In this document: positions 1 to 64,000 of the stretch, one piece after another
How the letters are laid out: each line of letters begins with the position of its first letter
Numbering within the stretch: position 1 is the stretch's first letter
Assembly (NCBI RefSeq): GCF_000179555.1
Contig: NZ_AECZ01000010.1
Coordinates: 62,001-126,000 of the forward strand
Direction: 5' to 3'
Length of the DNA stretch: 64,000 nucleotides
DNA from: Solidesulfovibrio fructosivorans JJ]
GTDB lineage: Bacteria > Desulfobacterota > Desulfovibrionia > Desulfovibrionales > Desulfovibrionaceae
The notes under the pieces: model-generated
The model's database searches: none
Told to the model about the DNA's origin: nothing
Seen by the model: only the letters and a program-made list of their open reading frames with translations
Translations under genes and position numbers: made by a program

Positions 1-58
1 TAACGATCAAACACGTACGCCCCCCCGAGTCAAGACGACCGGCCGGCGGAAAGGAATG

Positions 59-2674
59 TCAATCCAGGGCCGTGAGGCTCCGACGCAACGCGGCGGCCCA
101 GGCCACGGCCCGGCCGAGCGCCGCGATGTCCACCGGTTTGGAGAGATAGTCGTTCATGCCGCAGGCCAGATAGCGATCCTTGTCGCCGTCCATGGCGTGG
201 GCGGTCAGGGCGATGATGGGGATGAGCGGATCGATGCCGGGTCTCTCGCCGCAACGGATGCGGCGTGTCGCCTCTTCGCCGTTGAGCCTCGGCATCTGGA
301 TATCCATAAGCACCACATCGTAGTTCTCGGCGGCCAGGGCGTCGAGGGCCTCGTCGCCGTCCGACACGGCGCTGGCGTCAAACCCGAGCTTGCCAAGCAT
401 GGAAACCGTGGCCATGCGGTTTATGGCCTCGTCCTCGACCACGAGCACGCGGGCTGGCGCCGTCGTGCCCGCTTCGTCGTGCGGCGAGGCGGCTTTGGGC
501 GCCGGCGCGGCCGTCTCCTGGCAACGGATGGTAAAGGCGAATTCCGTGCCGCCGCCCGGTTCGCTTTCCACGGTGATATGGCCGTCCAAAAGCCCCACCA
601 AGCGTTTGACGATGCCGAGTCCCAGGCCCGTGCCGCCGTATTTGCGGGTCAATGACCCGTCGATCTGGGTGAAAGGCTCGAAGATGGCTTCAATCCGGTC
701 TTCCGGAATGCCGATGCCGGTATCGCGCACGGCAAAAAGCAGGTGTGTCTCCTCGCCCCGGCGCGAAGCCAGGGACACGCTCAAATGCACCGTGCCGCGC
801 GGGGTGAACTTGACGGCGTTGCCGACCACGTTGAACAGGATCTGCCGCAGCCGGGCGGCGTCGGTGGCAATGAAAGCCGGCACGTCCCCGGCCACGTCAA
901 GAGTGGCGCACAACTCCTTTTTCTCGCACTCCAGGGAAAGCACGCCGAAAACGTCCGCAATCACGCTTCGGATGTCGCAGGCGTCCCGGCGCAGGACAAG
1001 CCGGCCGGCCTCGATCAGGCTGAAATCGAGGATATCGGCCAGCACACGAACAAGGCCGCGCCCGCAGGCAAGCGCCGTGGCCACGTGCTCCGCGTCCTCG
1101 GCCGACAGGCGGGAGGTCTCAAGCAGTTGCAGCATGCCGAGCACGCCGTTGAGCGGCGTGCGGACCTCATGGCTGATGTTGGCCAGAAATTCGCTTTTGG
1201 CCAGGCTTGCCGCCTCGGCTTCGGATTTGGCCAGACGCAGGCTATCCTCGGTGCGCTTTTGCCCGGTCACGTCGAAAAGCAGCCCGTCGAAAAGTACGCC
1301 GCCGGCCGCCGTGCGCCGGGGAGCGGCCCGGAATTGGCCCCAACGCAACGTCCCCTGTCCGTCCGTGAAGCGCGCCTGCACGTCGATGACCGCCAGACTG
1401 TCCATGGCCCGCATCTCGGCCTGGCGCAGGGCGTCAAGTCCCTCGGGCTCGATGCGGGACAAAACCGAGGAGGCATCGGCCAGGGCATCGGGCACGGTCA
1501 CGTGGAAAAGCCGCTCCACGCCCTGGCTGACGTACAGGAACCGCCGCGTCCTGTCCGCCAGGAGCTCGTACTTGTAGATCACGCCGTCGGGCAGGTTGTC
1601 CCCGAGTCCGCGCAGCATGGCGGCGCGTTCCTTGAGCGCGGTTTCGTCCTTGTTGCGCTCCGTGACGTCGCGGAAGATCTCGAGCCTGACCTGCCGCCCG
1701 CCGAAGGTGAAAAAACCGGTCCGAACCGAGGCGTTGCGCACCTCTCCAAAGTGTGTGACGAGGCGGGTTTCACGCATGACCACCCGGCGACCGTCGGCAT
1801 AGCGGATCTCGGTCGCGACCGGGGAGGCGCGGCGCGGCGGCAGACGCAGCCTGGACGGCTCACGACCGATAAGCTCCTCCCGGTCATAGCCCCATTCCGT
1901 GGCCACGGCCTGGTTGCAGTCGAGGATGCGGCCCGTTTCCTCGTCCACGAGCAAAATGACGTCCATGACCTGGTCGAAGAGCAGCCGGTACTTGCCCTCG
2001 CTTTCGGTCAGGGCCTTTTCGGCCTTGCGGCGTCTGGCCCCGGCCAGGGCGAGGCTTATGCCCAGAAAAGCGAGAAAGGACAGCCAGACGAAAAAAAGCA
2101 CCTGGTTGAGCCTGTTCTGCTGCCGGGCCACGTTCGCGATACGCCGCCCAAGCATGGCGTCGATGGCGTCGGCCAGCTTTTCCATGATCGCGTAGGACGC
2201 CTGCCGCTCCACGCCGAAATAGCTCTTCCGGGTGGCGACGGCCTTGAGACTGTCCTGGGACAGGGCCCCGAAGCGCAGGATTTCCTGATGATAATCGCCG
2301 AGCCTGAGCTCGAGCTTCGAGAGATTGTCGGAGAGTTCGCTCATCGTGGACACGGAGCGCAGCTGGGCCTGGATGTCGGCCACACTCCGGGCGGCCTGCT
2401 CGAAAAAGGCGTCGGCATCCGCCAGCCGGATATCGCGTTCGCCGGCCAGATGACGCTCCACAGCCAGATAGCCCCGGACGATATCGGCCCTGGTCTGGCG
2501 CAATTTCTCGATGATCGGGGGATAGAAGGCAAAATTGTCCCGCCACGAGGCATTGGTCCACCACAAAAGCGCGCCGGAAAGGATGGCCACCGAGGCCATG
2601 GCGTACAGGTGCAGGTCGATCCAACCTCTGGAGCCGAAACCGATCCATCGGCCCTTTTCCGATTCCCGCCTCAT
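59..2674 (-). CDS. Hybrid sensor histidine kinase (two PAS, receiver domain)
   Basis: Membrane-bound two-component kinase of 871 residues. Two hydrophobic segments (about 25-40 and 192-212) flank a periplasmic helical region of roughly 150 residues. Two PAS-like domains follow (about 225-340 and 350-475). The dimerisation domain has phospho-acceptor His near 502 in SHEVRTPLNG. The ATPase domain shows the DTGIGIP and GGTGLGL boxes. A C-terminal receiver (from about 735) has acidic VVEDE and the phospho-Asp in LMDIQMP. Its ATG overlaps the stop of the upstream solute-binding protein gene by four bases, so the two are translated together and the binding protein is probably its sensory partner. 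No output domain is fused, so a separate phosphotransfer protein or regulator is expected elsewhere. Confidence 0.9.
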   Translation of the reverse strand: MRRESEKGRWIGFGSRGWIDLHLYAMASVAILSGALLWWTNASWRDNFAFYPPIIEKLRQTRADIVRGYLAVERHLAGERDIRLADADAFFEQAARSVADIQAQLRSVSTMSELSDNLSKLELRLGDYHQEILRFGALSQDSLKAVATRKSYFGVERQASYAIMEKLADAIDAMLGRRIANVARQQNRLNQVLFFVWLSFLAFLGISLALAGARRRKAEKALTESEGKYRLLFDQVMDVILLVDEETGRILDCNQAVATEWGYDREELIGREPSRLRLPPRRASPVATEIRYADGRRVVMRETRLVTHFGEVRNASVRTGFFTFGGRQVRLEIFRDVTERNKDETALKERAAMLRGLGDNLPDGVIYKYELLADRTRRFLYVSQGVERLFHVTVPDALADASSVLSRIEPEGLDALRQAEMRAMDSLAVIDVQARFTDGQGTLRWGQFRAAPRRTAAGGVLFDGLLFDVTGQKRTEDSLRLAKSEAEAASLAKSEFLANISHEVRTPLNGVLGMLQLLETSRLSAEDAEHVATALACGRGLVRVLADILDFSLIEAGRLVLRRDACDIRSVIADVFGVLSLECEKKELCATLDVAGDVPAFIATDAARLRQILFNVVGNAVKFTPRGTVHLSVSLASRRGEETHLLFAVRDTGIGIPEDRIEAIFEPFTQIDGSLTRKYGGTGLGLGIVKRLVGLLDGHITVESEPGGGTEFAFTIRCQETAAPAPKAASPHDEAGTTAPARVLVVEDEAINRMATVSMLGKLGFDASAVSDGDEALDALAAENYDVVLMDIQMPRLNGEEATRRIRCGERPGIDPLIPIIALTAHAMDGDKDRYLACGMNDYLSKPVDIAALGRAVAWAAALRRSLTALD

Positions 2675-3546
2675 GGGCGGCTCCAGGCCGGCAGGGAGTG
2701 CGGGCCGAAGCCGAACATCTCCACCCGCTTCTCATGTTCCGGCGTGCCGATGTAGGATCGCAGCGCGGCGTTGACCCGGTCAGCCAGATCGCGATCGGCC
2801 GCACGAAAGGCAAAAGCGCTCTCTCCGGGCACGGCATCGGGCGCTTCGTAAAAGGGCTCGGCAACGGCGACTTCATCCGGGGATTGATGCGCGAACCAGG
2901 AGACCGTCGGCGAACTCAGGGCCAGACAGTCGGCCCGGCCGGCGCGTACGGCGGCAAGTCCGGCCATGGGATCGGGAACCACGAAAAGGCGTCTCGGCGG
3001 CATGCCGAGAGCCGTCAATTCGGCCTGCTCCACCGACCCGTCCAACACGGCGGCCGTGACATCGACCTTTCTTGCCACCTCCGCATAGGAATGCAAATCA
3101 CGGGGATTGCCCCGCCTGACCAGCAGCCCGGGAAGAACCCGGCTGTAGGGCAGGGAAAAAAGGACCTTGGCCGCCCGGTAAGGGGTGATGAAAAGGCCGT
3201 TGGCGATCATGTCGATGCGGCCGGCAAGCAACTCCGGAATGGCCTTGCCGAAATCGAGCAGCACCCAGCGGATGGGGCCGACGCCGATTTTCTCCAGGAC
3301 GGCCTTGGCGATCTCGGGCGACTGGCCGGTGACGTCGCCATCCTTGGCGCGAAACGAGTACGGCGCTTCGCTCGAATAGCCGATCCGTATTTCCGGCCCG
3401 GACCATACGGGCCCGGACGCTTGGTCCGCGCCCCGGATGTAGAGCAGCGCGACGATCACGCCGCATGCCGCAAGCGCCGAGACGGCGAGATAGCCCCAAA
3501 GCTTGCCCATGCCTTGCCGCCGGTTGCCTTTTGCCGAAATTGCCAC
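2671..3546 (-). CDS. Periplasmic amino-acid-type solute-binding protein (SBP_bac_3)
   Basis: A 291-residue protein of the polar amino acid ABC-binding family. An N-terminal hydrophobic segment (about 16-36) acts as signal or anchor. The fold is recognisable from IRIGYSSEAPYSF near the start of the mature part, the GRIDMIANGLFITPYRA segment and the AVRAGRADCLALS segment. No permease or ATPase gene is adjacent. The gene instead overlaps a hybrid kinase by ATGA, which favours a sensing role over transport. The listed start is a GTG; an in-frame ATG twelve codons downstream (at 3510) would keep the hydrophobic segment, and neither has a strong ribosome-binding site, so the start is uncertain. Confidence 0.8.
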   Translation of the reverse strand: MAISAKGNRRQGMGKLWGYLAVSALAACGVIVALLYIRGADQASGPVWSGPEIRIGYSSEAPYSFRAKDGDVTGQSPEIAKAVLEKIGVGPIRWVLLDFGKAIPELLAGRIDMIANGLFITPYRAAKVLFSLPYSRVLPGLLVRRGNPRDLHSYAEVARKVDVTAAVLDGSVEQAELTALGMPPRRLFVVPDPMAGLAAVRAGRADCLALSSPTVSWFAHQSPDEVAVAEPFYEAPDAVPGESAFAFRAADRDLADRVNAALRSYIGTPEHEKRVEMFGFGPHSLPAWSRP

Positions 3547-3748
3547 GCCGCCGTTGCCGAGCCGTTAGGAGGCCTGTTGTTTCAGCATACCCCCTCTTCA
3601 CGGCCATAGCAACGGAAGTCGATTTTTCCTGGAGGCAAACGGCGAAACGTCGATCGATACAAAACAAGAGCCGTATTTTGTCCGGGCGGGCGAGAGGTCG
3701 GTTCTCTCCCGGCGCGAAGCGCCACGGGGCCTTGCCCGAAGAGGAGGA

Positions 3749-4192
3749 TCAATAGCGGGGCTGCCCGGCAAGCCAGTCCGCATAGGCGCTTAGGCCCAGC
3801 GTATGCAACAGGCGGTTGTTTTCCCGCCAACGCCTGGCCAGGGTCGGCGACAATCCCGGATCGCAGGCATCGAACTCCGGGCAGTCGCTGCAAAAGTCCA
3901 GGCCGCGTTCGCGGACACAGTCCTTGACCCGGCAGGCGGCGAACAGGCACTCCCCTGCCCGGCAACCCCGGCAGGAGCCGGCGGCGAGCCTGTCCAGCAC
4001 GCGTTCGAAATCGGCATAGGCGGCAAAGGCCGGATCGAACCCGGCAAACATGGCGGCCCGCTTGGCAAAACCGCCCAAATCCTCCTTGAGCGCCCCGGCA
4101 TGGCGCGCAATGGGGCTTTCGGGATTGTCCAGGCAGCGGCCGCAATCCAGGCCGCAGGGGGCGATACGGCGCAGCAGTTCGGGGTGTTGCAT
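3749..4192 (-). CDS. DUF3795-type cysteine-rich protein
   Basis: About 147 residues with at least ten cysteines, arranged as CGLDCGRC near the N-terminus and as CRGCRAGECLF, CRVKDC and CSDCPEFDAC in the second half. This pattern matches the DUF3795 family, small cytosolic proteins of unknown function presumed to bind metal or Fe-S. I chose the internal ATG because AGGAG lies seven bases upstream; the open frame continues for 34 low-complexity codons further up that do not look coding. It is monocistronic as far as can be seen, with 202 bases to the upstream gene. No biochemical function can be assigned. Confidence 0.75.
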   Translation of the reverse strand: MQHPELLRRIAPCGLDCGRCLDNPESPIARHAGALKEDLGGFAKRAAMFAGFDPAFAAYADFERVLDRLAAGSCRGCRAGECLFAACRVKDCVRERGLDFCSDCPEFDACDPGLSPTLARRWRENNRLLHTLGLSAYADWLAGQPRY

Positions 4193-4306
4193 CGGACTCC
4201 TCGGGCGACGAGCGTCAGGATCGGTTTGCGGCGTTGCCCTTGCCGGGCGGCCGGCGTTTCGTCGCCTATAGGCTTTTCCGCGTCCGCCCGGCAAGAGACC
4301 GGCCGC

Positions 4307-5515
4307 CTATCGCCACGGCATCAGGCACAGGGCGACGCCCCCGACGATAAGCGCCGCCGCCCAAGTCAGGCGCAACGGCCTGACGATCCGGCTCGCTCCC
4401 CAACAGACGCAAAGCCCCCCGAAAAAAACGATCGCAAACTTGAGCAGGGCCGCTCGATCGCTTCCCGCCAACAGGTATTCCAACACGATGACAAGAGGAA
4501 AATGAGCCAGATAAATGTCGTAGGAAGCGACGGAAAGACTCCCGCTCACACCACCCGGCCGGTTCCAGCGCCGCAGCCCGAATCCGGCGAGAAAAAAAAG
4601 GACGCTCACGGCGAAAAAGGTCCGGGCCAAGCCATAGCCCGCCAGAATCAAAACGGAATGCCGCGTCGCCAGGCTCCCGCCAATACCCGCCATGACCAGA
4701 AAGGCCAAAAGCGCCGCCACACCCCACAGCCATGTCTTCCCGCACACCCGGTGTACCGTGAACCAGCCGCGATCCCAGGCATAGGCCCCGAGCAGGAACA
4801 TTCCCAGATACAGCGGCAACCGCGCCGGCTGCCACAAGAGAAACGGACCAAAGGCGAACCAGGCGATGTCGGGAACGAGGACCTGGGCAACGGCCTCGGC
4901 CACGCCAACAGCCAAGACCAGCCAGGCGAACAGGCCCAATCCGGAACCCGAGGCGGCGTCACGCCGGCCCTGCCCACGCCCGGGGACAAAGACGCGGGAG
5001 ACGGCCAAAAGCCCGCAAAAAAGCAGCAGCAGACTCAGGAACCACAAATGAAAGGGCAACATGGCGCGCGTCATGGCCTCAGGGACGAGGCGGATGTATT
5101 GCCAGTCCACGGCCGTTGGCAACAGGCCGAGCCAATAGCGCAAGTAGGACTCGCTCCCCCCCTGGCCGCGATAGATCACGTAGGAAATGATCGGGCAGGT
5201 AAAAAGGGTCAGCACGACCAGCGGCAGCCCCAACCGCTTGAGCTTGGCGGCCAGGAAAGCGCCGGCCCCCTGGCGTCGCAGGGAGGCCAGGGCAAAGTAG
5301 CCGGCAATGAAAAAGAGGGTCGGCATGACGTAGCCGTCCGTCGCGACCAGAACGATATCGAACACGGCGTTCTTGCTTCCGTCTAGGACATACCACCAGG
5401 GTACGACCGGCGCATAAACGATGGCGGCGTGCAGCGCCACGACGCTTACGACCGCGAACATCCGCATATTGTCCAGGAAATGGATTCTCCCGGGCTGTGG
5501 CGTCAGGTTTCGCAT
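4307..5515 (-). CDS. Acyltransferase 3 family membrane protein
   Basis: Integral membrane protein of about 402 residues with ten or so hydrophobic helices. The N-terminus IHFLDNMRMFAVVSVVALHA is the typical first helix of acyltransferase-3 (OafA/YrhL-like) enzymes, and the conserved His after it fits the catalytic position. A second conserved feature is DIYLAHFPLV near residue 345. Such proteins acylate surface polysaccharides, lipids or antibiotics; the substrate cannot be read from sequence. The start is four bases after the stop of the TetR gene, with GGAG inside the end of that gene, so the two form an operon. The regulator may sense a compound that this enzyme modifies. Confidence 0.8.
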   Translation of the reverse strand: MRNLTPQPGRIHFLDNMRMFAVVSVVALHAAIVYAPVVPWWYVLDGSKNAVFDIVLVATDGYVMPTLFFIAGYFALASLRRQGAGAFLAAKLKRLGLPLVVLTLFTCPIISYVIYRGQGGSESYLRYWLGLLPTAVDWQYIRLVPEAMTRAMLPFHLWFLSLLLLFCGLLAVSRVFVPGRGQGRRDAASGSGLGLFAWLVLAVGVAEAVAQVLVPDIAWFAFGPFLLWQPARLPLYLGMFLLGAYAWDRGWFTVHRVCGKTWLWGVAALLAFLVMAGIGGSLATRHSVLILAGYGLARTFFAVSVLFFLAGFGLRRWNRPGGVSGSLSVASYDIYLAHFPLVIVLEYLLAGSDRAALLKFAIVFFGGLCVCWGASRIVRPLRLTWAAALIVGGVALCLMPWR

Positions 5516-5519
5516 GGCG

Positions 5520-6167
5520 TCATTCTCCAAGCGTTTCACGCACGGCCGCAAGCCCGGCCATGCAAAAACGGTACAGGTGGTCGGCCAGATGGGGCCAATG
5601 CTCCGTCATGGGCGGATGCTCCGGGAACATCCGCTGCAAGGTCGGCCAAAGCAGCGCCTGGTAAACGGCCGGGCCGAGCACGCTCATCATGCATTCCACA
5701 AGCACTTCCAGCGATGCCCTCGGGCCGAGGATACCGGAAAGGATATCCAGCATGGCCAGCGTCTGGGGACGGCTGTGACGTTCGATCATGTCGCCGAAAA
5801 AGGGCGTCGGATTGGCCAGTTCCATGGCCCACAGGCGCAAAAAGGCATCCCCGATTTCGCTCTGGGAAAAGAGCACCTGGCAAAACACTTCCAGCAGCAG
5901 CTTAAGACGCGTCTCGGGAAGCGCCTCTTCGTCGGACTCGAGCCGCTGGCGCACACGGCGGTCCCCTTCGGTAAAAAGCACCTCCAGCACGGCTTGGTAC
6001 AGCTTGTCCTTGCCTCCGAAATAGTACTGTACGGAATTGAGGTTGGCTCCCTCCGCCTCGCGGCAGATATCCCGAACCGTGGCGCCCTTGTAGCCCTTGG
6101 CCGCAAAGACCCGCACCGCCGCGCAAAAAAGTCGTTCCTTGACGCCACTTGTCGTGCCGCTGCCCAT
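5520..6167 (-). CDS. TetR family regulator (CerR-like C-terminus)
   Basis: A 215-residue one-component repressor. The N-terminal helix-turn-helix spans about residues 8-55 (KERLFCAAVRVFAAKGYKGA, then VRDICREAEGANLNSVQYYF). The C-terminal ligand domain resembles the CerR/YbiH subgroup (RLKLLLEVFCQVLFSQSEIG, FLRLWAMELANPTP). ATG with AGGAGAACGC directly upstream fixes the start. The gene is the first of an operon with an acyltransferase. A short palindrome in its promoter (see the regulatory entry) is a likely autoregulatory operator. Confidence 0.85.
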   Translation of the reverse strand: MGSGTTSGVKERLFCAAVRVFAAKGYKGATVRDICREAEGANLNSVQYYFGGKDKLYQAVLEVLFTEGDRRVRQRLESDEEALPETRLKLLLEVFCQVLFSQSEIGDAFLRLWAMELANPTPFFGDMIERHSRPQTLAMLDILSGILGPRASLEVLVECMMSVLGPAVYQALLWPTLQRMFPEHPPMTEHWPHLADHLYRFCMAGLAAVRETLGE

Positions 6168-6189
6168 GCGTTCTCCTATACAACTGTTT

Positions 6190-6237
6190 TATGCATTTGT
6201 TTAGAACACATGTTTCAGAAACTATCCGGCCTGTCAA
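6190..6237 (-). promoter_or_regulatory. Putative promoter/operator of the TetR operon
   Basis: Reading on the minus strand, a perfect TTGACA (6232-6237) is followed by a perfect inverted repeat GTTTC-A-GAAAC (6212-6222) that would lie in or next to the -10 region. Further TGTTT/AAACA half-sites continue toward the gene. This is the usual layout of a TetR autoregulatory operator, but the -10 hexamer is poor. Confidence 0.35.
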
Positions 6238-6257
6238 CCGCTCCAGGGCGACAGGAC

Positions 6258-6284
6258 AAAAAAAGAGCCGGATCGCTCCGGCTC
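6258..6284 (-). terminator. Rho-independent terminator of fabI-DUF2867
   Basis: On the minus strand an eight-base-pair stem (GAGCCGGA paired with TCCGGCTC, four-base loop) is followed by seven T. It lies about 60 bases beyond the DUF2867 stop codon and upstream of the TetR promoter. Confidence 0.85.
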
Positions 6285-6345
6285 GAAAGAAGGTTTCGGC
6301 ACGTCGGCAACTACCTTGCCAACAACGGATAATGCCGCGAAGACG

Positions 6346-6864
6346 TCAGCCTTTGGCCGCGTTTTGAGCCTGCCGCCAGACGACGAGATGATGGAACGGG
6401 CGGATAAGGTTGAAATACACCGGTCCGGTCCAATGCAGATAATCGACCACGGTCACGAGATCGAAGCGGTTGCGACCGTCGGGCTCCGGCGTGGCCAAAA
6501 CGGCCAGCACGGCCCGCAGGTGTTTATCCTCGCCGACGGCCACCCAGTGGCTGTCCGCGTCGGCCGCCACGACCGTAAACACGGACAACCGGCCGCCCGG
6601 CTGCATGGGGACATCCGCCGGGCTCACGTCGGCCAGCAGTCCCTCGGCCTGCTGCAGGCCAAGAAGCCGGGCCAGCACCGCCCGCGCCCGGTAGAGCAGC
6701 CGCAGCCAGCCGGGACGGCGACCCAGCAGCCCGGCCACGAACGGGCGCAGCCCGATCGCGCCGCGCACCCGATGGATGTCGACATGATCCGGCTTGCGCC
6801 CGTTCGTGGCGGACAGCGCCCCAAGGCGCTCCAGCCGGTCCAGCGCCTCGCTTCGGGCATCCAT
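6346..6864 (-). CDS. DUF2867 domain protein
   Basis: About 172 residues, probably cytosolic. The segments GLLADVSPADVPMQPGG and HWVAVGEDKHLRAVLAV, then a C-terminal DYLHWTGPVYFNLIRPFHHL, match the DUF2867 family, often annotated next to or fused with NAD-dependent epimerase-like proteins. I used the ATG at 6864, eight bases after the fabI stop, with AGGG upstream. The longer open frame overlaps fabI and is Arg/His-rich. It shares a transcript and a terminator with fabI. A role in lipid metabolism is guilt by association only. Confidence 0.7.
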   Translation of the reverse strand: MDARSEALDRLERLGALSATNGRKPDHVDIHRVRGAIGLRPFVAGLLGRRPGWLRLLYRARAVLARLLGLQQAEGLLADVSPADVPMQPGGRLSVFTVVAADADSHWVAVGEDKHLRAVLAVLATPEPDGRNRFDLVTVVDYLHWTGPVYFNLIRPFHHLVVWRQAQNAAKG

Positions 6865-6872
6865 GCCGTGCC

Positions 6873-7637
6873 CTAGACGCCCATGATGTTGTAGCCGGAA
6901 TCCACGAAGACCACCTCGCCGGTGGTGCCCGAGGACAGGTCCGAGGCAAGGTAGAGGGCGCATCGGCCGATGTCTTCCAGGCCGATGTTACGGCCGAGCG
7001 GCGATCGCTTCTCGATGGTTTCGAGGATGGAGCGGAAGCCGCTTATGGCCGAGGCGGCCATGGTGCGCACGGGACCGGCGCTGATGGCGTTTATGCGCAC
7101 GCCGGATTTTCCGAGATCCACGGCCAGATAGCGGACGCTGGCCTCCAGGGCGGACTTGGCCACGCCCATGGCGTTGTAGTTGGCCACGACCCGTCCCGAG
7201 CCGTAATAGCTCATGGTGATGACCGACGCGCCCGGAGAAAAAAACGGCTCGAAGGCGCGGCAAAGGGCCACCAGGGAATAGGCCGAAACATCGAGGGCGA
7301 TCCGGAATCCTTCACGGCTGGTGTCGATGAACCGGCCGGCCAGGTCTTCGCGGTTGGCATAGGCGATGGAATGGACCATGCAATCCACCGTGCCCCATTT
7401 TTCGCGGACGAGCTCGGCCGCTTTGCCGATCTCCTCGTCGGTCGACACGTTGCACTGAAAGACGAAATCCGCCCCCAGACTGGCGGCAATGGGTTCGATG
7501 CGCTTACGGATGGGCTCGGCGGCATAGCCGAGCGCCAGGTTCGCGCCCTGATCGCGCAGGGCCTTGGCAATGCCGTAGGCGATGCTGCGCTCGTTGACCA
7601 CACCGAAAACCAGCGCTTTTTTTCCCGACATCAACAT
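6873..7637 (-). CDS. fabI: Enoyl-[acyl-carrier-protein] reductase (NADH), FabI
   Basis: Catalyses the last reduction of each fatty acid elongation cycle in the cytosol. The 254-residue length is normal for FabI. The N-terminus KKALVFGVVNERSIAYGIAK is the FabI form of the nucleotide-binding loop. The catalytic Tyr-x6-Lys pair lies in YNAMGVAK, with the second tyrosine upstream in MSYYGS. The end GEVVFVDSGYNIMG is also typical. The ATG at 7637 has AAGGAG seven bases upstream, so the 36 codons further up are not coding. DUF2867 follows in the same transcript. As the only enoyl reductase seen here it would be the triclosan-type target enzyme. Confidence 0.96.
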   Translation of the reverse strand: MLMSGKKALVFGVVNERSIAYGIAKALRDQGANLALGYAAEPIRKRIEPIAASLGADFVFQCNVSTDEEIGKAAELVREKWGTVDCMVHSIAYANREDLAGRFIDTSREGFRIALDVSAYSLVALCRAFEPFFSPGASVITMSYYGSGRVVANYNAMGVAKSALEASVRYLAVDLGKSGVRINAISAGPVRTMAASAISGFRSILETIEKRSPLGRNIGLEDIGRCALYLASDLSSGTTGEVVFVDSGYNIMGV

Positions 7638-7786
7638 CGCAAACTCCTTGATCGGCGCGTGTTCCGTCCCCGCCGTCCAAACTTGCGGACCGCGAAGGCG
7701 GCATAGGCGACCATGTATGCTTTTCTTTAAAAACTGGCGAGGCATTTTGCCCGGGATCGGATTGCCCGGCCTCTCGCGACGGGGAT

Positions 7787-8422
7787 TCAGGCGTCCCCGG
7801 CCCCACGCAGGATGCCAGCCACAAGCTGGTCCAACACCTTGTCCACCCGGTCGCGGTCCTCGTCGTCGTAAAGGTTGAGTCCGCCGAACACCCCGCTTTG
7901 CCGCGAGCGCACGGCCAAAAACATGGCCGCGCCGCCAAGCACGGCCACAATGGCGGTCAGGTCCAGGGATTCGGGCACATCGCCCGTGACGGATTCGAAA
8001 AATTCCAGGGAACAGCGCACCCGGGGATATTCCAGCAGCCGGGAATAGCGGTTTCGGGACAAAAGCTCCCAGGCCATGATGTCGAGGGTGCGCGGCCGGG
8101 CCAGTATTCCTTTGATGGTGGCCTTGAAAAAAAGGGCCAATTGGGCTTGGGGCGGCATGGCCGCGAACCCGCCCGATACTCCGGCCAGCAGTTCGGACAC
8201 CGGCGGCCAGAAGCTCGGGCTTTGGCCGAAAGCCGTCACCATGTCCTCGAGGCTTGAAAAATGGCGCAAGAGAACGGCCCGCTCCAGCCCGGACTCCCGG
8301 GCCACGGCGTCGAGCGTCAGCCCGTCGAAGCCCTGCCTGGCGAGTATGTCGCCGAGCGATTCCAGCAGCCGTTGCCGCACAGAGCGCGGCTTGCCGATGG
8401 GAATGACCTTCACCCCGGACAT
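7787..8422 (-). CDS. TetR family regulator
   Basis: A 211-residue regulator. The DNA-binding domain is at about 12-60 (RQRLLESLGDILARQGFDG, then TLDAVARESGLERAVLLRHF). The C-terminal half is alpha-helical and less conserved. It starts ten bases after the DoxX gene and is the last gene of the rhodanese-DoxX-TetR operon, so it is probably controlled from the rhodanese promoter and may repress it. Its ligand is unknown. Confidence 0.85.
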   Translation of the reverse strand: MSGVKVIPIGKPRSVRQRLLESLGDILARQGFDGLTLDAVARESGLERAVLLRHFSSLEDMVTAFGQSPSFWPPVSELLAGVSGGFAAMPPQAQLALFFKATIKGILARPRTLDIMAWELLSRNRYSRLLEYPRVRCSLEFFESVTGDVPESLDLTAIVAVLGGAAMFLAVRSRQSGVFGGLNLYDDEDRDRVDKVLDQLVAGILRGAGDA

Positions 8423-8432
8423 GGGGCCCGCC

Positions 8433-8852
8433 TCAAACGCGCCTGGCCCGCACGAAACTCTCCACGGTCACGAGCACGGCCAGGGCCAACAGGCTCCCGT
8501 CCCGCACAAACGTCCGCGCGGAAATGGCGTCGTCGGCCTTGGTGGTGAAGCAACCGCACTGGGTGCTGATGCCCTTGTGCTGCGTCCAGGCCATGGCCGC
8601 GAGAAAAACGGCCATCATCAAGGCTGCGGACAGGCTCGCCCCGCGCGAAAGAAAGCCGGTGATGAGGCACATGCCCACCACGACTTCGATCCAAGGCAGC
8701 ACCAGCGCCACCCCGGCGACAAGCTGGTCGGGGACGATCTGATAGTTGCGGATGATCTTGGCAAAGGCCATGGGGTCGACGATCTTGTCCCAAGCGGCGG
8801 CCAGAAAGATAAGCCCCAGCGCCACGCGCAGCACCGCGCCGACAATCCTCAT
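8433..8852 (-). CDS. DoxX/MauE family membrane protein
   Basis: Small inner-membrane protein of 139 residues with four predicted helices (about 5-22, 45-65, 72-90, 118-135). RVALGLIFLAAAWDKIVDP is the DoxX/MauE signature. The cysteine pair in TQCGCF resembles MauE proteins, which help form disulfides in partner proteins. Its ATG overlaps the stop of the rhodanese gene by four bases, behind a GGAGGGGGG ribosome-binding site. Coupling to a rhodanese suggests membrane thiol or sulfane-sulfur chemistry; that is inference. Confidence 0.8.
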   Translation of the reverse strand: MRIVGAVLRVALGLIFLAAAWDKIVDPMAFAKIIRNYQIVPDQLVAGVALVLPWIEVVVGMCLITGFLSRGASLSAALMMAVFLAAMAWTQHKGISTQCGCFTTKADDAISARTFVRDGSLLALAVLVTVESFVRARRV

Positions 8853-9349
8853 ATGCCCCCCTCCGTGGGACCGCCCGCGACCTGCCAGCCGTCAAACCCG
8901 TCCGTGACCACCGTGACGTAGGGAAAGCCGGCCGTACGCAACGCCTCGGCCAGCTCCTTGCTCTTTTCGCACAAGATATTGCCGCAATAAACGATCAACC
9001 TGTCCTCGTGGGTCAGCCCCAAGGCGCTCGTCGCCTGGTCCAGGTCGCCGTACATGGCTTCCTGTGGCAGGTTCTTCGCCCCGGGCACATGGCTTACGGC
9101 GAATTCCCCGGGCGTGCGGGCGTCGATGAAGACGACGCCGGGCTTGCCCAACAGAATCCGGGCCCCGGTGGCGTCAATGGTCTCGAGCCCGCGCTGCAGC
9201 GCCTCGCGCCGGTCCTGCGCCGCGAAATCGATCACCCACGGCACGGGTTCGGCCCGGGCCATGTTCATGGCCACCGCCATCCCGCCGCCAAGAAGGCCGA
9301 TCAACAGCAATTCGGCCCACAAAGGGGTCAGCCCCCGCCCGTGCCTCAT
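8849..9349 (-). CDS. Membrane-anchored rhodanese-like protein
   Basis: About 166 residues. An N-terminal transmembrane helix (roughly 11-30) is followed by a single rhodanese domain with VVFIDARTPGEFAVSHVPGA and the active-site loop VYCGNILCEKS, where the first cysteine would carry persulfide. It is probably tethered facing the periplasm. The upstream ATG at 9400 is possible; I preferred 9349 because it places the hydrophobic helix close to the N-terminus. First gene of the operon with DoxX and TetR, divergent from another rhodanese gene. Confidence 0.8.
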   Translation of the reverse strand: MRHGRGLTPLWAELLLIGLLGGGMAVAMNMARAEPVPWVIDFAAQDRREALQRGLETIDATGARILLGKPGVVFIDARTPGEFAVSHVPGAKNLPQEAMYGDLDQATSALGLTHEDRLIVYCGNILCEKSKELAEALRTAGFPYVTVVTDGFDGWQVAGGPTEGGI

Positions 9350-9360
9350 ACCCGCCCGCC

Positions 9361-9390
9361 TTGACAAGATTTCCCGCCCACGCGCATATG
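9361..9390 (+). promoter_or_regulatory. Putative sigma-70 promoter of the rhodanese/ferritin fusion operon
   Basis: A perfect TTGACA (9361-9366) is followed 18 bases later by CATATG (9385-9390), with TATGCT overlapping. It lies about 70 bases upstream of the rhodanese/ferritin-like gene. Confidence 0.45.
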
Positions 9391-9462
9391 CTATGGGCAA
9401 GGTTGGCAGTTTCGTACCCTACCCGCCAACCAAAGCGCAACCCGTAACCCCGGAGACGCCCC

Positions 9463-10305
9463 ATGTCCCACGCCCCCGACCGGTCCGGCCCCGCCGGCGT
9501 GGTCAACGCTTCCGCGGAAGACGTCCGGGAACTGCTCGCCAAAAGCCGCCCGGAGGACCTGACCCTGCTCGATGTCCGCATGGAGCCGGAATACGAGGAG
9601 TTCCACCTGCCCGGCGCGAAACTCCTTCCCCTACCCGACCTGCCCGATAAAATCGACGCCATCGTCCGGGACAAGCCGGTGGTGGTCTACTGCCGCTCCG
9701 GAGGCCGCAGCGCCGCGGCGGCCAAGCTTCTGTCCGGCGCGGGATTCCCTCGCATCATCAACATGCTCGGCGGGGCCATGGCCTGGCGGGGCGCGGCCGC
9801 CACGGGAAAACCCGACGCCGGCATGACGCTTCTTACCGGTAACGAATCGCTCCGGGAAATCCTCCTGGCCGCCATCGGCATGGAAGCCGCCCTGGGCGGA
9901 TTCTACACGAACCTGGCCAGGGACGCGGACGCCGAAACCAAGGCCACCTTCGAACGCCTGGCCGGATTCGAACAACGCCACCTGCACCGCGTCCACGGCC
10001 TCTACCGCAAGGAAACAGGCGACGAGACCGCCCTGCAAGCCCTCCTTGCCGGAGCCTCTCCCGAACTCGAAGGCGGCCTCCCCGGAGCAGTGTTTCTGGA
10101 ACAACTCGGCGGCGCGCCCGCCTCGGCCCGGGAAGCCCTGGAACTGGCCTCCTCGGTCGAAGCCCAGGCCCTGGACCTCTACGCCCGGCTCGCCGTCAAA
10201 ACCGACGACACCGAATCGGCCAGCCTCTACACGACCCTCGCCCAGGAGGAAAAAGCCCACCTGCGCGCCGTGTCCAACCTCCTGGCCAAACTCCCCACCA
10301 ACTAA
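9463..10305 (+). CDS. Rhodanese domain fused to a ferritin-like (rubrerythrin-type) domain
   Basis: A 280-residue cytosolic fusion. Residues about 14-110 are a rhodanese with LLDVRMEPEYEEFHLPGA and active-site loop YCRSGGRS. Residues about 130-278 form a four-helix bundle. Helix pairs carry the carboxylate and histidine ligands of a di-iron site: GMEAALGGFY with FEQRHLHR, and SSVEAQALDLY with QEEKAHLR. The combination suggests coupling of sulfane-sulfur transfer to peroxide or oxygen detoxification, plausible for an anaerobe, but no enzymatic activity is shown by sequence. It is the first of three genes read in the same direction, with YccF 15 bases downstream. Confidence 0.85.
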   Translation: MSHAPDRSGPAGVVNASAEDVRELLAKSRPEDLTLLDVRMEPEYEEFHLPGAKLLPLPDLPDKIDAIVRDKPVVVYCRSGGRSAAAAKLLSGAGFPRIINMLGGAMAWRGAAATGKPDAGMTLLTGNESLREILLAAIGMEAALGGFYTNLARDADAETKATFERLAGFEQRHLHRVHGLYRKETGDETALQALLAGASPELEGGLPGAVFLEQLGGAPASAREALELASSVEAQALDLYARLAVKTDDTESASLYTTLAQEEKAHLRAVSNLLAKLPTN

Positions 10306-10320
10306 ATCAAAGGAGCGCCC

Positions 10321-10728
10321 ATGCAGCCCGTCAACTTCCTCATGAACATCCTCTGGCTCATCCTCGGCGGTTTCTGGATGGGCATCGGCTGGTACCTGGC
10401 CGGCATCCTCATGGCCATCACCATCATCGGCATCCCCTGGACCCGCGCCTGTTTCGTGCTCGGCAACCTGTCGTTCTGGCCCTTCGGCAAGGAAGTCGTC
10501 GACCGCCGCCACGTTTCGGGCGAGGACATCGGCACCGGGCCGTTCGGGCTTCTCGGCAACATCATCTGGTTCGTGCTGTGCGGCGTGTGGCTGGCCATCG
10601 GACACCTGCTCGCCGCCGTGGCCAACTTCGTGACCATCATCGGCATCCCCTTCGCCCTGCAACACCTCAAGCTGGCAACGCTCGCCCTGGCCCCCATCGG
10701 CAAGACCGTCGTCGACAAGCAATACTGA
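10321..10728 (+). CDS. YccF domain membrane protein
   Basis: A 135-residue inner-membrane protein built from two copies of the YccF unit. Each copy is a hydrophobic helix followed by an IIGIPW or IIGIPF motif (ITIIGIPWTRACF near 37, VTIIGIPFALQHL near 101). The family is widespread and of unknown function. AAAGGAGCGCCC stands directly before the ATG. It shares an operon with the upstream fusion protein and the downstream DMT protein. Confidence 0.88.
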   Translation: MQPVNFLMNILWLILGGFWMGIGWYLAGILMAITIIGIPWTRACFVLGNLSFWPFGKEVVDRRHVSGEDIGTGPFGLLGNIIWFVLCGVWLAIGHLLAAVANFVTIIGIPFALQHLKLATLALAPIGKTVVDKQY

Positions 10729-10743
10729 TCACGGAGCACCCCG

Positions 10744-11184
10744 ATGCAAACGGCTTTTATCATCCTGGCCATCGTCGCCGGCATGCTCATGCCCGTCCAG
10801 GCCGGCATCAACGCCAAGCTCGCCGACGTCATCAACGGCGCCATCCCCGCCGCCTTCGTGTCCTTCCTCGTCGGCACCCTGGTCCTTGGCCTGGTGCTCG
10901 CCGTCATGAGCCAAAGCGTGCCCGTCTCCCGCGCCCTGCCCGTCGCCCCCTGGTGGTACTGGGTCGGCGGTTCGCTGGGAGCCTTCTTCGTCACCGCCAC
11001 CGTCATCCTGGCCCCGCGTATCGGCGCGGGCGCCATGATCGCCCTGACCCTGGCCGGCCAGATGGCCGCCTCCATGGCCTTGGATAACTACGCCCTCCTC
11101 GGCTACCCCCACATCCCCTTCGACGGCAAACGGCTGCTCGGAAGTGTGCTGCTTTTGGCCGGGGTGTATCTGATTCGGATGTAA
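10744..11184 (+). CDS. Small DMT-superfamily transporter (DUF606/YdcZ type)
   Basis: A 146-residue integral membrane protein with five hydrophobic helices. MPVQAGINAKLAD near residue 16 and WWYWVGGSLGAFFVTATV near 69 are signatures of the DUF606 (YdcZ/LicB-related) half-size transporters, which often work as pairs. No second half is adjacent, so it may homodimerise. Substrate unknown. It is the last gene of the operon, and a field of stem-loops begins directly after its stop. Confidence 0.8.
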   Translation: MQTAFIILAIVAGMLMPVQAGINAKLADVINGAIPAAFVSFLVGTLVLGLVLAVMSQSVPVSRALPVAPWWYWVGGSLGAFFVTATVILAPRIGAGAMIALTLAGQMAASMALDNYALLGYPHIPFDGKRLLGSVLLLAGVYLIRM

Positions 11185-11685
11185 ACGCCAGGGGAGGCTC
11201 CGCCTCCCCTGGACCCCTCCGCCGGGGGACTTGATGTCCCCCGGACCCCCTTTTACCGGGTTGGGATGGTGGGCGGAGGTGCGGTTGGTGGGGTCTTGTT
11301 GCCGCAATCGGCCCGGCGACACGAGGGGCTTTCGCCCCTCGACGCCGGGCCGATTGCGGCAACAACCGCGCCAGCGGCGAAGCGCCGCATTTTAAGAACA
11401 AGCAGTTTTTCTGAATGTCGCCCCTTTGGGGCGACCGGCGTGGTGGCGGCGGAATTTGCTTGGGGCGAGCTTGTCGCGAAGCGACATGCATCGTCCCGAC
11501 AAATTCCGACTCCATCTTCTCCACTCTCCGCCTGACCGCAAGCCAGCCAAGCATTCGCCCGGCAAAGCACACCGGAAGGGGGGGCCGGGGGGCCCTCGGC
11601 CTCCCGGCGGGGTCTGGGGCGGAGCCCCAGCCGGTGGGGTGGCAGGGGAGGCAGCGCCTCCCCTGCCAGGGCCGACGTCACGACA
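11185..11685. repeat. Non-coding GC-rich stem-loop mosaic, copy A
   Basis: About 500 bases with no credible gene. It holds a stem CCAGGGGAGGC/GCCTCCCCTGG (11188-11212), a stem CCGGGGGAC/GTCCCCCGG with a five-base loop (11222-11244), the long hairpin at 11296-11365, and at 11576-11667 an inverted version of the first modules ending in GGCAGGGGAGGC/GCCTCCCCTGCC. The two ends are thus related in opposite orientation. Parts recur, inverted, at 25094-25338. Confidence 0.7.
11296..11365. repeat. 70-base hairpin with a perfect 23-bp lower stem
   Basis: Arms 11296-11318 and 11343-11365 are perfectly complementary over 23 bases. An ACA/A internal loop separates them from an eight-base-pair upper stem (CGAGGGGC/GCCCCTCG) with a TTTC loop. 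No T-run follows, so it is not a simple terminator. Confidence 0.85.
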
Positions 11686-12282
11686 TCAGGAGACGGAAAA
11701 GGTTTCCAGGATGAGGGCTTCGGTTTGGCGCAGCCATTCCTGCCTGGTCCCGGGGCTGCTGGTGACGACGGTTTCGAACATGCGGCGACGCACGTCGGCC
11801 ACGCCGCACAAGCCGAAGACGCAGTCTTTCCATATACGTTCCAGCGGATCGCCGAAGACGCGCACTTCGCGTTCCCGGGCCGTATTGGAGGTGTTGAGGA
11901 CCACGGCCCCCCGGGCGGAAAGCAGTCCGCGCGGCACGCCTTCTCCATTGTCGCCTTCCAGGAATTCGTAAGCAACGCCCGGGCGCATGACGCGATCCAC
12001 CCAGCCGGTGAGAATGGCCGGCGGCATGCCCCACCAGTTGGGATGCACGATGACGATGCCCTCGGCGGCGGCGATCTCCCGGCAATGCAGCGAAAGGGAG
12101 GGAGACAACGGCGCATCGCGGCCCATCTCGGGCGCTTCGAGCAAGGGATCGAAGCCCTCGGCATAGAGGTCGTGCAAGCGGACCTCCGCGCCCAGACGCC
12201 CCAGGGCGGCGCAGGCGGCGTGGGCCAGGGCATGGTTGAAGCTGCCGGGACGGGGATGGGCCAGAATGACGGCGTATGGCAT
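11686..12282 (-). CDS. NAD(P)H oxidoreductase, flavodoxin-like fold (NQO/KefF/MdaB type)
   Basis: A 198-residue flavoprotein. The N-terminus YAVILAHPRPGSFNHALA is the FMN/FAD phosphate-binding loop of the NAD(P)H:quinone oxidoreductase family. IVIVHPNWWGMPPAILTGWVDRV and PRGLLSARGAVVLNTSNT form the other flavin contacts. Such enzymes carry out two-electron reduction of quinones or serve as regulators of potassium efflux systems; no Kef gene is near. It sits just downstream of the XRE/DUF2975 pair on the same strand, eleven bases from the XRE stop, so it may be co-transcribed. Confidence 0.85.
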   Translation of the reverse strand: MPYAVILAHPRPGSFNHALAHAACAALGRLGAEVRLHDLYAEGFDPLLEAPEMGRDAPLSPSLSLHCREIAAAEGIVIVHPNWWGMPPAILTGWVDRVMRPGVAYEFLEGDNGEGVPRGLLSARGAVVLNTSNTAREREVRVFGDPLERIWKDCVFGLCGVADVRRRMFETVVTSSPGTRQEWLRQTEALILETFSVS

Positions 12283-12293
12283 GGGATTCCTTT

Positions 12294-12515
12294 TTATTCC
12301 ACCGTGGCGACATCCGGCCGGTATTCCAGAATGTCGCCGGGTTGGCAGGCGAGCTCCCGGCAGATGGCTTCCAGGGTGGCGAAACGGATGGCCTTGGCCT
12401 TTCCGGTTTTGAGGATGGAAAGGTTCTGGGCGGTGATGCCCACGGCCTCGGCCAGATCCTTGGAGGCCATCTTGCGACGGGCCAGCATGACATCGAGGTT
12501 GACGATGATCGGCAT
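12294..12515 (-). CDS. Small XRE/Cro-type regulator (YozG-like)
   Basis: A 73-residue protein that is almost entirely a helix-turn-helix (DLAEAVGITAQNLSILKTGK, residues about 20-39). It ends in the ACQPGDILEY motif common to the YozG/DUF2975-associated regulators. The ATG at 12515 is the family start and lies eight bases after the DUF2975 stop codon. These regulators normally occur next to a DUF2975 membrane protein, as here, and are thought to regulate that operon. Confidence 0.85.
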   Translation of the reverse strand: MPIIVNLDVMLARRKMASKDLAEAVGITAQNLSILKTGKAKAIRFATLEAICRELACQPGDILEYRPDVATVE

Positions 12516-12523
12516 GGCCGGGC

Positions 12524-13069
12524 CTATACCGTCAGGGCTTGTTCTTCGTCCAGGCGTCGGGCCTCGTCCATGACCCGCGAAATGACGACGGCCAGGGTGG
12601 CGATGAAAAAGAGCTCCACCTCCGTGGAGCCGATGCCGAGGGTCAGCAAGTGCCGCCCGGGCGGATTGGCGGCGGTGACGGCCAACCCGTAAAGCGGCGT
12701 ATGGATGATGGAGGCAATGGCCCACCACAAAAGCGCCCTGGCCACGGAACGAAAGCAGACCACGTTGGCCAGGGTGAAGATGCGGCCTTCCTTGTACAGG
12801 GCAAAAAGATGGCGCAGGCGCAACAGGGTCAGCATAAGCGCCGTGCCAGGGACCAGGGCCGTAAGGAAACACAGCCCCCGCACCCAGGCCGGGAGCACCG
12901 GAGAGGCGGCCTGCCTGACGGCCTCGGCGGTCATGGTGGACGGCAGGCTGTTGAACGCGGCCCAGAACAAGGCGGTCAGCGGCACGAACGATACGGCGGC
13001 GATCAGGCAGACGCGTTCAAGTATGCCGCCAAGGCGGCGGATACGGTCCAGATTGCTTTTCGATTCCAT
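12524..13069 (-). CDS. DUF2975 membrane protein
   Basis: A 181-residue inner-membrane protein with four hydrophobic helices (about 20-40, 62-84, 108-126, 145-164) and the family segment LFALYKEGRIFTLANV between helices 2 and 3. It starts at an ATG preceded by GGAGCACGCA. It pairs with the small XRE regulator just downstream, the standard partner. Function unknown; perhaps a membrane sensor for that regulator. Confidence 0.85.
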   Translation of the reverse strand: MESKSNLDRIRRLGGILERVCLIAAVSFVPLTALFWAAFNSLPSTMTAEAVRQAASPVLPAWVRGLCFLTALVPGTALMLTLLRLRHLFALYKEGRIFTLANVVCFRSVARALLWWAIASIIHTPLYGLAVTAANPPGRHLLTLGIGSTEVELFFIATLAVVISRVMDEARRLDEEQALTV

Positions 13070-13084
13070 TGCGTGCTCCAGGGA

Positions 13085-13690
13085 TTAATGCGTTTCCAGA
13101 GTCGCCTGGGGTGTGGCGAAGGTCAGCACGGACGCCAGGTCCGCGTCAAAATCGCGCATGAGCGCATCGAGGCCCCGCACGGTATAGGCCCCGCCGGTTT
13201 CCCTGCCGCGCATGGCGCTTTGCACGAGCCTGCCGGATTGCACGTCGAGCAGCCGCAGCCGGTAGGAGAACCGCGTGGTCACAGCCCAGACCGGAAGCGG
13301 CGTGAGCCCGATGCTCAGCTCGCCGCCGCAGGCGGCCACCTCGACCAGGGCCACGCTGTCGCAGCCCGCCTTGCGTGCCGCGGCCAGCAGTTCCACGTCG
13401 CCCGCGTCGCGCCAGGCAAGGGGTTCAAGCGCCTTGACCAGGGCGTCGTCGCCGCCGAGCGTCGTCCCCGGCAACCGGGTGAACCGGGTCGTGATGATCT
13501 CCCGAACTTTCTCGATTTTCTTTTTCCCCTTGGCGTCGTTCGCCTCGAAGCCGAACCAGACCAGCACGGCGGTCCTGCCCAATTGCCGGCCCGCGACAAG
13601 GCCTTGACCGGTCGCGAGATTCGTGGACACCGTCTTGGCGCAGCCGGCAAGCAGCGCGAAAGCCAGGAACAGGGCGATGCAGCATTTCAT
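13085..13690 (-). CDS. Putative lipoprotein of unknown function
   Basis: A 201-residue lipoprotein. The signal peptide ends in a lipobox LLAGC, so Cys 17 would be lipidated. The mature part has the segment TAVLVWFGFEANDAKGKKK, then alternating strands such as SIGLTPLPVWAVTTRFSYRL and LLDVQSGRLVQSAM, resembling periplasmic lipoproteins that report on an envelope assembly, but no family can be named. The ATG with AAGGAG ten bases upstream was chosen over an upstream in-frame start. It is divergent from the AraC-GyrI gene. Confidence 0.7.
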   Translation of the reverse strand: MKCCIALFLAFALLAGCAKTVSTNLATGQGLVAGRQLGRTAVLVWFGFEANDAKGKKKIEKVREIITTRFTRLPGTTLGGDDALVKALEPLAWRDAGDVELLAAARKAGCDSVALVEVAACGGELSIGLTPLPVWAVTTRFSYRLRLLDVQSGRLVQSAMRGRETGGAYTVRGLDALMRDFDADLASVLTFATPQATLETH

Positions 13691-13795
13691 GTACCGACTC
13701 CTTGTGTTGTCAAGGGCGCGGCCGGCCGTGCCACGCCCTTGCCCTCCCCGTCGCACGGCGGCGGGATCGTCCGGACAAAACCCTGATAGTCGAGA

Positions 13796-13824
13796 TTGAA
13801 TTATCGTTCAACAATAATTTTATA
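13796..13824 (+). promoter_or_regulatory. Putative promoter of the AraC-GyrI gene with TTGAA/TTCAA palindrome
   Basis: TTGAAT (13796-13801) and TTTATA (13819-13824) are 17 bases apart in an AT-rich stretch between divergent genes. The -35 element begins an inverted repeat TTGAA-N6-TTCAA, a possible operator. Confidence 0.4.
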
Positions 13825-13915
13825 CCACAAAACAACAATCGATGGTCTTCAAAAAAGAGCAAGGATCGTCAGGCGAAGCGCCACGGGAACGGCTAATCAG
13901 GGAAGCGGAGGGAAC

Positions 13916-14797
13916 ATGGGCACGGAAACGAGGAAGGAATGGCAGAGGCGGATCATGCGGGCCATGCGGTTCATGGAAGCGCGGCTTGACGAGGAACTGA
14001 GCCTGGATGACATCGCGCGCGAGGCCCATTTTTCGCCCTACCATTTCCACCGCATTTTCACCGGGATGACCGGAGAAAGCGTCAGGGCCTACCTGCGCCG
14101 GCTACGGCTGGCGCGGGCGACGCACCGGCTGTCTTATGGGAAATGCTCCGTTACGGAGGTGGCCTTGAGGGCGGGATTCGAAGCGCCGGAGGCTTTCACG
14201 CGCGCCTTTCGCGCCGCCTACGGCATGCCCCCCTCCGCCTGGCGTAAGGCGTTCCGGGGACGGTCGCGCCCCAGGGAACTGTCGGAACTGTTGCCCCCTA
14301 TTATCATGAAGGAGAGATGCATGGAACTTGAAGTGACGATCAAGCGTTTGCCGCCGCTGCGCGTGGCCTGCGTGCGGCATGTGGGACCCTATGACCAGTG
14401 CGAGGCGGCCTGGGTGAAGCTGTGCGCCGAGGCCGGCAAACGCGGCCTTTTCGGGCCTGACACAAAATTCCTGGGCGTGGGGCACGACGATCCCCAGATC
14501 ACACCGCCGGAAAAAATCCGCTACGACGCCTGCCTGACCGTGCCGGAGGGTTTTGCCGGCACGCCGGAATTGCCGGTTGCGGTCGTTGGCGACGGCGACT
14601 ACGCCACAGCCGTGATCAAAGGGCCGTATACCCTGCTCGCCGGAGCCTATGCCTGGCTGTGCGGCGTATGGGGACCGGACTCGGGCCGGGAGTTCGCCGG
14701 CGCGCCGAGCCTGGAGTTCTACTTGAACGATCCCAAGACCACGCCGCCCGAGGAGTGGTTGACGGAAATCTGCGTGCCGTTGGAAGCGGCCCGATAG
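13916..14797 (+). CDS. AraC-family regulator with GyrI-like effector domain
   Basis: A 293-residue one-component regulator. Residues about 8-105 hold two AraC helix-turn-helix units (LSLDDIAREAHFSPYHFHRI and VTEVALRAGFEAPEAFTRAF). Residues about 135-293 form a GyrI/SbmC-like ligand domain (RVACVRHVGPYDQCEAAW, YDACLTVPEGF, ATAVIKGPYTLL, LEFYLNDPKTTPPEEWLTEI). Members such as Rob and BmrR-like proteins bind hydrophobic drugs and induce efflux. No transporter is adjacent, so the target is unknown. The ATG with GGAGGGAAC upstream was chosen; the open frame continues upstream into the promoter. Confidence 0.88.
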   Translation: MGTETRKEWQRRIMRAMRFMEARLDEELSLDDIAREAHFSPYHFHRIFTGMTGESVRAYLRRLRLARATHRLSYGKCSVTEVALRAGFEAPEAFTRAFRAAYGMPPSAWRKAFRGRSRPRELSELLPPIIMKERCMELEVTIKRLPPLRVACVRHVGPYDQCEAAWVKLCAEAGKRGLFGPDTKFLGVGHDDPQITPPEKIRYDACLTVPEGFAGTPELPVAVVGDGDYATAVIKGPYTLLAGAYAWLCGVWGPDSGREFAGAPSLEFYLNDPKTTPPEEWLTEICVPLEAAR

Positions 14798-14876
14798 ACG
14801 CGAAGAGATGCCACAGGGGCGGCATGTCGCGCGCCGCCCCTTGACCCCGATCCCCAACCGGCGTTTACCAGCCTTC

Positions 14877-15074
14877 ATGTCTTACCGCATTATCCCCGCC
14901 CAGCCCGGGCATATCGCAGGCATCCGCCAAGCCCATCGGTAAGCCGTCCTTGGCCTGGCAGGAGACTGCTACACCGGAAAAGAGCTGACGGCCTGGGCCG
15001 CTTGCATGGGTCTGGAAGCCGTCAGGCAGGCTCTGGCCGATGCCGGCAAGACCTTCCTCATCGAAGCGCCATAG
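14877..15074 (+). pseudogene. GNAT N-acetyltransferase remnant with in-frame stop
   Basis: One reading frame starts MSYRIIPAQPGHIAGIRQAH, meets TAA at 14940-14942, then continues in the same frame as AVLGLAGDCYTGKELTAWAA and AGKTFLIEAP up to TAG at 15072. This is the N-terminal third of a typical GNAT acetyltransferase. The acetyl-CoA-binding part is missing because the convergent hydrolase gene occupies the space and overlaps the last 17 bases. A short dead fragment; substrate unknown. Confidence 0.6.
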
Positions 15075-16062
15075 CGGGCAAGATCACCTCCGCCTTGCCC
15101 ACCTGGGAAAAGAGCGCCCGCACCAGCTTGCCGGCCGGATCGAGATAGGCCGTGAGCGTAAAGGGCACGGCCGGACCGCGCACCTCGGCCACCAGGGGGT
15201 TTATGGCCATGAATCGCAGGTCCTTGAAGGTGACGGTGGAGCCTTGCGGGGTGGTGTTCGCGGATTTGACCGGAAAATCGGTGAACCAGACGTACTCGGA
15301 AAAAACAGGAGCCTGCCGGCCCAGGGCCTCGAGTTCGGCCCGGTCGGCCTTGTGGAAGCGGCGCACGGGCAAGAGCGTATCCGGCGAGGTCAGGGTCAGC
15401 CCCGTGAGCAGATACGAATCCCCCTTGTCGGCCACGACCTTCCACCATAGCGGGGCAAAGGCGTCGGGTTGGACGGTGACGGACGCGACGCGCTCCCCCT
15501 GCCCGGCCAAAAGCGCCTGGGCCCGGGCGGCCACGAACTGGCCCACGCCGAAGCTAAACGCCGGCCAGGCCAGCAGTACGACCAGTCCGGCCGTGGCCAG
15601 CTTCTTGCGGGCCATGGGACGAAGCGCCCCGACCACCCCCAGCGTCACCAGGGTCAGGGTGTAGATCGGGTCGAGGATGAAGACCGAGGGAAAGGAGACG
15701 CGAACATCGGAGAACGGCTGAAAAATCCCGGTGCCGTAGGTGGTGATGCAGTCGAGAAAAAGGTGCGACAGCACGCACAGGTAGAAAAGGACAAAGAGCC
15801 GGGCCAGGTTGACCTCGCGCCAAAACCGGCTCACGATAAAGGCCAAAAGCCAGGCCATGACCGCGCCGCCGAGAAGCGAATGGGTCAGCCCCCGGTGGTA
15901 GCGCATGTAGGCTTCCGGGCCGAACAGCGTGACAACGTTGTCGATGTCAGGCATCCAGGCGGCAAAGGCGGCCAGGGGCACGAGCGCCCGGCCGGCCGGA
16001 AAGCGGTCTTTGGCGGCCTGTCCGATAAGCACGCCGGCCGCGACATGGGTGACTGGGTCCAT
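15058..16062 (-). CDS. Metal-dependent inner-membrane hydrolase (YbcI/DUF457 type)
   Basis: A 334-residue membrane protein. The N-terminus MDPVTHVAAGVLIGQA, the MPDIDNVV motif (about 37-44) and RYHRGLTHSLLGG (about 54-66) give the His/Asp metal ligands of the LexA-regulated YbcI/YdjM family. Four to five hydrophobic helices follow, then an extracytoplasmic C-terminal domain of about 150 residues. The family's substrate is not firmly established; phospholipid or cell-envelope hydrolysis is usually proposed. GGGAGG precedes the ATG. It is divergent from rpsA, 138 bases away. Confidence 0.85.
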   Translation of the reverse strand: MDPVTHVAAGVLIGQAAKDRFPAGRALVPLAAFAAWMPDIDNVVTLFGPEAYMRYHRGLTHSLLGGAVMAWLLAFIVSRFWREVNLARLFVLFYLCVLSHLFLDCITTYGTGIFQPFSDVRVSFPSVFILDPIYTLTLVTLGVVGALRPMARKKLATAGLVVLLAWPAFSFGVGQFVAARAQALLAGQGERVASVTVQPDAFAPLWWKVVADKGDSYLLTGLTLTSPDTLLPVRRFHKADRAELEALGRQAPVFSEYVWFTDFPVKSANTTPQGSTVTFKDLRFMAINPLVAEVRGPAVPFTLTAYLDPAGKLVRALFSQVGKAEVILPAMALR

Positions 16063-16121
16063 GGAGCCTCCCCAAAAAAACCTTGCAGACCAATTTTCCT
16101 CATATAGGGCCGAATTGGCAT

Positions 16122-16149
16122 TTGACAAGGAGCGCCGCTGCGCTACAGT
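16122..16149 (+). promoter_or_regulatory. Sigma-70 promoter of rpsA
   Basis: Perfect TTGACA (16122-16127) and TACAGT (16144-16149), 16 bases apart, about 50 bases upstream of the S1 start codon. Confidence 0.65.
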
Positions 16150-16200
16150 GCGCCCCGGCGCGTTCGCGCCCAAATCATCCTCTTTTATCTCGGAGCGATC

Positions 16201-17727
16201 ATGGCAGACAAGACGCCGGACACCAAGGACATGCCGGCCGAGGGCGAATTCGCCGCGCTCATGGAGGCCTCTTTGGCCGAACGTGGCGGCGAAATCAACG
16301 TTGGCGACCGTATCACCGGACCCATCATCACCATCACCGACACGACCGTGGTGGTGGACACCGGCACCAAGCTCGACGGAGTGGCCGACAAGTCGGAGTT
16401 TCTCGACGAGGAAGGCACGCTGACCGTCAGCGAAGGCGAATCCGTGACCCTTTACGTCGTTTCCCTGCGCGGCGACGAGGTGCTGCTGTCCAAGGCTTTG
16501 ACCGGACAAGGCGGCGCCGAGGCGCTTCGGGCGGCGTTCGAGGCGGGCGTGCCCGTGGAAGGCAAGGTGACGGCCTCGCGCAAGGGCGGCTTCGACGTGG
16601 AGATCCTGCACCGCCGGGCGTTCTGCCCGGTCAGCCAGATCGACATCGCCTTCACCGAAAACCCCGAGGCCCATGTCGGTCAAACCTACAGCTTCGCCAT
16701 CACCACCTTCGAACGCGACGGCCGCAATATCGTCGTCTCCCGGCGCAAGCTGCTCGAAGAGGAACGGGCCGAATCGGAATTGCGGTTCCTGGAATCGGTC
16801 AATCCCGGCGACGTCATCCCGGCCGTAATCACCCGCTTCGCCACCTTCGGTGCCTTTGCCGAAGTGGCTCCGGGACTCGAAGGGCTGGTCCACCTGTCCG
16901 AGCTGTCCTGGTCCCGGGCCGAAAAGCCCGAGGACGCCGTGTCGCTGGGACAGGCCGTCACGGTCAAGGTGCTGGCCTTCGACCGCGACAAGAAAGGCCG
17001 TCCCCGCATTTCGCTTTCCATCAAGCAGGCCGGACCCGATCCCTGGGACAGCGTGAGCGAGAAGTTCGCCGTCGGGGACAAGGTCGAGGGCAAGGTGACG
17101 CGGCTGGCCGACTTCGGCGCGTTCGTGGAACTCGCCCCGGGCATCGAGGGGCTTATCCACGTCAGCGAGATGAGCCACACCCGCCGCATCGCCAAGCCGT
17201 CCGACGTGGTCAACCCCGGCGACGTCGTCACGGTGTCCATCAAGGACATCGACCTGGCCAAACGGCGCATTTCCTTAAGCCTCAAGGAAGCGGCCGGCGA
17301 TCCCTGGGAAAAGGTGCCCGAGACCTTCACCGTTGGCGCGACCGTCGAGGGCATCGTGGAAAACCGCCAGCAGTACGGCCTGTTCATCAACCTCGCCCCC
17401 GGGGTCACCGGCCTTTTGCCGGCGTCCAAGCTGCGCGACGCTCTGGAGCCGGCGACCTATGAAAAGGTCAAATCCGGCGACACGGTGCCGGTCATCGTTT
17501 CCGAGATCGACACGGAAAATCGCAAGATGACCCTCGCCCCCGTCGGCGGCACCAAGGAGCGGGATTTCAAGCGGGACAACCGCGATCACCGCGGCCACGG
17601 CGACCGTGAGAACGACGACTGGCGGCAGTACGCCAAAAAGGAAAAGTCCGGCGGCGGCTTTTCCGGCGGCGGCCTGGGACTCCTCGGCGAGAAGCTCCAG
17701 GAAGCCATCTCCCGTAAAAAGGGATAA
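16201..17727 (+). CDS. rpsA: Ribosomal protein S1-like, five S1 repeats
   Basis: A 508-residue RNA-binding protein. S1-type OB domains can be placed at about 33-102, 117-188, 202-272, 288-358 and 373-442; the third to fifth have the clear pattern seen in TRFATFGAFAEVAPGLEGLV and TRLADFGAFVELAPGIEGLI. E. coli S1 has six repeats, so this is a shorter form, as in many deltaproteobacteria. The C-terminal tail is charged and glycine-rich (HRGHGDRENDDWRQ, then SGGGFSGGG), perhaps a disordered RNA contact. CGGAG precedes the ATG. It acts on the 30S subunit in mRNA loading; with ettA next, this is a translation locus. Confidence 0.88.
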   Translation: MADKTPDTKDMPAEGEFAALMEASLAERGGEINVGDRITGPIITITDTTVVVDTGTKLDGVADKSEFLDEEGTLTVSEGESVTLYVVSLRGDEVLLSKALTGQGGAEALRAAFEAGVPVEGKVTASRKGGFDVEILHRRAFCPVSQIDIAFTENPEAHVGQTYSFAITTFERDGRNIVVSRRKLLEEERAESELRFLESVNPGDVIPAVITRFATFGAFAEVAPGLEGLVHLSELSWSRAEKPEDAVSLGQAVTVKVLAFDRDKKGRPRISLSIKQAGPDPWDSVSEKFAVGDKVEGKVTRLADFGAFVELAPGIEGLIHVSEMSHTRRIAKPSDVVNPGDVVTVSIKDIDLAKRRISLSLKEAAGDPWEKVPETFTVGATVEGIVENRQQYGLFINLAPGVTGLLPASKLRDALEPATYEKVKSGDTVPVIVSEIDTENRKMTLAPVGGTKERDFKRDNRDHRGHGDRENDDWRQYAKKEKSGGGFSGGGLGLLGEKLQEAISRKKG

Positions 17728-17745
17728 GTGTATTGAGAAATCATG

Positions 17746-17785
17746 CCGGGGGAAGAACCTTTCTGAAGAAAGGTTCTTCCCCCGG
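17746..17785. terminator. Hairpin with perfect 18-bp stem after rpsA
   Basis: Arms 17746-17763 and 17768-17785 are perfectly complementary with a TGAA loop. It lies 18 bases after the rpsA stop. No T-run follows, so it may be a processing or mRNA-end hairpin, not a classical terminator. Confidence 0.6.
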
Positions 17786-17886
17786 GCCCCCTTTCCAAAG
17801 ACTTTGCATCATAACGGCATGTTTTCGCCCGACATCCGTTCCAAGTAGCCTTTAAAACCCGTTAGAAAATTTAGGAAAGGGAGAGC

Positions 17887-17927
17887 GCGAGAGGGGAGAA
17901 CCCTTTTTAAAGGGTTTCCCCTCTCGC
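17887..17927. repeat. Intergenic palindrome, GCGAGAGGGG family, copy 1
   Basis: Stem GCGAGAGGGGAGAACCCTTT against AAAGGGTTTCCCCTCTCGC with a two-base loop and one bulged base. It lies between rpsA and ettA and shares its outer stem with four other palindromes in this window. Confidence 0.8.
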
Positions 17928-17963
17928 ACTGTCTTTTCATTATATTCCTACGCAGGAGGTTTC

Positions 17964-19649
17964 ATGGCCGCCGAGCCGAATAAGATCATTTATTCGATGA
18001 TCCGCGTCAGCAAGTTCCATGACAAGAAGCCGATCATCAAGGACATCTCGCTGTCGTATTTCTACGGCGCCAAAATCGGGGTGCTGGGGCTCAACGGCGC
18101 GGGCAAATCCACGCTGCTCAAGATTCTGGCCGGGGTGGACAAGGATTTCCAGGGCGAAACCGTCCTGACCCCGGGGCACACCATCGGCTATCTGGAGCAG
18201 GACCCGCTGGTGGACGTGCAAAAGACGGTGCGCGAGGTGGTCGAGGAAGGCGTGGCCGACACGGTGGCGCTTCTCAAGGAATTCGAGGACATCAACGCCG
18301 CCTTTGCCGAGCCCATGGACGATGACGCCATGAACGCGCTGATCGAACGCCAGGGCGAGGTGCAGGAAAAGCTCGACGCCTGCGACGCCTGGGAACTCGA
18401 CAGCCGGCTGGAGATGGCCATGGACGCCCTGCGCTGCCCGCCCCCGGACACGCCCGTGTCCGTGCTCTCCGGCGGTGAGCGTCGCCGCGTGGCCCTATGC
18501 CGCCTGTTCCTCCAAAAGCCCGACATCATGCTCCTCGACGAGCCCACCAACCACCTGGACGCCGAAACCGTGGCTTGGATGGAGCATTTCCTCCACGGCT
18601 ATCCGGGCACGGTCATCGCCGTCACCCACGACCGCTATTTCCTGGACAACGTGGCCGGCTGGATCCTGGAGCTCGACCGTGGCCGGGGCATTCCCTGGAA
18701 GGGCAACTATTCCTCGTGGTTGGAGCAGAAGCAGGAACGGCTGCGCCAGGAGGAAAAGTCCGAAAGCGAACGTCAGAAGACGCTGGCCCGCGAACTCGAG
18801 TGGGTGCGCATGTCCCCGCGCGGCCGTCACGCCAAGTCCAAGGCCCGCATCACCGCCTACGAATCCCTGGCCTCCCAGGAAAGCGACCGTCTGGCCAAGG
18901 ACCTGGAAATCTACATTCCGCCCGGACCGCGCCTGGGCAAGAACGTCATCGAGGCCGAGGGCGTGTCCAAGGGCTTCGACGACAAGCTGCTTTTCGAAAA
19001 CCTGACCTTCACCGTGCCGCGCGGGGCCATCGTCGGCATCATCGGCCCCAACGGCGCGGGCAAGACCACCATGTTCAAGTTGATCACCGGGCAGGAAACG
19101 CCCGACGCCGGCAGCTTCAAGCTCGGCGAGACGGTGCAGCTGGCCTACGTGGACCAGAACCGTGAATCCCTTGATCCAGAAAAGACTGTGTTCGAGGCCG
19201 TGGGCGAGGGCTACGACACCATCCGGCTGGGCACGAGGGACGTCAACGCCCGCGCCTACGTGGCCCGGTTCAACTTTACCGGCCAGGACCAGCAAAAGAA
19301 GGTCAAGGTGCTCTCCGGCGGCGAGAAAAACCGCCTGCATCTGGCGCTGATGCTCAAAAGCGGCGCCAACGTGCTGCTGCTCGACGAACCGACCAACGAC
19401 CTGGACGTCAACACCCTGCGGGCCCTGGAAGACGCCCTTTTGTCCTTTGCCGGCTCGGCCCTGGTCATCAGCCACGACCGCTGGTTCCTCGACCGCGTGG
19501 CCAGCCACATTCTGGCCTTCGAAGGCGACAGCAAAGCGGTCTTTTTCGACGGCAACTTCACGGAATACGAGGCCGACCGCAAGGCGCGCCTCGGAGCCGA
19601 CGCCGACATTCCCCACCGCATCAAGTACCGCCATTTCAGCCGGGCCTAA
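17964..19649 (+). CDS. ettA: Energy-dependent translational throttle protein EttA (ABC-F)
   Basis: Soluble ABC-F ATPase of 561 residues, the normal EttA length. It gates the first peptide bond at the ribosomal E site according to ATP/ADP ratio. The first nucleotide-binding domain has Walker A GLNGAGKST (about 43), signature VLSGGERRR and Walker B LLDEPTNHLD. The second has GPNGAGKTT, VLSGGEKNR and LLDEPTNDLD. An alpha-helical arm insertion in the first domain (KTVREVVEEGVADTVALLKE) and the linker with PRGRHAKSKARI are EttA features. CAGGAGG precedes the ATG. Downstream of ribosomal protein S1, in keeping with its role. Confidence 0.93.
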   Translation: MAAEPNKIIYSMIRVSKFHDKKPIIKDISLSYFYGAKIGVLGLNGAGKSTLLKILAGVDKDFQGETVLTPGHTIGYLEQDPLVDVQKTVREVVEEGVADTVALLKEFEDINAAFAEPMDDDAMNALIERQGEVQEKLDACDAWELDSRLEMAMDALRCPPPDTPVSVLSGGERRRVALCRLFLQKPDIMLLDEPTNHLDAETVAWMEHFLHGYPGTVIAVTHDRYFLDNVAGWILELDRGRGIPWKGNYSSWLEQKQERLRQEEKSESERQKTLARELEWVRMSPRGRHAKSKARITAYESLASQESDRLAKDLEIYIPPGPRLGKNVIEAEGVSKGFDDKLLFENLTFTVPRGAIVGIIGPNGAGKTTMFKLITGQETPDAGSFKLGETVQLAYVDQNRESLDPEKTVFEAVGEGYDTIRLGTRDVNARAYVARFNFTGQDQQKKVKVLSGGEKNRLHLALMLKSGANVLLLDEPTNDLDVNTLRALEDALLSFAGSALVISHDRWFLDRVASHILAFEGDSKAVFFDGNFTEYEADRKARLGADADIPHRIKYRHFSRA

Positions 19650-19661
19650 GGCTGAAGAGAT

Positions 19662-19701
19662 GCGAGAGGGGCACCCCTTTGAAAAGGGTTTCCCCTCTCG
19701 C
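19662..19701. repeat. Intergenic palindrome, GCGAGAGGGG family, copy 2
   Basis: GCGAGAGGGGCACCCCTTT paired with AAAGGGTTTCCCCTCTCGC, 12 bases after the ettA stop codon. Confidence 0.8.
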
Positions 19702-19778
19702 GCTCTCCCCCTCCTGAAACTTTTTATGGTGTTAACCACCTCACCTTTCTTCCAGAAACGCTTATACGTCACCCCAAA

Positions 19779-19810
19779 GACCGCCCGCGCATCGTGTGGG
19801 CGGCCTTTTT
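19779..19810 (+). terminator. Rho-independent terminator downstream of ettA
   Basis: A GC stem GACCGCCCGC against GTGGGCGGCC with short loop, one A-C mismatch and a wobble pair, followed by five T. Confidence 0.75.
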
Positions 19811-20253
19811 CATTCTGCCCCGAAGGAATGCAAAAAGCCTCTCCAGACTGGCTGCCCGCAATAACTTGCGCTATGAAAGCAATCGAGATTTCCGCCCGCA
19901 ACGGCGGGCGTCAATTGAGCAATTGCCCCCCGCCCCAAGGCGGCGGAAAGCGGAACAAGGAGGCGTATGACGGAGGATCGAAAACTCGGACATTTTGGTC
20001 CTCAGCGTTCGGCGGCGGCAACGAACGCTTCAAACGGTGGGGACAGACGGATGACGCCGGGGCCACGCGGCGGATCGGCATCCACCCTCCTCTCTCTCCT
20101 TACTGGCAGCAGATGGACAACGACGACATCAATCCGAAACCGGTCGTCTGGTAACCGACCGTCCCGACAGGACACGCGTTTTGCCGAGGCGATACATCTC
20201 TCCGGCATTCCCCGTTCTTTCCGCAACGCCCCATTGCACTCGAGGAGACATCC
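19811..20253 (+). other. Intergenic region with doubtful small reading frames
   Basis: About 440 bases between the ettA terminator and the chemoreceptor. An ATG at 19967 has an ideal AAGGAGG, but its frame runs into the next gene and looks non-coding. The frame from an ATG at 19873 to TAA at 20154 gives a 93-residue peptide ending in PYWQQMDNDDINPKPVVW, with plausible composition but no good ribosome-binding site. The two may be pieces of one frameshifted small gene. I recognise no family. Confidence 0.25.
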
Positions 20254-21999
20254 ATGCCCCGCCCCGCCGTCATGCCCGTATTTTTCCTTCTTGCCGGCCT
20301 GCTGGCCCTTGACTGGTGCCTGACGCTCATCGCCGCGTTCGTGCCAGCCACTTCCTGGCTGCCGCCCACCCTGGCCATTGGCTGGACCGTTTTCGCCGTC
20401 TGCGCCGTCTGGTTCGCCTGCCGCCGCCTGCTGCCGTTGCTCCGGCGGCAAAAGAAAAACCAGGAAGCGCTGCTGCGCCTTGCCGCCGGGGATTTGCGCG
20501 GCTGCGTCGACCCCGAGGCGGACTGCCCGGCCGTAACGCGGCTGCGCACGTTTTGCATCAACGACCGCAACGCCGTGAACACCATCGCCGCCTATTCCCG
20601 GGAATTCGAACACCACTCCGACCAAGCATGCGCCATGGCCCAGGAAGCCAAGGCCGAGGCGTCCGGCATCGACGACGAGTCGCACCGGCTTTCGGGCGAG
20701 ATGGAGGCCGTCAACGCGGCCGCCGGGGAAGTCGCCGGCCACATCGGCAGCATCGCCGCGGCCGTCACCCAGATGCGCCAAGCCAGCGACGACATCGCCG
20801 GTAACATGGAGCGAGCCCGGGACGCCGTCGACCGGGCCTCCCGGACGGCCCGGGAAAACGCCACGCGCATCGAATCCCTGGGCACACAGGCCTCAAGCGG
20901 CGTCGACGGTCTGCGACAGGTCACGACCTCCATCGAAAGCGTTCGTGACCGGGCCGTGGCCCTCAAACACGACATGGACGCCCTGGGACGCGACAGCAAA
21001 TCCATCGGCGCGATCCTCGGCGTCATTGCCGACATCGCCGACCAGACGAACCTGCTCGCCCTAAACGCGGCCATCGAAGCGGCCCGCGCCGGCGAATCCG
21101 GGCGCGGCTTCGCGGTGGTGGCCGACGAAGTGCGCAAGCTTGCCGAAAAAACCATGGCCGCCACCAAGGATGTGGAGACGGCCATCCACTCCATCCAGAC
21201 CATGGCCGGCAACAATCTGGCCGCCACGGAAAGCGCTGTCGCCGCCGTCGAGGACAGCATGCGCCTTGCGGAAGAGCAGATCGGCGAGACGGACGCGCTC
21301 ATGGAGTCCATGATGGCGGTCAGCCGGGAAGTGGGCGGCATCACCGAAATCGTGGACGCCCTCAAAGATATGGTCTTCGCCAGCTCCAGCGCCGCCGCGC
21401 AACATTCCCAAGCCACGGCCGCAATCGCCCGGAACCTGGCCGCGACATCCGAGAAAGCGACGGACATGCGCGACCGGGCCAGAAGCGGGCATATAGCCGT
21501 GCAGGGCATCTCCGAAAGCGCGGCCACCGTTGCCCAATCGGTGGCCGATATGGCCGCCGGCGTCCTGCAGGTCAATTCCGCCGCCCGGGAGCTGACGCGG
21601 CTGACCGGCCATCTGGCCCGGGAGATCGAGGGGTTTCGACTGGGTGACGCGCCGTTTGACATCGCGGCCATCAAGACCGCCCATCTGGCCTGGCGGGCCC
21701 GCCTGGAAGCCGTGCTGCTGGGCCATGCGCGCCTGGAGGCCTCGGAAGTGGCCGATCACCACCAGTGCCAATTCGGCCGTTGGTACGACGACGAGGGACA
21801 AAGCAAATTCGGCGATGCCGCGACGTTTCAGGAAATCGGACAGCACCACGAGCGCGTGCACGCCCTGGCCAAGACCATCGCCGGCCTGGCCGGGCAAGGA
21901 AAAAACGAGGAAGCCGCGGCCCGCATGGACGCATTCGAGGACGCCCGGGTCAAGCTGTTTGACGCGCTCAACCGCCTCTACCTGGAAATGACGCGCTAG
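20254..21999 (+). CDS. Methyl-accepting chemotaxis protein with C-terminal CZB zinc domain
   Basis: A 581-residue chemoreceptor. Two hydrophobic helices (about 7-29 and 38-58) are separated by only a few residues, so there is no periplasmic sensor. The signalling hairpin has the conserved tip [20 protein letters not shown] (about 264-283). The C-terminus holds a chemoreceptor zinc-binding domain: His 477 in HLAWRARLE, Cys 505 in CQFGRWY, and His 532 and 536 in HHERVH, the 3His/1Cys set. It therefore probably senses zinc or oxidants such as hypochlorous acid inside the cell. GAGGAGACATCC precedes the ATG. Monocistronic. Confidence 0.9.
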
Positions 22000-22028
22000 T
22001 TGCAGTGAAAGTTCCGAAAAGAAAAAAC

Positions 22029-22068
22029 GCGAGAGGGGGAACCCATTTCAACGGGTTCCCCCTCTCGC
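22029..22068. repeat. Intergenic palindrome, GCGAGAGGGG family, copy 3
   Basis: A perfect 16-bp stem GCGAGAGGGGGAACCC/GGGTTCCCCCTCTCGC with an eight-base loop, between the convergent chemoreceptor and NifA-like genes. It could end transcripts from both sides. Confidence 0.8.
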
Positions 22069-22088
22069 ATATTCCTCTCCAACCACGC

Positions 22089-23629
22089 CTAAGCGCGGCT
22101 CTTGACCCGCTGCACGGCGACCAGGGATTCGAGATTGAATTTTTTGACCCGGTAGCCCATCTGGCGCGGCGTGATGCCGAGTTCGCGGGCCGCCTTGTGC
22201 TGGATGCCGCCGCTGCGGCGCAGGGCGTCGATGATGACGGACTTCTCCAGGCTTTGCAGCGACGGAGAGCTTTCGCCGCCGAACTCGAGCTCCTGGCCGC
22301 CCTCTTCCCGGGGCTGGATGGTCAGGTAGGGCCGGATGAGGTCGGCGTCGATCCGCTCGTTCTCGGCCAAAATCACCAACCGTTCGACAAGGTTCTCCAT
22401 TTCGCGGACATTGCCCGGCCAGTCGTATTGCTTGAGCACGGCCAGGGCCTCGGTGGAAAAGGTCAGCTTGCGGGCGTATTCCTTGGAGACCTTGTTGAGA
22501 AAATGGATGAGCAGGCTCGGGATGTCTTCCTTGCGGTCCCGAAGCGGCGGGGCGTTGAGCGGAAAAACGTTGAGCCGGTAGTAGAGATCGGGTCGGAAGG
22601 AACCCTCCTCGGCCAACGCGGCCAGATCCTTGTTGGTGGCGGCCAGGATGCGCACGTCCGCCTGCCGGGTTTTGTTGCTGCCCAGGCGCTCGAACTCCTT
22701 GTCCTGGAGCACGCGCAGCAGCTTGGCCTGGAGCCCGAGCGGCAGTTCGCCGATCTCGTCGAGAAAAAGCGTGCCCTTGTTGGCCTCTTCGAACCGGCCG
22801 GGCTTGGTCTGGTCCGCCCCGGTGAACGCACCCTTTTCATAGCCGAAGAGTTCCGATTCCAGCAGGGTTTCCGGAATCGAGGCGCAGTTGACCTTGATGA
22901 AGGGATAGTCTTTGCGCTCGGAAAGATCGTGGATGATGCGGCCGATAAGCGTCTTGCCGGTGCCGGACTCGCCAAGGAGCAGCACCGTGGCCCGGGTCGG
23001 GGCGACCTTTTCGATCTGGCGCTGCACTTCCTGCATGGCCAGACTCTTGCCGACGATATAGAGCCCCTGGGATTCCTGGGACAGCTTGTATTTGAGCGAG
23101 ATGTTTTCCCGCTTGAGATTCTCGACCTTGGCCTCGTATTTCTGGTTGAGGCTCATGAACTGGGCAATGAGCGTGGCCACGACGGTCAAAAAGGCCACGT
23201 CCTCCCCGTAGTCCACTTCGTCGCCGAAAAGCCGGTCCACATTGAGCACGCCGATGGCCTGGCCGTGCAAAATGATCGGCACTCCGACAAAGGAGATCGT
23301 ATGGCGCTCGATCTTGCGCGACTGTGTTTTATCCAGGAAAAGCGGCTCGTTGCGGATGTCCGGCACCACGTAGGGCTGGGCCGTCTGGAAAATGAGCCCG
23401 GTGACGCCCTCGTCGAGGCCGTACACGCCCCGCCGCTTTTCCTCGGTGGAAAGCCCCTGGGAAACGCTGATGACAAGCTTGCCCGTGGAGCGGTCGACCA
23501 GGGTGATGGTGGCGCGCTTCATGGAGAGCGTCTCGGCCAGGATGCGCAAAATATCCTGGAGGGACTGCTCGAGGTCGAGCGCCTTGTCGATAATGCCGCT
23601 TATGGCGGAAAGGCAGGAGAGCTGCAGAT

Positions 23630-23648
<19 letters not shown>
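22089..23648 (-). CDS. Sigma-54-dependent activator, NifA-like (GAF-AAA-Fis HTH)
   Basis: A 519-residue enhancer-binding protein. Residues about 20-170 are a GAF domain. The AAA domain has Walker A GESGTGKT, the sigma-54 contact GAFTGA (in [12 protein letters not shown]) and Walker [12 protein letters not shown]. The C-terminal Fis-type helix-turn-helix ends [20 protein letters not shown], the wording typical of NifA. There is no Cys-rich linker between AAA and HTH, so it is not of the oxygen-sensitive NifA class. Its start overlaps the end of argH by 19 bases, so it is co-transcribed with the arginine genes. No nif genes are visible here, and the target promoters are unknown. Confidence 0.85.
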
Positions 23649-25012
<1,364 letters not shown>

Positions 25013-25044
25013 GGTGTGTATCCTCCGGAGGAGGGGAAGAGGAA

Positions 25045-25093
25045 CCGGGGGAGGGAACCCCTTTTTTGCAAAAAAAGGGGTTCCCTCCCCCGG
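25045..25093. repeat. Hairpin with perfect 23-bp stem between argG and argH
   Basis: Arms 25045-25067 and 25071-25093 are perfectly complementary around a three-base GCA loop, with six A/T pairs at the top. It ends about 30 bases upstream of the argH start codon. Either orientation yields a stem with a T/A-rich tip, so it could end argG transcripts or act as a processing site. Confidence 0.8.
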
Positions 25094-25338
25094 ACCCCCA
25101 CCCTCCCCCAAAAACTCTCAACGGAGTTGTATAATCCCCTGGTCCTAACGTTCTTCCATGCGGCGCTTCGCCGCTGGCGCACCTTGTCGCCGCAATCCGT
25201 CCGGCGTCCCGCTTCCCCGCCATGGTCTCGCCCGACCAAAGCCGAAAAAGGGGGCCCGGGGGGCATCAAGCCCCCCGGCAGGTCCAGGGCAGAGCCCTGG
25301 CGGGGTCAGGGGCGGAGCCCCTGCGCTTCCCCCCTCCC
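25094..25338. repeat. Non-coding GC-rich stem-loop mosaic, copy B (inverted)
   Basis: The rest of the argG-argH gap has no gene. Bases 25155-25177 are the exact reverse complement of 11370-11392, and the flanks to about 25200 match 11343-11369 closely. The next module (25250-25276) is a GGGGGGC/GCCCCCC stem around an ATCAA loop, the counterpart of the GGGGGAC/GTCCCCC stem in copy A. Stems of CAGGG/CCCTG type follow up to the argG stop. Confidence 0.7.
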
Positions 25339-26532
25339 CTACTTCCCGAGTCCGCGCAGGCGCAGGCCGACCAGTTTGATGAAGCCGGACGCGTCGGCCT
25401 GGTTGTAGATCTCGTCCTTTTCGAAAGTGGCGAGCTTGGGGTTGTAGAGGCTATTGGGCGACTTGCGGCCCACCGGATAGGCCTGACCCTTGTACAACTT
25501 GACGCGCACGGCACCGGTGACGCGGCTGGAAGCTTCGTCGATCATGGCTTGCAGGGCCTTGCGTTCCGGACCGTACCAGAAGCCGTTGTAGACCATCTCG
25601 GCATACTTGGGGATGAGCCCGTCGCGCAGATGCATGACCTCGCGGTCGAGGCAGATGCCTTCGAGGTCGCGCTTGGCGATATGGAGTATGGTGCCGCCCG
25701 GGGTCTCGTAGACGCCGCGCGACTTCATGCCGACAAAGCGGTTCTCGACCATGTCGATACGGCCGATGCCGTGTTTGCCGCCGAGCGTGTTGAGAAGCTT
25801 TATGAGCGAGGCCGGCGAGAGTCTCTCGCCGTCAACGGCCACCGGGTCGCCGTGCTCGAAATCGATGGTGACGACGTCCGGGGTGTCCGGGGCCTTCTCG
25901 ACGGGCACGGTGAGGAGATAGGTGTCGGGGCCGGGCTCGTTCCAGGGGTCTTCCAGCTCGCCGCCCTCGAAGCTCAAGTGCAGCAGGTTGCGGTCCATGC
26001 TGTGGTCCGAGCCTTTCTTGTCCGAGGGTACGGGGATGCCGTTTTGCTTGGCGAAATTGATGAGGTCGGTGCGCGAAGCGAAGTCCCATTCACGCCAGGG
26101 GGCGATGGTGCGCAGATCGGGAGCCAGGACGCCGGTGGTCAGCTCGAAGCGGACCTGGTCGTTACCCTTGCCGGTCGCGCCGTGGGCCACGGCCTGGGCG
26201 CCTTCGGCCCGGGCCACATCGACCAGGCGCTTGGCGATAAGCGGCCGGGCGATGGAGGTGCCGAGCAGGTAGCGGCCTTCGTAGACGGCGCCGGCGCGCA
26301 GCATGGGGAAGATGAAATCCTTGGCGAATTCCTCGCGCAAGTCGTCGATGTAGGCCTTGGACGCGCCGGTGCGCAGGGCCTTTTCCTCCAGGCCGTCGAG
26401 TTCCTCTTCCTGGCCCAGGTCGCAGGTGACGGTAATGACTTCGCAGTCATACGTCTTCTTGATCCATTTGAGGATGACGGAGGTGTCGAGGCCGCCGGAA
26501 TAGGCGAGCACGACTTTCTTGATGGCGCTCAT
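25339..26532 (-). CDS. argG: Argininosuccinate synthase
   Basis: Joins citrulline and aspartate with ATP in arginine synthesis. The 397-residue length is typical. The ATP-pyrophosphatase loop [10 protein letters not shown] is at residues 10-19, followed by the family segments [16 protein letters not shown] and [25 protein letters not shown] precedes the ATG. It starts 20 bases after argF on the same strand; argH follows downstream after a hairpin-rich gap. Confidence 0.97.
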
Positions 26533-26552
26533 GGCTCGTTCCTTTTGCGGGG

Positions 26553-27461
26553 TTATTTCCCCTTGGTGAAAATCCATTCGAGAATGGCTTTCTGGACATG
26601 GAGGCGGTTTTCGGCTTCGTCCCAGACCACGGAGTGCGGCCCTTCCATGACGGAATCGGTGATCTCCTCCCCGCGATGGGCGGGCAGGCAATGGAGCACC
26701 CTGACGTCGGGCTTGGCCAGGGCGACGAGGGCGTCGTTGATCTGAAATCCGGCGAAGGCCCTGGCCCGAATGGCCTGCTCCGATTCCTGGCCCATGGAGG
26801 CCCAGACGTCGGTATAGAGGTAGTCCGCGCCCTTGGCCGCTTCTGCGGGATCGTCGACCACCGCCACATCGGCCCCTTCTTCCCGGGCGCGGGCGACCAC
26901 GGCGGGATCGGGCTGATAGCCCTTGGGCGCGGCCACGACCACGCGGAAGGGGAAGCGTGCGGCGGCGTTGATAAGGGAATGGGCAATATTGTTGCCGTCG
27001 CCGACAAAGGCCAAAGTGAGCCCTTCCAGGCCGCCGGAGTGCTCGCGCATGGTGAGCAGGTCGGCCATGATCTGGCAGGGATGGTATTCGTCGGACAGGG
27101 CGTTGACCACGGGGATGGAGCCGGCCGCGGCCAGTTCCTCCAGCTTGTGGTGCCCGAAGGTCCGTACGATCAGGCAGTCGGCGTAGCGGGACAGCACCCG
27201 GGCGGTATCGCGGATGGGTTCGTCGCGGCCGAGCTGGGAATCGTTTTGGGTCATGAAAATGGGCCAGCCGCCGAGATGCCGCACGGCGACCTCGAAGGAG
27301 ACGCGGGTGCGGGTGGAGGCCTTTTCGAAGACGAGGATGCAGGTTTTGCCGTCGAGCAGGTCCGAGCGGTAATCGACGGCCTTCATGGCGGCGGCCCTGT
27401 CGAGCAGGGCGGCCGCCTCTTGCTTGGAGAAATCCAGAATGGTCAGGAAGTGTTGGGGCAT
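26553..27461 (-). CDS. argF: Ornithine carbamoyltransferase
   Basis: Makes citrulline from ornithine and carbamoyl phosphate. The 302 residues include the carbamoyl-phosphate loop STRTRVSFE, the HHKLEELA and HPCQIMADL segments and the ornithine-side motif [23 protein letters not shown] stands before the ATG at 27461. It is the first gene of the argF-argG-argH transcript, with its promoter about 50 bases upstream. Confidence 0.97.
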
Positions 27462-27508
27462 GACGATATCCTTGCGACGCGACTTGCCGGAAATTGTAGA
27501 AAAGATAA

Positions 27509-27538
27509 TATATAGTCTTATCCTGTGCATCTTGTAAA
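27509..27538 (-). promoter_or_regulatory. Promoter of argFGH with GATAA/TTATC palindrome
   Basis: On the minus strand TTTACA (27533-27538) and TATATA (27509-27514) are 18 bases apart in a clearly AT-rich island. An inverted repeat GATAA-N9-TTATC (27504-27522) covers the -10 box and could bind an arginine repressor, though it does not match the enterobacterial ARG box. Confidence 0.6.
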
Positions 27539-27701
27539 GGCCCATGGCGGCGCGCGGCCGTCCCGAATGCGTTGACCCGGCCGCCGTCAGGGTGGTAGCA
27601 AACTCCATGCTCATACATCCCATCCGTCGCCGGGCCAGCGATACGGCCTTGCGCGGAAACACGGGCCCGGCGGCCCATAATCCAGGCGGGAGGAGGCACT
27701 T

Positions 27702-28073
27702 ATGAAGGCAATGCGCGCGGTGTGCCTGTTGGTTGGTTTCACGGCCCTTGTGGCCCTGTCCGGATGCGTGGTCGCGGCCGGCCCCACGGTGTACGTGCCG
27801 ACGCCGCCGCCCGTTTGCCCGGACGGCTACTACTGGTCGCCGGGATACGGCTGCGTGGCCACACCTGTCGTGGTCGCCCCGAGCGTCGTCTACGCCCAGG
27901 TCAATACCCAGTATCTGAGCCTGCGGTCCTGCCCGACCACCAAGTGCGGCATCATGGCCTCGCTCGATCTCGGCGAGCAGGTCCAGGTGCTCTACCACCA
28001 GGGCGGTTGGACCCATGTTTTTGTCCCCGGCCGGGGGCTGGAAGGCTGGGTCGCCACCAAGTACCTCGATTAA
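27702..28073 (+). CDS. SH3-domain lipoprotein
   Basis: A 123-residue lipoprotein. The signal peptide ends in LSGC, giving lipidated Cys 22. A short proline- and tyrosine-rich linker follows, then a bacterial SH3 (SH3b) domain from about residue 66: TQYLSLRSCPTTKCGIMASL, then GEQVQVLYHQGGWTHVFV and EGWVATKYL. SH3b domains bind peptidoglycan or envelope peptides. GGGAGGAGGCACTT gives a strong ribosome-binding site. Probably monocistronic. Confidence 0.85.
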   Translation: MKAMRAVCLLVGFTALVALSGCVVAAGPTVYVPTPPPVCPDGYYWSPGYGCVATPVVVAPSVVYAQVNTQYLSLRSCPTTKCGIMASLDLGEQVQVLYHQGGWTHVFVPGRGLEGWVATKYLD

Positions 28074-28376
28074 AGCTTTTTTCGGACCATGCGGCGGGCG
28101 ATCGGCCAGACCGCCCGCCGCCGACCCGCTCCCCGTCTGGACAAAGCGCCCCGCCGGCTCTATAGTTGACCGGATGCGACATTTCCCGCCGACAGCCGCA
28201 CGCCGGCACATCCTCTGGTTATACGAACGCCTCTTTACCGCCGCAACGCCGGTTCGGGCCGCCGCCTTCCATCACGCCCCGACCCCGCCCGCAAACGAGA
28301 ATGCCCGGGCCTAAGCCGACCGATGGCTTGCGGCGAATCCCCCATTCCTCCTAACTCCCGAGCACAGTCAAGGCCC
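28074..28376. other. Intergenic region without recognisable gene
   Basis: About 300 bases between the SH3 lipoprotein and the first SGNH gene. I see only short GC-rich frames with poor coding character. The promoter of the SGNH pair is probably in the last 100 bases, but no convincing hexamer pair was found. Confidence 0.4.
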
Positions 28377-29531
28377 ATGAGCTGGAAAAAAGCCTGCCTG
28401 ATTTTTTATATCGCCGTGGTGGTGACGGCCATGGCCAACATTGAAAAGGTGTCGGTGTGGGTCGATGAGCGGCTGGCCGACGGCCCCGCCCCCGGTGTGG
28501 CCCGCGAAGTGCGGCACGTGCGCAACCTCTGGCGCGAAACCGGCCTCGCCGCCGTCTCCCGGAAAATGGACTGTGACCTGGCTCCTTATTTCGACGAGAC
28601 CTACAAGAACACCCTGGCGTGTCGGGACGCGCCGGCCACGGCCAAGGCGGCCCAGGCCCTGCATGACCGCCTGGACCCCAACCAGCCGGTGCTCAAGGGC
28701 GATATAGCCGTGGATACGACCGGCTTGCTGGCCGCCCTGGCTCCGCCCCATCCTCTGGGAACGGGCGATGAAGAGGCCACCGCCCCCGTTGCGGGCGCAC
28801 CCGCAACGGAACACCAGGAAGGCCCCAAACTGACGGCCGCCAAGTTGCAAGCCCCGCATCGCATGCTGGTGGTGGGCGATTCCCTGGCCATCGGCCTATC
28901 CCTGTCCCTTCGCCGGTCCGTGGCCGAACTCGACGGCGTGCAGCTTTTCGAGGAAGGCAAGGTTTCGAGCGGCCTGGCCAATCCCAAGTATTACGACTGG
29001 GGCAGGGCGCTGCGCGTCTTCCTCGACAAATACGATCCCGACGTCGTGGTCGTCATGATGGGGGCCAACGACGCCAAGTACATCAACGTCAACGAAAAAC
29101 CCCGCCCCCCCGGAAGCACCAACAAGACCTGGCCCGAGGTCTTCGCCATGCGCCTGGAAAACCTTCTTGGCGCCCTGCAGGACAAAGGCATCCGCAATTA
29201 CTGGATCGGGCTGCCCATCATGGGCGATCCGGCCTTTGCCAAGCAGGCCCAGGTCATGAACGAGATTCTCAAGACGGAATGCGCCAAATACTCCACCAGT
29301 CGCTTCCTCGAAACCTGGAATCTGCTCACCGACGCCCAGGGCAATTATTCGACGTTTCTGCCCAATGAAAAAGGCGTCAAGATCAAGGTCCGGGCCAACG
29401 ACAAGATACATTTCACCGTGGCCGGGGGCGACATCCTGGCTCAATCCTTCCTGGCCTCCCTGGCCAAGGACATGGAACTGCGGCCCAAGAAATCCGATGC
29501 GACCAATACGACGGCTTCCAACAAGCCATGA
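28377..29531 (+). CDS. SGNH/GDSL hydrolase, DUF459 type, membrane-anchored
   Basis: A 384-residue protein with one N-terminal helix (about 5-22) as signal anchor, so the catalytic part is periplasmic. The SGNH blocks are visible: block I VVGDSLAIGL (Ser nucleophile, about residue 168), block III MMGANDAKYI, and the C-terminal Asp/His pair in NDKIHFTVAGG. The spacing matches DUF459 proteins, usually linked to acetylation or deacetylation of envelope polysaccharides. I used the ATG at 28377 with AAGG upstream, not the in-frame ATG 18 codons earlier. A second SGNH gene overlaps its 3' end. Confidence 0.85.
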   Translation: MSWKKACLIFYIAVVVTAMANIEKVSVWVDERLADGPAPGVAREVRHVRNLWRETGLAAVSRKMDCDLAPYFDETYKNTLACRDAPATAKAAQALHDRLDPNQPVLKGDIAVDTTGLLAALAPPHPLGTGDEEATAPVAGAPATEHQEGPKLTAAKLQAPHRMLVVGDSLAIGLSLSLRRSVAELDGVQLFEEGKVSSGLANPKYYDWGRALRVFLDKYDPDVVVVMMGANDAKYINVNEKPRPPGSTNKTWPEVFAMRLENLLGALQDKGIRNYWIGLPIMGDPAFAKQAQVMNEILKTECAKYSTSRFLETWNLLTDAQGNYSTFLPNEKGVKIKVRANDKIHFTVAGGDILAQSFLASLAKDMELRPKKSDATNTTASNKP

Positions 29532-30651
29532 TCTCCGCACCAAGGCGCCAAACGCCGGCCTAGCCCGCGCCCGACACGTCGGGACGGAGCGCGTTCTCCC
29601 GCTGCTTTTGGCCTGTGCCCTGTGTCTGACGGCCGTCTCCTGCAAAGGCGAGAGCGGCGAGACGACCCAACCCGACGGCCAGCTTACCCCGTCGGACCTT
29701 TTTTCCCGTCGCGCCCCCAAGCCGCCCCACGCCAAGCCCCTGCGCGTGCTCGCCGTCGGCGATTCGCTCTCCATAAGCCTTGGCGAGCAGATGGAGCATG
29801 CCCTCGCCGGCGCGACGGGCATCGACTTCACCCGCGACGGCACGCGTTCGACCGGGCTGACCAGACCCGAACTTCTCGACTGGCCGGCCAGGCTGCGCGA
29901 ACGCGTCGCCGGCGACGATCCGCCGGATGTCGTGGTCATCATGATCGGGGCCAACGACGTCATGCCCGTGGATGGGCCGGACGGCAGCCGCGTCTTCTTC
30001 GACAATCCCGACTGGCCCAAGGCCTATGCCGCCAAGGCGCGCGAGATGGTGGCCATCTGCCGCGCGGCCAATCCGAACGTCCGGGTCTACTGGGTGGGTG
30101 TGCCGGCCATGGGCGAGACGGAGCTGGCCAAGGGCGTCGGGCAAGTCAACACAGCGCTCGCGGCCATGTGCGCCGCCGCGCCTGGCTGTCGCTTCATCGA
30201 CACCCAGGCCGCCTTCAGCGATCCCGACGGCCATTACAGCCGCCATGGCCGCGACGGCGCAACCGGCGAGCACCTGACCCTGCGCACGGCCGATGGCGTG
30301 CATATGACGGAATCCGGGGCCAAGCTTCTCGGCGGCGTCGTTCTGGCCGGCATCGCCAAGCGGGAGCACCTGCCCCCCATCGCCGGCGTGGACGAACTGC
30401 GCGCCTACGCCCGGGACGTACACCCCATCCCCGACCAGATCGTCGCCGCGCCCCAGGAGACAAAGCCCCCAAAGAGCAAGGCCAGGCCGTCGGGCAAGGT
30501 CTATACGGTAAAAAAAGGGGACACCATCCGCGTCATCGCCCGCCGCATGGGGATCTCCGCCGACGATCTCATGGCGATCAATCCCAACGTGGAGGCGACC
30601 CGCCTGTCGCTCGGGCAGGCCTTGCGCCTCCCGGTCAAACACAGACAGTAG
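29497..30651 (+). CDS. SGNH/GDSL hydrolase with C-terminal LysM, probable lipoprotein
   Basis: About 384 residues. A hydrophobic stretch ends in a lipobox-like TAVSC (Cys about 49). Block I is AVGDSLSISL, block III MIGANDVMPV, and the Asp/His pair DGVHMTES. The C-terminus is a LysM domain (YTVKKGDTIRVIARRMGISA, ending LSLGQALRLP), which would bind peptidoglycan. The start is unclear. The in-frame ATG at 29497 gives an unusually long charged region before the signal helix. An ATG at 29528, overlapping the upstream stop as ATGA, is in another frame and stops after eleven codons. A start-region frameshift is possible. Confidence 0.8.
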   Translation: MRPIRRLPTSHDLRTKAPNAGLARARHVGTERVLPLLLACALCLTAVSCKGESGETTQPDGQLTPSDLFSRRAPKPPHAKPLRVLAVGDSLSISLGEQMEHALAGATGIDFTRDGTRSTGLTRPELLDWPARLRERVAGDDPPDVVVIMIGANDVMPVDGPDGSRVFFDNPDWPKAYAAKAREMVAICRAANPNVRVYWVGVPAMGETELAKGVGQVNTALAAMCAAAPGCRFIDTQAAFSDPDGHYSRHGRDGATGEHLTLRTADGVHMTESGAKLLGGVVLAGIAKREHLPPIAGVDELRAYARDVHPIPDQIVAAPQETKPPKSKARPSGKVYTVKKGDTIRVIARRMGISADDLMAINPNVEATRLSLGQALRLPVKHRQ

Positions 30652-30659
30652 TCCCTTAT

Positions 30660-33653
30660 TTAGGTCGCCATCTTGCCCCGGGCCCGCAGCAGCGCCGCGA
30701 CCAGGGCATTCTGATCCACGGGCTTGGACACGTAGTCGTCCATGCCCGCGGCCAGCAGGTTTTCCCTGTCCCCGGCCATGGCATGGGCCGTCATGGCGAT
30801 GATTGGGACGGGCTCTCGCCCCGCTTCCCGGTTCCGCTCCCGGATGCGCGCCATAGCTTGGACCCCGTCGAGAACCGGCATGCCCACGTCCATGAAAATA
30901 CAGTCGGGTTGGACGGTCAGCGCGAGGTCCACGGCTTCACGACCGTTATGGGCCACGGTCACGACATGACCGAGTTTTTCCAACATGCGGCTTATGGCCA
31001 TGGCGTTTATGGCGTCGTCCTCGGCCACCAGAATGCGCATGTCGGCGGCGGCTCCCGATGCGGCGTCAGCCGCAAGGGCCGCCCGCTCTTTTTGATGTTG
31101 CGGTTGCGGACGGATGAGCGGCAAAGCACACACACAACGCGTCCCCCGGCCGACCTCGCTTTCCACGCTGATGGTCCCCTGCATGAGGTCGAGCAGGCGG
31201 CGCACGATGGCAAGACCGAGTCCCGCCCCCTGAAAACGCCTGGAAAATGACCGCTCCACCTGGTGAAAGGCTTCGAAAATCCGTTCCAGTTCCGGTGCCG
31301 GGATGCCGACCCCGGTATCGGTCACGGCAAAAAACAGGCTCCCGCAGCCCGAGGCGTCGACCGGCCCGGCCCAGACCTCCAGGCGAACGCCGCCGGTCTT
31401 GGTGAACTTCACGGCATTGCCGACCAGATTGTAGAGAATCTGGCGCACCCTGCCCTCGTCGCCGAAAAGAATCTCGGGGACGCCCGGGGCGACTTCCGTG
31501 CCCCAGTCGATTCCCGCCTCGAGGCAGGCCGGCATGAAGGCGGCCGCCACCGCGGACAGAAGGTCCGCCAACCGGAACGGTTCGGGGAGCAAGGTGAGCT
31601 TGCCGGATTCCACTCGGGACAGGTCGAGGATATCGCCCAGAAGACGCGTCAGCCGGCGGCAGGAAACCAGGGCGGCGCGCACGTATTCGCGCTGTTCGGG
31701 CGTCAGGCTGGTCGCGGCGAGCAGTTGGGTCATCCCTTGAATGCCGTTTAAGGGTGTGCGGAGTTCATGGCTCATGTTGGCCAGAAATTCGCTTTTGACC
31801 CGGCTGGCGCGCTCCGCCGCCTCCTTGGCCGAAAGCAACGCCGCCGCATCGCGTCGTCTGGCCACCATTCGCCATACGGCATCCATGAAAAGAGAGGTTA
31901 TGCGGATGTCGGAAGCGTCGTAGGGTTTGCGCTTGCCGGCAACGACCAGCATTGCCGCCACTTCCTTGTCCGATACGATGGGCACGCACAGGGTCTCCCC
32001 GTCTTGGCCCCCCGGTCCGCCATCAAGGACAATGGGCCGGCGGCCTGTCAGCGCCTCGGACCATTGTTCCGGAACTTGCCGCTCAAACGGTCCGCCCGGC
32101 CAATGGCGCAGGCATTGACCGTCACAGGCCTCGGCCACGCGCGACAACCGGCCGTCCGCCCCGTCCTCGACAAACATGCAGCCGAAAAGGCTCCCCGTCA
32201 GCCGCCTGGCCTCTTCCACGGCATGGACGAGCAGTTCGTCGAGGCCGGCCGCCTCCATCTGGGTGACGGCGAAAAGGCTTTGCATTCGGGCTTCGCTTAG
32301 GCGCAGGCGCTCCTCGTCGCGCTTGCGCTCGGTGATGTCGTGGAAAAAGACCAGGGAACCTTCCTTGCCGTCCCACTCGACGGGAACCGCCGCCACTTCG
32401 GCCAGAAACGCGCCCCCGTCCATGCGCAGCATGTTTTCCTCGATCATGGGCACGGCGCGGTGGAGAACGTCGGTTTCATGCATGCGCGCGCGCACCATGG
32501 CCCGGTCTTCGGGGGCAATGCGCTCCAACACCGGGCTGCCGACCAAAGCCCCGGGCGTATCCACGTCCAGCAAGCTGCGGGCATGGGGATTGACGTAGGC
32601 GAAAAGCCCCCCGGTCTGGACGAAAACACCGCTTGGGGCATGCTCCACGAGTTGGCGAAACCGCTTCTCGCTTTCGATCAGTCGACGCTGGGCCTCCAGG
32701 CGATCCGTCACATCAATGACCACGGAATACAGCAATTCCCGGCCCATGAGGCGAATCGGCCCGGCATTAACCTCGACCTCCCGGATGCGGCCGTCGGCCA
32801 AACGATGGCGGAAACTGAAGGTGGTGACACGCCGATTCCTCGCGTTCACCATGGCGGCGCGCACGGCAGCGGGCGGCAGCGTGTTGATGTCGCGCATCCG
32901 TTTTTGCCGGATCTCCTCGCGGGTCCAGCCGTAATAGGCGCAGGCCGAGGGATTGGCGTCGACCACGGCGCCATCCTCGGGATCGATCAGCAACATGACG
33001 GCGTGGCTATTTTCAAAAAGGCTCTGGTAGCGCGACTCGCTTTCGGAAAGCCGCATGACAAGCTGGTTTCGGGCCAGCCGCCTGACCAGCAAAAGCCCCA
33101 GGGCCGCCGTGGCTACGGGGTAAACGGCAAACACCGGCAGGGCGATGCGACGCAGCGTCATCAGGGCATAGTCGCCCGGCAACAGCAGCATGCAGGCCAG
33201 CATGGCCGCATGGACGGCCACACCGAAAAGATAGAGTTCGCCAAGGGTTATCGTGGCCAGCCGGTCCTTGCGCCAGCGCCGCCAGAGCAACCCGATCAGA
33301 CTCGAGACAACGCTGACGGCAACGCCGACATACATGCCGACGCCGCCTTGGGCCAAACGCAGGCCGGCCACCATCACCGTGGCCACGACCGTGGGCATAA
33401 GCCCGAAAAAAAGCCCGGCCACGCCGAGCAAAATGGAACGGGTATCGAAGAAAAGCCCCGGCTCCAGCTCCCATGGGTTGAGCATCACGGCCATGGCGAT
33501 GCCGCCCAGGCAAATCGCCGTCAGCACGCGCCTTGGACCGGAAGGATGGGGTCCTTCGCCCCTGGTGAACGAATCGTAAAGAAAGGCGAGCGCCAGCAGC
33601 AGCGCCGCGTTGTTGACAAGACCAAGGAGCATGGTCTTTGGGAACAAATTCAT
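30660..33653 (-). CDS. Hybrid histidine kinase with 5TM-LYT-like sensor
   Basis: A 997-residue membrane kinase. The first 195 residues form five to six helices with NPWELEPGLFFDTRSILLG, FGLMPTVVATVM and RLAQGG, a 5TMR-LYT (LytS/YhcK-type) sensor. Two PAS domains (about 210-330 and 335-455), a GAF-like domain (about 480-620) and the kinase core follow, with His in MSHELRTPLNG and ATPase boxes DTGVGIP and GAGLGL. A C-terminal receiver has phospho-Asp in FMDVGMPVLDG. AAGGAG precedes the ATG; about 100 further upstream codons are not coding. It converges on the LysM gene with an eight-base gap. Signal and partner unknown. Confidence 0.9.
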   Translation of the reverse strand: MNLFPKTMLLGLVNNAALLLALAFLYDSFTRGEGPHPSGPRRVLTAICLGGIAMAVMLNPWELEPGLFFDTRSILLGVAGLFFGLMPTVVATVMVAGLRLAQGGVGMYVGVAVSVVSSLIGLLWRRWRKDRLATITLGELYLFGVAVHAAMLACMLLLPGDYALMTLRRIALPVFAVYPVATAALGLLLVRRLARNQLVMRLSESESRYQSLFENSHAVMLLIDPEDGAVVDANPSACAYYGWTREEIRQKRMRDINTLPPAAVRAAMVNARNRRVTTFSFRHRLADGRIREVEVNAGPIRLMGRELLYSVVIDVTDRLEAQRRLIESEKRFRQLVEHAPSGVFVQTGGLFAYVNPHARSLLDVDTPGALVGSPVLERIAPEDRAMVRARMHETDVLHRAVPMIEENMLRMDGGAFLAEVAAVPVEWDGKEGSLVFFHDITERKRDEERLRLSEARMQSLFAVTQMEAAGLDELLVHAVEEARRLTGSLFGCMFVEDGADGRLSRVAEACDGQCLRHWPGGPFERQVPEQWSEALTGRRPIVLDGGPGGQDGETLCVPIVSDKEVAAMLVVAGKRKPYDASDIRITSLFMDAVWRMVARRRDAAALLSAKEAAERASRVKSEFLANMSHELRTPLNGIQGMTQLLAATSLTPEQREYVRAALVSCRRLTRLLGDILDLSRVESGKLTLLPEPFRLADLLSAVAAAFMPACLEAGIDWGTEVAPGVPEILFGDEGRVRQILYNLVGNAVKFTKTGGVRLEVWAGPVDASGCGSLFFAVTDTGVGIPAPELERIFEAFHQVERSFSRRFQGAGLGLAIVRRLLDLMQGTISVESEVGRGTRCVCALPLIRPQPQHQKERAALAADAASGAAADMRILVAEDDAINAMAISRMLEKLGHVVTVAHNGREAVDLALTVQPDCIFMDVGMPVLDGVQAMARIRERNREAGREPVPIIAMTAHAMAGDRENLLAAGMDDYVSKPVDQNALVAALLRARGKMAT

Positions 33654-34000
33654 GGATGCTCCTTGCCGGGGCATGAAGGATGTCCACCCGATTGCTGCGC
33701 CTGCCTGACGCGGGAGGCCCACATGCGCCGTGCGCCCGCAAGCGGCTTTTCGCCATGCCGTTACGCCCGTGCCGTGTCTCCCCGGGGCATTTTGTCTGGA
33801 GAGGCATTTCAAGGCCCCCGAAAGGAAAATCCCCTTAAAATATGCTCGGATTTCTTCCGGGATGCAACAAGGGCATGGCTTGCGCGGGGAGAAAGCGCCC
33901 CCCTTTTGCCGGCAGACGGGGCGACAAAAAACGCCCGCCAAGCCCCCCAGACGGGCGAAACGGCGTGGCCGGCATCGCGACCCGGCCGCGGCAAAAGGGC
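33654..34000 (-). other. Gap between hybrid kinase and ZraR-like gene
   Basis: About 350 bases with no credible gene. It holds the terminator of the upstream two-component pair (33926-33957) and must hold the promoter of the hybrid kinase, for which no clear hexamers were seen. Confidence 0.4.
33926..33957 (-). terminator. Terminator of the ZraSR-like operon
   Basis: On the minus strand a CGCCCG/CGGGCG stem with a 14-base partly paired loop is followed by six T, about 45 bases after the regulator's stop codon. Confidence 0.65.
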
Positions 34001-35360
<1,360 letters not shown>

Positions 35361-35368
<8 letters not shown>

Positions 35369-37196
35369 GATGCTCCGTCTTCGTCCGCCGAAAGTCGGAC
35401 GGCAGGTACACCGTGGCCACGGTGCCGCCTTCCGGCCGCGCGGCCAGGACGATTTCGCCGCCGTGGGCCGCCACGATCTTGTGGGCGATGGGCAGACCCA
35501 GTCCGGTCCCATGCGGCTTGGTGGTGTAATACGGGTCGAAAATCCGGTCGCGCTCCATATCGTCGATGCCGCCGCCGGTATCGGCCACGGACAGAAACGC
35601 CCGTCCGTCAGGGGCGGTACCCGTGGCCAAGGTCATGACGCCGCCGGCCTGCATGGCCTGGATGGCATTGAGGCACAAATTGAGCAGCGCCTGGGTGAGC
35701 CTGTCCGGATCGGCCAAGATTTCCGGGCCTTCGACCGCGCCGGCAATGTCCACGGACACGCCCCGGGCCGTGGCGTCCGGCAGGGTCAGCCGGGCGGCGT
35801 GGGACGCCAGCTCGGACAGGCGCACAGGCCGGCGCTTGATGTCCGAGGGGCGGGCGAATTCGATCAGTTCGGAAATGACGCGGTTTAAGCGGTCCACCTC
35901 GCGGACCATGACCTCGGCCGCCTGCCGGTCCTCGCTGCCCGGGGCGAACTTGGCCCCGAAATAGGCGGCGTAGCCCCGGATGGAGCTCAAGGGATTGCGG
36001 ATCTCGTGGGCCACTCCGGCGGCAAGGTTGCCGACGGCGGCCAGCTTCTCCCGCCGCCGGATCTCGGCCTCCAGGCGGCGCATCTCGCGTAGGTCGCGCA
36101 GGACGACCAGCGACCCCACCGGAGTCCCCTCCTCGGTGCGCACGGCGGAAACCGCAACGCCAAGGGCAATGGGCCCGCCGCCGCCGACAATCACGTCCAT
36201 CTGGCGTTCGCCGCCCTCCTCGTTTTCCAGGATATCGGGCGGCAGCACCTCGCCGACCGGCCGGCCGACGAGATCCCCGGAAGCAACGCCAGCCAGGCTT
36301 TCGGCCGCGCCGTTGGCCATGGCCACCCGGCCGTCCGGAGCCACGAGCAACAGCCCCGCCGGCATGGCGGCCACCACTTCCGAAGCCAGGGCCGTGGTCT
36401 GGCGCAAAGCCCGGCGCTGTGCGCGGTAGCTTTGGGCCCAGAAAAGGGCCAATACGCCGCCAAGTCCGAGCACCAGCAGCACGCCGGCCGTGGTCAGGGT
36501 GTTTTGCAGATCGACCCGGCGGGCGGCCTCGATGGGGGCGACGTCGAGGCCCACGAATATGATGAGCGGCATGCCGCGCAAGTCGCGCCGGCCTCCGGGA
36601 ACGTCGCAGTCGTCGGTGCAGAAAAAACCAGGGTTGTGCATGGAGGAATGATTGCCGTGAAAGCCGTGGAGTCCCCTCCCGCCTCCCCGCGCCGAGGGAA
36701 TGAAACGCCGGTAGACCAAAAAGGACTCGCGTCCATCGTCCTCTTTGGCCAGTCGCCATTTTTCCGTGGCGTCCGGAGCCAGCTCCCGCATGGCTTTGGG
36801 GCTGAAAAGCTGGTCGCCGATGCGCGCGGCGTTGTTGTGGGCCAGAATGCGTCCGTCGGTATCCGTGACGGCGATATAGAAGATGCCGGGCTGGTTGGCC
36901 GTTTCCTCGATCAGGTGCTGGAGGCGGATATTGGCTCCGAACCCGCCGCGCATGCCGGTGCGGGTTCCGGCTTCGAAGGCCTTGATCAGGGCCGCGCCTT
37001 TTTCCAGCAGCAGCTGGGTGACGTATTGCTTTTCCCGGCCCAGGTCGATGACGGCCATGGCGATGACGACCGCCGCCAGGATCGCGGCCGCACCAATGAC
37101 CAGCAAGGGCGACGACGCCCCGCGAAAGGGATTTTTTCTGAAAAACGCAAGCGCGCGTTTCCCGCGAGTGGACAATCTATTTTGCATAAAAATCAT
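35361..37196 (-). CDS. ZraS-like sensor kinase with His/Cys-rich periplasmic loop
   Basis: A 611-residue membrane kinase. Helices at about 30-50 and 235-255 flank a periplasmic sensor of about 180 residues. Within it, residues 177-197 carry [17 protein letters not shown] and one more Cys (four His, two Cys), a probable metal site. A PAS domain follows (about 265-385), then the kinase core with His in [12 protein letters not shown] and ATPase boxes ADTGGGI and [11 protein letters not shown]. The ZraS family responds to periplasmic zinc with a ZraR partner, as here. No ZraP-type gene is adjacent. The start is taken at the first ATG; a second lies three codons on. Confidence 0.88.
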
Positions 37197-37453
37197 GCAT
37201 GTCGATTAAATTTTATACACCAAAGAACCGTATCTGTCCAGAAAGGCGACGGTCCAGAGAGGAAAGGGCCCGCCGGAGCCACGGTTGCATGGAACATTCC
37301 AGGGATCATGACGATGGTCACCGTCAGGGCTGTCCGAAATCGTCACAAAACGCAGCGGATAAATTTGACAAGCCGTCACTCGCCGCCGTAGGAAATTTGG
37401 GAAATCATCAGCAAGCGTCTTCTGTGGAACAATCCGGCAAGGGGGTGTATTTC

Positions 37454-39523
37454 ATGCGGAATTTGAAGCTCGGGGTCAAACTCATCGGAAGCTTCCTTCT
37501 CAGCGCCGCCATCACGCTCGTTGTCGGGCTGGTAGGGCTGGCGGGACTCTCGGCTGTTTCTCATCAATTAAGCACGGTAACAGACGTCAACATGCCGGCC
37601 GTGCGTGACCTGCAGCTCATAAAAATCGCCGGCGAATCCGTCCGCGTGGCCCAGCGGACCATGCTCGTGCCCGGCCTGCCCGAAGAGGACCGAAAACGCC
37701 AGTACGACAACGTCGCCCGTGTCCGCGACAGCTACCATGAAGCCTGGAACGAATACGAGAAGCTGCCCAAATCCGATGCGGCCAAGCGCCTCTGGCAAGA
37801 ATTCGTGCCAGCCTGGCAGGAATGGGTCAAAATCAACAACGAAACCTTTGCCGCGGCCAAGGAATGGGATAAATCCGATCTCAAGGATCCCGGCGCGTTA
37901 AGCGGCAAGATCGCCAAGTTCCGGGGCGACCACTACAAGCTTTTGGCCAACGCCTGGGCCCTGGCCCTTTCCGGTACGCCCTTTTCCGGCGGGGATGACG
38001 CCACGGCTTGCACCTTTGGCCAATGGAGCAACAGCGAAGGCCGCGATATCAAGAACGCCGTCTTTCGGAAAAGCCTGACCGCAATCCAGCCCGTCCACGA
38101 GGCGCTGCACAAGGCCGTGGCCAAGCTCAAGGAGCTGGCCGCCCAAAAAGCCCCGCGCGAAGAACAGATCGCCCTCATACAGCACGAAATCGAACCGGCT
38201 GTGGAAAAGACCATGCGCCAGTTTGCCGCAATGGCCGACGAAGTGGCCCGCATCGCGGAGGTCTATGCCAAGATGCGCCAGCAGGCCATGGTCACCACAC
38301 GGGTTAAGCAGATCCGCTGCTTCAAGCTCCTCGACGAACTCATAGCCGACTCCCTGGCCGCCGCCCAGAAAGGCAAGACGGACGGCGAGAAAGCCGCTTC
38401 CCGGGCGATGGTCATGTCGGCTTCGGGCATCGGCGTCGGCGTGCTCTTGGCCGTGGTGCTCGGACTCGTCATTGCCCGCATGATCGCCAAACCCATTTTG
38501 CTCGGGGTCAAGGCGGCCGAGGGGCTGGCGGCCGGCGACCTCAACCAGACCATCGACCTCGACCAGAAGGATGAGATCGGCGCTTTGGCGGCGGCGCTGC
38601 GCCACATGATCGCCAAACTGCGCGATGTCGTGGGACAGGTCCAGGCCGGGGCGGAAAATGTGGCCTCGGGCTCGGAGGAGCTTTCGGCCACGACCCAGAG
38701 CCTGTCGCAAGGCGCGACGGAACAGGCGGCCAGCGTCGAGGAAATCTCCTCGTCCATGGAAGAGATGGCCGCCAACATCCGCCAGAACGCCGATAACGCC
38801 AAGCAGACCGAGCAGATGGCGCTCAAGACGGCCAAGGATACCGAAAGCGGCGGCCAAGCCGTGGCCCAGACGGTTTCGGCCATGAAGCAGATCGCGGAAA
38901 AAATCGGCATTATCGAGGAAATCGCCCGCCAGACCAACCTGCTGGCCCTTAACGCCGCCATCGAGGCGGCAAGAGCCGGAGAGCACGGCAAGGGATTCGC
39001 CGTGGTGGCGGCCGAAGTCAGAAAGCTCGCTGAACGCAGCGGCAACGCCGCAGGCGAGATCAGCGAACTGTCCTCCTCGAGCGTGAAAATCGCCCAAAAC
39101 GCCGGGGAGCTGCTGGCCCGCATCGTGCCGGACATCCAGCGCACGACCGAACTCATCCAGGAAATCGCGGCCTCGAGCGTGGAGCAAAACGCCGGTGCCG
39201 AACAGGTCAATAGGGCCATCCAGCAGCTCGACCAAGTGGTGCAGCAAAACGCCTCGGCCTCTGAGGAAATGGCCTCCACCGCCGAAGAACTTTCGGGACA
39301 GGCCCTTCAGCTCCAGGAGACCGTCTCCTACTTCCGCCTGGACACGGTGCACCAAGTGCGCCGCGCCGCGCCCAAAGCCCTGGCCGCCGCCAAGCCCGCC
39401 AGCCCGGCCGCGCCGGCGGCGAAGCCAGCAAAAACGGCGGTAAAGCCCCAGGCCAATGGCACAAGCGGCGTCTCGCTCAATCTGTCGAGCGAAACGTCGG
39501 ACGACGATTTCGAACGGTTTTAG
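37454..39523 (+). CDS. Methyl-accepting chemotaxis protein with CZB motif in the sensor region
   Basis: A 689-residue chemoreceptor. The first helix is at about 11-33 and the second at 323-343, so the 290 residues between are periplasmic. That region begins like a 4HB_MCP domain ([20 protein letters not shown]) and contains a CZB-like set: His 160 in RGDHYKL, Cys 186 in [11 protein letters not shown], His 215 and 219 in [13 protein letters not shown] segment, the signalling hairpin ([20 protein letters not shown]) and an Ala/Pro-rich tail follow. The ATG at 37454 matches the usual RNLKLGVKL chemoreceptor N-terminus. Divergent from the ZraSR-like operon. Confidence 0.88.
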
Positions 39524-39538
39524 AAAGAGAAAGGCCAT

Positions 39539-39579
39539 GCGAGAGGGGAAACTCTTTAAAAAAGAGTTTCCCCTCTCGC
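39539..39579. repeat. Intergenic palindrome, GCGAGAGGGG family, copy 4
   Basis: A perfect 19-bp stem (GCGAGAGGGGAAACTCTTT on the left arm) with a three-base AAA loop, 15 bases after the chemoreceptor stop and facing a convergent gene. Confidence 0.85.
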
Positions 39580-39616
39580 ACACTCCCCTTCCTAAACTTT
39601 TTTAAATTTTAGCCTG

Positions 39617-40618
39617 TTAGATATTTTCTGGCCCGCAAACCGGCCAGACAAGAAAATCCCAACCGCTTTTGAAGCCCACGCCCACGGCTCCCTTGTGGAG
39701 GTAGAGGGCGTGGGCCCAATTTTTTTCAAAGGCGCTGGTGGTCGAAGACCAGTAGGCTTCGCCCACGTGCGTGAAGGGATGCCCGGCGGGCAGAGCCGGA
39801 AAGGCGCTCCCGGCATCGACCAGGGATTCCAATTCGTTGATGTTGGGCAGCCGCCAGCCCTCGCCGGAGGCGGCGGCAATGTCCAGCGCCTCGGCCCATG
39901 AGACCGTCCCCTTGGCCGCGTCAGCCGCGCGAGCCCAGAGGAGGCCGGTCAGCCGATCGAGCACGTTCGCGTCCCGCGTCTCGAAACGGGGCGTCGGCCA
40001 GAGCGTCCCCCGAAGCAGTTCCCCGTCCTGCCCCGTGCCGGCGCAGGTGATCCCCTCCCCGGCTCCATCGAAACAGCGGGTCTGCCCGGTGCGCGGCAAG
40101 AGCGTCTCCCCGGCCACGGGCCAACACAGGCAATCCTGGTCCTTGCGGCCGTAAAACATCCGCCCGCCCTCCATGTGGACGTACCAGGCATAGCCCGGCG
40201 CGGGAGCGGCGGTGGTCGAAGTCCAATACCAGCCAAGAAACACGTTTTGAAAAGGATGTCCGGGTGGAAGGGCCGGGCGCGCGGCCCCGTAGGAAAGAAG
40301 GCTTCGCAGCTCGCGACGGTTGGGCAGCCGCCAGTCGGTCCGGCCGAAGCGCCCATCGCGGGCCCAGCCAGCGGCGAAAGCGAGCGCCTCGGCCCAGGGC
40401 ATGGGGAACCCGGCAAGTCCGGCGTCGCGGGGCCAGACAAGTCCGGTCAGCGCGTCGGCAACCAGGTCCGGGCCAGACGCAACGAAACGGTCCCCAGCAG
40501 GCAGCAAGGGGGAGGCAAACGCCGCATCCTGGCCACTGCCCGAGCAAGGAACGTCCCGTCCGTCCACGTCATGGCAGGTCGTCTGCCCGGTCGGCAGCAC
40601 TGTTCTTGAAAAAGTCAT
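39617..40618 (-). CDS. DUF1566 (Lcl C-terminal domain) protein, two repeats
   Basis: A 333-residue protein with two copies of the DUF1566 unit. Each has TGLVWPRD or TGLLWARA, then WAEALAFA or WAEALDIA, then WRLPNRREL or WRLPNINEL, and a final WTSTT or WSSTT segment. There is no signal peptide. Some such domains resemble fibrobacter succinogenes major-domain or C-type-lectin folds, and the function is generally unknown. The ribosome-binding site is weak. It is convergent with the chemoreceptor upstream on the map. Confidence 0.82.
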   Translation of the reverse strand: MTFSRTVLPTGQTTCHDVDGRDVPCSGSGQDAAFASPLLPAGDRFVASGPDLVADALTGLVWPRDAGLAGFPMPWAEALAFAAGWARDGRFGRTDWRLPNRRELRSLLSYGAARPALPPGHPFQNVFLGWYWTSTTAAPAPGYAWYVHMEGGRMFYGRKDQDCLCWPVAGETLLPRTGQTRCFDGAGEGITCAGTGQDGELLRGTLWPTPRFETRDANVLDRLTGLLWARAADAAKGTVSWAEALDIAAASGEGWRLPNINELESLVDAGSAFPALPAGHPFTHVGEAYWSSTTSAFEKNWAHALYLHKGAVGVGFKSGWDFLVWPVCGPENI

Positions 40619-40724
40619 CCGGCCATTCTACCCGCCAACGGGTCGCATGGCCAGAAAAAGGCCCGCAAAGGCCGCCGCCGCGCGTGGGAAAAGCCGTACG
40701 CCGGATACTTGCGAAAACCAGCTG

Positions 40725-41015
40725 TCAGAAATGCAGCAACGCGTCCAAGCCTGCGCCGGCCATGCTCGGCACGAATTCCACCACCTCATAACGGGCCGCG
40801 CCCTCGCGCCAAAACGGGTCCCGGGCCAATATGGCCAGCAGGGCCTCGCGATTTTCGCAGCGGGCCAGGATCACGCCGCCCGTACGCGGCTCCCGGCGTC
40901 CGGACAACAAAAAAACACCCGCCGCGTACTGGGCCTCCAGAAAACGGATGTGCTCGGCGAGCAGGGCGTCAATGACATCAAGGCCTTTTTCATAGGTCAG
41001 CAAGACGACGAACAT
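40725..41015 (-). CDS. YciI-like (YCII-related) protein
   Basis: A 96-residue protein of the YCII family. MFVVLLTYEKGLDVIDALLA at the N-terminus, HIRFLEAQYAAGVFLLSGRR and the DPFWREGAARYEVVEF segment carry the conserved His and Asp of the family's putative active site. AAAGGAGATGCCCC precedes the ATG. The family includes small hydrolase- or dehydratase-like proteins with unclear substrates. It is divergent from the cyclic-nucleotide-binding gene. Confidence 0.85.
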   Translation of the reverse strand: MFVVLLTYEKGLDVIDALLAEHIRFLEAQYAAGVFLLSGRREPRTGGVILARCENREALLAILARDPFWREGAARYEVVEFVPSMAGAGLDALLHF

Positions 41016-41187
41016 GGGGCATCTCCTTTGGCAACAAAGGCCGGATGCGCCGCTTGAATGGAAGGCAAGCCCCCAAACCGGCGCATTCGCCCTTTTTTCT
41101 TGCCACAAAGGCGTATAAGGTAGCCCTCGAAAGCTGGCAAGGAAGCAGGCAACACGCCGCCGTCGCGGCCACCGTTGGGAGGGCAAG

Positions 41188-41667
41188 GTGAACGAGGAAC
41201 AACGGGAAGCGGAAATCGCGGCCATCGCCGAACGCCTCGACGGACTCAAGCTCGCGGCCGACTTCACCGCCGGGGAAATTCGGGTTCTCGCCGCCTATGT
41301 CCAGGAAAGCGCCTTCCCGGCCGGCACGGTCGTCATCCAGGAAGGCCGCAAGGCCAATTCGCTGGCCTTCATGGCCGAGGGCGTGGCGACCATCCAGAAA
41401 GAGGACAGCAACGCGCCCGAGCGCCACATTATCGAGCTGGGCCGGGACGCCGTCATCGGCGAAATCGCCTTTTTCGACAATGAACCCCGTTCCGCCACAG
41501 TGGTGGCCAAGACCGACGTGCGCCTCCTGGTCCTGACCCGTGACCAGTTCGATGCTCTGGCCGTTGAGCAGCCGCAACTCGCCATCAAGGTGCTTTTCGC
41601 CGTGGGCCGCGTCTTGAGCCACCGCCTGCGCCAGGTGACGGGCCGTTTCGTGGGCTTGCTCGCCTAG
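41188..41667 (+). CDS. Cyclic-nucleotide-binding domain protein
   Basis: A 159-residue protein that is nearly all one cNMP-binding beta-roll: AFPAGTVVIQEGRKANSLAF, then DAVIGEIAFFDNEPRSATVV, the phosphate-binding cassette (GEIAFFDNEPRSAT), and a C-terminal helix. There is no DNA-binding domain, so it is not a Crp-type regulator by itself. It could be a stand-alone second-messenger sensor acting on a partner. Start is GTG with GGGAGG upstream. Possibly monocistronic. Confidence 0.88.
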   Translation: MNEEQREAEIAAIAERLDGLKLAADFTAGEIRVLAAYVQESAFPAGTVVIQEGRKANSLAFMAEGVATIQKEDSNAPERHIIELGRDAVIGEIAFFDNEPRSATVVAKTDVRLLVLTRDQFDALAVEQPQLAIKVLFAVGRVLSHRLRQVTGRFVGLLA

Positions 41668-41761
41668 AAAAAATACTCCCCTACCCCGTTTGCGAGGCTT
41701 TTTAAAATATCAACCGCCCTTCTCCTTCCCCCAACGGTATGAACGTGAGGAAGAGAAAAAC

Positions 41762-41801
41762 GCGAGAGGGGAAACCCTTTTTCAAGGATTTCCCCTCTCG
41801 T
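41762..41801. repeat. Intergenic palindrome, GCGAGAGGGG family, copy 5
   Basis: GCGAGAGGGGAAACCCTTT against a slightly altered right arm ending TTTCCCCTCTCG, between the convergent cyclic-nucleotide-binding and chemoreceptor genes. Confidence 0.8.
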
Positions 41802-41826
41802 GGATCATGGCATTTTTTCTCTTGCG

Positions 41827-43857
41827 CTAGGCCATAATGGCTTCCTGACCGGATTCCAGGCCCGAGACCACGCTTTCCAGGCTCCGCGCCTGTCCGCCAA
41901 GCTCGGCCACGGCCTTGGCCGAGGCGGCCATGGCTTCCAGGGTATCGACGGCGATGCGGTTGATTTCCTCCGTGGCCCGGCGAATCTCCTCGGACGTGGC
42001 GGACTGCTCCTCGGCGGCCGTGGCCATGGAGCGGATCTGGTCCGAGGTCTTGACCACGATGCCCACAATTTCCTGCAACATCTCGCCCGAGTCGTTGGCC
42101 TTCTTGGTGCCGTCCTGGATGGCGACGCTGGTCTGCTCGGTTTTTTCGATGTTCTTGCGGGTGCTCTGCTGCATGGTGGTGATAAAACCGGCCACATCCT
42201 TGGTGGCGGCCATGGTCTTTTCGGCGAGCTTGCGCACCTCGTCGGCCACCACGGCGAACCCCCGGCCGGCTTCCCCGGCCCGGGCCGCCTCGATGGCGGC
42301 GTTTAGGGCCAGCAGGTTGGTCTGATCAGCAATGTCGGCAATGACGCCCATGATCTTGCCGATGCCCTCGGCCTGACCGCCGAGTTCATCCATGTCCCGC
42401 CGCAGTTCATCGGCAAGCTTGTTAACGTTGCGGATAGCCTCCACGACGCCGGCCACCATCCCTGCCCCGGTTTCCGCCTTTTCCTTGGCAGTCTCGGCAA
42501 GGGCGTCGGCGGCGGAGGCGTTTTGGGCCACTTCCGTCACCGCTTCGGTCATGGCGTCCATGGCCGAGGCGGTCTCGCCGATGCGGTCCTTTTGCTGCAT
42601 GGCCCCGCTCTCGACCATGTTGACGCGCTGCGTCAGATCCTCGATCTCACGGGCCAGGCTGTCGGCGATGGCCTGGGCTTCCCGGGCCGTTTCGCGCATG
42701 CGGCCGGTCTGGGCCAGCATGGCGGCCTCGCCATGACGCAGTTCGGTGAAATCCGAATAGACACAAAGCGAGCCCATCAGCTGCCCGTTAATCGTGTTGT
42801 AGAGCGGCGACGCATCAATGAGGACATTGCGCTCGTTGCCCTTGCGGGAGGTGATCACGACTTCTTTGCGGATGTTCCTGTTTTCGGTCATGGCCGTGGC
42901 AAGTACGGTCTTGCGCGTGGAATCCCCATAAAAAAAGCCGGCCACATTTTCCCCATAATGCTGCTCCGGGGTGCCGGATTGTTCGATCAGGGTCATGAGG
43001 CTGTCGTTGGTGAGCTGCAACTTTTCCTCGTTGTCCACCACGACGTACGGCGTGGCAATGCCGCGCACGATTCCCTGGTAATAGCCCAGCGACGTTTCCA
43101 GGTAATGAACCATCTCCTGCAACGACGACGCGATCTGAGCGAATTCGCGCGGCAGGCCGGTTTTCGGCTTGGTGCTGAAATCGCCGCCGCCAATGGTCCT
43201 GGCGTAGGTGATGATGGCCGTCGCGCCCCGGCCGAGGCCGCGAATCAAGAAGACGATCAGCCCCGACAGCAAGATCACCGAAACAATGGCCATCGCCAGA
43301 AACATATGGAAGACCGAGGTCTCTCCGGCCTCAATGGCCTTGAGGTTGTCCGCCGCGACACGTTGCTGGATAGTGATGAGGGAAAGCACCGTTTTCTTTA
43401 TGATGCGCCAAAGCGGCGTTTCTTCGGTGTTGAGCATGGCCACGGCTTTTGAAACGTCTCCTGCTGTGGCCATTTCCATCAAGTGTAGCTTGATATCATG
43501 ACTTTTATTCCATTGTGGTTCTATGCCGGAAAGTTGCCTGGCCATATCACCAGTGGCCAATGACGCGGCGGCAGCGAGAGCTTTACGGAATTTTTTGTCG
43601 GCAGCGGCAAAGTTATCCTTGGCTTTTTGATCCTGTGGATTGAGAATAACATTGCGTGTGGCCTGTTCCGTTTGCAAACCTTGGGCATAGACATCCTGAA
43701 GGTGGAAAAGCAGCGGGCTATCAACACTTCCGATCGATTCCAGATACCCGAACATCCGTCCCTGTTGTAGATAGAGAAGAAATATGGTGAGCGCTGCACC
43801 TATGATGCTGGCTATACCTAGTGTCATCAACAACCACTTAATGCTCATTCGCCCCAT
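41827..43857 (-). CDS. Methyl-accepting chemotaxis protein with PAS domain
   Basis: A 676-residue chemoreceptor. An N-terminal helix (about 4-30) and a second near 185-205 flank a periplasmic helical sensor of about 150 residues, probably a four-helix bundle. A cytosolic PAS domain (about 250-370, with [15 protein letters not shown] and [20 protein letters not shown]) precedes the signalling hairpin with [30 protein letters not shown] stands directly before the chosen ATG. Dual periplasmic and cytosolic sensing is likely; ligands unknown. Transcribed from the promoter at 43951-43979. Confidence 0.9.
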
Positions 43858-43950
43858 ACTATTCTCCAATGCAAAATGAAAACATCGTTCACATGACGAC
43901 AATATCGGGCCCTGCCCGGAACAAGCCGTTCCCTTTCATAAAACTTGACT

Positions 43951-43979
43951 ATATTATTTTGTATATAGCGAAATAGCAA
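43951..43979 (-). promoter_or_regulatory. Promoter of the PAS chemoreceptor gene
   Basis: On the minus strand TTGCTA (43974-43979) and TAATAT (43951-43956) are 17 bases apart, about 95 bases upstream of the start codon in an AT-rich stretch. Confidence 0.6.
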
Positions 43980-44451
43980 GCAGAAGGCAACGCTTTTGCC
44001 TTAAAGCCCAACTTTCGCGAAAAATATCACAAAAAAACACCTCTCGCGCAATAGGAAAATGACTTATTTTGTGATAAAAATAACAAATATATTTCCTGCT
44101 ATCACCATCCCATAGCGGCAACAACAGTTCTGAACCCGCGTTATTGCTAGGAAAAGAATTCCAGTTCTCATGACGCGGCACTACCGCAAAGGGTGGACAC
44201 GGCAAGGTGAAAGACTCGCAATGCGCCTCACACAATCTTCAGCAGGGATGACGGACACAGGCATCTTCAAGAAAGCCAGGGAGCCAAATGCCCCGGAAGC
44301 GGCCGGAAAAAAGACTTCCCGAAAGCGATGGCACGCGGTAAAGAAAAAGCGGAAGGTTCGGGCCTGTTCGCCGCAGTAACGCCGCGAGAGGGCCTTTTTG
44401 TCACTCTCATGCGCCGCGTCGCTTAATCCAGACGACGCGAGGAGACTCGCC
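43980..44451. other. AT-rich intergenic region without recognisable gene
   Basis: About 470 bases between the chemoreceptor promoter and the small lipoprotein. Base composition is clearly lower in GC than the surroundings up to about 44160. Short frames exist (for example 44170-44379) but are basic, unlike any family known to me, and lack a good ribosome-binding site. A partial copy of the GCGAGAGGG motif lies at 44383-44410. Confidence 0.4.
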
Positions 44452-44697
44452 ATGCGCCCTACCATTCTGGCGTTCCTTGTCTTTTTTGCCCTTGCCGCCG
44501 GCTGCACCCGCGCGCCGTATTCCAAGGCTGGCGTGGAACAGGCCACGGTGGAAAACGATTATTCCGATTGCTTCAGCAAGGCGTCGCTTGCGGTCAACAC
44601 GCCGCCCTTTCCGGAGAGCCCCATCGGGCAGCGCAAACTGGATACGGACGCCTGCATGAAGGAGCGCGGCTACCAGGGGCTTTTGCAGCTGTTTTAG
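44452..44697 (+). CDS. Small lipoprotein of unknown function
   Basis: An 81-residue lipoprotein. The signal peptide ends in LAAGC with lipidated Cys 18. The mature part has two further Cys (in DYSDCFSKA and DTDACMKERGY), which could form a disulfide in the periplasm. The YSDCF and CMKERGY pattern recalls small lipoproteins annotated as hypothetical in Desulfovibrio-type genomes. GAGGAGACTCGCC precedes the ATG. It ends just upstream of the tmRNA promoter. Confidence 0.75.
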   Translation: MRPTILAFLVFFALAAGCTRAPYSKAGVEQATVENDYSDCFSKASLAVNTPPFPESPIGQRKLDTDACMKERGYQGLLQLF

Positions 44698-44709
44698 CCG
44701 AGAGGCCAC

Positions 44710-44737
44710 TTGCCTTTTGGCCGGTGTGCGTTATACA
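44710..44737 (+). promoter_or_regulatory. Promoter of ssrA
   Basis: TTGCCT (44710-44715) and TATACA (44732-44737), 16 bases apart, end 12 bases before the mature tmRNA 5' end. Confidence 0.6.
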
Positions 44738-44749
44738 TAGTATCTTGAC

Positions 44750-45106
44750 GGGGGCGCCCTGGTTTCGACGGGGATAGTGAAGCCTTGGTTGCAGGTCGAG
44801 GTGCCGCGAGGCCTCGTAAAACACGCGGCAACTGGTTAACTGCCAACGATTACGATTACGCTCTGGCTGCTTAATGACAGCCAGCGTCCCCTCGGCTGAC
44901 GCCTGATACGCCGAACCGGGACGCCACCCCTATCAGGCTGGCGCAAACCTTCGTCCGTTGGGGGGCGCGCGAGACCTTAGACGGACTGGCCGAGGGCGGC
45001 CCGGCCGAAAGGCCTGCCTGAGGCGAGATTGTTTTTCGGTCTAAGCCTGTAGACGCTAGGAGCGGAGCATTCTCGGACGGGGGTTCGATTCCCCCCGCCT
45101 CCACCA
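44750..45106 (+). ncRNA. ssrA: Transfer-messenger RNA (tmRNA)
   Basis: Rescues stalled ribosomes with SmpB. The 5' end GGGGGCG pairs with CGCCTCC near the 3' end to form the acceptor stem, followed by A and an encoded CCA. The T-arm is GGGGGTTCGATTCCCCC. The resume frame begins GCC at 44842 and encodes ANDYDYALAA followed by TAA (44872-44874). The 357-base length is normal for a one-piece tmRNA. It has its own promoter and terminator. The 3' end is a well-known integration target, and a broken integrase follows. Confidence 0.97.
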
Positions 45107-45158
45107 ACTGACCATCCGACACCGTCCGTTACGGTTCAAAAAGTCAGAAATTTCAGCC

Positions 45159-45195
45159 AAGAAGCCGGTCCGCAAGGTCCGGCTTCTTCCGTTTT
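45159..45195 (+). terminator. Terminator of ssrA
   Basis: Stem AAGAAGCCGG/CCGGCTTCTT with a ten-base inner part that pairs further, then a short T-run (45192-45195). Confidence 0.75.
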
Positions 45196-45208
45196 GGTTC
45201 GTTGACAT

Positions 45209-45242
45209 CCGGACAACTCACCGGATAACTAACCGGACAACA
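45209..45242 (+). repeat. Three direct repeats of CCGGAYAAC, 12-base period
   Basis: CCGGACAACT, CCGGATAACT and CCGGACAACA begin at 45209, 45221 and 45233. Inverted copies TTGTCCGG occur at the integrase start (from 45272) and near 45330. They are placed as arm-type binding sites of the adjacent integrase would be. Confidence 0.6.
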
Positions 45243-45278
45243 CGCCAATTCCTCAACTTTCCGCAAGGAGGTTGTCCG

Positions 45279-46091
45279 GTGGCTCTTACCAACGTAGCGA
45301 TTTCTAACGCAAAACCAGGAAAGTCTGTTGTCCGGTTGAAGGACGAGCGAGGCTTGTATTTAGAAATCTCACCACGGGGCGGAAAATGGTGGCGGCTGCG
45401 CTACTGGATCGGCGGGAAGGAGAACCGGATTTCCCTTGGCGTCTATCCCGACGTCTCCCTCAAAGATGCTCGGGGGCGGCGTGACGAGGCTCGTAAGCTC
45501 ATCGCCAACGGCATCGACCCGAGCCAAGCCCGCAAGGAAGAAAAAGCCGAAATCGCCTCCGACGCCGTGACCTTTGAGAAGGTAGCGCGGGAATGGTTCG
45601 CCAAGTTCAAGGAGAACTGGACACCCGGCCACGCCGCCCGGACCATGCGGCGCTTCGAGATGGACGTCTTCCCGTGGATCGGCGCGCGCCCCATCCGCGA
45701 CATCCTGGCCCCGGAGCTACTGACCACCATTCGTCGAATCGAATCCCGGTGAGCCATCGAGACGGCGCACCGGACCTTGCAGAACTGCGGCCAAGTCTTC
45801 CGCTACGCCGTGGCGTCTGGCCATGCTGACCGCGACATCTCCGGCGACCTGCGCGGAGCCATGCGCGGAGCCATCCCCCCTTCCAAGGAAAAGCATCACA
45901 CTTCCGTCATCGACCCCAGGGACGTGGCGTCCCTGCTGCGGACTATCGAGACGTACCAGGGCTCTTTCATGACCATGAGCGCCCTACGCTTGGCCCCTAT
46001 GCTGTTCGTGCGCCCCGGCGAACTGCGCCATGCCGAATGGACGAAATACACAACAAGCCTTCACTTCATCCTCACAAATTCAATAAAATAA
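45279..46091 (+). pseudogene. P4-type tyrosine integrase, interrupted and truncated
   Basis: The GTG start with AAGGAGG opens the usual N-terminus (LTNVAISNAKPGKSVVRLKD, then YLEISPRGGKWWRLRYWIGG). TGA at 45750-45752 interrupts the frame, which continues unchanged as AIETAHRTLQNCGQVFRYAV. The first catalytic Arg is present (RPGELRHAEW), but the reading then turns into AT-rich unrelated sequence, so the HxxR and Tyr boxes are lost. The gene lies 172 bases beyond the tmRNA, the typical place for an integrase that used the tmRNA 3' end. It cannot be active. Confidence 0.85.
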
Positions 46092-46371
46092 CTTGAAGAC
46101 CAGCTCCATTCAATGGATAAAATTAAAAAAATAGCAACACAAGAGCGAGACGAATTTATAAACAATTTAATCTTGGTTTTATATCAAAGATAGACTGCTT
46201 AGCTTTAATGTCAAAAATTGGATGAAAGACACTTCTTTAAACTTTCTTGATTCTATAATAGCTCCAGCCACAACGCTGTCAATACCGTATTCCTGGCCCG
46301 TACCTTCATACTCAAGACCCGGTTCCGATTTGACCAGAGGAAATAAGAGCAGAACGCCGCAGAGGGTACTG
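46092..46371. other. AT-rich island remnant
   Basis: About 280 bases, markedly poorer in GC than the neighbours. A 26-codon frame (46113-46193, MDKIKKIATQERDEFINNLI) has lysine- and isoleucine-rich composition unlike this chromosome. I recognise no family. It is probably what remains of the element that carried the integrase. Confidence 0.5.
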
Positions 46372-47796
46372 TCAGGACGAGGAATGGCGCGTCAGCCCAT
46401 GCTGGCGCAGCAAGGCATAGAGCCTGGCCCGGGACAACCCCGACAGGGCCTCGGCCCGTTCCATGCTCTCCCCGGCAACGTGCAGTAAAGCCTCCAGGTA
46501 GAGCCGGTCGATCCGGGCCAGTTCCTTGGCCCGAAAGGCACGAATGGGAGGGAAATGCTCCGGATCGAGGTCGGGACGCGGAGAGGGTTCCCGTTCCGCG
46601 ATCGGGGCGCTCTCGACCGTGACGGAACGGCGGGCCAGCCAGGCTCGGATGTGCACCGGCAAATGCCGGGGGAGCAGGGTCGTTTCGGCCTCGGCCGCAG
46701 CCAGGGCGCTGTCCGTGGCGCTGAAAAGTTCACGCACGTTGCCGGGCCAGCCGTATTCGAAAAGCGCACCCCAAAATTCCGGTGAGCCCTCCCTGGCCGG
46801 CTCGTCCTCCTCCCCGGCCCGCATCTGCAGGCGATGGCGGCAAAGTGCCTCGATGTCCACCGTGCGGCCTCGCAGCGGCGGCAGTTCTATGGTCATGCCC
46901 CGCAGCCTGAAGAGCAGGTCCTGGCGAAAGGTCCAATCCGCCACCATCCGTTCCAGATCCCGGTTGGTGGCCGCCACCAGCCGAAAATCGCTGCGCACCT
47001 CCTCGGTGGCCCCCACCGGGCGAAAGCGATGCTCCTGCAGCAGGCGCAGGAAGGCCTTTTGCACGGCCAGGGGCAGCTCACCGATCTCGTCGAGAAACAG
47101 CGTGCCGCCGTGGGCTTGGCGGATCAGCCCCGGATGCTTCTTCTCGGCCGTGGTGAAGGCCCCCTTCTCGTGGCCGAAGAGCATGCTCTCCACCAGCGAT
47201 TCCGGCAGGGCGGCGCAGTCCACCACCACGAAGGGCCCGTCGCGACGGTCGCTGTTGTCGTGGATGACCCGAGCGAAAAGCTCCTTGCCCGTGCCGGTCT
47301 CGCCCACGATCAGGACGTTGGCCCCGCTTCTGGCCGCCCGGGCCGCCATGTCCAGGCAGGCCGCCAGCGCCTTGCTCTCGCCGATGATGCCTTCGCGCCG
47401 CAGCGGAGCCCTGGGCTTGGCCAGAGCCTTGTTGTGGTGGTACTCCACGGCCCGGCTTATGGGGAGACGGATTTTGCTCAGGGTGCCGGGTTTGGTGATG
47501 TAGTCCCAGGCCCCGCTTTTGATGGCCAACTCGGCCCCGTCCGGGTCGCCCTGGCCGGTGAGGATGATGATCTCGGGCGCGTCCGGCATCTCACGGACGG
47601 CCGGGATGTGCTTTAGGCCATTGCCGTCGGGCAGGACCACGTCCAGCACCACCACGTCGAAACCGCCCAGGGCCAGCTTTTCCAGGCCGGTCTCAAGGCT
47701 GTTGGCCGCCTCGCTTTCCCAGCCCAGGCCGGCGATGATGGCCTGGAGGGAGCGGCAGAAGCCGACGTCGTCGTCGATGACGAGAATGCGGGGCAT
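46372..47796 (-). CDS. Sigma-54 response regulator with GAFTTA variant
   Basis: A 474-residue activator beside the Hdr operon. The receiver (1-120) has VIDDD and phospho-Asp in VLDVVLPDGNG. The AAA domain has GETGTGKE, Walker [12 protein letters not shown], and a sigma-54 contact loop reading GAFTTA (in GHEKGAFTTAEKK) instead of GAFTGA. The C-terminal helix-turn-helix is ESMERAEALSGLSRARLYAL. GGGAGG lies nine bases before the ATG. The kinase gene is 26 bases upstream on the same strand, so they form an operon, divergent from hdrA1 whose -24/-12 promoter it most likely activates. Confidence 0.9.
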   Translation of the reverse strand: MPRILVIDDDVGFCRSLQAIIAGLGWESEAANSLETGLEKLALGGFDVVVLDVVLPDGNGLKHIPAVREMPDAPEIIILTGQGDPDGAELAIKSGAWDYITKPGTLSKIRLPISRAVEYHHNKALAKPRAPLRREGIIGESKALAACLDMAARAARSGANVLIVGETGTGKELFARVIHDNSDRRDGPFVVVDCAALPESLVESMLFGHEKGAFTTAEKKHPGLIRQAHGGTLFLDEIGELPLAVQKAFLRLLQEHRFRPVGATEEVRSDFRLVAATNRDLERMVADWTFRQDLLFRLRGMTIELPPLRGRTVDIEALCRHRLQMRAGEEDEPAREGSPEFWGALFEYGWPGNVRELFSATDSALAAAEAETTLLPRHLPVHIRAWLARRSVTVESAPIAEREPSPRPDLDPEHFPPIRAFRAKELARIDRLYLEALLHVAGESMERAEALSGLSRARLYALLRQHGLTRHSSS

Positions 47797-47822
47797 GATT
47801 GTCCGCCTCCCTGAAAATGTCC

Positions 47823-49769
47823 TCAGACCGCGACGAAAAGAACCTCCCGAATCACCCGGTCCAGTTCCTCGAAACAAAACGGCTTGGCCAGCACCCGCCT
47901 GCCGCCGCAGGCCCGCAGCATGTCCCCGGCCAGGGCCTCGTCATGGCTGGAGAGCATCACCACCGGCAGGTCCGGCCGCAACTCCAGCAGCTCCCGGGCC
48001 AAAAGAATGCCGTCCTGGCCGGGCCGCGACAGATCGACCAGGGCCAGATCGAAGCCCCGGGGATCTTCAGATAATGCCCGCCTGGCCTCGCCGCGTCCCG
48101 TGCTGGTTTTGACCGCATAGCCCAAACGGGCCAGGGCCATGGTCGTGCAGTGGACCATCTCCGGGTCGTCGCCCGCGAACAAAATGCGGGCCTGCGGCCG
48201 GGGCGGCAACTCCCTGGCCGGGACCGACGCGTCCGGTGTCCCGGCAACGGTCGGCCCCTTGGGAAACAGGACCCGAAAGGAGGTCCCGAGCCCGGGATGG
48301 CTTTCGACGCTTATGGCCCCGCGCATCTGGGTCACGATGTGCCGGGCCACGGTCAGGCCCAGGCCCGTGCCGTGGCCCTCGCGCTTGGTGCTGAAAAACG
48401 GCTCGAAAATCCGTTTCATGACGTCGCTGGTCATGCCCTGTCCGGTGTCGCTGACGCAAAGCCGCAGATAGGCCCCCGGCGGCAGGGACGACTCCTCGGA
48501 CCAGTCGCCCTCCGTGACCACGGCGTCCTCGATGCGGACGGTCAAAAGGCCCCCCTCCTGGTCTTTCATCGCCTCAATGGCATTGGTCAAAAGATTCATT
48601 ATCACTTGGTGGCCCCGGGTCGGGTCACCCCGCATTTCGCTGCGCGCCGCCTCGATGCGCAGGCGGATGGACAGGCCGGGGGGCAGGCCCGGGGCCAGGA
48701 ACTTGAGACATTCCTTGACCAGGGTGCTCAGGCGGAAACGCACGGGCGTGTCGCTTTCCACGCTACGTCCCAGGGAAAGCAACTGTTCGCCGAGCGCCCG
48801 GGCCCGCCCCACGGCCTCGACGATCTCCCGCAGGGACTCGGCCTGGGGATCGCCGGCCTCAAGCCGCTCCAGACATAGTTCGGCATGCAGGATGATCGGT
48901 CCGAGAATGTTGCGCAGGTCATGGGCGATGCCGCTGGCCAGGGTACCGATGACCTCCATCTTCTGGGCGTGGCGCAACTGTTTTTCCAGGCCGCTGACTT
49001 CCGTGGAATCGCGCCAGACAAAGGCGTAGCCCTCCACCAAGCCGTGCTTGCCCCAAACCGGGGAAATGGTCTGGTCGCACATGCGGGTGTCCCCGGCCGC
49101 GTCCACCAGCAAAAAACGGCCCTTCCAGACGTCGCCGCGCTCCAGGGCGGCCGCGCCGCGCTCGAATTTCCGGGCCTGCCGGCTGCCCTTGTAAAAGGTC
49201 TTGAGACCGCGTCCCCGGGCCTGCCCTTGCGACACCCCGGTCATGGCCTCGAAAGCCTGATTGACGTATTCGATGCGAAAGCGGTCGTCGGTGACGATCA
49301 CCGCTTCCATGGCCTGCTCGATGGCCGCGGCGAGCTTGTGGCATTGCCTGAAGGCACGCTGTTCCCGGCTGGCGTCGCGCAGGCGCACGGCCACGGCGGT
49401 CACCTTCCCGGCCGCGTCCAGAAGCGGCACCAGCCGCGCGTCCGCCACCCTGTCCGGCGGCAACGCCAACCGGTAGCGGCGCGACGTCCGCGACAGCAGG
49501 ACCTCGGCCACCGCGCCCCGCCAGAACTCCCCGTCGTCGTCCTCGAAACAGGTAGACAGCGAACCGTACCGACCGGCCTTGCGGTCGGCCGGCAGCCAGC
49601 CGGCCAGCCCCGGATCGACGGCCAGGACGGTTCCGTCCGGTGCCACGATCACCACGTCCTCCGGCTCCGAAGACGGATCACAGGCCGGTACGGCCCGGGA
49701 CGGACGCGTCTGCGCGTCCGTGGAAGACGCCATGTTTTCCGGCGTCGGTCCATCCGTATTTTTTCCCAT
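47823..49769 (-). CDS. Cytosolic PAS histidine kinase with C-terminal receiver
   Basis: A 648-residue kinase without transmembrane helices, so it senses an intracellular signal. A PAS-like domain at about 45-140 and a clear PAS at about 155-275 (AVIVTDDRFRIEYVNQAFEA) precede the kinase core with His in SGIAHDLRNILGP, N-box MNLLTNAIEAM and ATPase boxes SDTGQGM and GTGLGLTVARH. The C-terminal receiver has phospho-Asp in LALVDLSRPG. The ATG has GAGGCGGG upstream. Paired with the GAFTTA regulator; a redox or cofactor signal from the divergent Hdr operon is a reasonable guess. Confidence 0.88.
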   Translation of the reverse strand: MGKNTDGPTPENMASSTDAQTRPSRAVPACDPSSEPEDVVIVAPDGTVLAVDPGLAGWLPADRKAGRYGSLSTCFEDDDGEFWRGAVAEVLLSRTSRRYRLALPPDRVADARLVPLLDAAGKVTAVAVRLRDASREQRAFRQCHKLAAAIEQAMEAVIVTDDRFRIEYVNQAFEAMTGVSQGQARGRGLKTFYKGSRQARKFERGAAALERGDVWKGRFLLVDAAGDTRMCDQTISPVWGKHGLVEGYAFVWRDSTEVSGLEKQLRHAQKMEVIGTLASGIAHDLRNILGPIILHAELCLERLEAGDPQAESLREIVEAVGRARALGEQLLSLGRSVESDTPVRFRLSTLVKECLKFLAPGLPPGLSIRLRIEAARSEMRGDPTRGHQVIMNLLTNAIEAMKDQEGGLLTVRIEDAVVTEGDWSEESSLPPGAYLRLCVSDTGQGMTSDVMKRIFEPFFSTKREGHGTGLGLTVARHIVTQMRGAISVESHPGLGTSFRVLFPKGPTVAGTPDASVPARELPPRPQARILFAGDDPEMVHCTTMALARLGYAVKTSTGRGEARRALSEDPRGFDLALVDLSRPGQDGILLARELLELRPDLPVVMLSSHDEALAGDMLRACGGRRVLAKPFCFEELDRVIREVLFVAV

Positions 49770-49951
49770 GATACCCGCCTCGTACCATACCGGCACAGCT
49801 TGTCAACGACGCTCATGCTGCAAAAACGACGCCGCCCTTAGCAACAAGCGCGCTTCCGTCGGACTTTTCTCTTCAACCCGCATAGAACAGGGATTTATAT
49901 CCCGTTATGGAGCCGACGTTTCCATAGCAACCTTTCGACAAGGAAATCTTC

Positions 49952-49986
49952 GTCTTGTCAGGGAAGACTTTTCTTCTTGTTCAAGA
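49952..49986. promoter_or_regulatory. Candidate upstream activator sites
   Basis: Two inverted repeats: GTCTT-N7-AAGAC (49952-49968) and TCTTG-TT-CAAGA (49975-49986). They lie about 90-140 bases upstream of the -24 element, the usual distance for enhancer sites of sigma-54 regulators. Confidence 0.4.
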
Positions 49987-50073
49987 CGCTTTTCCTGAGC
50001 AATCCCTGTCCCAAAACACGGCCCATATCGGCAAATCTCGCGAATTTTCAATCATCCTGGTCCACTGTGCCCC

Positions 50074-50089
50074 TGGCACGAATATTGGT
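50074..50089 (+). promoter_or_regulatory. Sigma-54 (-24/-12) promoter of the Hdr operon
   Basis: TGGCACGAATATTGGT matches the consensus TGGCACRN4TTGCW at every defined position except the final GC, which is GG. The expected transcription start is near 50101, 30 bases before the hdrA1 ATG. A sigma-54 response regulator is encoded divergently next door. Confidence 0.75.
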
Positions 50090-50130
50090 CATAAAGAGAC
50101 AAACGACCGGGCAAAAGACAGGGAGGCGAC

Positions 50131-52155
50131 ATGGCCAACAGAATCGGGGTCTACGTCTGCCATTGCGGCACCAACATCGCCGGCAAGGTGGACACTGCCG
50201 CCGTGGCCGGCTTCGCGGCCGGACTCAAAAACGTGGCCGTGGCCCGGGACTACAAGTTCATGTGCTCCGATCCCGGCCAGGAAACCATCATACGCGACAT
50301 CAAGGCGTACCGCTTGAATCGGGTGGTGGTGGCTTCGTGTTCGCCGCGTCTGCACGAGAAAACCTTCCAGAACGCCTGCGCCCGCGCCGGGCTCAACCCC
50401 TTCCTCTTCCAGATGACCTGCATCCGGGAACACTGCTCCTGGGTGGTGGCCGATCCGGCCGAGGCCACGGCCAAGGCCAAGCACCTCGTGGCCGGAGCCG
50501 TGGACCGGGTCAACCACCACGAGGAACTCTACTCGCGCACCGAACCCGTGCACCCCGACGTGCTGGTGGTCGGCGGCGGCATCGCCGGCATCCAGGCCGC
50601 CCTGGACATCGCCAAATCCGGGCACAGGGTCCATCTGGTGGAACGGAGTCCCTCCATCGGCGGGCACATGGCCCAGTTCGACAAGACCTTCCCGACGCTG
50701 GACTGCGCCGCCTGCATCTCCACGCCCAAGATGGTGGCGGTATCCCAGGACCCGAACATCAACCTCATGACCTATGCCGAGGTGGCCGAGGTCACGGGGT
50801 TTGTCGGCAACTTCACGGTCACCATCCGCCGCAAGCCCCGCTACATCGACGAAACCAAATGCACGGGCTGCGGACTGTGCCTGGAGAAGTGCCCGACCAA
50901 GGTCCCGAGCGAATTCGAGGAAGGCATCGGCATACGCCGGGCCATCTACCGCAATTCGCCCCAAAGCGTGCCCAATAAGCCCGTCATCGACACCGAGCAC
51001 TGCCTGTACTTCCGCAAGGGCAAGTGCCGGGTGTGCGAAAAGAACTGCCCCTCCGGGGCCGTCGATTTCGAGCAAAGGGAAAGCCTGCTGACGCTCGAGG
51101 TCGGCACCATCGTCATGGCCACCGGGTTTGCCGCCTTCGACCCCACGCCCCTTGGCCAGTACGGTTTCGGCCGCTACCCCGAGGTGTACACGGCCCTGCA
51201 GTTCGAACGCTTAAATAACGCCGTGGGGCCAACCGGCGGCAAGATCGTCATGAAAAACGGGGCGCCGCCCGCGTCCGTGGCAATCATCCATTGCGTGGGC
51301 AGCCGCGACGCCGCCCATCATCCCTACTGCTCGCGCGTGTGCTGCATGTACGCGCTCAAATACGACCACCTGATAAAAGACAAGCTCGGCCACGACACGG
51401 AGGTCTACAACTTCTACATCGACCTGCGCTGCTTCGGAAAGGGCTACGAGGAATTCTACGAGCGGGTGCAGAAGGAAGGCGTGACCTTCATTCGGGGCCG
51501 GCCGGCCCTGGTCACGGACGAGGCGCTCTCCCCGGAAGAGGAAGGCAAGCTCATCGTGGTCGGCGAGGACACCCTGCTTGGCCGCACCCTGCGCCTGCCC
51601 GTGGACATGGTGGTCCTTTGCACGGCCATGGAGCCGCGACACGACGCGGCCGAGGTGGCCCGGACCTTCGGCATAAGCCAGGGCCTCGACAAGTTCTTTC
51701 TGGAGGAACACCCAAAGCTCGGGCCGGTCTCCACGGCCACGGACGGCGTCTATCTGGCAGGCACCTGCCAGGGGCCCAAGGACATCCCGGACACCGTGTC
51801 CCATGCCTCGGGCGCGGCCTGCCAGGCCCTGGCCCTGGCGAGCAAGGGCCAGGTGACCATCTCGCCCACGGTCAGCCACATCAACCCGGACGTGTGCATC
51901 GGCTGCGGCATCTGCATCAAGCTGTGCGCCTACGGGGCCATTGATTTCGACCAGCGCCTGGGCGTGGCCGTGGTCAACGAGGCTATGTGCAAGGGCTGCG
52001 GGGCCTGCGCCGGACACTGTCCATCCGGGGCGGCCCAGGTGCGCCACTTCAACCAGCGGGAGCTTTTCGCCGAGATCGACGGCTTGATCGAGCCGTTGCC
52101 CGTTTTGATCGCCGCCACGGACGAGGAAACCAAGGCCGCGCCTGCCCCGGCCTGA
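50131..52155 (+). CDS. hdrA: HdrA1: heterodisulfide-reductase-type subunit A (FAD/Fe-S)
   Basis: A 674-residue soluble flavoprotein of classical HdrA architecture. The N-terminal Fe-S domain has VYVCHCGTN (residues 8-16), FMCSDPGQE and ASCSPRLHE. The FAD fold has VVGGGIAGIQAALDIA (about 147). The conserved TLDCAACISTPKM follows the FAD loop. A ferredoxin-like insert has CTGCGLCLEKCP (about 249-260) and CRVCEKNCP. The C-terminus has two further clusters, CIGCGICIKLC and CKGCGACAGHCP. In known complexes HdrA bears the bifurcating FAD. GGGAGGCGAC precedes the ATG. First gene of the operon. Confidence 0.93.
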   Translation: MANRIGVYVCHCGTNIAGKVDTAAVAGFAAGLKNVAVARDYKFMCSDPGQETIIRDIKAYRLNRVVVASCSPRLHEKTFQNACARAGLNPFLFQMTCIREHCSWVVADPAEATAKAKHLVAGAVDRVNHHEELYSRTEPVHPDVLVVGGGIAGIQAALDIAKSGHRVHLVERSPSIGGHMAQFDKTFPTLDCAACISTPKMVAVSQDPNINLMTYAEVAEVTGFVGNFTVTIRRKPRYIDETKCTGCGLCLEKCPTKVPSEFEEGIGIRRAIYRNSPQSVPNKPVIDTEHCLYFRKGKCRVCEKNCPSGAVDFEQRESLLTLEVGTIVMATGFAAFDPTPLGQYGFGRYPEVYTALQFERLNNAVGPTGGKIVMKNGAPPASVAIIHCVGSRDAAHHPYCSRVCCMYALKYDHLIKDKLGHDTEVYNFYIDLRCFGKGYEEFYERVQKEGVTFIRGRPALVTDEALSPEEEGKLIVVGEDTLLGRTLRLPVDMVVLCTAMEPRHDAAEVARTFGISQGLDKFFLEEHPKLGPVSTATDGVYLAGTCQGPKDIPDTVSHASGAACQALALASKGQVTISPTVSHINPDVCIGCGICIKLCAYGAIDFDQRLGVAVVNEAMCKGCGACAGHCPSGAAQVRHFNQRELFAEIDGLIEPLPVLIAATDEETKAAPAPA

Positions 52156-52175
52156 CGTCGCCAACGGAGGATATG

Positions 52176-52598
52176 ATGGACGACTTCGAACCCACCATCG
52201 TGGCCTTTGTCTGCAACTGGTGCACCTACACCGCCGCCGACCTGGCCGGCACCTCGCGCATGATCCAGTCCCCCAACGTGCGGTTGGTGCGCATGATGTG
52301 CACGGGCATGGTGGACCCCAAGTACGTGATCAAGGCGCTTCTGTCCGGGGCCGACGCGGTGCTTATCAGCGGCTGCCACCCCGGCGACTGCCACTACATC
52401 AACGGCAATTACAAGGCCCGGCGGCGGGTGAAGCTCTTGAAGGAAATCCTGCCGCGCCTGGGGATCGAGGAGGACCGGCTCCTGCTCACCTGGGTCGGGG
52501 CCAGCGAGGGCAACGAATTCGCGGCCACGGTCAACGGGCTCGTGGCCCGGATCAAGGAACTGGGACCCATCGAGGCCAGGCGCACCCTGGTCGTATGA
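52176..52598 (+). CDS. mvhD: MvhD-type iron-sulfur subunit
   Basis: A 140-residue [2Fe-2S] protein of the MvhD/FlpD family, which passes electrons to HdrA from a hydrogenase or dehydrogenase. The cluster-binding Cys are in CNWCTYTAADLAGTSR (Cys 13 and 16), MMCTGMVDPKY and GCHPGDCHYINGN. Of two adjacent ATG codons the second gives correct spacing (five bases) to GGAGG. It lies 20 bases after hdrA1 and 24 bases before the FrhB-like gene. No hydrogenase is present, so the electron donor is more likely the next gene product. Confidence 0.93.
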   Translation: MDDFEPTIVAFVCNWCTYTAADLAGTSRMIQSPNVRLVRMMCTGMVDPKYVIKALLSGADAVLISGCHPGDCHYINGNYKARRRVKLLKEILPRLGIEEDRLLLTWVGASEGNEFAATVNGLVARIKELGPIEARRTLVV

Positions 52599-52622
52599 CC
52601 GGACAGTGACGGAGGGCGGACC

Positions 52623-53777
52623 ATGTCTACCACCATGAAGATCGAAGTGCCGGGCGAGGGCCCGACCGCCGCCCTGCGGGGCGTTTTGGCCAAACTGCTG
52701 GACGTGCCGGACGTGGCCGCCGTCTTCACCCTGCGCCACACCCCGGGGGGGGCGGCCATGCCGGCGCTTGTGACCGACCCGGAGCTTCTGGCCGAAGCCG
52801 ATCCCCTGGCTCCGGCTTTTCCCCTCAATGCCGCGACGATCCTTGCCCGGCTCACCCGGGGCGGCACCGAGGGAACCATCGCGGCGGTGCTTCGCCCCTG
52901 CGAGATCAGGGCCTTCGTGGAACTGGTCAAGCTCAACCAGGGCAACCTGGAGAACGTGCTGCTTTTAAGTGTGGATTGCCCCGGGGCCTTTAACAACACG
53001 GACTATCGGGACTACGTGGCCCTCAACGGCGTCAAGGAGGTCGGCCGGACGTTCGTGCGCCGGATGCTCTCAACCGACGCGGCCGCCACCGACGACGGTC
53101 TGGAGGTGGCCCGGGCCTGCCAGGTTTGCGAACACCCCGTGGCGGCCGCCGCCGACGGAGCCATCGGCCTTTTCGGCAATGATCCGGAAAAGGTCATGCT
53201 CGTGGTTCCCCAGACGGCCAAAGGCATGGGACTCTTGCGCCGCCTGGACCTGCCGGCTGCCGACGAGGCGCTTACGGCCAACCGCGAGGCGGCCCTGGCC
53301 AATCTGCTGCGTGAGCGCATGGTCCGGCGCGACGCCATGTTCGCCGAAACGGGCGCGGCCGTGGCGGGCCTCGAAAAACTCGGCGCCTACCTCGCCGGCT
53401 GCGTCAACTGCTACAACTGCCGGGTGGCCTGCCCGGTCTGCTACTGCCGGGAATGCGTCTTCGTCACCGACGTTTTTGACCACTCTCCCTGGGAATACTT
53501 GAACTGGGCCAAGCGCAAGGGCGCGCTGAAGCTCCCGGCGGACACGCTTTTTTACCACATGACCAGGCTCGCCCACATGAGCCTTGCCTGCGTGGGCTGC
53601 GGCCAGTGTTCCAACGCCTGCCCGAGCGGCGTGCCGGTGATGGAGCTTTTCCGCACTGTGGCGGCCGGAGCCCAGGCGGCTTTCGGCTACGAGGCCGGGC
53701 GCAGTCCCGAGGAAGCGCCTCCGCTGTCGCTCTTCCAGGAAAAGGAATTCGCCGAAGTCACGGCGGGAGCGCAGTAA
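52623..53777 (+). CDS. FrhB/FdhB-like flavin and Fe-S oxidoreductase subunit
   Basis: A 384-residue soluble protein. Residues about 75-230 hold the FrhB/FdhB-type fold (AAVLRPCEIRAFVELVKLNQ, LLLSVDCPGAF, PVAAAADGAIGLFG). The C-terminal part has a Cys-rich segment CVNCYNCRVACPVCYCREC (about 260-278) and a second cluster CVGCGQCSNACPSG (about 326-339). Family members transfer electrons to F420, NAD(P)H or formate dehydrogenase through FAD. It sits between mvhD and hdrA2, so it may be the electron-entry module of this complex. The co-substrate cannot be read from sequence. Confidence 0.75.
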   Translation: MSTTMKIEVPGEGPTAALRGVLAKLLDVPDVAAVFTLRHTPGGAAMPALVTDPELLAEADPLAPAFPLNAATILARLTRGGTEGTIAAVLRPCEIRAFVELVKLNQGNLENVLLLSVDCPGAFNNTDYRDYVALNGVKEVGRTFVRRMLSTDAAATDDGLEVARACQVCEHPVAAAADGAIGLFGNDPEKVMLVVPQTAKGMGLLRRLDLPAADEALTANREAALANLLRERMVRRDAMFAETGAAVAGLEKLGAYLAGCVNCYNCRVACPVCYCRECVFVTDVFDHSPWEYLNWAKRKGALKLPADTLFYHMTRLAHMSLACVGCGQCSNACPSGVPVMELFRTVAAGAQAAFGYEAGRSPEEAPPLSLFQEKEFAEVTAGAQ

Positions 53778-53798
53778 CGCGGGCAAAAGGAGCGGATC

Positions 53799-56700
53799 AT
53801 GAAGCGCACCTGCGACGCCCTGGTGATCGGGGCCGGCATCGGCGGCATCCGGGCCGCGTTGGACCTGGCCGAGGCCGGGCACACCGTGACCGTCATCGAC
53901 AAGCGGCCCCATATTGGCGGCATCCTCACGCGCCTGGACCACCAGTTCCCGTCCGACCACTGCGGCATGTGCAAGATGTTGCCGTTGACCGAACGCGAAG
54001 CCTCGAGCGAGTTCTGCCTGCGCAAGGGGCTTTTCCACCGCAATATCGACATCATGCTCTCCTCGGAGCTGACCTCCCTGGACGGCGAGCCGGGCGCGTT
54101 TTCGGCCGTCATCAACCGCCGGTCGCCCTTTGTCGACGCCACCAAGTGCGTGGGCTGCGGGGCCTGTGCCAAGGTGTGCCCGGTGTCCGTGCCAAACGAA
54201 TTCAACGCCGGGCTCACCAGCCGTGGGGCGGTGTATCTGCCCGTGCCCCATGCCATTCCCAACCACTACGTGGTGGACCTCGATGCCTGCCAGCGCTGTT
54301 GGCAATGTTACGAAGCCTGTCCCACCGGAGCCATCGACTTCAAGCTCGACGAGCGCGAACGCCACGGCATCCTGGTGGTCGACCCCGATCCCGAGGCGGC
54401 CGGGCGCTTCGGCTCCTGGCTCGGCGCGCTCAAGTTCCCGGTCGTCTCCGCCGCCACCGGCGACAAGGCGCTCGACATCCTGGCCTCGGACGCGCCCGCC
54501 CGCATGATGCTCCTCTCGCCGGGCCTCACCGACATGGAGGCCTCGCGTGTCCTGACCCGGGCCCTGGAACTGCGCCCGGACCTGGCCGTGTTCGTTCCCG
54601 GCGACCCCGAAATGGCCGACGCCGCCCGGGAGATCATCGGCCTCGGAGCCCGGGCCGTCATGCCCCATCCCCTTTCCCGCAAGGTCTTCGTGCCCTGGAT
54701 CGACAAGCAGTTCATGCGCCTGGCCTCGGATGACGCCGTGACCCTGGACGTGGCCGCCGTGATCCTGGCCGGGGGCTTCGACTGCTATGATCCCGGAACG
54801 GACGCGGCCGTGCTCGGCTACGGCGTGCTGCCCGGGGTGGTCACCTCGGTGGAATTCGAACGCCTGCTCTCCGGTACCGGCCCGACCGGCGGGAAGCTCA
54901 CGCGCCCCGGCGACGGCAGGCCCGTGCGCGACATCGCCTGGCTCCAGTGCGTGGGCTCGCGCGATCTGCGCAAAAACGCCGATTTCTGCTCGTCTTTTTG
55001 CTGCATGGCGAGCATCAAGGAAGCCGTTCTGGCCAAGCGGGCCACGGGCGGCGAGACCAAGGCCACCATCTTCGCCATGGACGTGCGGACCTTTGGCCGG
55101 GATTTCGAGCACTACCGCCAGGAAGCCCAAAGCGTCCACGGCGTGCGCTTCGTCCACGGCCGGCTCCACACCACCCTGCCCGATCCCTCGGGCGACGGCC
55201 GGCTGCGCCTGTCCTACACCGACGAGGCCGGGGCGCTTCACGAGGAATCCTTCGACATGCTGGTCCTGGCCGTGGGAGCGCGCCCGCCGGCCGGCATGGA
55301 AGGACTCGCCAAGGCGGCCGGGGTGGACACCAACGCCTTCGGTTTTTGCGCCACCCCGCCCTTCGACGCCAACCGGACCAGCCGACTGGGCGTCTTCGCC
55401 GCCGGGGCCATGGGCGGTCCCCGGGACATCGCCGAGTCGGTCATCCAGGCCAGCGCGGCCGCCCTTGGCGCGTCCCGGATCATCCAGCGCTTCGCCTCCA
55501 TCCGGGAGCGCCCCCCCGAGGCCAAGCCGGTCTATCGGGATGTGTCCCGAGAAGCGCCCAGGGTCCTGGTCACGCTGTGCGACTCCTGCCCGACCCTGAC
55601 CCAGGCCGTGGATGTGGAGCAGGTGCGCCGGGGCCTCGCCGACCTGCCCGGAGTGTGCCAGGTGGAATGCGTGTCCCGGGCCTGCACCGGCGAGGGCTGG
55701 AAGGCCATCACGAAACTGGCCGCGGATCTCAAGCCCAACCGCATCTTGATCGGCGCATGCATGCCCTACGCCTACGTGCCGAAGCTGCGGGAACTGGGAA
55801 CGGCCCTTGGCCTGCGGCCGACGCTCATGGACGTCGTGGACATCCACACCCCGGCCTTTACGGCCGCCATGGAAGGAAACTCCGGGGCCGGGCCCGCTGT
55901 GGAGCAGGAGATCACGGCCCGGCTCGGCATGGCCGAGGCCAAGTTGCTCGGGGCCGACCCCACTCCGCTGCCGCGGCCGCTGGCCGTGACCCCGGCCGCC
56001 CTGGTGGTGGGCGGGGGGCTGGCCGGCATGACCGCCGCGCTCGGCATTGCCGATCACGATTACAAGGTCACGCTGGTGGAAGAGGCGGCGGAACTCGGGG
56101 GGCTGGCCAGACACGTGCGCCTGACCCTTGGCGGCGGCGATCCGGTCCGCTTCCTGGAGGGGCTTGTCGACCGGGTGCGCCGCCATCCCAACATCCGGGT
56201 CATGACCGAGGCCAGGGTGTCCCTGTCCACGGGCAAGGCCGGCCGGTTCCTGAGCATCGTCTCCACCGACGAGGGTGGCCTACCGGTGGAGCACGGCGTC
56301 ACCATCCTGGCCACGGGCGGCCGCCGGGCCAAGATCTACGACTTCGGCTTTCTGACCCGCAAGACCGTGACCACCCACCAGGATCTGGAACGCATGCTCA
56401 CCAGCGGCGAGCTGGACACGGCGACCCTCGGCAGCGTGGCCATGATCCAGTGCTTCCGCTCCCGGGACGAAAACCGGCGCTACTGTTCGCGCGTATGCTG
56501 CGCCGGAGCGCTCAAAAACATCCTCTATCTAAAAAATAAGCACCCCGACCTGCCCATCTATGTCTTTTACCGCGACATCATGAGCTACGGCTTCGCCGAG
56601 CAGTACTACACCAAGGCCCGCCGGGCCGGAGCGGTGTTCATCCGCTACGATCCAGCCCACAAACCGCAAGTCCGCTTCGACGAGGCGGGCAAGCCCGTCA

Positions 56701-57287
56701 TCACCGGCTACGACCCGGTGCTGCGTCGCGCGGTCGAGGTCCACGCCGACCTGCTTTCCCTCTCCGACGGCATCGAACCCGGGGATACGGCGGAACTGAG
56801 CGAGGTCTTCGGCGTGCCCGTGGGTCCGGACGGCTTCTTCCAGGAGGCCGAATCCAAGTGGCGACCCGTGGACTTCCTGCGCTCGGGCATCTTCGTGTGC
56901 GGCGTGGCCAGGGCCCCGGGCACCATGGACGAGACGGTCTGCTCGGCCAAGGCGGCGGCCAGACACGCCCTGCGGGTCCTTGGCGAAAAGAACCTGGCCC
57001 CGGGCCATGTGCTGGCCTCGGTGCGCCACAGCCTGTGCACGCGCTGCGGCAAGTGCCTGGACGTGTGCCCTTACGGCGCCAGGACCCTCGATACCGAACA
57101 CGACCGCATCGTGGTGGACGACATCCTGTGCCAAGGCTGTGGCTCGTGCGCCTCGGCCTGTCCCAACAGCGCCAGTTTCATCCGGGGCTTTTCCGACCGC
57201 CAGGTCCTTTCCGTCATCGACGCGGCCCTGGCCGTTTCGGGCCGGCCCGCGCCCGCCCCGGCAACGGATGTGAAGGAGACCATATGA
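53799..57287 (+). CDS. HdrA2: double HdrA-type protein with receiver-like insert
   Basis: An 1162-residue soluble flavoprotein, about 1.7 times classical HdrA. First half: FAD fold VIGAGIGGIRAALDLA (about 9), DHCGMCKM in place of the HdrA Cys loop, clusters CVGCGACAKVCP (117-128) and CQRCWQCYEACP (164-175), then residues 189-305 resembling a response-regulator receiver (HGILVVDPDPEA, RALELRPDLAVFVPG, GLGARAVMPHP) but with Ser-Pro where the phospho-Asp should be (LLSPGL). FAD-domain remainder to about 565. Second half: an HdrA N-terminal-type Cys domain (about 585-700), a second FAD fold (VVGGGLAGMTAALGIA, about 736), and clusters CTRCGKCLDVCP and CQGCGSCASACP. GGAG precedes the ATG; the stop overlaps hdrC. 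Confidence 0.9.
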   Translation: MKRTCDALVIGAGIGGIRAALDLAEAGHTVTVIDKRPHIGGILTRLDHQFPSDHCGMCKMLPLTEREASSEFCLRKGLFHRNIDIMLSSELTSLDGEPGAFSAVINRRSPFVDATKCVGCGACAKVCPVSVPNEFNAGLTSRGAVYLPVPHAIPNHYVVDLDACQRCWQCYEACPTGAIDFKLDERERHGILVVDPDPEAAGRFGSWLGALKFPVVSAATGDKALDILASDAPARMMLLSPGLTDMEASRVLTRALELRPDLAVFVPGDPEMADAAREIIGLGARAVMPHPLSRKVFVPWIDKQFMRLASDDAVTLDVAAVILAGGFDCYDPGTDAAVLGYGVLPGVVTSVEFERLLSGTGPTGGKLTRPGDGRPVRDIAWLQCVGSRDLRKNADFCSSFCCMASIKEAVLAKRATGGETKATIFAMDVRTFGRDFEHYRQEAQSVHGVRFVHGRLHTTLPDPSGDGRLRLSYTDEAGALHEESFDMLVLAVGARPPAGMEGLAKAAGVDTNAFGFCATPPFDANRTSRLGVFAAGAMGGPRDIAESVIQASAAALGASRIIQRFASIRERPPEAKPVYRDVSREAPRVLVTLCDSCPTLTQAVDVEQVRRGLADLPGVCQVECVSRACTGEGWKAITKLAADLKPNRILIGACMPYAYVPKLRELGTALGLRPTLMDVVDIHTPAFTAAMEGNSGAGPAVEQEITARLGMAEAKLLGADPTPLPRPLAVTPAALVVGGGLAGMTAALGIADHDYKVTLVEEAAELGGLARHVRLTLGGGDPVRFLEGLVDRVRRHPNIRVMTEARVSLSTGKAGRFLSIVSTDEGGLPVEHGVTILATGGRRAKIYDFGFLTRKTVTTHQDLERMLTSGELDTATLGSVAMIQCFRSRDENRRYCSRVCCAGALKNILYLKNKHPDLPIYVFYRDIMSYGFAEQYYTKARRAGAVFIRYDPAHKPQVRFDEAGKPVITGYDPVLRRAVEVHADLLSLSDGIEPGDTAELSEVFGVPVGPDGFFQEAESKWRPVDFLRSGIFVCGVARAPGTMDETVCSAKAAARHALRVLGEKNLAPGHVLASVRHSLCTRCGKCLDVCPYGARTLDTEHDRIVVDDILCQGCGSCASACPNSASFIRGFSDRQVLSVIDAALAVSGRPAPAPATDVKETI

Positions 57288-57832
57288 ACGCCATCCCAAC
57301 CGAAGCCGGCCCCGAACTGGAAGCCGTCCGGGATATGGTGCGCTCCTGCCTGCAGTGCGGCACCTGCACCGCCTCCTGTCCCAACGCCGCAGCCATGGAC
57401 GTCTCGCCAAGGCGGTTGTGGCGGCTTCTTACCACCGGCCACGCCGACGAGGCCCTGGCCAGCCGCAGCTTCTGGCTGTGCTCCTCCTGTTACGCCTGCA
57501 CGCTGCGCTGTCCGCGCGGACTGCCGCTGACCGACGCCATGGCGGCGCTTAGGCGCCTGGCCAGCCGGCACGACCCGGCCGCGGCCAAGGAGGGGGCGGC
57601 CTTTTACGGGACGTTCATGGACAATGTCCGGCGCAACGGACGGGTCCAGGAAACGGATCTTATGGGCCGGTATTTTCTGGCCATGAAAAATCCGCTTTTG
57701 CCCCTGACCTTCGCGCCGCTCGGTCTGCGGCTTTTCGCCAAGGGCAAGCTCCACCGGCCCGTAACCGAACAGCGGGGCAGGCTCGGCTCCATGTTCGCCA
57801 CGGCCGCCAAGGACGAGGGGGACCGGTCATGA
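57284..57832 (+). CDS. hdrC: HdrC-type iron-sulfur subunit
   Basis: A 182-residue soluble ferredoxin-like protein that links HdrA to HdrB. Two [4Fe-4S] motifs are CLQCGTCTASCP (Cys 22, 25, 28, 32) and CSSCYACTLRCP (about 67-78). The C-terminal half is helical without further Cys, as in HdrC. The ATG overlaps the hdrA2 stop, and its own stop overlaps the hdrB start, both as ATGA, so stoichiometric synthesis is likely. Confidence 0.92.
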   Translation: MNAIPTEAGPELEAVRDMVRSCLQCGTCTASCPNAAAMDVSPRRLWRLLTTGHADEALASRSFWLCSSCYACTLRCPRGLPLTDAMAALRRLASRHDPAAAKEGAAFYGTFMDNVRRNGRVQETDLMGRYFLAMKNPLLPLTFAPLGLRLFAKGKLHRPVTEQRGRLGSMFATAAKDEGDRS

Positions 57833-58713
57833 AGTACGCCTACTACCCAGGCTGCTCACTCATGGAGAGCGCCGTCGAGTTCGACCAGGCGACAAGGGCC
57901 ATGCTCGAGCGCCTGGACGTGACCATCGAGGAGATCCCGGACTGGACCTGCTGCGGCGCCAGCGCCGTGGACTCGGTCAGCCAGTCCCTGGGACACGCCC
58001 TGCCGGCCAGGAACCTGGCCCTGGCCGAGAAGCATCTGCCGGGCCTGGACATCCTCATGCCCTGCGCCGCCTGCTACCTCAACCACCTCAAGCTCACGCG
58101 CCAGGCGACCGGAGCCGTGACCCGCGAGGTCAACCACCTCCTGGCCGACGAGGGACTCACCTACACCGGCAAGGGCGGCCGGGTGCGCCACCTCCTCGAC
58201 GTGCTGACGCGCGACGTCGGCCCGGACGTGATCAAGGCCAAGGTGACCCGGGAACTGGCCGGACTGGTGGTCGCGCCCTACTACGGCTGCCAGGTGCTGC
58301 GCCCCTATTCCGTGTTCGACGACCCCGAACATCCCCGGTCCATGGAGCCGATCATCGAGGCCCTCGGGGCCACGGTCCATCCCTGGCGCCGGGGGAACGT
58401 CTGCTGCGGGGCGTCGCTGATGGCCACGCACAAGGGCGCGGCCCTGGCCTCCGTGACGGCTATCCTCAAGGCGGCGGCCGGAGCCGACGTCATCGTCACG
58501 GTGTGTTCCATGTGCCAGATGAACCTGGACGCCTACCAGGCGCAGGCACTGGGCCACGGCGCGTCCGCCGTGACCGTCCTCTATCTGCCCCAGCTGGTCG
58601 GACTGGCCCTGGGGCTCTCCCCACGGGAGGTGCTCATGGAGAAAAACCTGGCCATTAACCCTGTGTTTACGTCCAAGCTGGAACAAACCGGGGCTGCCCG
58701 GGCCGTCTCCTGA
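57829..58713 (+). CDS. hdrB: HdrB-type disulfide reductase subunit
   Basis: A 294-residue soluble protein with two CCG domains, the catalytic non-cubane cluster module of HdrB. The first copy has YYPGCSLMES near the N-terminus, TCCGASAV (about 40) and CAACYLNHL; the second has PYYGCQVL, VCCGASLM and CSMCQMNLD. In methanogens HdrB reduces CoM-S-S-CoB. In sulfate reducers the substrate is presumably another disulfide, for example DsrC trisulfide, which is inference. Overlaps hdrC by four bases. Confidence 0.93.
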   Translation: MKYAYYPGCSLMESAVEFDQATRAMLERLDVTIEEIPDWTCCGASAVDSVSQSLGHALPARNLALAEKHLPGLDILMPCAACYLNHLKLTRQATGAVTREVNHLLADEGLTYTGKGGRVRHLLDVLTRDVGPDVIKAKVTRELAGLVVAPYYGCQVLRPYSVFDDPEHPRSMEPIIEALGATVHPWRRGNVCCGASLMATHKGAALASVTAILKAAAGADVIVTVCSMCQMNLDAYQAQALGHGASAVTVLYLPQLVGLALGLSPREVLMEKNLAINPVFTSKLEQTGAARAVS

Positions 58714-58764
58714 GTCGTCCCAACCGGCCCGCAGCCTTCCAACCGCATCCGCCAAGGAGGCGTT

Positions 58765-59688
58765 ATGTTCAAGGACATCGTGCTGGCCGTCACACCATCG
58801 GCCATCTGTGAAAACGCTGCGGAAAAGGCCTTCTCCTTTGCCAAGCTTTTCGACGCCAAGCTCTACCTCGCCCATGTGTGCGGCCTGGAGCAGGGCTGGG
58901 GCGAGATCGAATACCTCGAATCATCCGGGGCCACAGCGCGCATCAAGGAGAATATCGAGGCCTACTACAAGGACCGCATCGCCGGCGTGCCGCATTGCGA
59001 GATCATCGTGCGGGCGGGCATCCCGCACAACGAGGTCCTGCGCCTGGCCAGGCAGAAGAACGCCGACCTGATCATCATGGGTCCCCACACCAAGGAATAC
59101 ACCGAAAAGCGCTCCCGCATGTGGGGCATGGCCGGCAGCACCCTGGAACGCGTCAGCCAGCGCGCTTCCTGCCCGGTCATGATCGTCACCAACCAGGCTC
59201 CGGCCGCCCAGCGGTTCGGCCACCTGATCGCGGCCACGGACTTCTCCGACCAGGCGGAATGCGCCGTGTCCTACGCCGGACAGATGGCCCGGCATTACCG
59301 GGCCTCGCTGACGGTCTTCCACGTCCTGGACAAGGGGGACCTCGACACTGCGGCGCTGCAGGCGGCCCAGGCGGACACGGTGGCCAGGCTGCGGGAGATT
59401 TACGAACCCCGCCTGGCCGGCATCGCCAACCACGACTTCCAGTGCCTCGTCGGGGACCCGGCCATGGAGATCCTGGGGATGTCCCAGCGGACCGAGACCG
59501 ATCTCATCATCATGGCCCACCATTCCAAGGAGAAGGATCCGGAACAGGCTTTTTTGGGCTCCACCGTGACCAAGGTAGCGCTTAATGCCGCCTGTCCGAC
59601 CATGAGCGTAAACAAGCACTTCGATCTGCGCTGCGGCCTGATGTACGACCAGACCGGCCAGGCCGTGTCGGCCGAGGCCACGGCCTGA
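58765..59688 (+). CDS. Tandem universal stress protein (UspA)
   Basis: A 307-residue cytosolic protein of two UspA domains. Each domain starts with a KDIVLAVT or HLIAATDFSD strand and has the nucleotide-binding end: LIIMGPHTKEYTEKRSRMWG then GSTLERVSQRASCPVMIV in the first, LIIMAHHSKEKDPEQAFLG then STVTKVALNAACPTMSV in the second. AAGGAGG precedes the ATG; it begins 51 bases after hdrB in the same direction, so it belongs to the Hdr transcript. It may stabilise or sense the energy state of the complex. Confidence 0.92.
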   Translation: MFKDIVLAVTPSAICENAAEKAFSFAKLFDAKLYLAHVCGLEQGWGEIEYLESSGATARIKENIEAYYKDRIAGVPHCEIIVRAGIPHNEVLRLARQKNADLIIMGPHTKEYTEKRSRMWGMAGSTLERVSQRASCPVMIVTNQAPAAQRFGHLIAATDFSDQAECAVSYAGQMARHYRASLTVFHVLDKGDLDTAALQAAQADTVARLREIYEPRLAGIANHDFQCLVGDPAMEILGMSQRTETDLIIMAHHSKEKDPEQAFLGSTVTKVALNAACPTMSVNKHFDLRCGLMYDQTGQAVSAEATA

Positions 59689-59717
59689 TCGTGTCGGCCG
59701 CCTTTCGCGGAAGGGGA

Positions 59718-59750
59718 CCGGGCGGGCGCTCTCTGAAAAGCCCCGCCCGG
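59718..59750. other. GC hairpin between usp and the HdrD-like gene
   Basis: A nine-base-pair stem CCGGGCGGG/CCCGCCCGG with a 15-base loop and no T-run, 29 bases after the usp stop. It may be a processing or partial termination point that lowers expression of the last gene. Confidence 0.55.
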
Positions 59751-59776
59751 CCCCGCCGCCAACACGGGAGCTGAGC

Positions 59777-61144
59777 ATGGACACGCAACCCATCACCGCC
59801 ACGTCGCCCCCGCCCCTCGTTCTCGACGCGAACACCCAGGGACGGCTTAAAGGCCAGCCTTTGCGGCTCTTGCCGGAAAATCTCAACTTGCAGGCCTGCA
59901 TGACCTGCGGAGCCTGCGTCAACGGCTGTCCGGCCACGGGCACGCCCGGTCTTGGCGACCTCGACGTGCGCAAGATCTTGCGCATGCTGGTCCTGGGCCT
60001 GGTCGACGAGGCGGCGGCTACGAATTTCCCGTGGTTGTGCACGGGCTGCGGCCGCTGTTCACTGGTATGTCCCATGGGCCTGGACATCGTGCCGGTCATG
60101 GCGGAACTTAAGCATATGCGCCCCCGGGAACAGGTGCCGGGCATCCTGCACAAGGGCGTGGAACGGGTGTTGCGCTCGGGCAACAACATGGAAATTTCCC
60201 AGTCCGAGTACCTCGCCACCCTTCTCGACGTGGGAAACGACCTGGCCGAGGAGGAATGCCCGGGATTTTACGTGCCCGTGGACAAAAAGGACGCGGACAT
60301 CCTGTTTTTTCCCAATTCCAAGGAAGTCTACGGCGACTTCGAAGACATGAAATGGTGGTGGAAGGTGTTTTATGCCGCCAGGACCAACTGGACCGTGCCG
60401 TCGCGCAACTGGGAGGCCGTGGATTGGGGGCTTTTCTCCGGAAACTTCGAAGCAACAGCCATCTTGGCCAAACGCAAGATGGAGCTCCTGCGGGAACTCC
60501 ATGTGGGCCGCATGATCATGCCGGACTGCGGCGGCGGCTCCTATGGCTGCCGGTCGGGCATGAAGATGTGCGCCATGGAGGATCCTACCGAACAGGTGGA
60601 CTTCATCTACCTCTACGACTATCTTATGGAAGTGATCACCCAAGGCCGCATCAAGCTCGACAAAAGCGTCAACGTCGGCCGGCGCTTCACTTGGCACGAC
60701 TCGTGTAAGCACGGCCGCGAACTGGAAAAACATTTCGGCAAGGCCTACTACGAGGAACCGCGTTATATCATTGCGCAGTGTGTGGACGATTTCGTGGACA
60801 TGATCCCCAACCGCGTCAACAACTACTGCTGCGGGGCTGGCGGCGGCAACTGGCCCATGCCCTTCGAGGCCCAGTCGGCCTACCACGGCCGGCTCAAGTA
60901 CGACCAGATCCGCCGCACCGGGGCGGACGTGGTGGTGGTGGGCTGCTCCAACTGCCGCGACCAGATGATGAAGCGGCTGCCGCGTTTCTACAAGGACTAC
61001 AAGTATGAGGTGAAATACATCTGGCAGCTTGTGGCCGAGAGTCTTGTCCTTGAGCCGTATTCCGGAGAGGAACTGGTCCGGGCCGAGGCCGAGGCCGAAG
61101 CCCAATGGGAACGGTTGGGCGTCACCCCCGAAGACGTGCTGTAA
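59777..61144 (+). CDS. HdrD/DsrK-like iron-sulfur reductase
   Basis: A 455-residue soluble protein of the HdrD/DsrK/TmcB class, essentially HdrC fused to HdrB. The N-terminal part has two [4Fe-4S] motifs, CMTCGACVNGCP (41-52) and CTGCGRCSLVCP (about 90-101). The rest has two CCG-type regions: MPDCGGGSYGCRSG, WHDSCKHGR, then NNYCCGAGGGNW and GCSNCRDQ. In DsrMKJOP, DsrK reduces the DsrC trisulfide with electrons from the membrane. Here no membrane partner is encoded in the operon. GGGAG precedes the ATG. Last gene of the Hdr cluster. Confidence 0.88.
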   Translation: MDTQPITATSPPPLVLDANTQGRLKGQPLRLLPENLNLQACMTCGACVNGCPATGTPGLGDLDVRKILRMLVLGLVDEAAATNFPWLCTGCGRCSLVCPMGLDIVPVMAELKHMRPREQVPGILHKGVERVLRSGNNMEISQSEYLATLLDVGNDLAEEECPGFYVPVDKKDADILFFPNSKEVYGDFEDMKWWWKVFYAARTNWTVPSRNWEAVDWGLFSGNFEATAILAKRKMELLRELHVGRMIMPDCGGGSYGCRSGMKMCAMEDPTEQVDFIYLYDYLMEVITQGRIKLDKSVNVGRRFTWHDSCKHGRELEKHFGKAYYEEPRYIIAQCVDDFVDMIPNRVNNYCCGAGGGNWPMPFEAQSAYHGRLKYDQIRRTGADVVVVGCSNCRDQMMKRLPRFYKDYKYEVKYIWQLVAESLVLEPYSGEELVRAEAEAEAQWERLGVTPEDVL

Positions 61145-61394
61145 CCGGGTCTTCGCCACCAAGACGCGGGCGCTGAGAACCATCCCGCTCTCGCCGGCAT
61201 TGAAGTTGCCGAGCCTCAGCCCCGAGCGACAGGACGCACCGCCTCCACCCCAGCGTGGCGAGACCTCGAAAATCCCGCGGTTTCGTCCCATAGGGCAGAA
61301 GGCTGTCCTCGACGCCTCTGCCGCAGACAAGAAGGGACAGGCGGGATAATCGCCCTTGCCGTCGCCTCCTGAGTCGCCGTACGAGCTTCCCCCG

Positions 61395-61716
61395 TCAACA
61401 CCCGTGTGCGGCTTCCTGGGCGCGTACGACGCTTAAGCGCAGGCCCAACGCCCGCAGAATCGCCGTGCGCGTCTTGACGGAGGGGTTGCCCTTCGGGCCG
61501 AGGGCCCGGTACAAATTTTCCCGACGCAGCCCCGCCTTGTCGGCTATTTCCTGGATGCCGTACGCCTGGGCGATTCGAAGCAGCCCCAGGCGCATGGCGG
61601 CGTCGTCCTCATCCTCAAGCGTCGCCTTCAGGTATTCGAGCCAACTCGGAGTCTTCTCGCAACTCCCGGACCACGGCGCCATGATGGCTCACGCTGGCTT
61701 GCTCGATATTTTTCAT
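61395..61716 (-). pseudogene. Antitoxin (HigA-like, addiction module) with frameshift
   Basis: The start ATG (61716) overlaps the toxin stop as ATGA and begins MKNIEQASVSHHGAVVRELR, typical of this antitoxin family. Near 61632-61644 the homology jumps frame: SELA continues as EYLKATLEDEDDAAMRLGLL, then the helix-turn-helix GIQEIADKAGLRRENLYRAL. One extra base (GCTCGAA where GCTGAA is expected) explains the shift. As read, the product would end soon after the jump. A sequencing error cannot be excluded. Confidence 0.65.
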
Positions 61717-61955
61717 TTCGACCGCTCCTTGAGGTCCTGCAAATACTCCACGGCTCTTTCGATATCGGATTGTTGCGAACTCTTGTCGCCCGCACAAAGG
61801 AGAAGGACCCACTCCGGGCCCATAATGCTGTAATACACCCGACATCCAGGACCGAAATCGATCTTCAGTTCAAAAACCCCGTCACGGCACGGCTTGCATG
61901 CGCCGTAATTGCCGCCCCCCCCTGAAATTCCATGCTTTTTCGTCGGCCCGGCCAA
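61713..61955 (-). pseudogene. RelE/HigB-like toxin, 5'-truncated
   Basis: The C-terminal half of a RelE/ParE-superfamily killer protein is clear: GVFELKIDFGPGCRVYYSIM, LLLCAGDKSSQQSDIERAVE, then YLQDLKERSK. The N-terminal 40 or so residues are missing. The frame upstream runs through a run of eight C (61915-61922, plus strand) with no ATG or homologous sequence. The listed coordinates use a TTG that is not a real start. With the frameshifted antitoxin, the pair looks dead. Confidence 0.65.
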
Positions 61956-61986
61956 AGATGTTATCCAGCCCGGTTATCCACATGAT

Positions 61987-62020
61987 AAAAGGGGTCAGGC
62001 CGAAAACGACCTAACCCCTT
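61987..62020 (-). terminator. Terminator behind the tRNA fragment
   Basis: Read on the minus strand, AAGGGGTTAGG pairs with CCTGACCCCTT with one G-U pair, followed by four T. It lies ten bases beyond the tRNA 3' end. Confidence 0.7.
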
Positions 62021-62030
62021 GAATTAATTC

Positions 62031-62078
62031 TGGTGCGCCCAGCAGGATTCGAACCTGCGGCCGTCTGCGGAGAAGGCC
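62031..62078 (-). pseudogene. 3' fragment of a tRNA gene (probably tRNA-Arg)
   Basis: On the minus strand the sequence ends TGGGCGC-A-CCA after a perfect T-arm (GCAGG, TTCGAAT, CCTGC). A partial anticodon arm with CTTCTCC precedes it. The D-arm and 5' acceptor strand (expected GCGCCCA) are absent. Acceptor and T-arm wording fit tRNA-Arg. Together with the terminator this is the host 3' end left after an element integrated into a tRNA gene. Confidence 0.65.
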
Positions 62079-62236
62079 GACCTTGAAATCGCAACAACCC
62101 AGAATAACTTGTTTTTATTTAAAAAAAGATAACATGCACCGGCTAAAATGACCCAAAATAGCCCATAGATGGTTATCCAAAGGTTATCCACCGGGAAGGT
62201 TCTCCAGTCCCGGAGAATCGAAGTGTCTCCCGAGGC

Positions 62237-62371
62237 ATGGCCCCGGCAAAGAAGTCTGTCACCGCATCGGGGTCGTTTGAGCAGCCGGTCACCAGGATCG
62301 AGGAAATGCGCGAAGCCCTGGCCGTCTATACTGAACGGCTCCGCAAAGCCCGTAGCCACCTTAAATTTTAA
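62237..62371 (+). CDS. Possible 44-residue small protein
   Basis: ATG at 62237 to TAA at 62371. The product begins MAPAKKSVTA and continues EQPVTRIEEMREALAVYTER, a charged helix that faintly recalls the exonuclease VII small subunit but is too short. The ribosome-binding site (GAGG) is weak. It is convergent with the phosphatase gene. May be a fragment or chance. Confidence 0.3.
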   Translation: MAPAKKSVTASGSFEQPVTRIEEMREALAVYTERLRKARSHLKF

Positions 62372-62375
62372 GTTA

Positions 62376-63626
62376 TCAGCATTCCACGCGCACAGAATCC
62401 CCCTGGCAGGAGCCGTCTCCCTGAAGGCGAGTTAAGGCAAGGACTGTGACATCATCCGCTAACGGCTTATAATGCGTGAACTTCCGCATGGATTGGCACA
62501 TGGTACGAATAATGGTGGCGGGGGAACTTGAGCCAACATCCTTGAGAACGCCTTCGATACCCTTCCAACCGAACCGCCGGGTACCCGCCGCGGTTCTGGT
62601 TTCCGCCTCACGCAGTCCATCAGTGAAGAGAAAGAGCAAATCTCCGGGATGGATCGACGTTGTCCGCATTTCGAAAACATAGTCGGGGTCGATACCCAGT
62701 GGTATTCCCTTCCCCCCGAGCCGTTCCAGCGTTCCCGACGCGTCCCGACGCAATATCGGTGAATCATGCCCGGCGCGCACCCAGGACAACGTCCATTCGC
62801 ATGTGTCCAGAATACAATAAAACAAAGAAATAAACCGGGCATGTTCGGAAAAATCATTATGTATGGCCGAGTTTACATCGCTGACAATATCCAGAAGCGT
62901 TCCAGGGCTGTTTGCCCGCATCCGCAACAAGCCCCGCGCCGTGGCCATGAGGAGCCCTGCTTCCAATCCATGACCTGTTACATCGCCGACAAGAATGTGC
63001 AGTCGGCTTTTGTCCCCTCTGGCCGTGAAATAATCGTAATAATCCCCGCTGACGCCGTGGGAGGGGACGAAGCGGACCGCCAAATCGAGCCCCGGGATGG
63101 CGGGATGGCTCTTGGGGAGAAGGGCCTCTTGTACCGCAAAGGCCATTTCCATGGCGGAAAGATGTTCGGTGAGATCCGTCAACAGGACGAAGTGACCGAT
63201 GATTGCGCCGTCGCCATCCCGCAAGGTGGAACCATGAACCATGACCGGAACCACTGTCTCGTCCGGCCTAACGATGCCGGCCCGAAAGTGCCGCTGATCC
63301 TTCCGGATGAGTTTGCGCCGGTGCCTGGTCAGGTAACGCCGTGTCAGTTCATCGAAAAACTGCCAGGGATGGCGTCCCAACAAGACACTTGCTTCACGTT
63401 GCGACAAGGCGACGAAGGCCGGATTAACTTCCACAATCTTGAGACTGGCATCCATCCTGAAGAATGCTTCGCCGGCATTATGTATGATGGCCCGATACTC
63501 CGCCAACTCTTTCTCGCAACGGCATTTTTCCGATTCCAGGGAAGAAATCCGTTGGGAAAGGTCACACGAAAAAGCCCTGCGCCGTCTTGTTTTTGCTTGC
63601 AATGTATTCTTTGATTTCAAACGCAT
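62376..63626 (-). CDS. PAS-SpoIIE family serine phosphatase
   Basis: A 416-residue cytosolic protein. A short coiled coil (about 28-45) leads into a PAS domain (46-165, with IHNAGEAFFRMDASLKIVEV and GHFVLLTDLTEHL). Residues about 185-400 form a PP2C-type SpoIIE/RsbU phosphatase with the metal-binding motifs SGDYYDYF, GDVTGHGLEAG, LFTDGLREA and DDVTVLAL. Such enzymes dephosphorylate anti-sigma-factor antagonists (RsbV/SpoIIAA type) in response to the PAS signal. No antagonist or anti-sigma gene is in view. The ATG is at 63626. Lies on the presumed island side of the tRNA scar. Confidence 0.9.
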   Translation of the reverse strand: MRLKSKNTLQAKTRRRRAFSCDLSQRISSLESEKCRCEKELAEYRAIIHNAGEAFFRMDASLKIVEVNPAFVALSQREASVLLGRHPWQFFDELTRRYLTRHRRKLIRKDQRHFRAGIVRPDETVVPVMVHGSTLRDGDGAIIGHFVLLTDLTEHLSAMEMAFAVQEALLPKSHPAIPGLDLAVRFVPSHGVSGDYYDYFTARGDKSRLHILVGDVTGHGLEAGLLMATARGLLRMRANSPGTLLDIVSDVNSAIHNDFSEHARFISLFYCILDTCEWTLSWVRAGHDSPILRRDASGTLERLGGKGIPLGIDPDYVFEMRTTSIHPGDLLFLFTDGLREAETRTAAGTRRFGWKGIEGVLKDVGSSSPATIIRTMCQSMRKFTHYKPLADDVTVLALTRLQGDGSCQGDSVRVEC

Positions 63627-63677
63627 GGTTATTTGGAGCGGTGGCGGCCCGCTCTCCTCCCCAGCACTCTCGCACGA

Positions 63678-64000
63678 TCAAATAAAAAGCGTGACGGAAC
63701 TTTGGCCGGCCTCCTGGAGAAACTTGGCCACACCGGCCACGGTGATGTTGGGATAATCCCGGATTTCATCCCGGGAAATCCCCATGACATCCATGGACAT
63801 CTCGCAAAGCACGATCTCCACGCCGAAATCAGCAGCTTGCTGCATCAACTGCTCGAGTGTCAACACACCTTTTTTTTTCATGACCGCCTGCATCATGGCT
63901 CTTCCCATGCCAAACATGTCCATGTGCGACAAGGGCAGTTGCTTGGGGCCGCGCGGCAACATGCGATCGAACATCTTGGCCGTCAATTCCGCCTTGGGCA
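63678..64000 (-). CDS. DsrE/DsrF/DrsH-like protein, partial
   Basis: The C-terminal 106 or so residues of a DsrE-superfamily protein; the frame is open to the window's right edge, so the 5' end is outside. LPRGPKQLPLSHMDMFGMGR, QAVMKKKGVLTLEQLMQQAA, then EIVLCEMSMDVMGISRDEI are the usual closing motifs, with Cys in LCEMSMD as the likely persulfide site. Such proteins shuttle sulfane sulfur or act as small thiol proteins. An internal ATG (63986) is not a believable start. Transcribed toward the phosphatase gene, 51 bases away. Confidence 0.85.
   Translation of the reverse strand, partial: PKAELTAKMFDRMLPRGPKQLPLSHMDMFGMGRAMMQAVMKKKGVLTLEQLMQQAADFGVEIVLCEMSMDVMGISRDEIRDYPNITVAGVAKFLQEAGQSSVTLFI

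Follow-up and report, generated by a model that had tools for sequence, protein, structure and literature searches.

In Solidesulfovibrio fructosivorans JJ, a cluster of eight co-directional genes lies opposite a divergent sigma-54 regulator/kinase pair (positions 46372–61144 of the window, that is, the whole 64,000-nucleotide stretch analyzed here), and one of its products, HdrA2 (1162 aa), consists of two complementary HdrA modules with an inserted receiver (CheY-like) domain. The gene order is hdrA1, mvhD, an FdhB-type (FrhB-like) gene, hdrA2, hdrC, hdrB, usp, and an hdrD/HmcF-like gene. From the sequences, we consider it rather probable that these products form one soluble Hdr-type flavin/iron-sulfur complex, with the donor, outlets, gating, and regulation proposed below.

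Family assignments of the cluster proteins were upheld by Pfam, NCBIfam, and the sequences of solved structures (Table 1). The layout described in the first-pass annotation (eight co-directional genes with tiny gaps or ATGA overlaps, divergent from a two-component pair) was found in place throughout: mvhD starts at ATG 52173 or 52176, 17 or 20 bases 3' of hdrA1, each of hdrC (57284) and hdrB (57829) begins within an ATGA overlap, and usp and the hdrD-like gene lie 51 and 88 bases, respectively, 3' of the genes preceding them. For the regulator, the internal ATG at 47796 is a more probable start than the listed TTG at 47877. Across the ten proteins, the highest 19-residue Kyte-Doolittle mean was 1.81, located in a Rossmann segment of HdrA2, so no membrane subunit is evident. 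Among the Pfam matches of the cluster genes there were no hydrogenase domains (including MvhA/MvhG, the hydrogenase by which an Mvh-Hdr system would be recognized) and no FlxABCD genes or domains that we take to be diagnostic of Flx proteins. These results agree with the claimed absence of hydrogenase, Flox-type genes, and a membrane subunit. The claim of a cytosolic complex is supported, and HdrA, HdrB, and the FdhB-like protein have homologs in Hdr and Fdh-Hdr complexes of solved structure.

Table 1. Features of the cluster and its divergent regulatory pair, in window coordinates
Feature	Position	Strand	Evidence
Sigma-54-dependent response regulator	46372..47796	-	Pfam Response_reg 4.1e-19, Sigma54_activat 1e-65
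PAS hybrid histidine kinase	47823..49796	-	Pfam HATPase_c, HisKA, PAS, C-terminal Response_reg; no evident membrane helix (hydropathy)
Sigma-54-type promoter-like site facing the kinase/regulator pair	49998..50013	-	1 mismatch; consensus match only
Sigma-54-type promoter-like site facing hdrA1	50074..50089	+	Exact to the pattern used
HdrA1, full-length HdrA, 674 aa	50131..52155	+	755 bits to 5odc_A over residues 4-653
MvhD-like protein	52173..52598	+	Pfam FlpD 7e-52
FdhB/FrhB-family protein, C-terminal Fe-S motifs	52623..53777	+	FrhB_FdhB_C 5.9e-8; 9t1s_M 3.9e-28, 7bkb_E 3.3e-25, 8rvu_E 2.9e-24
HdrA2, tandem HdrA fusion, inserted receiver-like domain	53799..57287	+	Domains, residues, model
Degenerate receiver (CheY-like) domain in HdrA2, residues 190-310	54366..54728	+	Response_reg E 0.006, 17.2 bits (cut-off 30.2)
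HdrC-like protein, 4Fe-4S dicluster domain	57284..57832	+	TIGR03290 2.7e-23, below cut-off; Fer4 domains
HdrB, two complete CCG motifs	57829..58713	+	Pfam CCG 1.5e-21; 9sfi_C 2.8e-36
Tandem universal stress protein	58765..59688	+	Pfam Usp 6.8e-41, two stretches
HdrD/HmcF/DsrK/TmcB-like soluble protein, one CCG motif	59777..61144	+	NCBIfam HmcF 160.7, DsrK 134.1, TmcB 134.0 bits, all below cut-off

The cluster recurs far beyond chance. Gene order is conserved in 33 further Desulfovibrionaceae loci, with the first seven genes in place wherever the contig reaches (HdrA1, MvhD, and Usp in 32/32 each; FdhB-like protein, HdrC, and HdrB in 33/33 each), so the concern raised with the first-pass annotation, that the genes might be unlinked in relatives, falls away. 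The HdrD-like gene is present in 28/32 of these loci, and homologs of the divergent regulator and kinase in 27/33 and 18/33, respectively. In loci with a canonical receiver in HdrA2, which lie outside the family, HdrC was not seen beside HdrA2 in 5/24 and HdrB in 5/23, which counts against the proposed complex.

The first-pass annotation correctly listed two HdrA proteins but overlooked the tandem HdrA fusion in HdrA2, the receiver-like domain inserted into it, and the NAD(P)H-type module of orthologs. The first half of HdrA2 is without the HdrA N-terminal domain and keeps the Cys197 equivalent, while its second half has the N-terminal domain and is missing that cysteine; HdrA2 would thus be a pseudo-heterodimer of complementary halves. 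Cys384/397/401/402, Cys885/896/900/901, and Lys407/906, which cover both halves, are kept in 49/49 HdrA2 sequences, and Cys55/58 are present in 59/59, with no cysteine of comparable conservation in the second half. HdrA1, aligned to 5odc_A, likewise keeps the four-cysteine cluster motif and the equivalent of Lys409 at the FAD, the pair of features by which we recognized a bifurcating HdrA; Lys409 has a role in HdrA bifurcation. Since both features are kept in all three HdrA modules, the complex is likely to bifurcate or confurcate electrons with ferredoxin. Some HdrA-like proteins probably do not bifurcate, and sequence is no proof of bifurcation; the complex might simply pass electrons from one side to the other, with NAD(P)H or ferredoxin on one and DsrC or some other disulfide on the other, but with these cysteines and the lysine retained in every module we regard such a simple reductase as improbable. 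The bifurcating reading is preferred: electrons would probably be split among ferredoxin, a DsrC-type disulfide, and either NAD(P)H or formate.

In the window copy, the receiver has Ser at the phospho-Asp site and His at the Lys site. Of the two marks that we took to define a phosphorylatable receiver, a Response_reg score over the cut-off and five canonical residues, this copy has neither; with its phosphorylation site lost, the window protein itself cannot show phosphorylation. Orthologs carry both marks: the canonical HdrA2 of locus L067 (receiver at about residues 187-311) scores 109 bits, over the cut-off, and all five residues are found in 25/25 distinct HdrA2 from outside Desulfovibrionaceae, compared with 0/34 Desulfovibrionaceae copies (window included). 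In a wider, partly redundant set the residues are complete in 39/40 copies with data, the remaining one having unread bases; the canonical copies are partly non-independent, as loci L061, L187, and L212 look near-identical. The receiver assignment is based on sequence and on secondary-structure order. Both HdrA2 models have a receiver-like order of strands and helices, the last strand of the window model being only two residues long, and the 50 matches listed for a fold search with the full L067 model were HdrA and flavoprotein folds, with no receiver among them. In a tree of 18/34 Desulfovibrionaceae rows, 24/25 canonical rows, and a random 26 receiver-less rows, each of these three kinds of protein is confined to one side of a branch. 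The locus scan yielded at least 80 loci, and the distribution drawn from it is a lower bound, as is the count of 17/394, for which two candidates per genome were scored.

It could be argued that the receiver is a structural spacer or docking module, never phosphorylated, in a constitutive complex, and the Desulfovibrionaceae, which lost the site while the fold seems kept and the cluster persists, fit such a role. However, outside this family the five catalytic residues are invariant, and the domain is more conserved (0.647) than the two HdrA parts (0.586 and 0.483), which makes a purely structural role unlikely in our view, if still the most credible of the alternatives weighed here. A phosphorylatable ancestral receiver is also in keeping with its surroundings. 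Signaling genes, recognized by BLAST to seven proteins rather than by Pfam, were found within 6 kb of 25/32 canonical loci, compared with 11/26 receiver-less Desulfobacterota loci (p 0.007; 2/34 and 8/34 loci, respectively, dropped for short flanks); seven canonical loci had none within this distance. Receiver-less paralogs of the same genomes had signaling genes nearby in 3/7 cases (2/9 dropped for short flanks), a difference from 25/32 that is not significant (p 0.08). An initial adjacency control (19/23 vs 14/48, p 3e-5) mixed phyla and was set aside in favor of these phylum-matched and within-genome controls.

Self-regulation of the cluster, as claimed in the first-pass annotation, is plausible. 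A sigma-54 promoter pattern (at most one mismatch) matched only twice in the window, both times in the divergent intergenic region and once in each direction; two matches against 3.6 expected are not above chance, and their placement was noticed afterwards. Relatives do not share a strong match, with the strict pattern present in 1/33 upstream regions, the window's own (background 3/1600), and a score test giving p<0.05 in 2/31 (L043 and L050 dropped for want of a clear start, and L041 having no hdrA1). A conserved promoter was therefore rejected, and the site is kept as a feature of the window only.

On the donor side, FdhB/MvhD-type proteins, as had been claimed, are supported by Pfam and by FdhB homology to solved structures. 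The FrhB-like label is right as to the FrhB/FdhB family and is corrected here, the closest relatives being FdhB of F420-linked formate dehydrogenases; the flavin part aligns weakly to relatives with solved structures. To our knowledge, these bacteria are not known to make F420. The FdhB-like protein and MvhD would form a port on HdrA1 by which electrons enter (or leave). A motif for an NAD(P)H-type module occurs in 18/19 HdrA1 from outside Desulfovibrionaceae and in 0/33 from within, and the module is supported by Pfam in the one ortholog scanned. Of the donors named earlier (formate, NAD(P)H, or another flavin donor), this module favors NAD(P)H over formate as the ancestral one. Its nearest relatives of solved structure being the FdhB subunits of formate dehydrogenase-Hdr complexes, the FdhB-like protein might instead recruit an FdhA encoded elsewhere into a formate-driven Fdh-Hdr complex as in methanogens, and fdhA lies directly 3' of fdhB at two other Hdr loci in the genome description of PMC2702500; yet no fdhA was found among the cluster genes (Pfam), and orthologs have the NAD(P)H-type module instead, so we think this recruitment doubtful.

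On the disulfide side, HdrA, HdrB (two CCG motifs), and HdrC homologs in one cluster mark an HdrABC-type soluble heterodisulfide reductase at the level of homology, although the scores do not reach the equivalog cut-offs that NCBIfam sets for the archaeal enzymes. The two disulfide-reductase-type proteins claimed are indeed present, HdrB and the one-CCG HdrD-like protein; the latter scores 134–161 bits against NCBIfam cut-offs of 400–750 and, judged by sequence, is related to DsrK, HmcF, and TmcB but is none of the three. A Qmo identity of HdrC was rejected (QmoC 53 bits vs a cut-off of 300; no membrane stretch), and the neighboring cluster, a possible Qmo cluster, has no NCBIfam qmoC match. 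HdrC-HdrB and the HdrD-like protein would provide two disulfide-reductase outlets; as these hosts reduce sulfite, the substrate would most likely be the DsrC trisulfide. In the 51 host genomes searched, from a total of 59 (32 Desulfovibrionaceae, 27 other), dsrA was over the cut-off in 49 and DsrC in 50; since dsrA is common in the phylum (79/148 genomes) and the hosts are related, its presence lends little weight. Hdr genes adjoin the Wood-Ljungdahl pathway in other sulfate reducers, according to passages of PMC10553843, and a complex like MetFV-HdrABC can be imagined, but the cluster genes have no MetF or MetV domain among their Pfam matches and we consider such a role highly improbable. For Desulfovibrionaceae the link was rejected, CdhC being found in 2/149 family genomes, and a full-length HdrA2 like that of the window in one of the two (G027).

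The first-pass annotation knew of no characterized complex with this gene set; a similar, uncharacterized locus of Desulfobacterium autotrophicum is listed in a 2009 figure legend (PMC2702500). Locus VIII of strain HRM2 shares tandem hdrL/hdrA4, fdhB, hdrB, hdrC, and hdrD2, and its legend also names response regulator, histidine kinase, and CheY-like genes. The likeness is by description only, the main text not using the word receiver and the D. autotrophicum sequence not being among the 80 loci listed by the locus scan, and the cluster may equal this locus, which belongs to a genome description rather than a characterized complex. Methanogen FdhAB-HdrABC-MvhD complexes (7bkb, 9t1s) share HdrA, HdrB, HdrC, MvhD, and FdhB homologs, whereas the cluster is without FdhA and has extra genes for the fused HdrA with receiver, the HdrD-like protein, and Usp. 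Fused or tandem HdrA of ANME archaea has the N-terminal domain and Cys197 divided in complementary fashion between two halves, with HdrD-like and FdhB-like neighbors (PMC9012536); in HdrA2 here the two kinds of half come in the opposite order, and the ANME HdrA passages of that paper make no mention of a receiver. Desulfovibrio FlxABCD-HdrABC has a soluble HdrABC in common, with DsrC as proposed acceptor in passages of PMC4215793 and PMC10553843, and differs by its Flx genes, in place of which the cluster has an FdhB-type port and the fused HdrA. Among the open-access papers listed by the literature search, none reported a receiver domain in Hdr. Response regulators with enzymatic outputs include the fused response regulator/thioredoxin-disulfide reductase, a name not met in the literature searched, which similarly joins a receiver to a flavoprotein disulfide-reductase fold but is neither HdrA nor a multi-subunit electron-transfer complex.

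In what is probably the ancestral state, seen outside Desulfovibrionaceae, the donor side would include an NAD(P)H-type module that is part of HdrA1, and phosphorylation of the canonical HdrA2 receiver, which often has signaling genes close by, probably gates electron flow. Desulfovibrionaceae, including the window, have neither this module nor an intact phosphorylation site, and the divergent kinase/sigma-54 regulator pair probably controls expression instead. We give an even chance to the full proposal that a bifurcating Hdr complex is a two-component output, in which phosphorylation of the HdrA2 receiver turns the complex on or off, or toward one or the other disulfide outlet, without transcription, and that this switch decayed in Desulfovibrionaceae, where a two-component system acting on transcription of the same operon took its place. 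In the usual view, substrate levels and gene expression control electron bifurcation; a receiver in the central protein, intact in relatives and worn down here, suggests that a signal may act directly as a switch of energy metabolism. If true, a sensor kinase would gate cytosolic electron bifurcation without transcription. As the canonical receiver is conserved within the catalytic HdrA subunit, direct signal control of bifurcation would be testable in one purified protein, with Desulfovibrionaceae and their decayed receiver as a natural comparison lineage. Sulfate reducers have many unassigned hdrA loci, and one type of these now has a domain-level account.

The eight co-directional genes that the first-pass annotation had placed beside a divergent two-component pair (hdrA1, mvhD, an fdhB-like gene, hdrA2, hdrC, hdrB, usp and an hdrD-like gene) were confirmed in reading frames and families, with small gaps or ATGA overlaps throughout. 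Its description of a cluster free of membrane subunits and hydrogenase also held, as no cluster protein has an evident membrane stretch and no hydrogenase domain is among the Pfam matches of the cluster; domains typical of the Flx proteins were likewise absent from these matches. The proposed gene order proved to be conserved across 33 further Desulfovibrionaceae loci, with HdrA1 (32/32), MvhD (32/32), FdhB-like (33/33), HdrC (33/33), HdrB (33/33), Usp (32/32) and HdrD-like (28/32) genes in place, counted where the contig reaches. The divergent regulator is present at 27 of the 33 loci and the divergent kinase at 18. Full-length HdrA2 (E 0) was detected as 33 copies in 32 of 149 Desulfovibrionaceae genomes; two further genomes have fragments, and the protein was absent from all eight other sampled genomes of the genus to which the window belongs.

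Coordinates of the cluster and of associated features (window positions unless prefixed by a locus or contig handle; the window itself spans C10:62001-126000)
Feature	Position	Strand	Source
Two-component pair (response regulator, hybrid histidine kinase) followed by the eight genes	46372-61144	first two (-), eight (+)	window sequence
hdrA1	50131-52155	+	
tmRNA gene, lying upstream of the two-component pair	44750-45106		
Protein resembling a PAS/PP2C-type phosphatase (likeness by eye)	62376-63626	-	
Second Hdr-like cluster, just right of the window	L021:5731-13220 (C10:126731-134220)	-	
HdrD-like paralogues split by an in-frame TGA	L027:15248-16543; L034:15121-16416; L024:15474-16778; L065:15018-16316		

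Within the open-access literature, the feature that sets this cluster apart from known Hdr systems is a receiver domain in HdrA2, because a published locus is similar in gene content and no report of a receiver in Hdr proteins was found in that literature. Locus VIII of Desulfobacterium autotrophicum, whose gene content is given in a figure legend (PMC2702500), is similar in content, a likeness drawn from that legend, and the Hdr/flox system of D. alaskensis (PMC4215793) is a relative by mechanism.

HdrA2 (1162 residues) comprises two HdrA modules, the first without the HdrA N-terminal domain but keeping an eight-cysteine inserted ferredoxin, and the second with both the N-terminal domain and a C-terminal ferredoxin. 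Read off the alignment to 5odc_A, the equivalent of Cys197 is Cys58 (with Cys55), kept in 59 of 59 HdrA2 first halves; in the second half, the one column of the matching stretch where over a fifth of rows have a cysteine is 758 (25 percent). In 49/49 HdrA2, both halves retain the four-cysteine motif and a lysine matching Lys409, a residue at the FAD that is a trait of bifurcating HdrA. Complementary placing of the N-terminal domain and Cys197 in two HdrA halves has been described for ANME archaea and taken as a sign of a heterodimer (PMC9012536); the two kinds of half stand there in the opposite order to that in HdrA2 here.

The extra domain lies at HdrA2 residues 190-310, where the window protein gives a weak Pfam Response_reg match (E 0.006, 17.2 bits). 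Three other Desulfovibrionaceae HdrA2 scanned gave 27.7 bits, 46.0 bits and no match, and P0011 (locus L067), an HdrA2 not from Desulfovibrionaceae, gave 109 bits at the insert, the best Pfam match of that protein. Two AlphaFold models (mean pLDDT 75.9 and 75.7) have the receiver order of alternating strands and helices at the insert, with a last strand of only two residues in the window protein. Among 59 distinct HdrA2, the acidic pair, phospho-Asp, Thr and Lys are all present in 25 of 25 from outside Desulfovibrionaceae and in none of the 34 from within, where Asp occupies the phospho-site in 22 and Lys is found in 25. In a wider, partly redundant set (n = 41), these residues were complete in 39 of the 40 copies with data; in the sole exception the bases that encode the acidic pair are unread, and one further copy was cut. 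Outside the family, mean pairwise identity is 0.647 in the receiver and 0.586 and 0.483 in the HdrA parts; within it, the corresponding values are 0.422 versus 0.667 and 0.611. In a quick tree that left out receiver columns (26 receiver-less, 24 canonical and 18 Desulfovibrionaceae rows), a branch separated each group from the others (SH-aLRT 100, 95 and 100, respectively), canonical denoting HdrA2 from outside the family with all five residues. The simplest reading would be one insertion and one decay, with decay rather than gain in Desulfovibrionaceae suggested by the receiver residues and not by the tree root.

Receiver-bearing HdrA2 occurs in at least 17 of 394 Desulfobacterota genomes, 12 of these in eight families besides Desulfovibrionaceae. 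It was also seen in 7/8 genomes of one order and 12/55 of another. Signalling genes lie within 6 kb of 25/32 canonical loci, versus 11/26 receiver-less Desulfobacterota loci (p 0.007) and 3/7 receiver-less loci from the genomes that hold canonical ones (p 0.08). The neighbouring proteins scanned were PAS/HAMP kinases, receiver-kinase hybrids, single receivers and one sigma-54 regulator, and a small receiver-like gene directly precedes hdrA1 at 11 of 18 canonical loci. Outside the family, Usp occupies its Desulfovibrionaceae position at 2/20 loci, and HdrC and HdrB are found at 19/24 and 18/23.

The window's two sigma-54 pattern matches (≤1 mismatch) both lie in the 334-base divergent region and point away from each other; with 3.6 expected by chance across the window, the count carries no meaning, and their placing was noticed after the search. 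A strong match is not conserved upstream of the cluster in relatives.

Among the remaining subunits, HdrA1 aligns to solved HdrA along residues 4-653, almost its full length, and HdrB has two complete CCG motifs and matches solved HdrB. For the protein labelled "FrhB-like", the nearest match is FdhB from the F420-linked formate dehydrogenases of Hdr complexes; against solved FdhB, the C-terminal Fe-S part aligns clearly and the flavin part weakly. The HdrD-like protein, with one CCG motif, resembles HmcF, DsrK and TmcB and falls below the cut-offs of all three. HdrD-like paralogues at four other loci are split by an in-frame TGA at a conserved place, and a hairpin directly 3' of it, in each of the three examples (of four) folded, suggests selenocysteine. 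Of the 25 Desulfovibrionaceae HdrA1 rows in which the second cluster motif of the inserted ferredoxin was located, 24 share an unusual spacing, C-x7-C-x2-C-x3-C, and one shows x8; eight further rows gave no match to the motif.

The genome probably encodes further Hdr-type complexes, because it has four FlpD/MvhD-domain matches, one within the window cluster. The second Hdr-like cluster, divergent from a sigma-54 regulator, encodes a 252-aa MvhD-containing protein, two HdrA-type proteins (442 and 665 aa), and proteins of 129 and 391 aa.

Host genomes (51 examined of 59) carry dsrA over the cut-off in 49 cases and DsrC in 50, with dsrA in 79/148 genomes across the phylum. These counts are consistent with a DsrC-type disulfide as the acceptor, weakly so because the hosts are related. 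CdhC in 2/149 Desulfovibrionaceae genomes argues against a Wood-Ljungdahl role for the cluster in the family. Outside the family, HdrA1 mostly has 1130-1152 residues, and Pfam matches in one such protein place a Fer4_20/Pyr_redox_2 (GltD-like, NAD(P)H-type) module within the ferredoxin region; its motif occurs in 18/19 HdrA1 outside versus 0/33 in Desulfovibrionaceae. From this module in orthologous HdrA1, the electron donor would be NAD(P)H. In the window's branch, which lacks the module and retains the FdhB-like port, the donor may be formate, ferredoxin or NAD(P)H by way of another protein.
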